Of a stretch of DNA of 64,000 bases, positions 1-64,000 are shown piece by piece; positions within the stretch are counted from its first letter, which is position 1; every line of letters begins with the position of its first letter. Under the pieces are notes generated by a model, which had not been told where the DNA came from, did no database searches, and worked only from the letters and a program-made list of their open reading frames with translations. The position numbers and the translations under genes are program-made. Source of the DNA: Lineus longissimus (lineage: Eukaryota; Nemertea; Pilidiophora; Heteronemertea; Lineidae); assembly GCF_910592395.1 (NCBI RefSeq), contig NC_088315.1, positions 5,954,501 through 6,018,500 on the forward strand, written 5' to 3'.

Positions 1-7
1 GTAGCTG

Positions 8-693
8 TTACGCATAGTCAGTTTCGCAGGTTGCAGCACATGTCTTGTAACAATTACCATTGAAACCTGTAGTAGTACATTCGTGTGAGCCACAGATGTT
101 CTTGCATTCATCGATTTCTGCCTGGGTCATTTCTGCTGGGTTGAACACGGCGAAAAGGACCATCAAGGTCTGAAGTGAGACAGGAAAATTATTCATTAGG
201 GGGGTTGATATGAGAGATTCATCACGGATCCTTATACGTATACGGATAGAAATGTACACAAATTCATCCTCTTTCTACAAAGTTTTGTCCGTATAACGAT
301 CCTTGAAAGTCGCTGTTCTCAACCGATACAAGTAAGTGTTCCATGATATATAACCTGTGTCAGTGCTACCCCAACGTACTCATCATTGCTCACATGTAAG
401 TGATAGATCCGACATCACAAAGTTGCGCGTATAGAGGTGCCACTGATTCTTCATGCACGTTTATTAGAGCGACACCCGCATCACCCTCGTCTTCCCCGCC
501 TGACCCACGCAGCGCAACTAACTGCAACAACCAGCATCGAAGGCGCGTAAAGAATTGGCTGTCGTCTGACGAGAGTATCCGATCAGGCAGCAGAGTACCC
601 GATGGTACCGGCCCTAGGAAGGTTTCTATCATCGCTGAGCGGTCAAATTGAAAGACCAAAAGGACTTACCGCGAGAACGAAGAATGCTTTCAT
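8..693 (-). CDS. Small secreted six-cysteine peptide, two exons
   Basis: Two exons: 670-693 and 8-169. Exon 1 gives Met plus seven mostly hydrophobic residues and ends at a GCG|GTAAGT donor. Exon 2 begins after a pyrimidine-rich CTTCAG acceptor at 170-172. Both edges are phase 0, so the joined frame is 61 residues. The joined N-terminus (basic residue, long hydrophobic core) looks like a signal peptide, followed by an acidic stretch and six cysteines spaced C-X3-C-X4-C-X8-C-X3-C-X3-C, then a short tail and TAA. The C-X3-C pairs could form a disulfide-linked helical hairpin. I recognise no family; a defence, venom-like or signalling peptide is possible but function is unknown. The unspliced frame extending to 259 also starts from a downstream codon, but the splice signals and signal peptide favour the two-exon model. 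Confidence 0.6.
170..669 (-). other. Intron of the six-cysteine peptide gene
   Basis: This 500-bp intron has GTAAGT and CAG ends. The stretch 400-655 is open in opposing frames and is GC-richer than its flanks, but I see no splice sites or family similarity that would make it an exon. Confidence 0.5.
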
Positions 694-975
694 CTTTGTT
701 TGTTTTGAATACGCTGGGCCTGAAAAAAAATTGAATACGCTTTAAAATGGGATATTTGTACATGTAGCAACTAATGACTATATTTGCAGGGTAAAACAGT
801 CTGAGACAATGCGACAATGTAAATGATAATCAAAGTCAGTTCGTCGCGGATTCAAAATTCAATGCGTCTAAGACGGTTCAACGGATCAGCAACAAATACT
901 TTTTAAGGCGGCCGTTTTATGATTTATATACGTTGATCAACTAAAAACAAAAAACATCGTGTCGTCGTCAATTCC
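671..975. repeat. Locally duplicated segment, copy 1 (intact exon 1 plus upstream)
   Basis: This segment holds the coding start and 5' region of the six-cysteine peptide gene. It matches 3001-3245 over most of its length. It carries about 70 bp (near 811-885) that is absent from the other copy, and it lacks a roughly 17-bp piece that the other copy has near 3038-3054. Confidence 0.75.
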
Positions 976-2924
976 TTGGATGAATTATAACATTCCGGAT
1001 TCGCAGTTTGTAATTCATGAAATTTGCGAAATCTAGCTTCGCTGCGTTAACAACCCAGTGGCATTAACCTAATCCAATGACAATGGAAGCTGAACGATCG
1101 ATCGCTGCGAAAACTGAGTCAAAGATCTTTCAGAGGAACAGAATGGCGAAACAGTGAACTCTCTTACCTTAAGTCTGTCAGTGATTTCCCGCAAGAGATA
1201 AGATTATAATGAAATTTGTTACCTTGGGTGACTTTTATGTTTTCACGCGTGAGAACCCTCGGCAGCGGAAACAGGTGATTAAATACATGTATCTACACAA
1301 TATAAACTTTCTTAATCTATCGAGTTTTATTAATTGTGATTAGGCACGAAAATAGGAAAGGACTTGCACGATTTAAAGGATACATTCGCTAACTGAGTCT
1401 GTCATTCTATTAGGTTTTCAGTTTGCCCGTTTATATTATTCTAACACATATTTGAAATCGCATATTAATATCCGGTCACTCGTATTTCATTCCTTGTTTA
1501 TTTTGCCATAATCTAGGCCCAAACCCTTAGCTTTTGGCGAAGGTTTGAAGCGGAATATTAGCTCCACCCGAGGTTAACAAGAACTGTCAAGGGTTCTCTA
1601 AGCAGTTATCTTCTAAATTAGCCTACTGCTTATTCGTATGTAAGCAGTTGCGGTGACTGCTCGCATAAATGGAAGTACAGCATAATGGAAGAAGACAGGG
1701 ACTGGCATATTCTGGACCGTGGATATTGTACTCTAAGGTCAAACCGAGCAGATGTTAAAACCTTACCTCTGACTAAAAATGCCAGAATGACATCTGGAAG
1801 AGCAATGTTATAGGCCAACGCCGTTTGTTCAAAATTTTGAATTTGTAATTGAATTTCAGAATGTCCAATTGCGAAAATACATACTAAATATAAATTTCAA
1901 CATTGCCGTTGGGTAGACTGATATAAAATACAATGAATACCAAGTTTAAACAAATTTCAGTGTATTTACGATAACTGCACTACGGCATTGTGTATTAGAG
2001 GATTTCTATTTAACTGGACCACAAGTGATTACTAAAGAGGTACCTCTTTAACATAATCATGACTTAATCGTTGTATCAAGTTAAGAATCACCTCAAACAA
2101 AGATTTGTCTCTGAGGTTTTATAACCTTTGGTTTTAGTTCAGTTATCAGAGTCTTCAATAAATTTATAAATTTATTGGAAACATCTCTTATTCACTATAT
2201 GCCGCAGCTGCCGCAATGAAAGCTGTCACGATCGACATACGAAGAACTCGCCATGTAACAGGTGTGGGCAAAAACATGACATTTATGTATTATTTTTTGT
2301 TGAATGCCAAAAATTCGGAAGAATGTTTTAAGTCATACTTCGCAAGGAAAATCTTCATAAAAATATTTAAAATGAGCCAACCACTGACCAAGCGGTTATG
2401 TTGCGGATGGAGTAAAATACTCCACATTATTTAGCATGACATGAGGAAGCATATCAGTATATCAGATGACATGAGGAAATATATCAGATTCTCACTTAGA
2501 TGTACAGTTGATTAAATATCAACCCCGCTGCCATAGCTCCTACAAATGATATAACGATTACTGGTAGATTTAGTCAAGTCAAATTATGAAATAATTGACT
2601 CAACCAATAGTTAGTAAAGACTAATTCGAATAATATTGTACATTCTCATAATTATTTGATCAAAATCAGCTGTAAAACCCATGTCATAATATACATGTAG
2701 GTATATAAAGTCAAACAAGGTGGAAAATATCATGATATTATGTCAGACAAGGTAACTGATGGCATCAACGTAACTCATTATGTCCCTCTCTCCATTGACG
2801 TATTGTTCTTTGAGGCGTAACATGCGTTCGTCAATGCGTCCAAATGTGGCTCTCCTCGGGTTTGGTCGGTCAGTAAGGGACGGTTCATATTCCTACGTCT
2901 GTGGGGAGGTTAGCAATACATTTG
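976..2924. other. Intergenic, no gene seen
   Basis: The sequence is AT-rich. Open frames are shorter than 75 codons, and no splice-bounded exons or family matches were found. The stretch 2437-2516 resembles 3445-3497 (listed separately). Confidence 0.5.
2437..2516 (+). repeat. Dispersed short repeat, copy A
   Basis: The order 'gacatgagga..atatcagattct..actt/acta..tgtacagttg.ttaaa' occurs here and again at 3445-3497. Within this copy 'atgacatgagga' also occurs twice about 30 bp apart. Confidence 0.5.
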
Positions 2925-3000
2925 AATAGGCGAAACAGGAATAGGCTAAACAGGAATTAGGCGAAACAGGAATAGGCTAAACAGGAATTAGGCGAAACAG
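2925..3000 (+). repeat. 15-16 bp tandem repeat, about five units
   Basis: The units alternate between aataggcgaaacagg and aataggctaaacagg, with some carrying one extra t. The array ends exactly where the duplicated peptide exon (3001) begins. Confidence 0.85.
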
Positions 3001-3245
3001 CGAGAACGAAGAATGCTTTCATCTTTGTTTGTTTTGAGGCGGTGATGAACTTGAATACGCTGGGCCTGAAAAAAAATTGAATACGCTTTAAAATGGGATA
3101 TTTGTACATGAAGCAACTAATGACTATATTTGCAGGGTAAAACAGACGGTTCAACGGATCAGCAACAAACTTTTTAAGGGGCCGTTTTATGAGTTACATA
3201 CGTTGATCAACTAAAAAAAACAATAATCATGTCGTCGTCAATTCC
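3001..3245 (-). pseudogene. Truncated duplicate of the peptide gene's exon 1 and upstream region
   Basis: This is copy 2 of 671-975. It keeps the same ATG (3020-3022, minus) and the first seven codons. The homology stops one base into the last exon codon and is replaced by the tandem-repeat array, so the GTAAGT donor is gone. No second exon with the six-cysteine pattern lies downstream on this strand before the first copy. It is probably a non-functional fragment carrying promoter-like DNA. Confidence 0.65.
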
Positions 3246-3444
3246 AGTAAGGAAGGAAAACAGGACGGCTGATTAGCGCTGATGTAGAGTTATATATCAA
3301 ACCATTTGTATATTCAACGGTATATTTACCTTAAAAAGATAGTACAATCTAGTTTTGTGATGATTGCGTAAGTCCAGAGTATGCCATTTTTACCACTATA
3401 CACTACGGTACATACACTACATATCATTAGCACACAGTATACGA

Positions 3445-3497
3445 TGTGACATGAGGATAGTATATCAGATTCTTACTACATGTACAGTTGTTTAAAA
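3445..3497 (+). repeat. Dispersed short repeat, copy B
   Basis: This is a diverged partner of 2437-2516. The two copies flank the tandem array and the truncated exon duplicate, suggesting repeated local duplication. Confidence 0.45.
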
Positions 3498-3940
3498 CAA
3501 AATAGCTGGTAAGTACTAGAAAATTCACAGTAAGCCAGTCACCGGTGGCGCCGGGCGGCATTCGTAAATGCGGCCATTTGCCGTTGCCTGTAAGTCATCT
3601 AAGTCATTGCTGTATTGTAATTGGGCTTGTCCCGACGTCCCGCTGCATAAATAGTACAAAATCCCAAAAACCTTTCTCTGGGAATGTATCATAATATTAT
3701 AGTACATTAAACATTTGATTAAGGAATGTTTTTCTCCAAAAAAGGCACAGTATACGAGTTAACCCTTGAATGAACATGCTGATAATTAGAGCAGAGAACA
3801 ATAACTAGTACATGTAATATGAAATAGAAATCATAGACGCTCTATTTTCGTTTTCAGAATTCAACTCCCTCGTTTCTACAACAAAATCGTTGAGAGCCTG
3901 CTCAGGAATTTTTACAACTCACATCGGTACCGGCTTGGAA

Positions 3941-5017
3941 ATGGCTAAATGTGCTGGTTCATCGTGTCTTCGGATCTATTTCCTAATTCTGATATGTCTC
4001 TGCCTGCCTGTCACGTTGTATGTGTTGTATTATGCGTTGTTAATGGATTGCGAAGGTATAATATGCAAGTACATGTACAAAATTGTGATCGCAAACGTAC
4101 CATCGGCACCTCCGTCGAACAAAACATCTAATAACGTAGGCGTACATGTACATGACGTTACAACTTTTAAAAGTCACACAGTTTCCGATGACGTTGTACC
4201 CAAGTTCGATGATCCTTATGTGTACGTGATCAAAAGTGCAGTATGCGGAAATGATTTCGGAAAAATGGACTTAGTTATCATGACGCCTTCATCACCTCAA
4301 AACTTTAAAAAAAGGGACGCTGTCCGGCGGACATCTGGAACATTTCTTAAGCAAAGTAACAGTTCAAAATTACTCTTTTTTGTTGGAAGATCAAAGGATG
4401 AAGCGGTCAACAGGCAGATTACGGCCGAGAGTAACAAAAGCGGTGATATTGTTGTGTTGAATTTTATTGACTCTTACGATAGGTTAATTTATAAATCTAT
4501 CTTCATGCTGAGATGGATCAAAGAATACTGCCCGGAGACGAGGTTTGTGCTCAAAGTTGATGACGATCGACTTGTCAATACACCAGAACTCATGACGTCT
4601 TTAGTAAATCATACAAATGAGCAGGGTACGAATAATTTCTTCTTCTGCTTGGTTTGGGCTAGAGCCCCTGTCCATCGAGATAAAAAGGACAAATATTTCG
4701 TGCCAATGAGTGTTTACAAACCGACACATTATCCGGATTATTGTGGAAGTAGCTACGCATTTGGTGGAAAGATGGTGCCAAAGTTATATGACCTTGGGAA
4801 AACTACTCCACTAATTCGAATGGAGGACGTTTTTATCTCTGGCATTTTAGGCGAGAGGCTTGGTTACAAACGAATTCATGATGGCCGCTTTATAATTCCC
4901 TATTCCAAACATATAACTTGTGGTCTGAAAAATATTTTAGTGAGTGGAGAACTTTCAAGTGAAGAAATGGAATCGAACTGGCGGGCTAAAGTATATAATA
5001 AGACGTGTAGGGACTAG
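3941..5017 (+). CDS. GT31-family (beta-1,3-galactosyltransferase-like) glycosyltransferase
   Basis: A single coding exon of 358 codons. The first ATG (3941) is chosen; the frame is open upstream to a likely acceptor (TTTTCAG, 3851-3857), so a 5' UTR exon lies further upstream. The protein is type II: a short basic N-terminus, one membrane span near residues 10-33, a stem, then a luminal catalytic domain. GT31 hallmarks in order are AVRRTSG, LLFFVGRS, a D-x-F-x-D-S-Y block, the metal-binding KVDDDR motif, a YPDYCGSSYAFG motif and MEDVFISGI (the usual EDV motif). Several N-X-S/T sequons are present. It should transfer a sugar in beta-1,3 linkage in the Golgi; donor and acceptor cannot be read from the sequence. 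EDVF instead of EDVY, and SSYAFG instead of the usual G-x-GYV, mark a divergent member. Confidence 0.9.
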   Translation: MAKCAGSSCLRIYFLILICLCLPVTLYVLYYALLMDCEGIICKYMYKIVIANVPSAPPSNKTSNNVGVHVHDVTTFKSHTVSDDVVPKFDDPYVYVIKSAVCGNDFGKMDLVIMTPSSPQNFKKRDAVRRTSGTFLKQSNSSKLLFFVGRSKDEAVNRQITAESNKSGDIVVLNFIDSYDRLIYKSIFMLRWIKEYCPETRFVLKVDDDRLVNTPELMTSLVNHTNEQGTNNFFFCLVWARAPVHRDKKDKYFVPMSVYKPTHYPDYCGSSYAFGGKMVPKLYDLGKTTPLIRMEDVFISGILGERLGYKRIHDGRFIIPYSKHITCGLKNILVSGELSSEEMESNWRAKVYNKTCRD

Positions 5018-5593
5018 CCAAGGCCTTTCGAGGCATTACTGGTTTTAAGCTTCAAAGGAAACATCATCAAATTCATCAATGGTGTTGGTATATACGCGCA
5101 GTAAGCTTTTGAAAGCATTTTCGGTTTGTGATTGGGTGCGATTTCCCATTTTCCCATCTTGCTTCACCAAGGCCAAAAAGCAATGATTCTTCGGCATGAT
5201 TCCTGATTTTACGACTAGGGGGCGTTTGCTGAAAACGGAAAACTGTAATTGCTCCTATACATGTACAACTCGACGGTATTTCATCAAATTATACAGTAAG
5301 TGTAGGATACATCACAAGTCCCATGAGTTTTGGGTTTGACCTAATTTTCGAGGTATATACTATCAACTTGAATGCTAACTTGACACTACTTCATGATTTT
5401 CTTTTGATAGGCCTATGCGGTGAATCAGTCTTGGACGTCCGCTATGTCCGCTTTGTCTTTTTTAACAGACTTATATCAAAGCCATGCGCAGGAATATTTC
5501 GATTGAATACTTCTGACCTCTGTAAACAGTCACTTCAAGCACACTTTTGAATACAACTGTGCACGCGGCACGGATTCCAACTTGCTTTCCGAC
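5018..5593 (+). other. Intergenic spacer between GT31 and SLC1 genes
   Basis: Holds the 3' flank of the GT31 gene and the 5' region of the transporter gene. No other exon was recognised. Confidence 0.5.
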
Positions 5594-8500
5594 ATGGCAT
5601 CTTCGTTCCGCGGGTCTGTGTTCCTAGAGGACCCGGAGGACCCTCCAAAGGTGAAGATTGATACCTGTACATGTCTGAAGGATAACTTACTGCTGATTTT
5701 GACAATTGTCGGGATTGTTTTAGGATTTATCATCGGCTTTGCTATCCGCCCGTTGGAACCCTCTGAAGATGCGCTCATGTGGTTAGGTGAGTTTTGTCAA
5801 CCTTTCGTGTTGATAATGAATTTATATGAATCGAGGAGATGGGACACAACCACGATATCGCTGTTGTAGCATGCGAGTGAAAATGAGTGTAAAATATACC
5901 AGCATTAATTTCATGAAGAGCCAGCTGTACCGTCGTTTCGTTTCACGTCTTAGCAACTTTTGGGAATTAGAATTTTTCTAATAATAGTAGCAAGCCTAAC
6001 AAGAGAAGGTATTTTTCATTGCTTTAGACCGGGTGAAACTTTTTATGTGTGTTTCCTCTAATTTCATGGAATCCTCAATGAGATTGATACGATTTTCACT
6101 GTTTCCCCATGAGGTCTCTGTCTGTCTATATGTCAATATAGTACGGAAACACTGAAATACATGTATGGAACATTAAAATATCTGGAGTATTGACAGTATA
6201 CTCTTGATGCTTCGAAGAGATTATGAGTTTTCTTTCGAGAGATTCATGTAAATAGGTCGGCGAATTCGTTGGATGAATGGTCTGGAGAGAAAAGTATTCA
6301 AGCCAGATTCATATACGAAACGCGAAAGTCATTGGCGTGAAATATGGACTACCTGCTTGTAGTTCGGAATTTAGGTCACAGAAACATAATCAGTGATCGT
6401 ACGCGAGTTAGATTACCTCAATTATTAATAAACGTTTATTATCATTGTTGCAAGATAAGATACAACGCTAGACATTTATACATGAACGCCTGTAACCTCT
6501 TGCTTCGGGCCAACAACATGACTCCTCCTTACACAGGGGAGGAAGTATCGAGTCAAATGGCCTGATATTGTCAGGACGCAAACTTTAACTCAATGAAACG
6601 TGTTTAAGATATCCTCACCTTTTCCCCTGCATAGTCCACTGAATACGAATATTGAGATTTTGGGAATAATGCAATCAGTGTTGGCATCACATTTGTAGGG
6701 TAGATCAAACTGACGTGAACGTTCTTCAAAAAGGAAACTGCATGATTAATCCCACTGCTATTTGCTAAGGACCGAGAGTGTAGATCCTTTGATTGATATG
6801 TACCATTCTTTAAAAAAACGGACTGCATGAACTATTACTGCCTTGCAATTTTTCTTCTTGTTTTCACACAGGTATGACAGGAGAGATTTTTTTAAGGCTT
6901 TTGAAGATGATGATAATTCCACTGGTGGTGTCATGTATAATATCTGGTACGTCTTGAGAGGATCAGCAAATAGTATAACTTTAGATAAAACATTACGTTA
7001 CCCACATAAGGTGTCCCAACTATTTAAAGTAACGCTTTTTGAGCGTGAGCGTTTTTCAGCCTAACCTAATATGCAGACCCGAAAATCTCAAAGGTTTTTT
7101 CTCAGAAAACCAGAGAAAAAGCTCTACCGGGTGTTTATTTGTGTTGGCTGAAAATTCCTCAACATTTTACAGTTTTACAAAAGCTCAAAAATCTTTTCAA
7201 GAGTGTACCGCCAGCTTCTTTGAAGATATATGGGTGTAATATTGGCAAAGGGCACGATCACATGCTGGAAATTACAAGCAAATCCATTTGAGGTATGACG
7301 AAAAATGCTAAGCTTTCCATTTCCACGTAGTGAGAAAATTCAGTTGGAAATTTGCCGAAGCCTCTTCTCATAGTTCGTTATTAGAATAGTCATTTCAAAG
7401 TGCATTTCATAATGTAATGATGGGTTGCTTGTGGGACAGCTTTATACTCCATAGTTATCCCCACGATAGGTTCTGCATCGTTAGACCCCAAGTGTAACGG
7501 CAAGATCAGCATGGTAACGCTAGCCTACGTGATGGTCTCAAATGCCTTGTGTGCGCTGATAGGCATCATTCTCGCCGTGTCTATACGTCCTGGTAAGTTA
7601 AGGGTTGACGTTAGGTACCATCACTTTGGCTAGAACTTGAAAACCTACAGAAAGTAAAACTCCTTCAAAATGACGTGAATACCCATTTAAAACCTGGGAG
7701 GCTGCTCTTTGGAAAATAAAGAACAGACAAAGTTGAACCACGTATCACGCTGGCTCTGATTTGAACAACATTTCGCCCTCGGAGATTTCATGTGCATTAC
7801 TTTCTTAACTATGACTCTTCATCCCTTGTGAGACATAAGGTCACAACACAATCTCTCTACATCTTTCTGTTCCTTGCTGTCTTGGCTGCCTCGTCCAAGG
7901 TAAATAAAATGCCCTTCTCGCTCAGTTCAGCTTTCATATTAATAGTTCTGCGCCAATAGGATGGGCACGGTTTTGCTCTGTGATGTCCATTACCGACGGA
8001 AAAGTTTTTCACTAACATCTTGCAGGGCAGCTTGGGGAAGCAAGTGGTAGGGCTGAAGAGTTTTCCCCGAAGACTAAAACACAAGACATCTTTGCCGATT
8101 TGATAAGAAACTTCATCCCAGATAATCTGATAGGTGCTTGCATTAGACAGGTATGAATGGCAATTGTCGTGGTTTACTGAGCAAGACTTAGGTTTCAGGT
8201 CATTCTGAAGATTTTATATTGATCATATGCGCAAACATTGGTGGTTAAGATGGACTTTAGGGAGGCGTCAAAACGTTACTGAGGTCGGCTTTCCATCGTC
8301 AGCGTTAAATAATCCTGTATTCGATGTCATAATAATATAGTTCCATCCTACCAGCACTAGATGTAACTCAAGACGAAGAAAAGATTATTTCGCACGACCA
8401 AGTTCGGAATAGACATCAACAAACATCGCCAAACCATTTCTTGCAAAAAAAACCGAGACCTCTCGAATATTTTTTCAGGTGCACACGTCATACGTTCAAC

Positions 8501-11096
8501 GTGACGTGAAAGGCCTCCTAAACGGAACGTTAGCGGATAACAGTACAGACCTGGTCAACGAGACCCTGCAAGAGGATATACGAAACATTGGATACACGGA
8601 CGGTGCCAATCTTCTCGGGCTCGTCTTCGCTTCCTTGGTCTTTGGAATTGCTACGTGCATGAGCGGTGAAGCAGCTCGACCGTTCTATGAATTCTTCAGC
8701 GCAACTGGTGATATCATTCTGAAAATATTTGGTTGGTTCCTGTGGTAGGTTTACACTATCTCCTGAACCTGTAAGTTGATCATAATCCAAGAGAGTTATT
8801 AGATAATTATACTACCTTCTTTCGTCTTATATGCTTTAGTTGTGAATATAGGAGAATTGAGTAGCAAAATCAGTTGAGTCGCAAACGCTGGAAGACGTCT
8901 GGCGCGTAGGAGAGACGACACGTGCAGTGGCTACATATACTTTCGAAAACATTGGTTGCATCAGCTGCTGGCCTTATTTTGATAGCTGTATAAACCAACA
9001 CCATCGGAACTGACAATTCGCCAAAACGCCGGCACTGTCAAAATTCGAACCAGAGACGGAATTTATTGGAGAAAACATATCAAGAGACATTTCACGAAGT
9101 CACGTCTGGCATGCTATTGATCTTGTTACTGGCTTGGAATCTGTCGTTTCTGCAAGGCTGGTTATCTTCCGAATTTGCCCTACAAATCGGTCTGCCATAT
9201 GGACTATCCCAAGCATGGTCAAATATACCGTGGCATGGTCGGTAAACTGAAGCAAACCCTCTCTTAAGTGTTACACTGCAGGCGAGCACTCTCCTAATCT
9301 ACAGTGTTACTTCCAGGTTCTCCCCTATTGGTATCGCCAGCCTGACCGCAGCCGCAATAGCTGGAGTCGAAAACCCAAGCGAAGCCTTCCTGAAGCTTGG
9401 CTACTTCAGCTTAACGGTCTCCTCGGGCGTGGTCTTTCATCAAATCGTCCTGCTTCCCGCCATAAGCTTCATCGTGTGGAGAAAGAACCCCTACTTGCTT
9501 TTTCTGTACCAGATTAAAGGATGGCTGACAGTTTTTGCGACCACTTCAGGGTAACTCTAATCATTTACGCGGATAATCTTTTAATGAATCAAAAGACGTC
9601 ACGAAGAGACAGTCCTGCAGAATTCATAACATTGGTTACATCCAGTCCATCCCTCTTACTGAGAACAATGTACTGTGTGCAGGGCCGGAGAGAAGCGAAC
9701 ATTAACTGATTTCCTCAGGATGACGTTGGAATTGCAAAACTAAACTTTACCGAAAACTGACTGACTGCGTCTAAGTTTGCATCTCAAAGATTCTGTAAAG
9801 TGAAGAAGAAGAAGAATTAAACTTCAGAACCACATCAACTTTGAAATGTTTAACGTCCATGGTTTACTTCTTCTCCAGAATTGTTTGCATCCCGTATTTC
9901 ACAAGTGGCTGCGAGAGATACGGAGTCGAGAAAATGGTCGCCAGATTCGTCATACCATTCTCCCTGACGATATCAAGGAATGGAAGCGCAATCTATGTTG
10001 CCATCTCTACACTATTTGTAGCCCAGCACAATGACATAGCCCTTGACGTTGGTACTATCATTGTAATATGGTAAGAATTTTTTGTACTTCATCCGATGGT
10101 CCAATCAGAATTGCTGCATTGCAACGACGTTAATTTTTGGAAGTACCCGAAAATTTTTTTGAATGGAAATGATCTCGTTGAACTGATGTGTTTATGAACT
10201 GGAACGAAATAGTGCTTTCGGTATTCTTGTCTATCATAGTATTTTGTAATTTAAGGTTGATGACGTCATTTTTGATCGTCGCCCTTCCCGACATTCCCAG
10301 CGGCAGTATAGTCATATTGATGATTATACTGCAATCAACAGGACTACCGATAAATGACATTGCAACCCTTTTTACTGTTGAATGGATTCTGTAAGTCACT
10401 GTGAAGATATTCTTTCTTTTTTGACCTCATTTTAGTTCTGTTGGTACGGTCATCTCCCCGAATATCGTGTTGATTATTAAATTAAGTAGACAGGAGGTCG
10501 AGAGAAAAAGGATTGCCGGTGTAGAAGTTTAAAATGTCCTAGGATAAAATGTCCGGGAACAAAGGATTCTATTATGCGCTTCAATCTCTGAGCTATTGAC
10601 TGTCAGGGTCTCTATAGAACCATATTGCAGAATACAATAGGGCCGGACACTTTTTCCAGGGGGGACACTTTTTACTTTTACACCGGTACGATAGCTATTC
10701 TGGTGACTTCGTTACCCTATGGGTACTACTGAAAATGCCGTGGTACATTAACCACTATACATGTATATAAAATGGTACGTTTGCTTAATGATCCTGCTTG
10801 ATCAAAGGACTCAAAACCGTGGTCATTTAATGCTGCTTAAGTGAAAGTGTTCCGTTACTTTCAGAGATCGTATCCGAGCAAGCAGCAACGGAATGAGCCA
10901 TTGTTTTTGTGCAGTGTTTGTTTACGCACTGTGCAAGAATGACTTTGAACTTGCAAGCAGGGGAACGAGATCTCGCGAAGAGATACATCATCAGAAAGAA
11001 GTGGCGTCAGCCAATCAGAAAGAGGAAGAGCAGGCTTTGAATGTCGATCCCGTTGAACCCCTTGAGTCGGATGACGAAGAAGAACTTCGTATATAA
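5594..11096 (+). CDS. SLC1/EAAT-family transporter-like protein, complete, nine exons
   Basis: Exons: 5594-5786, 6872-6946, 7470-7592, 8026-8150, 8479-8744, 9317-9550, 9879-10070, 10256-10390, 10865-11096. All junctions are GT-AG with matching phases, giving 524 residues, the usual EAAT length. Recognisable blocks: TM1 with SEDALMWLG; MTGEIFLRLLKMMIIPLVVS; LDPKCNGK; DLIRNFIPDNLIGAC; an extracellular loop with three sequons (NGT, NST, NET); WFSPIGIASL; ISFIVWRKNPYL; GLPINDIATLFTVEWILDR. The ion/substrate core is altered. The HP1 serine-rich motif is ATTSGIVCIP. NMDGT is SRNGS (about residues 371-375). The HP2 alanine/glycine motif is SFLIVALPDIPSG. In TM8 the D of N-x3-D is H, although the LDxxR aspartate and arginine remain. 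The fold is likely kept, but Na+-coupled glutamate transport is doubtful. The C-tail is acidic. Confidence 0.9.
10516..10686. mobile_element. MITE-like element in the last SLC1 intron
   Basis: The left end (CCGGTGTAGAAGTTTAAAA..) and the reverse complement of the right end (CCGGTGTAAAAGTAAAAA..) align over about 45 bp, giving imperfect terminal inverted repeats around a ~170-bp non-coding core. Both arms also contain a (A)n-TGTCCGG sub-motif. I could not define a clean target-site duplication. Confidence 0.6.
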
Positions 11097-11943
11097 ATCA
11101 GAGCATTTAGTATAATACACAATCAACGCGAATTTTGAATAATGTCTTAAATTTATTTGGCGTCATATGATCAGATGCATACACATATCACAAATAATCA
11201 ATCAAGACCAATAATTTGAAACTTCAGAAATCCCATAAACTTGTCGCGCATGTCAAAGAATTAATGCATTTATTTTTGCGACATGAAGTAACAACTAGCC
11301 AACAACAGTAATAGTTATTGAATAGGAGCCAAATCAACCTTGCCCCATTTTGTCAGAACTTGGTACATTTTGTACATAGCATGAGACAAGCTGCTGCAGC
11401 AGTATTGCTTCCACATTCTTGGTCTTCATCGATTCTTGATATCACACATGCTTACTGGCAATGAAGTAAATTCAATACAGGTCGTCCCATAATTATTTTA
11501 CTGTTAAACGTTCTTTAACCTTTTACCGGTTTGTATCTGCATTTCACACATCTTGGATTTGGGATGAAGACCAAAGTGTTCTTTACCCTTTGGAGATGAG
11601 CTTTTTTACAAGTGTGACGGACCAACTCTAGGGGGTCTTCTCTGGCGGGACTTTGGCACCTTAGCAGGAACAAGAGGCAACACGTGTGTGCTTTTCGGAC
11701 ACAACATTTATTTGACTGTGTCTGTTATAACCACTCGGACACATTTAAACAATCGTCAGCGAACGTCCGAACGAACCACCCGCCATTTAAGGGAAGATGA
11801 TTTTGACAACATGTAAGAGGATTTCAAATACAATACGACAAGGCTAAAGCAATCACAGGCTTTACATGTATACTATCACACTTAATTTTCCAAACAAATA
11901 ATTTAACAGCAACTTGAAGGTTTTTTGACATCAAACAAAACAC
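11097..11943 (+). other. 3' flank of the SLC1 gene
   Basis: AT-rich sequence likely including the transporter 3' UTR. No gene recognised. Confidence 0.4.
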
Positions 11944-12210
11944 TGTAAACCGCTAAATTTTCGCGCTGCTTATTTTTGGCGGTTCGCGAAAGTTTCAAAA
12001 AATATAAATAAATAAATAAAAATAAATAAATAAAAATAAAATTTTGACGATATTTATGTTGACGTATTTTAAAATGTCTTTCGGTTTTCGATTCAAAATT
12101 TATTTTCGCGGTTTTCTTGTTTTTACTTTCGCGAATCTATTGCGAATCTACGTAGGTTATTCGTGAAATTGGCGAAAATAAATTGCCCAATGAAAATTCA
12201 GCGGTTAACA
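11944..12210. mobile_element. MITE-like element with CGCGAA-rich arms
   Basis: The ends TGTAAACCGCTAAATTTTC and, inverted, TGTTAACCGCTGAATTTTC match at 17 of 19 positions. The interior has repeated TTCGCGAA-type words and an AAATA microsatellite (about 12001-12045). It carries no coding capacity. Confidence 0.6.
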
Positions 12211-14135
12211 GAAGTGTCAACCGTACATGACGCAAACTTTAACAATTATTCTGTTGCCGGACGAAATTGCAATAATGACATATTGAAATGCAAAATGAGA
12301 TACTGTACATAATAGTATATTTAATTAATGTTTTCATTTTTTATCACAGTAGATTAGAGAATCAAACTAAGATCGAGGTGCTTTCATTTTTCCCTCTGAC
12401 TTGGCGCAAACAAAATGCATCAATAAAATGACATATGTGCCAAACAAAGTGCGTCTTGAAGTTGATATTGTTTGATGGAAGTGTTGTTGGTTGAAATCCC
12501 CTGGAAAGCTGGCTTCAAATTCAGCTGATGCTAGAGAAATCAACATGATCAAGGTACATCAGCACATCACAGTTACTGGTAACGGACCAGACGGTACTTC
12601 ACTTGAGTTTATTCAATACGAAGTTTGCCTGCTCAGTTATTTCCTTCACCATGCTAATACTATTGGTTCAATAATGAATACATTTTATCAATCATTGTTG
12701 ATAACATTATACGAAATTCAACTCTATAACCTATGTTGGAAAATTAAAATTTATTTCACCATGAAGTGAGCTTAACATATGCGGCCACACATGCATGTCA
12801 GTTCATTGCATGGAACCACTACATTCAGTGCATTATCATCTTAGTGCATGAGTTTAGTGTACTGAGACAACTGCATTCAATGCAGGAATGAAACGAATGG
12901 ATTGGATGTATCTCAAATATGAATGCACTAAGAAAAAACATGCAAATTTAATACATTCAAAAGGGAACATGGATGGCAGTGGAATGAATGCACGATGCAA
13001 CAAATACGCTTATTGCACGCAGCCATGTAAGCAGAAGTATGCATGGAATGTACTGCATTAAATGGGATCGGAATAAAACACACTCTAGAAATATTAAATG
13101 GAAATACACGTGGAATGTACGTGTACATGAAGGATATGCACAGTCAGTGAAAGGGATGTCATCATAGAACTGTTCTATACAGATTTGTGCATTGAATTTC
13201 TCCCCGAGCGATCGGAAGATACACTATACCGTGTTTCACCCCCCCCCCCCCCCCCCTCCTCCGCACCCGTCCAAGTTACGGACCATCTCAAAATTACACT
13301 TTGTGCCCAAAAATGTGTTGATGCCCTATACATGTATAAGATGGAGGTCGCCACTAACTTACACACATGGATCCGGGATTACGGAACTTTGATTGCGGTG
13401 TCTCCCATGTGAAGACAATGAAAGACTCATCCAATGATATTACTAAAATTGAAATGCTAAAACAGACAACCCAACCAATGCGTAAAACCCTATTGTACGG
13501 GACGAAATGCAACAATAGTCTTATTTCAGACTATTGAAATCATATTCACGGTATTTACAGGAATAAATATGCGCGTACAGCTCACAACCATACCATGGAC
13601 GTTTGTCTTGCTATGTCAGCCAACGCCGTTGTTGTCACATAAGCCCACAAAAAAAACTATGTATGAAGAAAACATTGTGTGGTTATGAAATGCACTCGAA
13701 ATGCACAAAAATACTTATATACATGAACTTAGGACTTGAGCTACGCAGCCATGACGCAGCTGAGGACAACATGAAGTCAGTTCTTCGCGCAGCTGTATTT
13801 CCTGCACCACCATCATCGGTTTTCTCACTGCCTACCGTGGGACTGTGTCTTGTCTTTTTGATGGCCGATTTCACGCGGCGCAACACCATCACGGTCAGCA
13901 CTCAAGCAACGAGGTACAAGGCAGCAGCGATCTTTTTTTTACACCTTCAGACCAGTTGTACGTTTCAAAGCACGAATTGGTTGGCATCCTGTACGTATAC
14001 GGCGTGCATCGCTCAGATACGGTCATCCGGCGAGAATTCATATAACGGTAGCGCCATCTACCACGCGAATGACATCAGCGCGTGATGCACTAAGTTCAAC
14101 ATCTTGTAACCCTATAGGTTCCTCCCAATTCTTCA
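12211..14135. other. Intergenic, convergent 3' ends of SLC1 and RASEF-like genes
   Basis: No supported exon. There is a run of 18 C at 13239-13256. Opposing open frames around 13603-14085 lack splice sites compatible with either neighbour. Confidence 0.45.
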
Positions 14136-17100
14136 CTACGCGTTACAGCATGGTGTGGATGTTGACTTCTTCGGTCTGTCGTCGTTATATCTCAGTTGAA
14201 GTCCTGCCGCTTGGACTTCTATATCTTCGTTTGTCCGTAATATTCTGAAATAGGAATAGTGAGCACATCTGTTAATAATCCACATATCTTCCATTGAAAC
14301 AGTTTTCCCGGGTTAGGCCTAATCCCCAGTATCTATTGGCTAATACCACTCCACATACGTCAGCATTCTCCTAGCAATTAACCTATTCAGCATATCTAAA
14401 AATAGAACTCAGATGTGGTCAATTCCACTCTGCAGTGCATATAAATACCTATATACCATTAAGGCCTATGCATGTATCAGTTTACGTGAAATTCTGGTCA
14501 AGTTAGAAATGTTATGAAATTAGGGCCCTGGGACTACAGACCTTGGTTCTGATTGGCTGATTTCAACCAGGTGATCACAGAGCAGGCACGGGAATGGCCA
14601 AAAAATATGTTCATAGCTTGTATGGTTCCTGAGAACAAGGAATGTGATGTGTCGAACTTGCTAAAGTTGAGTGATTTAAATCATTTTAGCAACCAAGAAG
14701 TTTGTCATGAGTGAATGGTTCGTCACCAAAATATTTTTTTACCTAATATCGAAATCGCTTATTGATTCTTACTTCCAAAAAGCTACAAACATGGTCCATT
14801 TTGAAAATGGGAACGCTGTCCTTCAAGTGGCAGAATAGAGGAACATAGTCATCAAAATCATTGACGAATCATCAAAGAACACATTCAATCTCATTACCTT
14901 GCTAAATCGGTAACGGCCTCTAATATGTTGTTTCCATCTTTGGCGCTGGATTCTATGAATAACGCATCAAAGCTCTGCAACGTTAAGAGAACAACTGGTG
15001 TCAAGTGTGAATGTCCATGTCATTCTTATGGAGCCCTCGTACTACAAGCTTTAAGACATCATATGTTTCACGCCTTCAGAAAGTGTTATTAGTTACGGCC
15101 AACATCATTTACCATAACCAAGGCTGCCGGAATAAAATGTTGGGTGTAACAATCGTAGGAGATAACGCCGAGTTAAGTTAATGCAACCGTAAGTGACAAA
15201 ATGTGTTCCGAACAACAAGGCCCCAAGTGCGAACAACTCGTATATACTTTTTAGTATATATTCAACATCACTAATGACCAAACATATCGAACCCACTCAC
15301 CTTGGCCAGCCTCTCCCCGTCAGATGCCTTCACCGTCCGTCGACCTTCCGCCTCGTATTCTTCACGTAAGTCGGTCTTATTGGCCACCAACATGATGGGG
15401 ATCTTCTTCTGGGCGCCATCCTAAAAGACATAAGTGATTTTCTTGATTAGAAAACGTAGGCAAGATTGTGGTATCACCAACTGCGTAAAACGAGTGATCA
15501 AACCAGAACTATATCTTTCCGATGATGAACAATGGCATTCATTTTCCGGTCGCCCTGCAATTTTATTCAACTTTAGCGCTGCAGCTTCTAACATCTTTTC
15601 TCACACATAATCCTTTTCTCTTCAAATAAGTTCGAGTTGAGGCCGCAAAATGGCCACTCAATAGGGGACAAGCTCGTTACGTCTAGTTGTCCGAGTTCGT
15701 ATTTTTGAGGAATATCCTAGTGAAAATCAGCGCCACCTTTTGAGATACTGATACCCTGTGTAGTTACACATGTTGCTCGGTTACCCATATTTAATGACAG
15801 GATGAAAATAGGTTCCTCATAGGTTACAGAAAAATTTCTAGCATCTACATGTACTTTTCGATAAAAATGCAAGCCCCACCGCAGGAAAAAAATGCATTCA
15901 AAAAAAGAAGAATAGTTCGATAAGGACTTTGCAGCATGTCTTCTCATCGCCAAAAAATAGTCTCCTAAAAAGTACAGTAGAAAAATGGCAGTTAAAAAAA
16001 CCTTATAAGCGTTGCTTCTGGTCTGGTTCTATAGCGAAGATAGGTGCCTATAGTTAAGGGACAGATTTGTCAAATCCAAAGCCACACAGAAGAGTTGATA
16101 TCAGTATCAACATGCACACTACGGGTATATAGAAGAGACTGAGAATTACACACACATGCGTTTGTTAAATGTGTCGACCTTCTTTTCAGTTGCGTTCTTT
16201 TAGGATTTCATAGATATATAGATGATGAAATTGTGTGTAATTCCAGCCCTGCGGTCAGTACGTTGGCCATTACTAAGATAAGCAGGTCGGAAATGTTGGT
16301 GAATTTGTCACTAACAGAGCCATATCGTGGGTAAGTTGCATAGAGTCTGTCAATGCCTGCCTCCGCATCTCGGTTTATGCTGAATTTTCCACAAGCAGAA
16401 TCCAAAAGGTAAAGCACGATGCGGGGGACTACCTATCCTGTAGAATATGCATCGAGTATCCTGTGGACATTTGTACGCAATTGACAGGTGCAGACATTTC
16501 CAAGAAAGAAGAAATGGTGGTCTTTCTCAAGACTGACAGAGACATTCAAGACGTCTCTTTAAAAGTGTTGTTAGACATTGGGTACCTTAATGCACATTCT
16601 ACACAACTTCAACGAATCGAAGCATCCTGTTCGTTTGTTAGGAAATGAATGCTTTTCAGAACACCGATTTGTCTACGACCAACAAGGTATATAGACAGGA
16701 GACACCACTTTTAACCATAGTCAGAGAAGGCACACGGACTTACTTGGGAATCCTAAGGAACAAGCATAAGAAAGAAATATGTTAGTGCTGTGAAACCACT
16801 GAGGATGGACACAGGGAAATGTATTACTGGTAGCTCTGTGCAGGGCCGCAGCCTATGCGGAATAGCGGCCATTAATTACAGAACGCCTCTTGAATTTATT
16901 CAGGGAGATGAGTTGATCCATCGCCAAACGATGTATAGCCCGGCTACGCTGGGAAACCAGCAGCAGAACTGTTGGCCAGGGTTATGCTCCCACCACAGAC
17001 CTCTTTTATGGCCGGCACCGAGGTGCGTAGTAATTAGGGTCCTGGTCAGCTTCAACGACCCTTAACCGAAGTGTTTTTTCCCAATGAGAGATAGATAGGG

Positions 17101-18021
17101 TACCAGTGTTAGACAAGCAGCCTTCCGTTGATTACCCCCATGCTACGGCCCTGCTGAGAGACCCGAAGTAGGAGGGGTATCCAAGGTGAGACACGCCGAA
17201 GTCTTTCTCAGTCCTTAAAGGGTTCTAAAAGAACATAAACGATATGATATCATAACATCCTACCTCGACGGCCTCGACCCAGTCCCTAACATTGATGAAA
17301 GACCGTTCGTAAGTACAGTCATAGAGCAACAAAACACCGTCCGCTCTTCGAAAGTACGATTTCGCTATACTTCGGAACCTGAAAAAAAGGATATGAGATA
17401 GACAACAGATCTTTTTAAACAATCCACTTCATGATCAAAGAGGGTTTGCAAGTACAGTCATAGGTCATAGGGCGTACTTGCAAACCCTCTTTGAAGTACG
17501 ATTTCGCCATACATCGGATATGGAACTGACGAAAGATACATGTGTAATGAAAACTCACTCTATATCAATTTCATTTTCATTTTTAACCAAATCTGTGTAT
17601 ACAAGTGCACGTTCATAAAACTGTTGTAGAGTAACGGTGTATGCTGTGGATTTCGACTGGTCCACCATTATCCTGTAAGGCAAAGCTGCATGATCCGCGG
17701 CCTTGCCGACACGGTGGTATCGCATCGACGACGTCGTCGCAGGGTGGCCTGATGCCTACATGGGTGCGGGACATGAAGATGATGAAACTTAACTTACCTT
17801 TCCTGGCCGGCAGTATCCCACAGCTGCAGCGCAATCACTCTGTTGTCAATTTCTATCGTCTTGGTCTGGAAATCCACGCCAAGGGTCGAGTTAAGGTTAT
17901 TCACGAACTTCCCTTTGCATAGTCTCATTATGAAACTGGACTTTCCGACTGCTGCGTCCCCTGCTAGTACTACCTTGTACATTCGCTCGGGTTCCTGGTT
18001 TATAGGCTTGACTTGCACCTC
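14136..18021 (-). CDS. RASEF: RASEF-like Rab GTPase domain and prenylated tail
   Basis: Exons 17798-18021, 17264-17378, 15301-15420, 14898-14974 and 14136-14244. G1 is GDAAVGKSS, switch I holds [10 protein letters not shown]3 is WDTAGQER with the catalytic Gln kept, then [21 protein letters not shown]4 is NKTD and G5 is ESSAKDG. The last exon ends in TPCCNA and TAG, a double-cysteine geranylgeranylation signal like RASEF's CCNG. A nucleotide-switching, membrane-anchored GTPase is expected. Confidence 0.93.
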
Positions 18022-21000
18022 CTAGATGTGAAAGGAACTTTTGATTATCTCATACTAAGGACTTTAAGTTCAAGCAAGCAATATCGATTGATGTTCGAAA
18101 TACAACTCTGTGCCAGAAATGACAAACAAAAGTACACTTGTATATTGTGATAAACCAGACAGTAAACAGTAAAAGATGTACTGATTACTAAATATTTTGA
18201 AGGTTACATATTTTTGCATGTACTCCTCATTTACGCTCTTTCAAGGTCGTGCCCGGTGGTCTCATAAATGTTGAACTACTACTGCATTGGCAAGGGCAGG
18301 CAAGTTGTTAGTTGCAAAACACCGAGGCTAAACATCTATAGCGAGCAAAAGGTTAGTTAACTGTTAGTTAAGTAAGAAGTAGAGAACATCAAACATTTTA
18401 ATACTAAGTTAAAAAACACGGTACTCTAAAGCATAAGGTATAAAAATTGAGTATCCTCATGTTGTGTATTTCTCTCTCACGTCCTCTCCAAAAATTGGTG
18501 TGGGATAATCTCTTGATAATCATGAGCCTTAAGCCAACGTTTTGATATGATGACCTCGTTCTGATTGCCCTTGCTCGCCGGGCATAGATGAACCCACGGC
18601 TCATGTCGGAGGAAACGCCATGGCATCATACAAACCTTTGGAATTGCTGGTAGCTGACGCCTGGCATTTCTGACCTTGACCGATTTCATACTACTTCCTC
18701 TGCTGCTAGCGACGGAATGAGGACGGCTGTGACTGGGTGACCTTGACCCCGACCTTGACCTCCTACTCCGATATAAGTCGAGTTCCACCTCAGTGTCCAT
18801 CTCGTCATGGGAGTCTGGGGCCTGGCGATTAGACTGGTGGTAAATACGGTGTTTAGTAAGTAAGCCACCTTCACCATGAGCAAAGCAAGTGAACACCTCA
18901 TCTATACATGTACCTATAGTACCCTAATCTATACACAGATGTTAAACTATAGAGTATATAAGGTTTGGGCAAGAAGAAATCGCAGATAAAAGACAAAGTA
19001 AATGTGATCAAGTTATGAAACTTAAGTAAAAGAAGGAAGATAACAACCTCATGGCAATCACAAAATGTGCTGATAATGACCCCTGAACTCTCTTCTGTTG
19101 ATGCGTCAAGTCATTTGAAAAAAGACGGTAAAAGGCATCAATTCACCTCTGTCTCCGTTTCCGTCTCCATGTATCTGTAGGAATGGCGATCACCATCAAA
19201 ACTTTGTGCTTCAAACTCGGAATCAAACTCATTCAGGTCCCGCAGGGTCGAATGGCCACTATCTGCAAATATATAACAGCGTCGTGTCAGGAGTTGTCAT
19301 AAGACGGGCGCCTCTTTACCAGTAACCGAGTTGTTACGTAATCACTTGAAGACAATAAACAAACGTAGAGACACTGGTGTCAAGAAAGGAAAATTATCTT
19401 CGTCCTTCGTTTCGCACGCGACTTGTGAACCAAAGCCAGATTCCTACATGTATCTTAGCGGCTTTATCAGAATATCAACCACATGGCGCTAATCTCAATA
19501 CCCAAGTTTCACCGTTTTAAGAACTTTTCTAAAACATTCCGATACAATTAAAGCTCTATCGGTGCAAGGATGTATCAGGAACATCGGACAACTTGGTGTC
19601 GCCCACCCACTGTCAATGCCAAACCAGTCTAGTTATAATCACTTAATAGACGCACTGGATGAATCATAACAAGCCTAATTCTATCTTCACAAGAAAAATC
19701 ATCTAAGAGCATAACACTAGTACATGTAACAAGCGTCTATATTTAAATGAAAACACTCGCTGTCTATCAAATGAATGATCAAATAATGGCAATCCTTTTT
19801 TAAAAATCACGTACAGTAGTAGTTATGGCAACCAAAAGTCATGAAATGTCTTAGTCTTGATAATTCAGGGCCGATAGACCTTGTGAATTATAAGATGACA
19901 GAACAGCGAATAGAGTTAGTAGATATTTCTTACGCTTACAAAAGTCGATAAATGTTAGTACTCTACGACAGGCTTACCAAACACGGAGGAAACTGACATG
20001 AGTACACCTAGAGAAGAAACTCATATCGTTAGGGTGTGACACATACTGTCGAACCGTCTCTGGGCTGTCCAAAAACAGCCTGACGATGTGCACTTACATG
20101 TCATGTAAGTAACGTGCAACTTGTAAACGACAGAATACTTGTAACATATTTAAAAAACGTCTATGCTTGTATTTTGTCGCCGAAAGACACAACCATGGCC
20201 AATTTTGTTAAAGCATTTAAATAATGACCGAAGAATTTGAATAATTGATAGAGAAAAATGGATTGGTAGCTGTTAGAGTGCTGCAGGGATAATGTCCGAT
20301 ACTGCATATACATTTGTACATATAACCTACAGAGTACTTAGTATCTCGCTATACGGCGTGCATGGATCGGTATGGAGCACTTTGCATCCCATCTGAATCT
20401 TTGAATCTCGGCTGAGAGGTACCATCCCATAGTTTAAAAAAGAAGCCCAATAGGGCTTTTCAAAAGATCAAAAACCTTTATTTTTAAGAGTGTCCATAAA
20501 CTGTTTTGGATCTGCTCTTCACCATGCGGCCGATTCTTATGTGAAACGGGTCCTTTGACGAACAGATCATTTTGGCTCAGGTGTTTCCATGTATAAGCGT
20601 TCCAGTATCTTTCATATGGGCTCATAAGTGTTTGCGCCAGTGAAATGCATGCACATTCACCACGGTCCTACACTTTATCCTGACATGTATTGATCCTGTT
20701 TTTGAGTGTTTCGTGGAACTCGGAGAGCTTGCATCGAACCCATACACTATTTCGATCAACAACTAGTGTATCCATGTATTGTATGCTAAGTTCTGTATCG
20801 GAAATTTCTACATGGAGCCATGGATTGCCTCGAGAATCATATCAACGAGCCAAAGTTGCCACACCACACTGTTATTGTTGGGGGAAGTGCACTGGTAGGG
20901 ACTGAGGGCAATCGTCAAAAACCACAAAACTCACCAAAGTCCTCTGGTAGGCTGTCCTTGTCGATGCTTCTCTGTCGGTACGGTCGCCGCTGGATGGCCA

Positions 21001-24000
21001 TGGCTGGGTCACAAATGGCCAAACTTTCCTCTTCAGGTAACGAGGAACACACACTCCTCGGTCTGGAATAATATCATTGATCCATTAAGGTTCGCTAAAC
21101 CATTTTGCCTCACCAAGTTTAACCATCCCATGCCTTTTACATGTGGCAGTCCGAATGAGGGAAAGTTCGATGACGACCCGTAGAAATAATTAATGCTGTT
21201 CATTCAAGAGCTGCCGACGAAAATTCGTTTACACTGAGGGTTTTGCTGTATCGATGTACAAGGGCCCACCAAATAATTCAAAAGCGTAAGTGTGGTGAGA
21301 ATGTTGTTATGTTGCTTTATAATGCCGACTACAGGCTTCTCATGTCTTGCCTACCTTCCATCCGCCCCGCTGGCTAAGTAGGCCCCAACGACAGAACCTC
21401 GGCCTTCATCGAAACGACTGGGCGGCTGTCAAAGAGAAAAAATGTTTAAAATGCTTAAAAAGTTTAAAAGAATTCAAAAATCTTTATTTCTAAGAGCGCT
21501 CTTGTTTTTTCGTGGCTTTTTTCTCGTTAAAATGATAAAACCCCTGAAGGTTTTTGAGATTCCGAAGAACCTTTCAGTTCGCCGAGGAACCTCAAAGCGT
21601 GCGTCAAAAAACCTTAATTCTGAGCGTGTATCATTTCTTTCATCCAGCTTCGGGTGATAAGTCTGTTCCCAAGGACACATTTTGCCCTTTCAATTAAGGG
21701 GATTTTCCTATTTCTTTGGGGAAATAATAACGATACTTCAAATGATATTCGTCCTTCTGATGCTAAAGCTGATATGAACAGGACATTAGTGGTTGCCATC
21801 GATGACTTATTTACAGATAATGAGTTTTGAAACTGGCCAAGTACTTGTTTCGAGCCAGTAATCAAGCACAACATATACACTTGCCATTCCTTTTCATTTC
21901 CTGAGCCATTGCTCCTTGCCGATTTAGTATGCCGTCTAGACCACCACCGTCCCAGGGGTGTTATAAGACCTAAACAGGCCGGAACGTATCCCCTTATTTA
22001 TGAACTGGACGTGATGGGCAGTTCTGCGAGACATATATATTTCTGTTGCTCTTAACGCAGGCTAAAGAGTGTTTCGTCGATTGAGAAATTATTTGTTGGG
22101 AATATTATTTCCTATTCCTGTTGTGGCGTGAGAAATGTGATGAAAACGATCTACTTGGATCGTATTTGATTCAAAGAAGTTGTTCTGCTTTTCCTAGGCG
22201 TCTCGCCTTTTTTCCATCAGCGCTTCTAGTAGTGAAGCTACGTTATCGGTGAAATTAAATTGCGGCCTAAGAAGACATATCGTGGGTGGGGATTCGGAAG
22301 TCAGATTCAATCAGTCGCCGTTCATTTCATTTCATCATAATAGAGCTCAACCACAAGGTTAAGTTTATCTAAAAAATGTGAACAAGGCCTTCATCGACAC
22401 TGGCGTTTCACGCGAGTATCATGCACACCCCCTTATTTTCTTATTTCTACAGCGAGTTGCCCTTCAGGTACATAGGCCTTGGGCGTGATAGGCAATGTCT
22501 ATCCACAATAGCCTGAAATGCTATTGTGGATATTGCTTATTCTTTGAAAGAAAGACAAAGACAACACCCAGATAGAATGTAACAAAGTTTAAACTTTAAT
22601 AGCAAAACTGCAAGAAGCCAAGCGACATATTAATAGACGGCAAGAAATTATACAAATTGTAATGAAAATGCAATTATCATAATTTTTCAATTGATAAAGA
22701 ACTCAGAAATCGCGCATCAATAACGCACGCGACGCCAGTATCGTTTCATGAAGATAGCATTTCAGGCTCATGTGCCAATTCATAACGCAAACAATGAGGT
22801 TTCATTCTGGCGTATCAAGAATTCGAAAACACACCAATGAAATTGAAGAGTTTGATTACAAAATGCTACAAGAGGTATTTTGTCATAGCTCCATTGTTTC
22901 AATTCCGAAAACCTAACCCAAAAGTTCACAGTGGTTGTCGAAGATGCTTTCTAATGTTTACAATATTGTGTCACCAAATTCTTTGATATATTCATTCGGA
23001 TACAGACAAGAAACATTTAGACACTTTTAAAGCGCTCTTGGCATGAAAACTTAAAGTGTTTGGATGTGGTGGCGCGGTTGTGCGAAAATATTCTAATGTT
23101 ATTGGTGGGCAAATCCAGTTAATGTGGTCATAGTGACGCAAGTGGTGAAGTTAGCAGCTTACATCTGATCACACAGGCCTACCTTCCAACTTTTATCCGG
23201 TTCAGGATAGCTGAAGGAAGAGACGTCAAATGGGTTCCAGGGTGAATTCTCGGACGTTGTGACTGGAGTGTGACTCTGACCTTGACCTTGAATTTGGACA
23301 GATTTGCTTTGGGTTGTTTTTGTTAATCTACTAGATCTAGTTTGAGGCACTGAGGTGTAGGCTTTCGAAGTCTGTCCGACAGCTCTGTTTGTTGGATGCG
23401 CTCCTGATGTAGTTGCTCTTGTCGTCGAGGTATTGATGTTGACCAAGCTAGATTGTCCGGAATTTGAGTCAGATACCTCAGTTTTGTTTAAGTTATTAGT
23501 GCCGAGTTGTGATAGCGTAGTAGTATTGTCTCCATACTGCCTGCAAATGTAATCTGGATTTGACGGACAGACACTAACTCCCTGAGCTGCTGTCTGCTCT
23601 GATGTATATGACGTGCTACCAGTGTTGCCATACGTTGGCTCTTGTGGATAAACTCCGGCTTGCATAGCTGGAGTGTTGATACCGGCGACAACCTGTCCAA
23701 AGACCTGCTCGGACAGAGTTATCCCGGCAGCACTGGAATCTGTCCGCTTACTGCTTTCAATTTTTTTTTTAGTATTGGTACTTCTGTCATTCAGCTTGGG
23801 ATCAAACGCTTCACTTCTCTCAAACGAAACTTTCTGGCTAGCGTCCATATCAAATGTATTCATGTGATAGATCTTTACCGGTGTACACGTCCTTTTTGTA
23901 GGGCTTGATGCTGTTCCTTTGTCTCCTGACTCCGAGTCCAAGCTCACTGCCTTTTCGGGCAAGGTCCTCGGCGAGGGAATCGCGTCAGGTTCACCGTAAC

Positions 24001-27000
24001 CACTGTCAAAACTCAATGCTTTGGCTGCACTCAGTGCCTGCGCACGAACTGGTGTGGCCTTGGTGACGGTGAAAGTGTTGACTGATGTTACACTTGTGAG
24101 ACGAATCGCATTTCTGACGTTTCTGTTGTCCATGATACCATTATTGGTATCGTCAAAAGGATCCGGAGTAGCATAGCTTGGATTCATCGAAGTTTCCTTG
24201 CTGGTATAGGCAAGCCCTGCATCATTGGAACTATTGGTTCCATAACTGGAATGCATGTAAGTCAGCTTGCAATCCGGTTTAACAGAGCAAATCCTTGTAG
24301 TGTCACCAGATTTTGCAGTGGTGTAACTGCTACTGGAACTGGTGTAAAGCGAGTTCTTGGCTACTGATCCATGGCTGGTTGGTTCAGATGTAGTATCATT
24401 AGTTTCTATCAGATAGTTAATCGATTTGGCAATCGATTCCGCATAGTTTCCCAGACTTTTATACAAAGGTGCTGGTTCGATGTGAGTCGTTTTAGAGATG
24501 TCCATGTCGTCAATACACCCAATACCATGGTACGAGTCCTTCCTTTGCTTAAGGGTAACAGAGCCTGACATAGTTTCTATCCTCTGTGTAACTTGACCTG
24601 TACCTTTACTGGGTGGAGATGAGTTTGCAGAAGCAGCCTCAGAAATTGTTCCCTGATGCTGATCAGAGGTAACTATCACTGTGTTTCCAGAATAAGCTGG
24701 TCCTGTCTGTGGAGTTTGGGATGAAGTCCTACCCCTTGGTCTGCATTTAGTTGTCCTCGACCATGAGTCGATAGCGAGTTCCTCTTGCTCTCCTGTCTTT
24801 TTTCCACAAGTTACAGCCGCCTTTTTTTGTGTGATACTGCCCGCTGAAGAAGCATGACATCTACTTTCACTTTTTTGCTGTGTCAGCGGGCAAGACACAA
24901 TAGTTTCATCTCTCATCTCGTTATCAACAGTCTGAGTTTCAATTGACGTCATCTTAGTAGTTTCATGACTACTCGAGGTCCCAGTTGTATATGACGTCGT
25001 TGTGGTTGTACTTTGAGTGATAGTGACTTTACTCTTCTGCATACTCGAAATATTTCCATTATTTCGATCATCGTTTCCTGATATATTGTTCACATCAGAA
25101 TCAGTAGTATTGAGCATCGTTCCAGGTGTGGCGTACTGAAAACCCGACTGGCCTCCAGGCGGTTGGGATGTCGTACCCCCTATCCCGGTTCGATGGATGG
25201 CATTCTCCATACATGTTGTCAATGAGGCTATGGTAGCATTACTGTTGTACCCCATCGGGCCCTCGCGATGCTGATGAGATGACGTAAGGCGACTATACCC
25301 CGTTTCACCTTTTGCCTCTGACGAGTGTGTTAGAGGGAGGCCAGGGCTAGCATACCCCTGGGGCCCAGACGTAGTTATGGAACTCCCTTTGGGGTCCCCA
25401 TATGCTTGTGGCTGACGGGCATGAGCTGATGCAGCTACACCTTTGCCGTGATCAAACTGATGAGCCAGATAACCTGCAGATTGCATAGTATTTATATTTG
25501 ATCGATTTTTCATTGTTGTGCTTCCAATGTTATGTGCTTCTTGGCCATAAATCATATTGACCTGCGATCTGATATCGGAAGTAGCTCTTGTTGGTCGTGG
25601 AGAGGCTGTCCCGGGTATATTAGGCAGAACTCTCCCAGATCCTGGCCTGGGCGACTGGCGCCCAGGAGATGATCCGCAAACAGCAGTATTGACTTTCAGT
25701 GAGTGAGAACCCGGCCGTATTCCACTGGTCGATATATGGCCCCCGAGTTGCGGAGGCATCTCATTGTGGACCGTCTGAAGGGGATATATAGGGTTTCCTT
25801 GAATCCCAGTTGTAGAACCTTTGGTATTGAATTTCATTGTGTTTTCGACGACGGTTAAAGGTCCACCTGTCTTCTGCGATAGCTTGCTGTTTTGGGAGTC
25901 GTAAACCCTTTGAATTATTTGTTCATTTCCTCCAACTACTCCTGGGCGAGATTGTGATTGAAACTGAGTTTGCACGAGTGTACTGGATGGGTACGACGTG
26001 GTCGCTTGGTTTGGTCTAGTCCCTTGAGTTCCTAAAGCCTGATTTTGCATACTCATAGTAGTATCTGAACCTCTCGGATACCCTTCCAGTGTTCCGCCTA
26101 ATTTGGAACGTGTTGGGCCATGAATATGTTTGTTACTTCCAGCTTGCTGAGTGTTGTCGATTACAAACGGCGCAATCGTCATCTCCGTTAAGCCAGTTTG
26201 CTGCGAAGTCATTCCTCCAACATGAGACTGAATGCCAGCGTTTGACTGATTCCCAAATCCAAAGGTGAAACCTGGCGCTTCGTTTCCTAAGATATGAGTT
26301 TGCATCCTGTTATAATCAGATGATTGCGTAGTGAATGTTTCTGCACTGGGCCTAATTGATCTGTTGCCCGGCGTAGTAGTTCTTGTCCCCGTTCCATAGT
26401 GTTGGCCGCCTGATGACAGATGTTTTGCTGTTGTTTTTGAAGACCCTGTACATATAACTGGACGGGGAGAATCATCCAGTAAAGACGGAGGCATCCTTCC
26501 CTCTCTCAACACTGTTGACTCACTGCTAAGTTTTTTCATAGCACCCAACAGCTCTGGTGGAACTGAACCTGGTCTCTGGACGACTGGGTGGCTAGTCGGA
26601 GTCATTGGTTCTTCTACCATGGAATGTGGCCTCGATCTTCGTCCAGCTGATGCTGATTTTGCAGGCTCAATGCCTAAGTTTCGGTTTTCTTCTAGATAAG
26701 GCGTTGGCGTAGGTACACGATCGGGCTTCATCATTTGGTTATTCCCGAAACATCCATCCATCAAACTTTGGATCCTGCCAGGATCTAAAATCGAATGCCC
26801 TGGTCGTATCTGCTGGGACCCACTAGGAAGGGAAGGTAACTGTCTCCCAGAACTTTGAGGTCTGCTGCTCTGGCTAACTCCTACAACTCCATAAGTTTCA
26901 TTGCCATAGCTCTCAGCAGATGCCTGCCTCCTATTTAGACTTGTCCTTTGCGAAGTACCATACTCTGAGCTCTCAGATGTGGTTCTGCTCCTTCTCAAAT

Positions 27001-30000
27001 TCGACCTGCTTGGACGCTCCGTCGCTGTTGAATCAAAACGCTCTAAATTTGCCTGTAAACTTGTGTCTCCATAACTCGACTTCGGTTTTACTAGACCTAA
27101 CACAGCAGCGTGCTCAATATTTGGTGTGATGCGACTTTCTTCTATTCCTGTAATCGGTGATGCAGTCAGTGATCTATGACCGGCCTTGCGATGACTGGAC
27201 CTCTCCACTCTTCTAAATGCAGAACACTCTGCGGCTGATTCCGAATTTGACCTATAGTAAGGCGGCCTCTTATCGTACATGCTTTCTGGGCGGACTATAT
27301 CAGCTTGGAAATGCGAGTGGGACATACCATAGTCACCGCCTTGATCCAGAGACAATGACTTAAAATGTGACTTCTCAGAGTAGGCGAGGGTCGTCCCGTA
27401 TCCACTGGAGTTACGGTTGGTACCTTCATGCTGATCACGTGAGCTTCTTGTCCCATGTCTCTTATTTTGGCTGACGTAAGTGTCATCTCTGAAATTCGCA
27501 GCAGTGTCTTCATACTGATGTCTACCATGATTAATATTTGGAGACTCGCAACGATTGCTGAGCCTGCCTGAGCGACCAGCCTTAGCCAAAGTAAATAACT
27601 CGGTGTTACTTCCAAATCGAATAGCGTGTGGATTCGGTCTTTCCCTAGACTCATCAGTAACATTTTCCACCCTCGAGACGCTGCTGTCCCGAGTCCCCCT
27701 GTGACCTAAATCAGCTCGGTTTCCTCGCCCTCTTCCAGACTGATCAATTGGTTCTGGACTGTACCTCAACGATTCCTCTACTAATTCGTCATAACGCGAC
27801 CTGGAACCATACCCTCTTGGTGGTTCGCTTAGGTCCCTACGACCCGTCCTCGGGTTATAAACTCCGGATTGGCCGATCATATCTCTACGACTTGTCCTCT
27901 GACTATGATAGTCCGGTTCAGTGACATCTCTTCGCTCTCCTCTAGGACTATAACCCCCGGACTGATCAGTAATCTCCCTTCGACCAGTCCGTGGGCTGTA
28001 ACTGTCCGACGGTTCAATGTTAAATCTACGACCAACCGAAGGACTATAACCACCTTGTTCACTCAAATCCCTCTGACCAGACCTGTTACTATATCTATCC
28101 TCTGATGACCCCCTCTGCCCTGTCATCGGGCTGAAACGTCCATCTGCCCTTCCTCTCGGACTGTAGCTACCAACTACTTCGGATCCACTCTTATGATTTG
28201 GCTGAGGACTAAATCTTCCGCTTCTATCGACATCATATCTCTGATTGTAACTGGCGGACTGCTCAGACAAGCTCCTTTGCAGTGGTACAGCTCTTTGGTT
28301 TCTCCCCATAAAATCATCTGCTGCGCTCATTTGGCGTTGATTTTGATTATGACTCCCAGTATTACTATTTATTTTTAGTATACCCCCTCGTTCCTGATCT
28401 TGACCAAGTATGTATGTGTCATCTATCGTACGATTCTGGCTGACTTTACTACTAATCCCGTATTGGTCCATTCTCTGTTGATTATAGCCATAACTATCCG
28501 ATGCATTTCTCTGGCCTGACATAGCTCCTTGGCCTGACTGATTTTCCATACTTCCTTGGCCTTGGCTCCCAAAGGTCCCAGACATATCTTTCATACTCCC
28601 CTGCCTTGGAACGGAACTACGACTACCAGGCTGTCCTGTTGCATTGCTCGGTCCTGACATAGAACCATATCCAGCTTGGCTAATTCCCATAGGACCACTC
28701 AGCGGAAGATCATTCCTCTGGCCTGGGATCGAGCTGTACTGACCAGTAATTGTACCAGAGCTACACTGTGCTGGCCTGCCAGGCACATTCCCAAGACCAG
28801 GATTTGAGTTATGGGCACCAGACTGCTCTTGATAATTACTGGGCTGATCTGTGACTCCTTTCTGATTCATCAACGTTCCAAATCCTCCAGAATAGTTCAT
28901 TTCAGTTTTGTTACCTTGATTATAACTACCAGAATGACAAACTTCAGTCCGCTGGCCCTGCGCAGTGACAGAAGCATAGTTTTTAGACTGCTGCTGTTTT
29001 ACACCCCTATATCCGGACATTGATCCACCAATTGAACTCTGACCCCTTAGCTGGTCAGGCATTTGCCCATAGCTTGGGTTTTGGCCAACCACGCCTACCT
29101 GACCCGAACTACTATATCCTGAAGTATCACTAAAGCCCCTTGTTAAAGGTGGTTGTCGATCTGCAACCCTACTCTGATCTGGTCCATAGCCTAAAGGCTG
29201 CCTCAACGTGTCGCTACTTGGTGGATTGATATTCCTCTGCCCAGTGGAGGGACTATACGTTCCAGACTGGTCAACACCGGCCCTTGGACCAGCCTCTGGC
29301 CTGTAGGCCCTATACCGATCTCCTACATTGCCTTGGCCTTGGGTTGGGGTATTTCGAGATTGGTCCGACAACTCTCTTTGTGCAGTTCTTGAGCTGTTTC
29401 CACCCTTTTCGCTTACTGCACCCCTTTGATCCCGAGAAAGACTGGACGTCTCCACTGCGCCTCTCTGCCCTTGCTCAGCCTGTCTCGGCTTTTGACTTTG
29501 AGTCCCAGACTGCTCCGTTCCCTGTGACCTGTATATTTTTTGCACCATCCCGCCCGGACCCCCTGGTCCTTCATTCGAATAAAACATAATTGGATCTGTG
29601 CTGTCCTTGAGCGAGAGACTGTGACTTGTTCTTAGATTGCCTCTTCTACTACTCCGGCTGTAGCCTGATTGGTCTGGCCTATAGTTGGTTCTATATTCAG
29701 ATTGGATCCTCCTCCTCTCCTGACTATGACCTATTTCATCTCTCCTCCTATCGTCTCTATGATTCTGTTGGTCCTTCCTATAGTTAGTACTATCCTGACT
29801 GTAACTAGTTTGATCTCTAATACTATCCTGAATAGACTGATCTTGTCTTGACCTACGATGACTATTTTTAGACTGATCTGGCCAACTATTCTCACTAGTT
29901 CCTACGGTATTCTTTCTACTATCCTGATTATATCCCAAGGTACTATCCCTCCTTTTATCCTGACTAAATCGCGAGGTACCCCTCCTACTATCCTGAGTAT

Positions 30001-33000
30001 ATCGCAATGTATCCCCTCTCCTACCCTGAGTATAACCTGAGGTATACTTCCTACTATCTTGACTATATCCTGCTGTATCCCTCCTACTACCCTGGTTATA
30101 TTCCGAGATATTCTTTCTGGTATCCTGACTATATCCTCCTGATGTATCCCTCCTACTATCCTGGTTATATCCTGAGGTATCCCGCTGACTACCGTGACTG
30201 TATCCAATATTGTCACTCCCACTGTCCTGACCTAAACTATCACTGTACTTTCCTGATCTATCCGATTCAGAATAAAATCCTTCGTCACCCTCAAGCCGTG
30301 TCCTGTGTCTCCGATTCCAATTGTCTTCTGTATTATTTGATGAACTTCTGTTACTTGTAATACAGTGGCATTCCGCCAAGGTTTCTCGAGTGTATTGCCT
30401 GTGTAATTTCTGATGACTGTTGCTTGTATCATGATCCTTACACCCTGAACATTGGACGTAACTACCAAACATAATGTGATGAAATCAAAAAGTAATTAAT
30501 TTCTAAAGGCACAATTTGTAGCACCATATTGGAAATGTATCTAAGTTTTAAAAAAGGTCCAGAAAATGATTACTAAAGACTACTAAAAGTTAAATAATAG
30601 TATATCACATCCTTTGACTTGCATAGTAGTGTGAACCATTTCAGTCATTAAATCTGAACGTGCATAAAGAAAACTACTATCTTATATCACAACACCAAAT
30701 TCATAGGATGTTATCAGCATCAAACTTTCTAATACGACATCAAAACTTGAATAATCCATTTAAATATACTCCATGCAGCCACGTAAAGTACATGAAAACC
30801 GCAGCCACAATATCATGAACATCACGCAATATCAAACACTTGAATTCCTGTTTGTAGTGAACTATTTGCCAGAAAACTGTACTGTAATCCAATTAATTAT
30901 TTATGTTTATCGTTTTATGTTGCAATTCTCATCTGTCATACAAAGTGTATCCAACGCGAATGAATAAGCCATATCCGAATTTATTTCATAATCCAATTGA
31001 CGTTTTGGCGTTTATGCTACCGACAGGCATACCACATATCACAATCCTTCAACGTTGTTTCGCGCTTGTCTTTAACGTTGTTCATGTAACTAAATTATTG
31101 TGCTCACACTGTTCGCTACTTGTAACGATCAAAGCGGAAATTAATGTTTTACAGAGTGACTTCCCATCTACAACATCGATCGATTGTTTTAGCTGGATGT
31201 CCCCCGGGAATGTCCTAAATATATGTCGTACACATTTGATATCCTGTAAACTAGATGGCTGTTTCAAAGATGTAGATGTCCTAACGTGATGACAAGACAC
31301 GATTCTCTTAACATCTACAGCTGTCCTTATGTGATGGATTCTTTTTCCTAGTTCACAAAATATTTTCAGTTCCTAGCGAGCAATGCACCTATGTTTGAAC
31401 ATTCCATGAGACGTGAAAACAAAATACACCACAACATCAGATTTGTTAAGTACACTTCTAGCAAGATATACTACTACGTTAGAAAAGAAACTGCTGCACA
31501 TTCATGCAAATGTTTTCTTTTTCTGAAGAAAATCCGAGGTACTCCATTGCTTCAAAGAAAAGCAAGTCAAACAGTTGTGCCAGCGTTGATCCATTACTAT
31601 CCAATGAAAACAGGGAAAATCTTTGTGCTCTCTACAACGTCGGCATATAATTTGCAGTTAAATTTGGTGCTTTGTCTGGTAAACTCTATAAGATGCGTCC
31701 ATAACAAATTCTTTCAGAAGTCATCCAGTCCTCGTTCGCACGGATCTGCCGAAAATTCATAGACTGTATAACATTGTGCGTTGAAAATGAAATTAATCCC
31801 AATGGTCGCATTCGCAGACAGAATAAATCCAGGTTTGTTGGTGTACGGTAATGTTAGCTGGTCGCTCCCCATGTAAGAGGCTATCCCTGAATTAAACTGC
31901 TATCGAAGATGATTACTTCCACAATAATGATTGGAATCTTTCCAAAGAGGTGATGTCATCTATGGGATAGTGTCCTTATTTGCATAGTTGTCAATACACA
32001 TTTTTATAGTCTAAATCATTCGCTCCAGTCACTAAAACATCCAAATAAACATGTCGTTACACTACGTATGAAACTAAACGATATGCAACATGCACGGCCT
32101 AAAATCGGCAAATCCTCGATACAGAGTGCATCACAACATTCATGTATAGCTTCGCTGAGTGTTGGCAGTCATCCACGCAGTTAGCCACGACGGCTAAAGC
32201 AATTCCTACTTGTCTCTAAGTTAGAATAAATATCCGACAACAGCCAACGGAAACCTATACACACAGCAGTGGGATAACTAGCACCACAGGCGTTTAATTT
32301 ATCAGACCATGCCAAATATCCATTTGGTTTAAACTGATGGTGTTGCTGTTTTTCGAAGAGCTCTCATGAAACCACTCCGTTTCACTTTCGTAAAGGTCAC
32401 ATTATTTCACCGTCGAAATGTTATCAGAGCACCAACAGGATGTCGCTATGCCAACTCGATGTCAAACAGTCTGAGCCTTCGTCGTTTCGTTAAAGATTTT
32501 GCGAGATCGTGCCCCAGTAAGCGAGCTAGTCCGTCCATAGAATGATCGTATATTTGGCACGACTGCAGCCTCACGACACCAGTAAGAATGATTGTGCTAA
32601 GTAGTCCTCCTTCGTGCTTATCTCCTAGTTGACAGATGACTGAGAAGCTGAGATGGCAGCTTCTTATGGCGCACAGACGCTTCAGTTTCTTTGTATGGAT
32701 GTTGTGCCTGTCACTAGGCGGGCCATCAGTCATTCCAGTGCAAAAACGCCTAACCGAAAAAGTGCTGGTCTCTATAGCGGAATTGGCACTAAGCTACACT
32801 AACATGATGGGCCACGCCAGAATAATGCAAAGCTCCGCCAGTCAGCAGTTTTCCGCACACGGTACCGTATTCCCTTGTGGAGAAAAACATCGACTTTCCG
32901 CCCAGAGTGACTACATGATATTTCACGCATGCCAATTCCATGATAATAAACATGAAAACTTCATCAAAATGTTGCGCGGTGGATCAATTCCTGTACACGT

Positions 33001-36000
33001 TTGGAGGGAAATCAACATCACTTCCAGTACATGATATTTGCATGTCTCGACTAGCCTTATGCGTAAAGCAAGATAGCTCCGCGGGTCTCGGCGGTTTTCA
33101 ATCGAAACGAAGCGCGGAGAAGACTCGTTGCTATTTGACTAGATATTGATGTACGACCGGCTATTCGTCAGACCAGAGCGAACATGATATACTTCGAGGG
33201 CATGCTGTTAGAATGTCCGTTTCTGTATTTTCTGGCGGTTTTGATTGACTCTTTCTCAGCCCCTTTTTGGAAAAAAATAGATGACGAATGCCAAACAATC
33301 AAGAATAGATCGGGACCAGGCAACCTCATCTAATACTTGGTGTGATATCATCACGCCATAGTAATTGTTAATTTTCTGAACGTTTCTTTAACGCAATGCT
33401 ATTTGATCATAGGCACTAGAATTTGCTCCAAGCAGTGAGTAAAAATAACTTTGCCAAAGACAAAAACAGACATCAATCAGCATTCAAAGGCATCCTCTAT
33501 CTACTGGCAGTGCGTGATGGTAGTCCAGGTTGTAATTCACAACATGGCTTCAATCATCCGACCAGTACGCCAACGAGTTCGATATAATTACTTGCCGGTC
33601 TTTGAAAAACGATTACACGAGCTCAGAGGATGCCGCGCTGAATGCCAAAGGTCCGGGACATCTAACAAGCCACCAACATGTTTCCTCGCACTATGTTTAG
33701 GGCATACTTAAATATTTCCCGATGGATGGTCGCGTAGTCAATGGAAGCTCCTGATCAGATTAAAAAACAGCTCTTTTATCTTTGCCCTTTTGTGGATGCT
33801 CTTAGTTATTAAACAACCAATTCCCTTGACGAACAAGAAATTGATTCTGTAGCCGATACGGCCAAAGAGCGAACGTTTGCTGATGTAATATCAAACAAGA
33901 GTGACACGGCGGGCGGCATTGCTTCAGCTGCGGAATTCACGCTATTCAGCTTGCAAGTTCCCTCGGCCCATCTATCGATTTTATAAAACATTGCTGTGCA
34001 AGCCGTATATATAAATACTAGTGTACGATTTTGTAAGTTTTTCTGCCTGTTTGGGCAAGTCCATGCAAAGATGTGCCTTTACACAAGAATTTTCCTCCTC
34101 TGACAAGGGGGATTTCTTTTTTGCATCGCTTTCTCCAACGCCTTATTGCGCGTCACTGAACAAATCCCAGGATGCGTGTAACGATGAAAATTGTCTGCAT
34201 TTATCTTAATGGATGCCACGCAGGGACTTATTGGATCACTCTATCAAGGTGCCAACATTCTATCCCATATCCAAGAAGAGGCAATTTTTGCTTGTAGTCA
34301 TTTTTGCTTGTAGTTTTTAATCTAAAAACCTGTCATCGCAAAATACATTATGCATGCTCTGAATTGATAAAGTATATCAAGTGTGAGTAACATAATATAT
34401 GACATTGTAACTTGTCATGTTTTATTCAAAGCCGTCTAGAAACGGAGGGGACGACGGGATCTGGGAGGTGAAGGTCAAAGACTGCCACCAGGTGGTAGCA
34501 TTCGAAAGCTGTCTTACCTCTGACTTGTTTCGCTTGTGATTTGATCTCGTCGCATCGAGAGCCGCCCGTAAGTCATCATTTGTGTCGTGGAGCCTTTTGT
34601 TCGCATCGCTGAAGAGGCAAGACGAGAACATTATAACGCCACGTAGAAAGAAAAACAAGCAACATTTCGACTTGTTATGCCAGGCTTTTTCCACATTGGT
34701 TTCTATGGAATACATACATGTATAATTTTGACGAGCACAAATGTATTTGAAAATAGGTACTGTACATGTATATATGTAATCGTCTAAAAAACGTATACAT
34801 GTACGCATAAAGATAATTTGTTTCAACACCAACAAATCCATTTATTCGTCTAAAACAGTCACCCCGCCGAATTTCTTTCAATACCAATCTGCCAAAAAAT
34901 ACAGTATAGATATGAATGGTGTTGGGAATTGCATTCAAAAGAAGCACCCGTGGTTCAAGCAGTGGGTTACACAGTGAAAAAAAGCAAAACCCAATACCAT
35001 TCCTTTCATTACAAAACACCTTGGTAATTCACATAGAAAGATCCAAACGCAAAGATGATAAAACTGAAAAGAAATATGGGAAAAGGAGCGTTGAAACGTT
35101 CGTCTCCCTTTCAAGAAAAGATAGTGTTAACTATCCAGGATTCAACATCGTGTCAAATTTTAGACAGGCATTCACCCATTCATGCATTTCATTGTTTGGA
35201 TTTTACCTGTTGTAAGCAAAGTAGCTTTGATTGTATGTCCTGAAGCAGACCAAATCAAAATCATTTCGAGGTAATAACAAAAGCAGCTTTGCCGCTGCGT
35301 TTAAATTTCACGTATCTGACTATCTGTCCTTCTTCCTGGGTAAACTGCATCCAATACATGACGCAGGTGGTCTTAACAAGTAAACACGTCTCAATGCGGT
35401 TGCCAGATAACATCACGCTACTTTTCAAAGAGAATCTCTTATGAGCTGTTTCCTTTGTAGTAACGGAAAAACTACAGATGAGAAAACTATGAGGCTTGGG
35501 CTCTACAAATTATGGCTACCACACGTCTAAGGTATTAATGTGTTGGCAACTCCATGTATCAATGTTGGTGGAATGTTAGAACATGTTTAAAGACACCTCT
35601 ATTGCAGGTAAGTCGAGTCGTGGCCAAAATTGGTTGCAACGTTGAAATTGACTCACATCGTAAAGACAAAACACAAATAATAACTGGATGTTTATGTACT
35701 GCCATGGATCCAAAACTACATGTGAGGTTCGTGATATTGCCCAAAGGAAGAATGTCATCAAGGGTTAGCGAGGACGATGCGGTGGAATTAAAAAAATCAC
35801 AACTTACTGTAATAAATGCAGCTGTCTTGTGAGATTGTCTTGCTCCTTCATGTATTCTAATAACGTGTCCTTCTCGCTGAAAGTTCGAGGGGAAGCTATG
35901 GTCAGGATAGGCGTATACAGAAAGCCAAGCGGAGAGGGAGTTGGAATCCTAGTCGCAATGTACAAATACTGATCAGCTTTGGAACTTTTAGAAACCGATG

Positions 36001-39000
36001 ATGACACATCATCATTTTGATTGGAAAATTCGCCGTCGTGTATCGTCGAGTTGCTCATTTTTAATTCGGTTCCTTTTGGTATATCATGAACATGGCTTTT
36101 GCAAATCTCCGGGTTCACAAACTATATGCTAGTATATTTACAGTCACAGTTAGCACGAGTGTACATGCAGTATGTTACAACATGATTTCATGATCATATC
36201 ATATTTTGGGGACATATCCCCAACTTCAACCATCGATTGCACATTTAAATGGCCAATTAGGGCACTTGAACTTATTTTCCACAGGACTGAACACGATTAC
36301 TTTTACCAATTTCTAGTGAACTCCTGAAAAGTTCAAGACGGAGATAGCTGAGTTTAGAAAGGTGGAACAATGTACACTCAATTTAATGGCAAATGCCGTT
36401 GCAATGTAAACATGTAGCTCAAACGCACTTTCAATAAGCCAGGAAGAATATCAATGAGAGGCTGATAAATTACAAGGCTTACTTTTTAAGGTCTCTACAT
36501 TTGTCTTCATATTGCTGTCGTAATGTCGCCAACTCGCTCCTTAGTATGGCTTGGTTGGTTTGAGCATCTGTGATGTCGCTTTTCAACACTCTGTTCTCGG
36601 TCGACGTGTCCTCTAATCGCCGCCTCATGTCCAGTACGGTCTCGTCCGATACCTTCTCGCTGAACTGCATTTCAAGCTGAAAAAAAAGTTGAAAAAATAA
36701 TTCACAACTAATACAACTGTTTAAACTGTTCAATTAAAGAACAGCGTTGCCAGCAACAAATTTTATCATTTAATTTGACTTAAAGTTGACAGTCTATATC
36801 AGGCTGACCTTTTACAATCAAAGCCGATAGGAGGAAGAAACATAACATATTAACTTAATTCCATAAACTTTTCAAATACGGCTAGTACACCGTTGATGCA
36901 CCTTAGCTATAGTGTTACCGCTCGTCTGATGGCGATGCTTGGAGATGTACTCTTACCTGCTGTAACCTCTTCAGATTCGTCTGTAACTCTTGCATCTCCA
37001 TCTCTAGCGCCTGTTTCAGCTCCAACTTCTCCTGCTCCGCTCTCTCCCTCTCTTCCTTCCGGACCCTGTTCTCTGTCTTCTGCATCTGATGCTCAATGTC
37101 TTCTTCAAGCTGCCGTAGATGCCGTTCATGCGTCTCTTTTTCTCTACAAGAAGGTCAATAGCAGCCTGAGTTAGACGGGGTGAAATCCTCTCATAAATCA
37201 GAATGAGCGGCATTGTGGTGTGTTTTGTCTGTTCCTATAGTCTATCACACAAACATGCAAGTTCAGGGTCGCAATGAAACGTCAAAGGTACAGGAAAGTG
37301 AGCATAGCGACTTTGCGTCCGGTGGGTAAAGGGTAATTGAGTACCGTAATTATTTCAGAGATTATCATGTTCAAACGACAAATTCACTCACTACGGGGAT
37401 TCATAGTGTGCACAGCTGCAGCCCCCAGGAAACTTTATTGCCCCATTAAGATGTTAACGGTGTGTAGCTTTATTCTTATTCTAATCGATGATGGACATAA
37501 ATTTCGACTGCACGGTACATAGTGCTGGTCACGCTCTTGTTGTCGCGGTTTCATTTCATTTGTCTAGATCATAAGCAATTGACGTCCATATGTATGCGTG
37601 CGCAATGCGTTCGCTCCTGACGGTAATATCGCTATTTTGATTCATGTCACAAAGTATGTTCATTTCCGTGCAGACATACGTTTGTAATGTTCACGTTCGA
37701 TATAACTGGCGCCTGACTGCTTTGTGAAGATATGGCAAGGCGTCAGTTCAAGAACAAAGTTCTCCTCAGTGGCCCAGCTGTTGTGTTTCCACGTAAAATG
37801 GTGCCTACATACGTGGCCTACCCATTACATACTTTTGGGTGTGTTCTGAGCAGAAATAGGTCTAAACACTCCAGCAAAGCCGACCGGGTGACCAAGTGGC
37901 TTTCTGGCTTTGAGAGCCTTTACATAAATTTGATCTGGTGCAAATGTAGTGAATTTGATCCATGTATGGCAATGATTTAAAGAAAGAAATTCTAGTACAC
38001 AGTGTATGCATCAAACTGAATTCAGTTACAGATTCAGTTACAATATTCAATGGACTACTGCGAAAACATCGAACAATCAGACATGTGGATCAATATAAGT
38101 TTTAGAGTTCACACAGTCCGCCAGTTTTGACTTTTTCGAAGGACTGGAAGCACGGGGGTTTAGAGTTAGTAATGTGGTCCTCTTACAACTCAACCTGCTT
38201 GGGGTGGTTGGCGAATTATTACGTGACTAATAAATTTCTCCAACGATTAACCTAAGTCTGTGTCTCTCTCTAATAGCAGTAGTCGTTTTCTTCAAAACAA
38301 ACTTCATATTGTTAAAATCTGATAATCAAAATATCAAAATAAATGTCACCAAAAAAGAAATATTATCTGATACCAACCTTTTATATGAGCTTTCGAGGCG
38401 TTCATTTTCCAGCTGATGGAACCGTATGTCCCGTATCACGTCTAAGATGATCTTTTCAAACACTGGGAGTAGTTGTGGGTAATCTGTGTGGATGGTCTGG
38501 TACAGTTCCACCACTTGTTCTTGGCTGCAAACAACGAATCAAATGTAAACCAAAGACACAGATAATCTAAGGCACTTTAGGTACAGGAATGACTGGGCGG
38601 ATCATCCCAGGACAATTCATATGTTATCAACGTGTGTCTTCCTTACACCATTGGCAGTTTTGCTTAAAGGAATCAGAGTAAGACCTCCACCTCACGAAGA
38701 ATTTAAGTTGCATTTTTGAACATACTAGTATTGCAACGTAAAGACATGGAAACCTTACCCTCATATTCAAATAGCCAAATAATTCATTTTGTTAATGTTA
38801 CATGTATTTTTTCTTTACAAAACGCTGTTGTTGACACATTAGATGACAATAGAACTACCCTGTCGTAATCGACATCATTGTTAGTAGCCATTGATGAGTA
38901 TATCTGATTTGAACGGTGGCTGGGGAAGACATGGTGACCTTTTTTCTTCAATGACGACATTTATTTTTATCTCAGGCGCCAGACTTACAAAATGAGACGA

Positions 39001-42000
39001 TTTTGTCGGCAAAGCGCACTGTTTTTAAGCTTGTTGTAATATTTCATATTTTTAAAAATATTTTCATGAGAAAATGCAATCATTAGAAGCAGCTGCCACA
39101 TTTATCTGACAGTGGTATGAAGTATACGGTTTACATACTGTATGGTCTGTACACTGTATCACGCCATATGGTTACGCCCATAAAATAAGCCTATAGGCTA
39201 CGTATTATGCGTGGACCTAATTATGTTGTGTACAAAAGGCCTATGCATCCTACTGTAAAGGAACTGGTCGATGGTTTCTTTCATCACTATTTGTTTTTGT
39301 CGCAGTAAACAAGTTTCCATTGAAAGGGAGCATCTAGGGTGAAATCAATTTTGGACAGGCTTTTTTGTCTAGGCCTATACCTCCGCAGCTGTCGTGATGT
39401 CATCGTGTTTGGACAAAGGAGCATACTGAAAAAATATTCTAAGAATCCGAATGAATATAATGAATCTGATTATAAAACTTAAATCTCACACAAAACCTTT
39501 AGCAAAATGCAAAAGTCGTATGGGTAGTGTAAGTGATATTTATAGTTTTCTTTTTTGTACAAGGGCTGTCTAAATGACGTCCTTTGATTTGTAACTAATA
39601 AAGTCAAGTTGATATAGAACTTTTTATTGGCAGAAAAAATATTTTGTTTCGGTGAACTCACAACCTATTGTTCAGACACTTCATATCATTGGCTGTAGCC
39701 CTGTGCATTCTACAGACTCGGCCTGTATTTATACCACAGTGCAGATCATTCTGAATACATGTACAATATGTACCTGCAGTGTACAAGGATTGACGACATG
39801 CGACAGCAGGCGCTTACACGTAGATTATATTTGATTAGTACATGCAGATTAGGATCAAAATGGTCGGCCATGGCAAGGTGACATCCTGAACAAGCATCTG
39901 TTTCATAGACGTCGAAAAGGATATTGTAAATAATATCCTGGAATGCTTACTGATGTTATTTTTTTAAAGGATCTTAGAAAGCAACATTTTCTCATGGTTC
40001 TCCATCCTCGAAAATCCTCGAGATCCAACTGTCACTGCTTCTCCTATCTGGTATTCCTAGAGGACCATTAACAAGAGACCAACATTATAAAACTCTATTA
40101 GGAATAGTCCGTTACCCTCTATTACTCACCAAAATCCCGTTTTATATGCATCGCGATGACTGACTGGATCTTTCACCAAATCATTATACAAACGTCCGAA
40201 AGTCGTATCCTCAGATATCTTTGAATCCATTCCTGATACGTAATATCTACTAGGATTCATTCGAAAAACAGTAGGAGAACTCAAAATACATTTTCATCAA
40301 TCCACTCCAGCTTATTTTCAGCTTTTTGGGCCGTTAATATTTTGCTAAACGGCCAAGTTCTGAGTCAAGTATGTTTATGAAAACAGTTTTAGGTTTTCCA
40401 TATTTAAGTCTAATTACCATTTAATTTCGAGCAGCTGATAGACATATGGCTAGATACAATTTCTAGTAAATGTACCTTAATTCGTATGTATCTACGCATG
40501 TGTACACGTCTGTATCAGACGAGGAACCGTAACGAAACAATTTCTACATACTGGTCTTAACTAATTGATTCATCTAAATCAAATGAATCTTTAAAGTTTA
40601 CAGCAATCTCAAGTAATATCCTGGACATCAAGGTAGACTAAACGCTTCCCTGAAAGTGGCCTGAAAAGCCTTTTTGGTGGCCGTCATACCTGCTCTTCAT
40701 TTTCATTATCGTCGTTTAAGTGTAATTTGACCCAAAGAGAAAAACATTTAACTATACTATCTAATATCTTCACCAAGTCAAATATTAGCACGTATATTTT
40801 GACAATTTGATTGAAAGTCTCCCAAAACTTTGACACTGAAAAAGAATTTGATTTCTCACTATACGACTCTATTTTGTATGATCAACCATTGGGTGTATCT
40901 CATTCATTCCTAACCTAGAACTAACCTGCTGGATGAGAGCAGCACAATATTACAAGACAGGTCATCGCAGAAGCCACACCGATCTTTCCCTGGCAGCTCC
41001 GTGCACACACTGTGTCGCCGGCGCGGTGGGATGTAACGGAAGTCACTCTGGAACTTATCAAAGGATGGCGACTTCATTGCGGGGGAAAGCGGTGGGTTGT
41101 TGACCGAGAACGGCCGAAGTATTGGTGGGGGAGGTTTCGGGCCCTTGGACTTGGTTTTATCCGGTGGCTCTTCATCAGTGTTTTCATCTTCATCGTCCAA
41201 GGCCTCTAACTGTAACCCTTCCATGAATTCTTCCAAGCTCAACTTCTCATCGTTGTCCTTATCTAACTGCCAGAGCAAGTCATCAATATCTTGTTCAACC
41301 CAGCAGTGATTTGCACCAAATTCTATCAAGTCTGATTTTTCAATGAACCCACTCTTGTTAATGTCGCAAGCTTTGAATAAAAGCCTTTGTTTATCATCGT
41401 CGTCAGCCGCCATCTTGCGGAGAAAGACCCGGATGTCTTCCCGGCTGCTGTTGCCCCGTTTTACCTTCCTGGGGAGAGATCCCGTGCTCTTCCTCCGCGA
41501 TGAATTGTGGCGGCATTTTAACTTTCGCAATGACATGACTCAATCAGTCTAATATCCAAATCCAGACATTTTCACATCTGTATTCCCTTGGATAAACTTG
41601 AATTTGCGGTAGAAATCGACTTCAGGAAACCCATTTAATAACTTATCGGCCATAAAAGCCAAAATCCAAATCCCGAACGGTTTCTCTGTAGTAAAAATAC
41701 GTAGTAATAAAATTCCATTTGTATTTGAAACTTCTCGTCGAGTAAGAAAGTCTAAGTCCACGACACACATGCTACTGTATTTACTTTCCTCAAAGATTAA
41801 TCCGTCATTTGAATTTTGCACAACTTCTAACGGATTATTATTTTTATAATAAATTTGGTCAGTTTGATCATTGCAAATTTGTATTCGTGTATTTGAGTTG
41901 CGTATTTAATAGCTCTCACATACCGTTCAAATGCTTCTTTACCTTAAAATGAAAAGAAAAATAATCCTTCTTGCATACGCAGGTTTATACATGTGTCATG

Positions 42001-45000
42001 CTTGTGAAATAATGCAAATCAGCCGGTCCGTCAGAATTTCTATTGTTATTCAGCTACAGGCCCTTTCCTAATAAACCTTTTTAACAAATGGCACTAAAAA
42101 TCCTGTTAAATTAGTTGCCTGATTTATTCCATCCAATAATGATATCTGTACAACTTTATCTTTGCAGATTTGTTGATAAACCAATAATCCTGCAATTAAT
42201 CATACGTCATGAAGTCACCTATCATCGTGGTCTCACGAGGTTTTATGTGCAGCTGATACTTTCCCTGCATTTGACAGTAATCAATTCTGAGCAGTTTCTC
42301 TTATAACTCTTCGAAGCGGTAATAAAGTGCTCGTGAAAATGGGAAAGTTCAACCTTGACTCTGTGTTAAGAAGCTGTGTTTGTAGTGCTGCTGGTTTTTT
42401 CTCTCACTCGTTCGTCATCAATGGTGACCACTCAGCTGTGAATATGTCATCTGTCACATGCATTCAATTCCGTTAACCTTGCTCTGTAATCCTCATGTAG
42501 ATCGTTCGCCGAGTCACTTGTGCTTTTGGATATCCTAAACGTATTCCATCTGTTGTTCTTGGCACTCTACAGTTCCGGTTGATAGTATACTGGCACAGGG
42601 CTGCTTTTACGTGAATTTTTCTTTTCAACGTTTGTAGTTAGAAAACTCCATCAACCTTCTCCAGATTTCCGTCGATTTACCTTTGCATCACCTACAGATC
42701 GACCTTCTAACTTCTGAAACTTCGTCAGTATTCATGAACGTTCACGACTTCGTATTAGGTAATCCCGTTTGCAATTAAATTCTTCCGCATGATCCGGTTC
42801 GATGACCATCATTTGATATCCAACAACGAATTTCACAAAACGAGGACGGGTGGTCAGACAAAGATATTGCGAGGTAATTTGGGGAAGAATAAGTTCGCTT
42901 TCGTACCACAAATTGTTCAACCACCTCGCCTATCTATGTCACCGCATAATCCTCTAGGCCTACACATCGGAGTCAGCTCAGCTCTCTCTCAACACAGCAA
43001 ACCACCTATATGTGAGTAATGGCAAATCGATAACCTATCGAACGCAATTGCAGATGTCAGCCGGAGAGAACAAGGGCCTTCACAAAGTATAGATATTTAC
43101 TAGTATATGTATGCAGTATAGGCACTCCCAATGGTGAATCCTTTTCTGCCTAATTGATAGCACTCTTGGTCACATCGTGCTCTTCAACAAGTGATGCGGA
43201 TTGCATTTTTTGTCAAATGGTGCTCTCGCGGGCCCCCTTGACTCCACTCACTTCCAGTAAAACGTTGATGCCTTACATGAACATCTGTTACCTTTATCAT
43301 TATATCTACCTTCTACGTAGAATCATTGCAGTAAAGCAATGTGGATATTGATACATTTCTAGGAGAGTGTTCTGTCATCCTCTGGCTTCAACAAGAATAT
43401 ATAATTATTACGTAGTTTAAACTTCATCTTCTTCTTTTAGTCATTTTGAAGTTATCGTTGGCTTTTTTATGATGAATACAGACAAATATATTCACACAAA
43501 AATTACAAGAAAAAAAAATCACCGAACGAAAATTTTTGAAAAAGTGACAGCAGTGTAATTCGAACCATAGGCCACGGGATCGTCATATCTTACAAGTGAC
43601 CCTTGCGTATGGTCCTGAAATGTTTTGTTCCCCAAGACGCCGCCTAACGTTTCTATCAGGTACCAACTGCAAGAAATCGAACAAACAACCCAATTCTTTG
43701 ACAGCTGTGCACACTGTGAGTCATATAATCATTGCAATATGTTTCCCGTATAGGCCTACGGACTGGTCCACAACATCCATGATGCAGTGACATTTCGTGT
43801 AGGCCTACGCAAATCAAATCAATAAGACCTATGGCAACATCATTGATTTTTGTAGACCTTAACAGGCCTAATGGTAAACGTGCTTATTGTTCACAAGCCA
43901 AGATGAATTTCAAAGGCATATGACTGTTCATATTACCTCTTCTGTACCTGCTTTTTTCTTACCCTATTATTTCGAGTAACGCGACTAGAATGTATACTTC
44001 GAGTACTCATTCGTTACTGCATCTTTCAATGGCGTTCTAGTCTAGGGCGTTTTGTTCACCGTAAAAACAGGATTGCTTCAGTTGTCCGTGTTCAGATGCT
44101 GAGCATCGGTGGCAACATTCCTTACAACGGGCTTCACCTAATTCCGCGCGAGTGATTACACCTTGTTTTTCGCAATTAGGTGTAATCAGGTTCCAGGAAT
44201 CATGCAACCATTGCTAAAGCATCGGGAGCACGAACACGAACGATTTTCATGATGAGCCGAAAAAAAGTGTCGATATTTGAGAGTGTGTGTTTGGGCAAAA
44301 TTTGCACTGAGCTACCCCTAGTAAATCACTCCCGAACGACAACAAAATCTATGATCATTTCAAATATATCGATATTTCAATTGTTTGTTCGCATCAAACA
44401 ATTTCGATATTACATCGGCACAGCTGCTTCCATCGTATGACCTGTATTGATCACTTCTTTACAAAATGGCGCCCAATTTCAGCAACAAGTTTCAGAGCAG
44501 CAATTGTTAAATTGATTAAAACTATGTCCTTTTCAAACTGTTAATGTTAGTGATAAATCGGGTTGTAAATTTAATCTAGGGCTTGAAACCTTTGTTCATT
44601 CGCAAGGCCCGGGGTCTGGGATGAGAGGATGTGCTGCTTCCAGTGTTTCCTGGTCAAGTGAATATTGATTTGCTGCTTCGGCGCAAAAATGGCGATCGTT
44701 TTCAACCACTGGATTAGGATTGTTGAGGACACTGATCGTCCATTTAAATAAACTTTTGTGCCGTAAAAAACCTGTTCGTGAAACAGCAGGTACTGGCGGT
44801 AGATTTGATGTACGACAAACACGACTGAAGTGCACTCAGGGCCACGGTCAGGGATTTGTACGAATGATTTTGATTTTGATAAGCCTGGAGTTTAACTAAT
44901 ATTGATAACTATGAGTTGTGACAACCATGCACCTGCATGACGTATTCTCTTGTCGATTTCATATGTGATCAATAGAATTTGATTAAAATCTGTCCTAAAC

Positions 45001-45952
45001 GTCAACAAAATCTATGAGATGCTGCTGAAAGTGTAGGCGTTTGTTTGTGAAAGAGTTTTAAACTAATAATTGAACAGTGATTTATTACTGGACAGGACTA
45101 TAGTTGTGGGCGTAAAAACAAAGGTTTTCGACGAAATAAAGCTTGTGCATGATTAAGAATTGTACAGGTGTTTTATATATATTTAAATATCACCCATCTA
45201 GCTGCAGGTTCTTGTGGTGATGCCGTTATCCGTTCTGATTAAAATATCGAATAATCATCCACTTGCCCGTTTATTCATCGAGATCTATGGTAATTCATTA
45301 ATTTATTGTTGATAAAAGATGGTTAGTATAGACTTCATTACAAATCGTCAGATCCCTTCTTCAGAATTTTGGTGGTACTCGTTATTTGAGAACAGATGAC
45401 TCATTCCCTGGTGATGTGCCAGCGGGTCAAGGTTGAATCTTCCTGTAGTAGCTTACCAGGGTCAACTGTACAGCTTGCTGTTGCTTCAGACATTGTCAGA
45501 AAATTCAAATATGTTGCAACAATCGAACTAAAACAAATTTGCTCCTTTCTAATTAAAAGAAGAACTTACCATGTGAGCGCGCCGAGTCCGTCTGTTAAAC
45601 CCCCCAAAGCCTCCTCGATCGGATCAGGTTTGTCGGTATCCAGTGAATCTCGGCTGCCCCCAAAATGTTTTAGTGATCCCAGCGATCCAATACTGGCACT
45701 CGAAAGTTTCCGCCGCTTTCTACCGATCTGTAACAAAGTCTGACTGATACTTTTGAATCCGTCCGAGAACTCCGCAACGGATATCCGGCCGTCACCATCT
45801 TTGTCCAATTCCTTGAAGACCGAGGCTAATTCCTCCGCGTCAAGTTCCGTACAGATCTGGGCCAGTTCAATCTCATCGATGTAGCCGGAGCCATCCAGAT
45901 CACAAGTCCGGAAAAGCTGGCCAATGTATTTGTCTTCCTTTGTGCTTGCCAT
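14136..45952 (-). CDS. RASEF: RASEF/Rab45-like large Rab GTPase (EF-hand, coiled coil, giant linker exon, Rab)
   Basis: Exons, 5' to 3': 45570-45952 (1a) or 40926-41536 (1b), 38378-38524, 36957-37143, 36483-36676, 35808-35876, 34518-34608, about 23163-30472 (giant), 20935-21062, 19147-19262, 18636-18833, 17798-18021, 17264-17378, 15301-15420, 14898-14974, 14136-14244. Every edge has GT/AG signals and compatible phase, except the unresolved 5' edge of the giant exon. The order EF-hand pair, coiled coil ending in [16 protein letters not shown], an acidic linker with [12 protein letters not shown], a Rab domain and a CC-motif tail matches RASEF (Rab45), a Ca2+-linked large Rab of vesicle traffic. 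Without the giant exon the protein is about 718 residues, close to human RASEF (about 740); with it, about 3,150. CRACR2A and RAB44 share the architecture, but the linker and Rab residues fit RASEF best. Confidence 0.9.
15421..17263 (-). other. Rab-domain intron with a GC-richer insert
   Basis: About 16815-17190 is clearly GC-richer than its surroundings and contains no supported exon; it may be a decayed transposon or SINE-like insert. I could not identify a family. Confidence 0.35.
17436..17493. repeat. Perfect 20-bp inverted repeat with 18-bp loop
   Basis: Arms 17436-17455 and 17474-17493 are exact reverse complements. It lies inside the intron next to a decayed copy of the neighbouring Rab exon. 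Confidence 0.9.
17449..17520 (-). pseudogene. Decayed partial copy of a Rab exon
   Basis: Two pieces match the exon at 17264-17378: 'aagtacagtcatag' and 'ctctt.gaa.gtacgatttcgc.atac.tcgg'. The centre is replaced by the inverted repeat. No acceptor is kept, so it is not a usable exon. Confidence 0.6.
18636..21062 (-). CDS. RASEF: RASEF-like linker exons between giant exon and Rab domain
   Basis: Exons 20935-21062, 19147-19262 and 18636-18833. They carry [22 protein letters not shown] then [16 protein letters not shown], matching the RASEF linker, then an R/S-rich stretch ([15 protein letters not shown]) and [10 protein letters not shown]. The first exon starts in phase 2 and so cannot accept the coiled-coil exon (phase 0) directly; an exon with 3n+2 bases, such as the giant exon, must lie between. 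Confidence 0.85.
21063..23162 (-). other. 2.1-kb intron 3' of the giant exon
   Basis: No exon seen. It contains a 13-bp perfect hairpin at 22500-22532 and short open frames without splice support. Confidence 0.45.
22500..22532. repeat. Hairpin, 13-bp arms, 7-base loop
   Basis: TATCCACAATAGC pairs perfectly with GCTATTGTGGATA. GCAAT/ATTGC just outside can extend it after a 3-base bulge. Confidence 0.85.
23163..30472 (-). CDS. RASEF: Giant low-complexity exon of the RASEF-like gene
   Basis: One frame stays open from the ATG at 30472 for about 2,430 codons to a CAGAT|GTAAGC donor at 23163. Read through the donor it stops four bases later. Spliced, AT plus A of the next exon continues as I-P-R-S-V in the RASEF linker frame, so the exon is phase-linked to the Rab end. 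The protein is dominated by S, G, Q, T, R, N and Y, is almost free of hydrophobic segments, and has no recognised globular domain. It has a degenerate ~12-residue repeat field (centre [11 protein letters not shown]) near its N-terminus and a ~17-residue field ([12 protein letters not shown]) in the middle, many Y/Q/G-rich tracts, then T/S-rich sequence with DPFDD and NPFD tripeptide motifs near the C-end. It is probably intrinsically disordered. The 5' splice boundary is unresolved. Confidence 0.85.
27805..28170 (-). repeat. Tandem ~51-nt coding repeats (YSPRTGRRD-type)
   Basis: Successive units carry [42 protein letters not shown] and [11 protein letters not shown], separated by about 7 variable residues. 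Confidence 0.8.
29887..30222 (-). repeat. Tandem ~36-nt coding repeats ([10 protein letters not shown]-type)
   Basis: About nine degenerate units such as [22 protein letters not shown] and [10 protein letters not shown] lie back to back; the DNA shows the same period (cctactatcctg..atatcc on the plus strand). Confidence 0.85.
30473..34517 (-). other. 4-kb intron upstream of the giant exon
   Basis: No exon recognised. Because the preceding exon ends in phase 0 and the best acceptor near the giant exon (GGTAG|T, about 30464) wants phase 2, a short unseen exon or an internal promoter may lie here. Confidence 0.4.
34518..38524 (-). CDS. RASEF: RASEF-like coiled-coil exons (five)
   Basis: Exons 38378-38524, 36957-37143, 36483-36676, 35808-35876 and 34518-34608 run in phases 2, 2/0, 0/2, 2, 2/0. 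They encode a long, charged heptad-rich segment: [11 protein letters not shown]..., then E/K/Q/R-rich helices ([36 protein letters not shown]), [39 protein letters not shown] and [16 protein letters not shown]. In RASEF this coiled coil mediates self-association. The last block is nearly diagnostic for RASEF. Confidence 0.88.
38525..40925 (-). other. Intron after exon 1b
   Basis: AT-rich; no further coiled-coil exon recognised. Confidence 0.45.
40926..41536 (-). CDS. RASEF: RASEF-like exon 1b: second EF-hand pair
   Basis: 203 codons plus two bases, ending CAG|GTTAGT in phase 2, the same as exon 1a. A basic N-terminus is followed by two EF-hand loops ([12 protein letters not shown], with D rather than E at position 12, and [12 protein letters not shown]), an acidic stretch, a proline run and [17 protein letters not shown]. 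An in-frame stop just upstream means it has its own ATG as an alternative first exon. Alternatively a CTCTCCCCAG|G site inside it (after about 22 codons) would accept exon 1a in phase 2, giving a four-EF-hand protein. Confidence 0.75.
41537..45569 (-). other. 4-kb region between the two EF-hand exons
   Basis: Intron of the 1a transcript. If 1b has its own promoter it should lie just above 41536. No exon recognised. Confidence 0.45.
45570..45952 (-). CDS. RASEF: RASEF-like exon 1a: EF-hand pair with its own start
   Basis: The ATG at 45952-45950 has A at -3 and G at +4. It gives 127 codons plus two bases to an ATG|GTAAGT donor. Two canonical EF-hand loops are visible, [12 protein letters not shown] and [12 protein letters not shown], each with acidic residues at 1 and 3 and E at 12. 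A serine-rich, then acidic tail follows. The phase-2 end fits the exon at 38524 (continuing into [12 protein letters not shown]) and also an internal acceptor in exon 1b. Confidence 0.85.
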
Positions 45953-48900
45953 TTTGTGCGATTATTTTGAGACAATCAAAATAACCTGAGGATTATCACT
46001 TCGAAAGCGAAAGAAGAATTTCGTGTGAAAGGGTCTCACTTCCACTTGGATTTAGTCAAACTACGATGTGAAAATATCAAACCAAGGTTTTATCTAACAC
46101 AATTAGATACTGGATTTGGAAAACACAAGCTCCGCTGTCAACTCATTTTGACTCTTGATATTCCGTTAGATTATGATACGACGTTTCTGTAATGTTATTG
46201 AGAATCCTTACACAATATATTGCGCAAATACTAACCGCTCCTGTAGTTACATTTCAGCCGTTTTTCCTGTGTTGTTTGCTGGTTTTTTTATTGTAACAGC
46301 CGGTTGCTTCTAGGATGCTTTGATACTGAAAGTAAAAGAAAAGTTGTTTACTTATCGACCAGTGACAGGTGGAAAACAGATTTGGAAGATGGCCGATTCT
46401 TTATATCGTGCATGCTGTTTGTGTCGGTGTAAAAGTAGAACATTTCCCCCAGGAAAACGTGTCAGGACCTACAGTATTCAGCCGGATTGTGGTATATGGT
46501 TCTAAAGAGGCCATGACCGTCAAAAGCTAAGAGAATAAAGCACACATTCGAATACTCTGTTACCCGGACATTCTCTCCTGGTTATCTTCGGTCGGTATCA
46601 ACTTGATGACGAGCGTGATTCGTTCTATAAAAGGAACCAAAAGCAGATGGTCGCATTCAGTAACAGGTGAAATACAATGAATGGAAAATCACTTATAAAT
46701 CTAAAATGATTTCTCCTCAATATGGCTGCAAGTGTCATCGAGAAAAAATAGAGTGTTTATCGTTGCCAGAATCGTACGCCCAACTGAATGAATTTTCATT
46801 GAGAACCTACATCTCTTTGAGAACAACTGTAGTACACATTCTGGTTCGTTTCCAAGTAAAGTACTTCCATAATATATGTAGGTGTAAACTGTGAGTGCAT
46901 TACATTTGACCGAACACATGTCAATATATATTCTTCAGAAGATATATTAGTGAAAGGTTATTCCATTGGAGTGTCCGAAGAAAATCTAAAGGACGCTGGC
47001 ATGAGAAGTACATATAGTCAGATGGGCACCTTACTACATTTACTTTAAGAAAACTCACTCAAATACTTCGTCAATGTAAGCCATGTGGGTACAATTTCCG
47101 TTAGGAATCGTTATGTTGAATATTGAATTATGTACATTAAGTATACATTGGTGGCGGTTTTACAAAATATGATATTGATATATCACACATTCTTTGGCCT
47201 GGGAACAGATCGCGCACACCGCCCCAAGACAATGGTCACCTCATGTGGTTCTCTATCATAGATGTATCACAACAGCTTAGGCCTGGAATGGCGACGTCAT
47301 GGCAATATGAGATATAATGTTGGCAATGCCAATATTTGACCACATTTAGTTTAGGAGTGACGCCAAAAATTTCACAAATTTAGATAAAATAACCGAGAGT
47401 TAATTCAGTCAAATTAGAAAACAGTGCTCATCATTTTAATTACACTAAATCATTATTCTTTTGTGATCAGATAAAGTATGTAACGGATTGATCCGATTTC
47501 TCACCCCCCCCCCCCCAAAAAAAAAATTCTAGAATCAAACTTTGCTCGATCTTATCCACTAAATGAATATTTCAAATAATATACTTTTTATAGAAGAACA
47601 CATGAGGAGTGTTGCCATTGAGTTGATTACCGAAACACACTATTATAATCCTATAACAGACTGCTGGGTGTGCTTTTCCTGACATAATGCTGACGGTCAG
47701 ATGTTCGATGACCCAATGACGTTTAGGTAGGTGACATTTCACTGGCATCTCTCCAGTATACGTGAAACACCACCCGAAAATATCAGAAATAATATCAACA
47801 ATACCTTATGCGTTTGCCCTTGGGCTTTACAGAAGTACTCTATTGGATATGTTAGAAGAACATTTAAAAGGATAGAGACACTTTTTGGATTATGATAAAG
47901 ATTTCTACAAAGTGTCCAGTTCATCGAGAATAGAATTTTTTCTTGATGCCATCTATAATTTTTAAGAAATATGTCTCTCGAGTCAGCGGGGTCAATTAAT
48001 GTAGACAGTCCTTTATAAAACCGTATTCCTATTATCCGAATTCCGACTGACCAACACTGAAATAGAAGGGGGTGATGATAAACCTCGTCTTGTAAAAATG
48101 CCAAAGATTGTTATCAAATTTGAAAAATTCACTCACCAAAAATTGTTTAACCTCAGCTGAAAAATTTAATTTTCCGTCTACTCCGCACTGACGAGAACGT
48201 AATATGGCTGTGGTCTATTAGACCAGCAAAGCCTATGCATGTACTGACGTAGGTCCATTGACTACGTTCAATATATCGATTGGAAAACTGTAATAGGGAG
48301 AACCATTTCAAAGAACATTGCAACACCTGTGATGAGGAGATTTGACTGCGCAAGCCCAATGTTTGTGATATGTCCGGTTAATTTATGCATAGGCCTATCA
48401 ACGTCCGGCCTGTTTTAATAAAGGAGATTGCGCATCTAGTTTATTTAGCACATTAGTTTTAAAGGTAGCTTCCATCAGCAGGGCTTCTGTTCCAAATACA
48501 TGTATTCTCACTGCACCACCAACTATAGGAAGTTGACAAGCTTTTAACGTCTGCTCGAAGATTACACAATCTATCTACATTGAGATTGGCTCGTTCTGAT
48601 GACACCGGTGGTGCAGAAATTAGCCTGTCCGATTGGACAACAACATAAAGTTAACTAAATTTCGGCTGACGAAACTTTTAAATACCAATAATGTTACGGG
48701 TGGAAAATGGTTTTGGAGAAATATAACCTGTCGTGAATAATGTGCTTCATTGAAAAATCAATGTTTTTTAATCAAAATCCTTTGATATTTACGTGTATTT
48801 GCAAACATAAGCGACAGCAGTTACTTTCAAAATAATTTCATTTGTATAACTAGCTATGTATAGGCACCGGTAAATGAACAATGGTGTTCATAAAAGTCTA

Positions 48901-51900
48901 ACCTTGAATAGTCATTCAATGAAACAACCCTGGCTTCAACAGATCGCAGCGAATATCAAATCATTGAAAAAGCGATAGATAAAAGCAGATAAGTGCAAAC
49001 TTTCATGAGGAGAGATCGGTATATCTTTGGCCAATCAAAATCGTTGAAATATGCATCATCGATGTAAAAATTGAGAGCCAATCACAAATTGCTGCTAGTG
49101 TGACTTGTTCGACATGTTTTCACACTGATTTCGGAACGGAAAACGGGTATTATTTAAATAAAACTACCTAAATATGCTGAGTGTGACTTGGTGAATAACG
49201 TCCTTTGCACGTCTTTGCACGTCTTTAATTTGTACTTTTGCAGCTATTTTTCTTTTTTTCATTCAAATCCTTCTACAGCCATATGGTTCATTTTAGCACT
49301 GTAATCGAATATGAATTGGGTAGGTTTATATGTAATCAATGTTTTCTAAAAGTTATTTGGTGCGAATTTTACTCGTTCTTCTGTTACTGAGAGAATATGA
49401 TACTGTAATTGGACTACGTACGTTCGTCGAACGGATGTGACCATCAGAACAAAACTGTGTATCACCGACAGCAGTTCGTTTTGTAAAATTAATCAGTGTC
49501 TAAACGGACATTACAGACGTTTAAGTGCATCTAATCCCCTGTGGCAGTAAATGGTAAGCGTGCGTCAAAATGATGACGGACATAGTCAATGACAATAAAA
49601 GCATCATCATGTATCCTGGTATCACAAGATAACAACGAGCTGTTGGAATAACCAATCAGAGCCGAGCAAGCTGTGGGGTTTGATGACGCAAACGGAATCC
49701 CTGGTCTTTGTTTCATTCAGGCCCATGTCAATTCCATAGAATTTATTGAGCAGCCACATGTACTCAGGATACCCGGATTTTGAATAAATAATAAAAGAGA
49801 CAAATGCGTGGAATAAGACAGATGGGAAGTGCTCTACGATATGAGGGAACGCCCTTTCCAGGCACGTTGACCGAGCGATTAAACAGACATGGGCATCTAT
49901 TGATATAGGCTATGTTACAACTGTGACGGTGCAGGATGCGTGGTGTACGAATGGCGGTGTCCTTGATATGTTCCACCCACGCTTCGTGGCTTCCGTACTT
50001 TTCCCACGCCGTCTGTCTATTCCTTCGTTTGGTTTAATAAAGCAATAAAAAATTCCCTCGATCATCCCGGCAAATCCATATCCTCATTCTCCGCTGCATG
50101 CCTCAACAGTTCGCGGAGATGGCGTTCTCGTTTGCGTCAGGGCAAAGGGGTGGCATCGAAGAAGCGGGTAGGAAGACTGATATATATGATTATTAGAAAG
50201 GAGGTATTTCTTCTTAAAAAGTGTTCTTCGGGGCTGTTTCTCAAGAACTGGAAGGATGCAACGTCTGCAATGTTTTGAGTTATGTAAATCATCATAGCCT
50301 AGGCCTACTTATCGAATGTTTGAATACCTGTGTGCTTGTCTTACGTGTCATTCCTGCTATCACACAGAAACAGCTGTTGCTTCTTAAGCTACCGTTATCT
50401 TATTTCGTGTGAGGAAATTAATGGTAAATCTATTGAGAAAACGAATGAGATGATGATGACAATGAAAGAATAGCATTCATTTTATTCAGTCATCAATCAT
50501 TTTTGTTCATATGGTGCCGAGTTATGGTGTGCAGCTGAAACATCCGTACGCTCATCAATCTAGAAAAGCTGGGCAAGCATTGTCACATTGATCGTGTACA
50601 ACATGCACTGATAGCACCCCATTACCGAACGGATGCAGATGATGTTGTTTTCTTCCGATGCATTCCCATCCTGAGATCAGCGTCTTTTACAAAATATCGA
50701 CAGGCGGAGTATATTGAAAACCACTGGTTATGCCAGGATGCTGCATTCGAGGACTCTTCATCTCCGCTCCCTTTGCCAAAAAGGAAATAATTCACCGTTT
50801 TTGAAAAAAACGGTGTTTGCAAATGAAAGAATTGGTGCAAAACTTACCCGTAATGAATGTCTTCAACAAACTTATAATGCACCAACTTGTAATCTCATTC
50901 CTTTACCAGGACAATCACCCGGTGCCGTTCATGCCCAGAAGCTGCGATAAAGCTGAGCCCTATATAGCTTGCTTAAGAAATATATCGATATATATTTACA
51001 TAAACATAAGATAGGCCTTCATCAATTGTTGAGATAGAAGGACTGAATTAATCAATAATTTGCCTACTGTTCTGTTGTATCATATTGTATGTGCACTTTG
51101 ATTCTGGTCAAAATGGGCGAATATTCTGGTCATGGAGCAAATCGTATGTAAGTCAACCCTGACCCTGCATTTCCCAAGGAAGGTATACAACCTATATCAG
51201 TCTGGAAAGGATGGATTTCCATACTGATTACGGTATTTCACCTGATTAGTCAGTAAACCACTGAAGTTGATCTTCTCCTTAATTATAAGTGTGGGCTACC
51301 ACTTCGTCACTTGGATTTTTCGAAAGACCTGGTTACTCTAAGGAAAGACACTGGTCTTCGAACAAAGACTACTCAACAGAATTTGACCAACCTGTCGTTG
51401 TCACTGCATCCCCTTCAGGTCCATTTTCGACGATTCCAAAATACAACATAAAAAAGGTTGCACATCGCTCCAAAACCGTTGAATGATTTGATTTTTGTCA
51501 AAATGATGACCCCATTGACTTGTGTTCACGATTGTTAGGTTGTGACTTGTGCGATGTGTATCCATATATTATACATTCAGACATAGCATACAGTCGCCTC
51601 CTAAATAAGTGTTTGAAAGAGTTATGGGTGAGAAATCCCAACAATATACTTCGTCATCAAGTTGTCCTGGAAAAGGACGCTTAACTTCTATTTCTTTGGA
51701 TGTAATGGTAATTCCTCTTGATAAAAAACTGTTTAGGACGAAAAGAGCACAAAAAGAAAGAGAAAGCTGCTAGAGAGTCGTGTTCTGCTGAAGTGCTGTC
51801 GCTGGAATCTGCGCTTGGAAGCCTGTCACCAGCATTTCGCCAACGTAATCAAATGATAATGAAATAATTACAGTTTGTGACGATGATGCATCAATGAAAC

Positions 51901-54423
51901 GGCGCGCAGTATCATTGTCTCTGCGGTCTTTAGCATAGGATAGAAAAATATTTTTTGTGTCGCATGCACATCAGAGAGGTAACACAACGATCATGTTGGA
52001 AGCATTTTGAGATTTCACCCTTATCACATTACATTTGTCGGCATAAGGTCGCACACTAACTTGGCTGCAAATAAACAGTCTCTCAAGAAAAAGACGTGGA
52101 CAAATATTTTGGTGCAGAGTGTAACATTCTGAGGAATTCATCTTATCGTCTGCCTTGATGACAATGTAAACAAAAGCAGATAACCAATGATCGGTGATGA
52201 CCTGGCGGTTACCAGAAATAGGTTGACATTTCGACGGGTGTTCTGATCGAAGACAACCAGGAGTATACGACGCCCAGCCTGGTTTTCCCGCAAATGGACG
52301 ACAAATCACACGAATAACCAACTTGATTGGTCGGGTGAACATAAATGCAACTGAACTTGATAAACACGAAAAGCGCTCAACTTCATGCACATCTTCTGTT
52401 TGTTATGAATGAAAAAGCTGACGGACTAACGACTAAACACTATTTTATGTATGCGAATATAGGTATATAGGCCTACATGTATTTTGTTATTGCTAATATT
52501 CATTTGGCAAGAGCCGAAAATTAATCGCTACACCTTATTTTTATGCCTACACTTTGAGTATCCTGGATTATGATTTGTTTTGAGGACAAAATGGCCTTTA
52601 ATCCTAAAATACATTCGTGCTTATCCCCAAACATATCACAACACAGCGACGTTAAAATGATTATAACCACGAAACCTGGTGTAAGATGTCGTGTGTCTTA
52701 CGAAATCTCAATGAATGTGACTGTTGAGACCAAGTTATTGGCATTTGCTAATTTTCGTTTCGGATTGTCTCCCATACTGATATATGAAAATAAACAGGAA
52801 AGAGCGTATAACATTGGTGATGCTCCACACTGGACATACATGTACAAAGACGCAATTGACAAAAACACGTATAACAAAAGGTGTAACATCAGCCAGGAGC
52901 CAGTGTCCCCAGGAACGAACCTTCATCTCCCTTTGTTCGAAGACACACTGAGGTCTGCCACATCTTACCTTTGGTTGCAGGTGCATGCGTTGTTCTAAGT
53001 TGAGACGTCGGGAGATTCTGACCTCAAAGAAGCTTCATTACTCCTTGATTACTCGAGGATAGGCAGCTCTAGCGTGTCACTGCAGAGACAATTTTTGTCT
53101 TCTGGCGTACACGAGACACCCTCAAGGGCACCGGTTTGACGAGAAATTTGCTAAACTTCGTGTAAATCATTTCAAAACAACATCACCGTCGTCCGAGACA
53201 TTCTTCACTGAACACCAGACAAACAGGAAAAACCACCAAAAAAATTACCATCAGGCTAATCTTCAACGCCTATGCACTTAGTTGTGACTTTGCCCAACAT
53301 GTCCAAGGCCTGCCTTAACCGAGCAGAAGTTAATTCGTGCAGTGACGAATGGTTATACGTGTAGACCTACTACATGGAACGATTTTTAAGCTTTATTAGT
53401 TTGTTCACTCTTAGCTAGAAAATGGTTGCTCAGGTTCATGCTTGCTGACGTATCTGTGGGAGCTGGTTCAGGGGTTCCAGCTGTAAATCGTCCACCGCCC
53501 TAAAAATGGGCGTGATTTTTATTTTAGGCAATTGCCTAGTTCCATTTTCTTAGCTCAGATGGCAGCACCTGCCTGTGACGAAAAGAGAAGATGTCAGACG
53601 AAGTGTCAGACGCCGGATGCTGGGGTCTTGATCATGAAAATCGGAGAGAGTTGTTTGTGTCAGATTGACTAACTTATGTTTCTTCAAAGTTTTTTTCCAA
53701 AGATTGATGCTTATGACTGATGTCTAGACGCCAAAATAACTACCAAAATAGGCCCCAACTTGATCTCACTCATGATATGACTGCAAAAGAAGATAGACTT
53801 GCCCCGGATCACACACTATGATATAAAGAATGAAAGACAAGTGACCTGCCAAAGATAACACAGCAGATGACCAAACGATTTCTTTTTGTAGATTTGACAA
53901 CCCTTGAAAGCACATCTGCTTTGCCACTTGTACTTTCCCGGGGTACTTTCTCAATCCCAGCAAAAAGTCCAAGGAGGCGAAACGACTTCAATTTGGAGCG
54001 AACCGACTTCGATTTGGAGCGAAACGATTGGGGGCGAAAACATTAGGGAGCGAAACAACCGCAATTACTTCTGACGACTGCAACAACTACTCATGCAAAA
54101 GTTGGTAAAATTTTCTTCTTTTTGCCGGTTAACCTGCCGATTTTTGCCTATTTGGAACTCACTAAGAGCTGAGGTTTTTAGAACAACTGGTAGGCAAAAC
54201 TAAGACTCCAACAATATCACATTAAATCAGTACATTTCTATTTTTTTTTCATCAAAAAAGATTAAAAACGAAACTGAAACTGAAAAAGGGTCGCGGACTG
54301 GATGTGTGGATGTGACTTTGTCTTCGGTTGTCGTCGACCTCGTTCCAGATCATTGAAATAGTTGACACTCATTGGAAAGACTTCATTTTTTGCGTTTCAG
54401 GTGGTGCACTGTTTTCATCATCC
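45953..54423. other. 8.4-kb region without a recognised gene
   Basis: Contains the RASEF-like upstream region, a C13-A10 homopolymer pair at 47504-47526 and scattered open frames up to 142 codons with no splice or family support. Confidence 0.45.
53973..54060 (+). repeat. Degenerate ~21-bp tandem repeat
   Basis: Units of the form GGAGCGAAACGACTTCGATTT recur about four times with increasing divergence, shortly upstream of the MYG1 gene. Confidence 0.65.
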
Positions 54424-56899
54424 ATGTCTGAACTTCCATTGAAGAAGGCAAAGTCAACCATGAAAATTGGAACCCATAACGGTACATTCCACTGTGACGA
54501 GGTATTTGCTTGTCACATGCTCAAGTTGCTGCCCCAGTACAAGGATGCCGAAATTGTGAGGTAAGAAGAAATTTTAGATTTAGTTTTTAGATGCACAGAC
54601 CTCCTCTGGTGACATTTTCCTAATCAGTAGTGTCTTTCAGTGGTTCAATGTTAAAGACATCAAAAGAGATGTGGACTCTTCAATCCCTTAATGTCCTCTC
54701 TGTCGTGCCTGTTAATTTGAGGAAGGGGTTTGGTGTCATTTTAAGTTTCTTGGAAGACTGTATTTGATTAATAAGTTTGATGAAAGTCAGAATGTGGTTT
54801 ATAATTTCAGAACCAGAGATCAGGCCCTTCTGGATGGTTGTGATATTGTTGTCGATGTTGGCGGTGTGTTTGATCCTGAGAAACACCGATATGATCATCA
54901 TCAGAGGTATTCCAGATTGTTCGTTTGAAGACTCCTTCATATAGAGTTTTGCTTTGTACCATATTGTCATGCAAGTAGCTACATGCACATCTGCAATAGT
55001 GTACAATGCAGATAAAGTAGAGAAGATCAAGCATGTCATTTCATCATGTTGTGAAATATATTCATTGAATTATTTTGCTCTCATGAGGCAGTGTGAACTC
55101 CATGGGATCTGAATTTGGTGATATCTGAGATAACATTTTACCTATTGGAGAACCTATGGGTTTTCAGTGTATCATCATGTGATATTGTTCCCAGTCAAGT
55201 TGTACCAGGCTGTTAGCTTGTAAAATCTCTATCCTGTAAAACAGGTGTTGTGGTCAAATTTCAGGACTTTCTCCGAGTCAATGAACAGCTTGAAGCTGGA
55301 GAAAAAGTGGGTGACGAAATTGAGCAGTGCCGGATTGGTGTATCTTCACTTTGGCCAGGACGTCTTGAAGGAGATAATCGCAAAGAAGAGTTTAGACTGT
55401 AGTCAAGAACTCATTGATAAACTCTATGACAAAGTGTACGAGTTCTTTGTGGAAGAGATTGATGCGATTGACAATGGTATACATCAGACGGATGGAAAAC
55501 CAAGGTCAGTACATGTCTATGTCTAGATCATGTTATTGTTGACTCTTAGCATGTTTTGTGTTTCAAAGTACAGTTTAGAGTTAATGCTATTAAAGAATAT
55601 TGAAATACGGAATGTTGAAGTACAAAACAACTTTCCTTGTTTCAGATTTGCAACAACGACAGGACTAAGTTCTAGAGTTGGGAACTTGAATCCACGCTGG
55701 AATGAAGATATCGGAAAAGACAGAGCTGCGTTTGAAATGGTAAATCTTTTCTTGCCTTCTGCACAAAACTAGGTCAGATTAAGTTTATTCATGCAGAGTT
55801 ATTGTCTTTGACATTTTCTATACTATAACAAGCCAGTTTGCTCGTAAATTTGGGCTAATCTCTCAAATTTAGTTGCCCAGATGTGAGTGAGACTCAAACT
55901 GGAGACATCTTTCACTGCCGACACACTTTTTTGGCAATCTGATTTTACTTCTCAAATGTTGGTTCAACCTTTGACATGTGTTCTTGTCGCCCTCTGTCAG
56001 CCTACATTACAGTACTATTCATGAGGACTCTTCTGATTATTTTGAACTTCTGTTTCCAGAATCGTTTCACTCAAGCTATGAGAATGGTCGGTGAAGAGTT
56101 TGAGGACCGGATAGATTACTATGCAACCAGTTGGTGGCCAGCGAGGACACTTGTGGCGAATGCAATTCAAAATCGTCATAATGTAAGTGTTCAGGTGTTT
56201 CCTAAATAAAGCTGATCCTCAATGATATTGGTTTCTGACAAGCATGGTTGATGCTATTAGCTCACTTTGGAGCAAAGCAGAAAGCAAACTCTATCAGTGT
56301 TGGTACTTGTGCAAAAAAAGAAACTTTACATGTATTTTGAATACAGGTAAGCTTTTTGTCCCAACAAATGAGATATTTATTCACATGCCTCATGAGACAC
56401 CTAACAAACCGATATTTTGAATTCCAGGTCGACGAAAGTGGTGAAATCATCAACCTGTCTGAGGGAGGTTGCCCCTGGAAGGATCACTTGTTCACAATGG
56501 AAGAGGAACTCAACATCAAACCCACCATTAAGTTTGTCCTTTATAGTGACACCAATGGCAAGTGGCGTGTACAGTGTGTTCCTGAAATGCTTGGGTCATT
56601 CAACAACAGGTAAGCGACAGATTTATGTCATTATTTGCGTGGCTGCTCAACCTTATTCACTACACCACTTTGACCAACTCACAAACTGAGATTTTAAAAT
56701 GTTTCATCCAACTCAAATGTTTTTTTCCAGGTTGTCACTTATGGAGGAGTGGAAAGGCATACGAGATGAAAAGCTGTCAGAAATTAGTGGAATCCCTGGG
56801 TGTGTTTTTGTCCATGCTAATGGATTTATTGGTGGAAATAACACATATGAAGGTGTGTTAGAAATGTCAAGGCAGACTCTGAAGGCAAGAAAGGACTGA
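54424..56899 (+). CDS. MYG1: MYG1 exonuclease (DHH-like), seven coding exons
   Basis: Exons: 54424-54560, 54811-54906, 55265-55504, 55646-55739, 56060-56182, 56428-56609, 56731-56899, all GT-AG and in phase, giving 346 residues (human 376). Family hallmarks: [16 protein letters not shown] near the start, [19 protein letters not shown] (metal-binding DHH), [33 protein letters not shown], and [17 protein letters not shown] near the end. MYG1 is a 3'-5' RNA exonuclease of nucleus and mitochondria. The ATG at 54424 has a weak context. An acceptor (GTTTCAG) lies at about 54394-54400 and the frame is open between, so an upstream exon may supply a mitochondrial presequence. Confidence 0.93.
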
Positions 56900-58027
56900 T
56901 GATTTGGACATTTATTAAAAGGAAGCATTTAGTGAACCGTAAAATATTAAGCATTATTCAAGAGATCTCAGTATAAAGTTTGCAGCTGTCTACCTATTGC
57001 AAGGACTGGCAACTCATGTTTTGAAAGAGGAGCTTGTCAACTGATACTGTTTGTGATGCATTTTATATGTTTGACATATCCAGGAAATGATGTGGTGAAA
57101 GTGAGGCCTGTCAATTGTGCTAATGTCATTGAATACAATGTTGGCATGTTAATAGTGGTAAACATGTGAATGTGTTATGTCCCAATGGAATGTTGTGGTT
57201 GAAACTGAGAGTCGTTGGCTATGCTTTGTCTGTTAGACATCAGTGCATGGAACACTGGCCTCGCCACCTGTTGATCATGCTTTTGATTCTACAATCATTT
57301 TGATATTCAAACCAGAGGATGTGTTGTTCTCGTGTACAATGTACAATCAGGACCAAATAATCACTATTCAGATTGACAAGCTATCCGAGTTTATTTTTTA
57401 TCAACCTCAGCTTAGGCTGTGCAGTGTGTGTCCCCAACTCAACACTTTCATCGGATGAGCAGTGTTGTCTGCAACCTAATACATACTTTGTGTGAGCATG
57501 ATGTGTAGAGTGTACAGAAGGAGGGGGTCCAATAATCACTTGTGGGTTGCGTATATACATTATGGACTACCCCTGAGCAGTGGTGGATCTGGGAATGAGA
57601 AAGGAACTAGAAGCAAATTTCGAATTAAATATACATTTATTACCAGTAGTACCTGCTTCAATTGGCTTGCCCTATCAATGAGATGCTGCGGCAAGATTTA
57701 GAGCAGGATCAATCTGAGAATAAATATTAATATACATTTGTACATTGTCCGAAGTTGAACTCCTAGTATAAGTATTCACCCCATCCCAATATCATAAGAG
57801 ACCATAACTTATAGTTGAATTCAATCTCATTATTACAATTATATACACTGATTGCCCCTAAGGCCTAGCCTCCTCACAAATGGAAATAGCCTCATCTCCC
57901 CCTCCAATTCATTAAAAGGTACCACAACCAGTGAAGAACTAAGAGGCATGCATGTATATATGTCATTCCTTGAACCAAATGTCCGCATTCATGTTCATAA
58001 CACACTCTTCAAACACAAGTCCAGAAC
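56900..58027. other. Convergent 3' ends of MYG1 and BET1L
   Basis: No further gene. Candidate polyadenylation signals of the two genes cross over (AATAAA at 57719-57724 on plus, 57636-57641 on minus), so the 3' UTRs may overlap. Confidence 0.4.
57719..57724 (+). terminator. Candidate polyadenylation signal of MYG1
   Basis: An AATAAA hexamer 820 bp after the stop codon. Earlier variant signals are possible. Confidence 0.3.
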
Positions 58028-59327
58028 TCATCCTGCTCTGAACCATGAAACAAAATAGTATATCACAATGAACGTCACAACGAGTCCAAGGATGATGTAA
58101 CACATGAGTCTCCGATTGCCTTTTCCCGATGACAGCATACCATTCATTCTCTTCATGCTTCCTGACAGAAGTCCCTCACTGCTGTCAAAGTCCGAGTCCT
58201 GAAATGATGAATTTACGGAATGAATTCATATCTTTATTGCTATTTGTTTTATGGCATCATTTTATATCAATTCATTATTATGTGGGGGGATGAATATTCT
58301 GTCCTTTGGAACCTGATTGTGATTTTGTCTCTTGTATCTTCTCACAGGCTGAATTATGTACATTATTATTGTAAGAAGAAGTACCTTTGATGTAATTACA
58401 GAAGAGGTTATTATCATCAGATCAACATGGAATTGAATGGAGAAAATATATTATGATTTCATTCCAATGAGAAGGTGCCACGACTTACCATTCCAGAAAG
58501 GTATTTATTCTGGTCTTTGGCTTCTGTTTCAATGTCAAAAGCAATCTGAAAAAAGATGTCATTGTATGATTTCGAAGTAGTCAACCAATAATGCTAATAG
58601 AGGAGTTACCAGGAGAAAGATACAATACCATCAGAGGTCTAAGACTACACAATTTCTTAGTACTATTTTGTCCTGCTTCCATGTTCTTAGTAGTGGTGTA
58701 TGTTCATTAAATTGAATTGAATTACTTAGTTCAACAATAGCTGTTTGAAGTTTCCATGTCATGACGTAAAAATGAGCTGGCCATTTGTGAAGCAAATTGT
58801 ACAATTATGAATTAAACAAGTCCTGAACTTACATTTTTTAACCTGTTTACTTTTGAGGACAAATTTGATGCAATATCCTGGTTCTCGCGCTCCATAATTT
58901 CATGGGTTGCTCCCGCTGAAATTCAAATGATCAGAATCAGCTAATTTGCAGGTTTACCTGATGAGAAGACCTTATCATATATGATGACGCAGGAAAACCA
59001 ATTACAAAGTGCACCAATAGAACTCAGCTGTTAAGATTTACAAGGAAAAATGAATTTATTATATAGTTTCATTACTTCTGGGACACCCTGTATGCCATGT
59101 ACATAATGTACATGAATGTACACAAACCAAAATGTCAACATTGAAAATACGGTAACATTGAACCACTGTTTACGGACTATTCGAAGATTCATTTGCAATA
59201 AAAACGACACATACATATCTACATAGATATATGATACATTCTGATATGGTTTCCTTATCATCGAACTTTGGCAAAAGTGTGTTTTACCTGATTGTTCCAT
59301 CCTGTTACTCCGATTGTATCGTGCCAT
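58028..59327 (-). CDS. BET1L: BET1L/GS15-like Golgi SNARE, four exons
   Basis: Exons: 59288-59327, 58833-58915, 58489-58545, 58028-58198; phases 1, 0 and 0 all match and give 116 residues (human BET1L 111). A short N-terminus is followed by one SNARE helix: HEIMERENQDIASNLSSKV, RLKN, IAFDIETEAKDQNKYLSGM (glutamine in the central Qc position), then DSDFDSSEGLLSGSMKRM, and a C-terminal membrane anchor (CYIILGLVVTFIVIYYFV) with a very short luminal tail. EAKDQNKYL..MDSDF and LLSGSMKR resemble BET1L more than BET1. Role: Qc-SNARE in fusion at the Golgi and in endosome-to-Golgi transport. Confidence 0.92.
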
Positions 59328-60032
59328 GTCACAGCATTTATCGCCATCTATCGTCCTACCTCGATCCCATCGCGCACCTGATCGGTCAATCTACACGAAT
59401 TCACACTACATTGCGGCAAATAAGCCTCCTGAAGCGAGAATCAAAGTGCCGGCCTCTCGATTTTGAGGTGGTGAGTTCCGAATAGGTGTTTATCTCGTAG
59501 TTTCTTGCTAATTAAATACATGTCTTGAGTTTTAAAAAATAAATTACTAAGCCTTAGACTCCTTAGCACCAGTAGAGCTTTATATTTAAGCTAATTGGCC
59601 GTTAATTACATGCCTGTGCAGTGGTGAAAGACCTACAGGGTGAACACTGCATATTTTTAGTTAAAGCTGAACCGGCCAATTTTTATTAGCATGGCGACAA
59701 ATTGTCAAGTTGCAAATTCATGGATTTGGTGGGATGTACAATATTGAATTGTAAATTTTCACACATTTTATGTTGGTAAAGAGTTTAAAAAAACAATTGC
59801 TTGTGCATCTTGGACAAGCCGCATTTTTGGAGCAGGTTTAAAGCTGAACTGTCTACTGTTTTCTGCACCATGTCACCGGGTGATTCCCCTTGAAAAAGAT
59901 TATTAGTTTGTCGCTGAAATTCAATCAATGTCATCTGGCCCTCAATGTGTTGTCTGTGAAATTGAGATTTTTTCAATTTGAAATCATTTTTTTATGTAAT
60001 AATGTCATTGATTCCCTCCATACAGGTGCAAT
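59328..60032. promoter_or_regulatory. Shared upstream region of divergent BET1L and Ku70
   Basis: The two start codons lie 705 bp apart, head to head. A CCATACAG acceptor just before the Ku70 ATG means a Ku70 5' UTR exon starts further left, shrinking the promoter gap. No core elements could be assigned with confidence. Confidence 0.5.
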
Positions 60033-63000
60033 ATGTCGACATTTGGGTTTTCTGATCTGACTTGGGGGACACACTTCGGGGGAGATGATGATGACCAAGA
60101 TGAGGAACAAGACTATTCCACACAGGTAATTTTTCCTCCTTATTTAATCATTTCTCTCCCTCAAGGACATTGACGTGTTGAAGATTAATACAACTGGTGT
60201 ATTTGTTTTCAACTATTCCATATTCCTAATGCTCTGTAGACTGAAGTCATAGACTTATCTGAAATTGTGACTTGGCAAAACAGAGATACTCATATACTTG
60301 GCAGTTGGCATGAAGAAGTATGTACCTTGGTTACAGCTTGGTTACCTTGCTGAATCCGGGAAATTTTGTTCAGACTTCTCCTAACTGTGGTGTTGAATTA
60401 AAGGCCTCAAGGGCAAAGGAGCATTGACTAACATTGTAAAACTTTCTTCTGTTCTACAGTTAACATTCTCTGCCTCTTTTCAGTGGAGACAGGCTCCTCG
60501 TGATGGGCTAATTTTTGTGATTGACTGTTCAGAGTCGATGTTTGAAGAAAACGACTCTTCCACTCCTTTCGAGCTGTGTATCAAAGTAAGTAAATTCCAT
60601 TATCTGTACTAAAGTCCTTCAGTTTTGTCATTCAGTTGTGGTGTGTGGAATAAGATGTTACTAACTCCCCCCCCCCCCCTCCCCAAAAAGCCCAAAGATG
60701 GAAATTTAGTAATTTGACTATGATCTCTTGTCTTTCTGTTTTAGTGTGCTAAGAATGTGATGCAGAACAAAATTATCAGCAGTGAGAAAGATCTGATGGG
60801 ACTCGTGTTCTTTGGAACGGTAAGAGTTGTTATTGCAGAGGAAAAATTCAATGGAAATTACCCATATTGGACCAAATCAGTAAAATTGCCTTGATATCTT
60901 TTATGTTGGGTCACTGGAAACACTAAATCCACTATCTCAAAAAATTAAGGAGGCCTTTGATTACATCCTGTGTGTATGACAAGTCACACGGAGGTCTATA
61001 CCTTTCTATGGGATAAGGAAGGAAAGTAAATTCTTTCATCTCGCACCTTTCTATCAAATCTTCTAAATTTTTAGGACAAATCCAAGAACAGTGGTGATTT
61101 TAAAAACATCTATGTGCTTCAGGTGAGTAGTATTAACAGTATGCGATTTTGCTATTTATCTATTGGACTTTAGTTCAGGAAAATATTTTGGTAATTTTTA
61201 TCCTCAATTGAAATGGATCGATTTCACTTTCCCTTGCTATCAAACTATGATTGATTTGCTGCATTTTTTTAAATCCTTCTTTTGAATTTTAGGACCTGGA
61301 CCAACCTGGAAGGGAGAGCGTACTTCAGTTGGAAGAGTTGAGTGAAGGTAGGTTATTTCTAAAGGTATTCTCTCGAGACTTGTTTTGCTAGCATGGGTCT
61401 CATATTGACACACTACTCTGTTCCCCAACCTAGGAAGCTTTGTTCTTTTTCTGACAAAGATAGTGGATCCTGACCCTAACCTCTACATTACTATCACTTT
61501 CCAGAAAGTGCTGATGAGTTCACTGCCAAGTATGGACATGGTGACGGCTTCTCCCTTAGCGATGTTTTCTGGACATGTTCAAACATGTTCTCAAAAAGGT
61601 GAGTATGTAGGTTGTGAGATTTAACTGTAATCTGTGAATTCAGGTCGAGCTATAGATCTTTTTCAAGCTGGCTTCAGGCTGACTTCTATGTTTGGTTGCC
61701 TCAGAGATTTGACACAGGTTCTTCCTTGTCCGATGTCATGGACGTCGCCCAGCCGTGTTCGTGGCCTGCTGTCTGGAAGGACATCAGGCCACTACGTTTT
61801 TTGCACATCCTGGGTGTCTTCTCTTGTTCCTCTCTTGATCCCCAGCGCTTTGTCTGGATTCATTCACCACTGAGCCCTGTGGCCAGTCTCTTGGTACGCT
61901 AGACCAATCCTTCATTGCTCATTAATTGACTTCCAGCTCCCAGAGAATAGGTTTCAAGAGAGTTATGCTGTTCACCAACAATGACAATCCCCATTCCAAC
62001 AACCCGAATCTACAAAGACAAGCTAAGACCAAAGCTGGTGACCTGCATGAGAATGGCATAGATTTAGAGCTAATGCACATGCAGAAACCAGGAGAGAATT
62101 TTGATGTCAGTCTGTTTTACAAGGTTAGTTTGGTGTCATGAAATGTACAACCTCAGGCCCCACAAGTCCTGATACAGCAAAACATGCGCACAAAATTTAT
62201 GAACTGTCAAGTTCGCCGAGTACATACAGGGCTTAGTGATTATAAACACTTGCTTGACTTGGGTGAAATGTTGACATGACATGCTCAACTCGGGTCGAGA
62301 GTGAGTCTATCTGGGCTAACCTAAAGCCTGTTGAAATGTTACCCTTGCCCTAACATTGATTTACCAGGAGGCACTGCTTCCGATATTCAGAAATAGAAAA
62401 TTTCAATTTTGTTCTTCCTTATTCATCCAACCTTTCCTACTTCTACTACTATGTTAAGGACTGTCTCTTCTATGACGATGACGAAACAACCACTGCCCTT
62501 CCTGATCCTGCAGAAAAATTTGACGAGCTGCTCACCAGGGTGCGTTCAAAGGACCACAAGAAGCGCTCCCTTGGCAAGATACCCTTCACATTTGGAAAGG
62601 ATATGAGTATGGCAGTTGGAGTGTGAGTAGAACCTGATAAGTGAATTCCGTTAATTTTTTTCCGATACAAGGTCATTAATTGGGATATCTTTGAGTCCTC
62701 TGATGCCACGCATAAACTGAAAATCAGATTGACACCTTCAAGATGATTCGTGATTATCTTTTGAAATCCTGACTTCTTCATCATGAAACAAATTAGATGC
62801 TATCACCAAAACCTGTTACCTGGATCATGAGGAAATCCTCATAACTCTCCAAGCAATGATGTCAAGTGACACCAACACTCTTACCTAGCCATGAACATAA
62901 TGATTGAGTTTAGGTCAGTATGGAATCAAGATAACCACTCTGTGGAACCATTTTAATTATTTTCCCCCTTACATTTCAGTTACAGTCTTGTGCGGACATG

Positions 63001-64000
63001 CACCAAGCCATATGCAGTGAAGCTCTACAAGAAGACAAACGAAGAGGTCAAATCAGTGTCAAAGACTTTCCTTGCTGTAAGTTGAGGAGCCTCGAAACCT
63101 AGTGGCCGCCACTGCTGGTTACCATGCAACAGGGCCCGCTAGGCTTTGCCAGGGCAAGTAAAAGTACAGTACAGTAGCCTATCATGGACCCCATTACCTC
63201 TGGTAAATTACAATAGTGGGGACGCCTAAACAATTTTTCTCCAATTCTTGCAAATTCTGTTATCTAGGATACATTAGAAGTGTTGATGCCTCAAGACACC
63301 AAAAAGGCTGCCACCTACAGTGGAAAGAAGATCTGTTTTGAGATTGATGAGCTTAACGAAATGAGGCGACTGGGAGAGCCAGGTTTGACGTTGATGGGAT
63401 TCAAACCTAAAAGCGCCCTGAAGCGATATCATCATGTCCGCCCAGCACAGTTTATTTATCCGGAGGAAACGGTAAGACATCCTTTCAAATACCGGTATTG
63501 AGTTGGAGTTAAGTGTGATCTTGGGCATTATTGGTCTCTTTCCATGATATTACTTGATTGCATGTAACATGGTAAAAGGGGCAAAATTAGCCCCGAGGAA
63601 ACTTGGGACCCTCCCTATCATATCAGCAGGAATAGAACCTATGATCTCAACCTCAATATCCTGACCTATTTTCAATACGACTCGATGTTCCTGACATTGA
63701 CCAGTTCTGACCTTTTTTCCAGGTAATAAAGGGCAGCACGAATCTGTTTACCGCCCTCCTCCAGAAGGCACATCAAAGGGACGTGATCCCAATTTGCAGA
63801 TATACAGCACGCAAAAATACCCCACCAAGATTTGTTGCATTGTTACCACAGGTAAGTGTGATCGGTGGGGAAAGGCTGTATCATTTGAGGTCTGCTTCGT
63901 CAGTAGATCTTACCGATGCAGTTGAAACAGCTGAAAGTTTCCCTATATTTTGCAGGAAGTTTCCCTACATTTTGCAGGAAGTTTCCCTACATTTTGCAGG
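60033..64000 (+). CDS. XRCC6: XRCC6/Ku70, 5' part (runs off the window)
   Basis: Eleven exons, all phase-consistent: 60033-60125, 60484-60585, 60745-60819, 61075-61122, 61293-61347, 61505-61598, 61937-62123, 62459-62622, 62980-63076, 63268-63471, 63723-63851, giving 416 codons. An acidic N-terminus precedes the vWA-like domain (DGLIFVIDCSESMFE, KIISSEKDLMGLVFFGT, SGDFKNIYVLQDLDQPG, GHGDGFSLSDVFWTC, RVMLFTNNDNPH, LMHMQKPGENFDVSLFY). The start of the DNA-encircling beta-barrel follows (LMGFKPKSALKRYHHVRPAQFIYPEE, FVALLPQ). The remaining barrel, C-terminal arm and SAP domain lie beyond the edge. Ku70 pairs with Ku80 to bind DNA ends in non-homologous end joining. The 62459 exon start follows a long pyrimidine tract ending TTAAG. 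Confidence 0.95.
60667..60679 (+). repeat. Poly-C tract in a Ku70 intron
   Basis: Thirteen consecutive C, a likely length-variable homopolymer. Confidence 0.9.
63935..64000 (+). repeat. Three 22-bp tandem units resembling 3' splice sites
   Basis: Three contiguous copies of aagtttccctacattttgcagg (the first has one change) end at the window edge. Each unit has a pyrimidine stretch and TTTTGCAG|G, so it reads as a splice acceptor. The array sits in Ku70 intron 11, where the next acceptor is expected, and may continue beyond the window. Confidence 0.9.

What the first reader, a model, noticed from the sequence alone, without database searches (positions are those of the whole stretch)
23163..30472. 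RASEF/Rab45 orthologue with a ~2,430-codon single-exon disordered insertion
Seen: a ~7.3-kb frame without stops on the minus strand, whose 3' donor is phase-matched to the RASEF linker exon. The exons before and after encode the RASEF coiled coil and the linker/Rab domain. Known: vertebrate RASEF is about 740 residues with a short linker here. Inference: this lineage carries a ~3,150-residue Rab with a giant S/G/Q/T/R/Y-rich disordered region between coiled coil and GTPase. It could act as a condensate-forming, tether-like or scaffold segment under Ca2+ and GTP control.
Basis: partly seen in the sequence, partly recalled or inferred. Interest (0 to 1): 0.88.

Follow-up and report, generated by a model that had tools for sequence, protein, structure and literature searches.

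The report
Optional giant exon in RASEF gene
In a ribbon worm, an intron of an ordinary membrane-traffic gene (RASEF/Rab45) holds an unannotated 7.3-kb stretch that reads as protein and ends in plausible splice sites, so the worm may be able to make a Rab about four times the usual size; no RNA evidence was available.

Summary
The window matches the ribbon worm Lineus longissimus: its RASEF exons give that species' annotated 824-aa protein. The 7.3-kb open frame is real: 2,441 codons without a stop where 92 to 136 stops were expected, and its internal repeats diverged as coding sequence. The annotated isoform skips the frame, so a protein of about 820 aa is the standard product. The frame's 3' end carries two donors: one fits exon 7b in phase and repeats a 12-mer found elsewhere in the window only at 7b's own donor; the other fits the next exon. 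None of 5,008 control stops had both. The 5' junction is unsolved: no good acceptor fits the last coiled-coil exon. No homologue or annotation of the frame was found, no transcript data could be searched, and its fourfold-site GC differs from the gene's other exons. Best reading (0.6): an optional giant disordered exon, built like the long exons of giant ankyrins, spliced at its 3' end to the Rab half. Whether the product keeps EF-hands and coiled coil is open. Main rival: a nested gene.

The parts
45570..45952 (-). RASEF first exon 1a, EF-hand pair (resembles the first exon of several mollusc orthologues)
   Evidence: tblastn with orthologues; Pfam EF-hand; donor end read by hand
40926..41536 (-). 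RASEF alternative first exon 1b, EF-hands; used in annotated isoform X2
   Evidence: Pfam EF-hand; identical to P0002 residues 1-203
38378..38524 (-). Exon 2, coiled-coil region
   Evidence: in-phase model; model equals P0002 apart from one insert
36957..37143 (-). Exon 3, coiled-coil region
36483..36676 (-). Exon 4, coiled-coil region
35808..35876 (-). Exon 5, coiled-coil region (leaves phase 2; would fit an acceptor at 30461)
34518..34608 (-). Exon 6, last coiled-coil exon (leaves phase 0)
23162..30484 (-). Giant open frame, proposed optional exon 7a; in-frame ATG at 30472, stop at 23161-23159
   Evidence: repeat divergence
29906..30205 (-). Array of about 11-residue repeats ([11 protein letters not shown] type)
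27801..28100 (-). Second repeat family ([16 protein letters not shown] type)
26825..26845 (-). RQLPSLP, same pattern as RQLPAIP of the RASEF linker
   Evidence: coordinates computed from residue 1210
25613..25633 (-). RVLPNIP, same pattern
   Evidence: coordinates computed from residue 1614
24152..24163 (-). DPFD
   Evidence: coordinates computed from residue 2104
23225..23236 (-). NPFD
   Evidence: coordinates computed from residue 2413
23177..23188 (-). Donor TGGAAG|gtaggc, exon end 23183, phase 0, fits exon 7b; same 12-mer as at the 7b donor
23157..23165 (-). Donor GAT|gtaagc, exon end 23163, phase 2, fits exon 8 (skipping 7b)
21355..21425 (-). Exon 7b, 71 nt, phase 0 in and phase 2 out, used in annotated isoform X2
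20935..21062 (-). Exon 8, linker
19978..20007 (-). 30-nt exon encoding the 10-aa insert [10 protein letters not shown] of P0002
   Evidence: end read by hand
19147..19262 (-). Exon 9, linker
18636..18821 (-). Exon 10, linker with RRQLPAIP
17798..18021 (-). Exon 11, Rab domain with P-loop
   Evidence: Pfam Ras
17264..17378 (-). Exon 12, Rab domain
15301..15420 (-). Exon 13, Rab domain
14898..14974 (-). Exon 14, Rab domain
14136..14244 (-). Exon 15, C-terminus ending CCNA, with stop

Best explanation
The frame is a real coding sequence and most likely an optional giant exon of the L. longissimus RASEF/Rab45 gene. Shown here: it is open, its repeats carry the mark of selection on the protein, and its 3' end has donors in phase with each of the next two exons. 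Inferred: some transcripts include it and splice it into exon 7b (or skip 7b and go to exon 8), which puts about 2,420 disorder-prone residues before the Rab domain, while the standard transcript leaves it out. Inferred and weaker: the product also keeps the EF-hands and coiled coil (3,193 to 3,232 residues in the models), or starts at the ATG at 30472 and lacks them (2,794 to 2,811 residues). Working idea: as in giant ankyrins, the exon turns a normal protein into a long flexible scaffold. The Rab end would bind membrane under nucleotide control, and the chain would offer Y/R/Q/S-rich repeats, two SH3-type RxLPx[IL]P sites and NPFD/DPFD sites to partners.
For: 2,441 codons without a stop against 92 to 136 expected stops. 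All 8 DNA-level self-matches are offset by a multiple of three, with gap totals of 0, 3, 6 or 9; pN/pS pooled over 434 codon pairs is 0.52 in the open frame, 1.38 and 0.85 in the others. Two donors at the 3' end, phase 0 (fits 7b) and phase 2 (fits exon 8); 0 of 5,008 control stops had both. The 12-mer at the first donor occurs twice in the window, both strands counted, the other time at the donor of exon 7b, a junction in the annotated protein. R.LP.[ILV]P twice in the frame, in none of 2,000 shuffles twice, and once in the RASEF linker. Precedent: a 13.4-kb frame in a Ciona ankyrin intron, absent from the gene prediction, proved to be an exon by PCR (PMC5135030).
Against: The annotated isoform lacks the frame. 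No giant RASEF and no relative of the frame in the lengths searched. No good acceptor in phase with exon 6. GC at fourfold sites 0.36 in the frame against 0.63 and 0.59 in the RASEF exons. First 40 to 60 codons score near neutral as coding. In two of eight repeat rows another frame has a lower pN/pS, and the closest tandem match shows no third-position excess. Donor thresholds and motifs were chosen after seeing the sequence.
Confidence: 0.6

Rival explanations
1. A separate single-exon gene nested in the RASEF intron on the same strand: ATG at 30472, stop TAA at 23161-23159, a disordered protein of 2,437 aa that is not part of the Rab.
For: The frame has an ATG in its fifth codon (9.4% of 4,976 controls) and a stop of its own; no good acceptor in phase with exon 6; third-position composition unlike the RASEF exons.
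Against: Two in-phase donors in the last 25 nt, one identical in 12 bases to the 7b donor; the SH3-type motif shared with the RASEF linker. Poly(A) signals downstream (22600, 21488) are no more telling than chance.
Confidence: 0.22
2. An alternative last exon: coiled-coil exons splice into the frame, which ends at its own stop, giving an EF-hand, coiled-coil and giant-tail protein without Rab, as CRACR2A-S lacks the Rab domain.
For: Isoforms without the Rab domain are known for CRACR2A (PMC8303950, section read); the frame has a stop.
Against: It needs the missing 5' acceptor and leaves the 3' donors unexplained.
Confidence: 0.08
3. A coding frame that was once used and is now silent.
For: No annotation and no relative found; neutral-looking fourfold-site GC.
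Against: No stop or frameshift in 7.3 kb where 92 or more stops are expected without constraint.
Confidence: 0.07

Closest known systems
RASEF/Rab45 and the other large Rabs (Rab44, Rab46/CRACR2A)
   Same: EF-hands, coiled coil, linker and Rab domain; several isoforms; linker PxxP-type motifs that bind SH3 proteins in Rab46 (PMC8303950, section read)
   Different: In the 65 of 99 homologues where it could be measured, the stretch from the coiled-coil end to the P-loop is 190 to 408 aa; with the frame it would exceed 2,500
Long exons of giant ankyrins (AnkG, AnkB, fly Ank2, Ciona)
   Same: One exon of thousands of bases (mean 8,103 bp, n = 30), Ser/Thr-rich bias, repeat arrays in some, optional, and missing from the Ciona gene prediction (PMC5135030, passages and one section; PMC5422562, passages)
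   Different: The host is a Rab gene; top residues are S, G, T, R, Q rather than Ser, Glu, Thr, Asp, Lys, Pro; splicing and function untested

Membership tests
RASEF/Rab45 (large Rab GTPases): the host gene | N-terminal EF-hands | tested here: met
   Pfam EF-hand matches in exon 1b and exon 1a
RASEF/Rab45 (large Rab GTPases): the host gene | Coiled coil after the EF-hands | tested here: met
   By homology only: 99 hits, top ones annotated RASEF, covering this region; no coiled-coil predictor was run
RASEF/Rab45 (large Rab GTPases): the host gene | C-terminal Rab GTPase domain closest to RASEF | tested here: met
   Pfam Ras 1.5e-51; best solved structure 2p5s, RAS and EF-hand domain containing
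RASEF/Rab45 (large Rab GTPases): the host gene | Prenylated C-terminal cysteines | not testable with these tools
   The C-terminus reads CCNA; modification cannot be seen in sequence
RASEF/Rab45: the frame as one of its exons | 3' donor in phase with a downstream exon | tested here: met
   Phase 0 to 7b and phase 2 to exon 8
RASEF/Rab45: the frame as one of its exons | 5' acceptor in phase with the upstream exon | tested here: inconclusive
   Best phase-0 acceptor in 200 nt scores -4.42, below the gene's other acceptors; exon 5 fits 30461 (-0.01)
RASEF/Rab45: the frame as one of its exons | Transcripts that contain it | not testable with these tools
   No RNA data on hand; annotated isoform X2 lacks it
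Giant ankyrins | Ankyrin repeats and ZU5-ZU5-UPA core in the host gene | tested here: not met
   No Pfam family in the frame; only EF-hand and GTPase families in the 754-aa model. The likeness is of architecture only

The most novel reading that the evidence does not exclude
A ribbon worm makes a Rab GTPase of about 3,200 residues (an estimated 350 kDa) by optional inclusion of one 7.2-kb disordered exon between coiled coil and GTPase: a giant-ankyrin-style scaffold under Rab and calcium control, and another gene family made giant by a single long exon.
Probability: 0.35. Interest if true: 0.78.

Novelty: new variant of a known kind. Interest (0 to 1): 0.55.

Why it matters
Rabs are small switches, and the RASEF homologues found here are 450 to 980 aa long (which could only return 415 to 1,320 aa; one search found none of about 1,770 to 5,633 aa; 1,320 to 1,770 was not searched). 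A form with a 2,400-residue disordered arm would be a Rab that is its own long tether or scaffold. It would show that the long-exon route to giant scaffolds, known from ankyrins, was taken by a membrane-traffic gene too. Even as a nested gene it is a coding frame of over 2,400 codons with no counterpart found in the protein database searched.

Tried and rejected
An extra exon between 34518 and 30484 that could repair the 5' phase: none can be proposed at the threshold used, because no donor above 2.5 lies in 30490-34510. Chance open frame: rejected. Viral origin: one scan of viral contigs with six peptide patterns gave nothing, a weak test. Known domain in the frame: none in Pfam. TQT, SxIP, S/T-P and YxxPhi motifs: no more than in shuffled sequence. 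Wide conservation of the linker motif: only partial. R.LP.[ILVM]P occurs in 19 of 76 homologues (23 of 99 lacked the exact P-loop string and were dropped), and R.LP..P within 80 aa of the P-loop in 30 of 88 (11 of 99 dropped). The argument that skipping the frame breaks the reading frame (exon 6 to exon 8) fell when exon 7b was found. Own-genome search did not complete. Structure prediction was not used: without an alignment it says little about a disordered chain. Motifs, donor thresholds and the 60-nt limit were chosen after seeing the sequence, so those probabilities are optimistic. The splice-site matrices are approximate and come from memory.

Literature, all of it the held open-licence library: RASEF (170 papers, 40 listed, listing only apart from PMC8303950), 'giant exon' with ankyrin, Lineus longissimus with genome, Rab GTPase with giant isoform and intrinsically disordered (none), CRACR2A with dynein and RASEF (listing only), giant ankyrin with bilaterian and exon, five long-exon terms (none), Rab45 with invertebrate and isoform (one listed, not read). 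I saw no report of a giant RASEF in these listings and in the passages read; other libraries were not searched.
Full report
What the window is. Exons on the minus strand from 41536 to 14136 encode a protein whose best database match is the ras and EF-hand domain-containing protein homolog isoform X2 of Lineus longissimus, 824 aa. A model spliced from the window without the giant frame equals it except for one 10-aa insert, which a 30-nt exon at 20007-19978 accounts for. The window is therefore from this ribbon worm or something indistinguishable from it at these exons. Its published assembly spans 391 Mb, mostly in 19 chromosomes (PMC8593623, abstract and passages). What evidence the annotated isoform rests on was not visible.

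The host gene is an ordinary RASEF. It has two candidate EF-hand first exons, 45952-45570 and 41536-40926, five exons that match the RASEF coiled coil, a linker, and a Rab domain closest to the solved RASEF structure 2p5s. Tubulanus polymorphus, another ribbon worm, also has isoforms that differ at the EF-hand end (P0003, P0004).

The minus strand is open for 2,441 codons from 30484 to 23162. About 92 stops would be expected from position-specific base frequencies and 136 from overall composition. The next longest open frame in the window has 399 codons and matches a galactosyltransferase.

The frame behaves as coding sequence. It has an array of about 11-residue repeats at 29906-30205 and a second repeat family at 27801-28100. 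Repeats were matched by DNA, not protein, so as not to favour conserved residues. All 8 self-matches are offset by a multiple of three and their gap totals are 6, 6, 9, 6, 3, 9, 0 and 0. Pooled over 434 codon pairs, pN/pS is 0.52 in the open frame and 1.38 and 0.85 in the other two. Row by row the open-frame ratios are 0.55, 0.65, 0.54, 0.34, 0.46, 0.61, 0.96 and 0.48; the bootstrap interval lies below 1 in 5 of 8 rows, and in 2 of 8 another frame has a lower ratio. The closest tandem match has no third-position excess: 18 of 83, 24 of 82 and 22 of 82 mismatches at positions 1, 2 and 3. The second family does: 13, 18 and 37 of 61. Rows overlap, so the pooled figure is not a sum of independent pairs.

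Between the frame and the linker exon at 21062 lies exon 7b, 21425-21355, which encodes [23 protein letters not shown]. The annotated protein runs from exon 6 to 7b to exon 8 and contains nothing of the frame. Tubulanus has a short stretch at this place too. So the standard product is about 820 aa, and the frame is optional at most.

The 3' end looks like a real exon end. A donor TGGAAG|gtaggc (exon end 23183) is in phase 0 and fits exon 7b; a donor GAT|gtaagc (exon end 23163) is in phase 2 and fits exon 8, with the frame's own TAA inside it. Of 5,008 stop codons outside the gene, 0.84% have a phase-0 donor of at least 4.5 in the last 60 nt, 3.7% a phase-2 donor of at least 2.9, none both, and 1.2% have a TAA inside such a donor. 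The thresholds were set after seeing the sites, and the donor matrix is an approximate human-like one from memory. The 12-mer at the first donor occurs only twice in the 64 kb, both strands counted; the other copy is at the donor of exon 7b, a junction of the annotated protein.

The 5' end does not. Exon 6 ends in phase 0, and the best phase-0 acceptor in the first 200 nt of the frame scores -4.42, below the other acceptors scored in this gene (-1.69 to 10.0). About half of random frames do as well within 60 nt. Acceptors at 30461 (-0.01) and 30444 (1.31) need other phases; exon 5 would fit 30461 in frame, skipping exon 6. No donor above 2.5 lies in 30490-34510, so no intermediate exon could be proposed. 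An ATG stands in the fifth codon of the frame, as in 9.4% of 4,976 controls, so a transcript that starts just upstream is possible. The first 40 to 60 codons score near neutral against a model trained on the rest. All 6 joined models tried, with 2,794 to 3,232 residues, read through to the RASEF stop; each was built to fit the phases.

Against the exon reading. The full 3,219-aa model, with search words from its first 500 residues, found nothing at E 1e-5 among 6,402 candidates (about 1,770 to 5,633 aa). The frame alone found nothing at E 0.001 among 5,008 candidates (about 1,340 to 4,263 aa). Short transcript fragments would have been missed by these length limits. GC at fourfold sites is 0.36 in the frame (1,110 sites) against 0.63 and 0.59 in the RASEF exons before and after it (144 and 148 sites), 0.38 in the galactosyltransferase frame (162 sites) and 0.40 for overall intron GC. 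That fits a frame that is used rarely, or a different gene. Lack of annotation alone is weak evidence: in Ciona a 13.4-kb frame in an ankyrin intron was missing from the gene prediction and proved to be an exon by PCR (PMC5135030, section read).

What the segment could do. No Pfam family matches. Composition is S 14.8%, G 10.1%, T 9.4%, R 8.1%, Q 7.1%, and 93 of 119 windows fall on the disordered side of a charge-hydropathy line. [GS]Y[GSQNT] occurs 31 times against 11.2 in shuffled sequence. R.LP.[ILV]P occurs twice, while none of 2,000 shuffles had two, and the same pattern, RQLPAIP, is in the RASEF linker. That it resembles class I SH3 ligands is recalled knowledge. [ND]PFD occurs twice against 0.02 expected; TQT, SxIP and S/T-P motifs are not enriched. 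These patterns were picked after reading the sequence. The proline-rich region of Rab46 binds the SH3-SH2-SH3 part of Vav1, while the same review holds that Rab45 lacks such a region (PMC8303950, section read).

Conclusion. A coding frame of over 2,400 codons lies in the RASEF intron and its 3' end is built as if to splice into the Rab half. I give 0.6 to an optional giant RASEF exon, with or without the N-terminal half of the protein, 0.22 to a nested gene, 0.08 to an alternative last exon and 0.07 to a silent relic. RNA would settle it.

Noticed in passing
window 17528-17433 (minus strand): A decayed partial copy of Rab exon 12 (62 of 88 bases identical) in the intron just upstream of the real exon; its two halves look like an inverted repeat to the eye.
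   Followed up: partly
window 34510-30490 and 23160-21500 (minus strand): The intron segments on both sides of the giant frame hold no donor-like site above 2.5, against 1.38 per kb over the whole minus strand of the window; cause unknown, no shuffled control was run.
   Followed up: no
window 45952-45570 and 41536-40926 (minus strand): Two EF-hand first exons; the annotated isoform X2 uses the second, while several molluscs match the first; Tubulanus also has isoforms that differ there.
   Followed up: partly
window 3818-5017 (plus strand): Uninterrupted galactosyltransferase-family frame of 399 codons.
   Followed up: no
window 8413-9551 (plus strand): Two stretches matching the sodium:dicarboxylate symporter family, the first just under the family's cut-off.
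   Followed up: no
window 55224-55523 and 63711-63998 (plus strand): An exon matching the MYG1 exonuclease family and one matching part of the Ku70/Ku80 beta-barrel domain.
   Followed up: no
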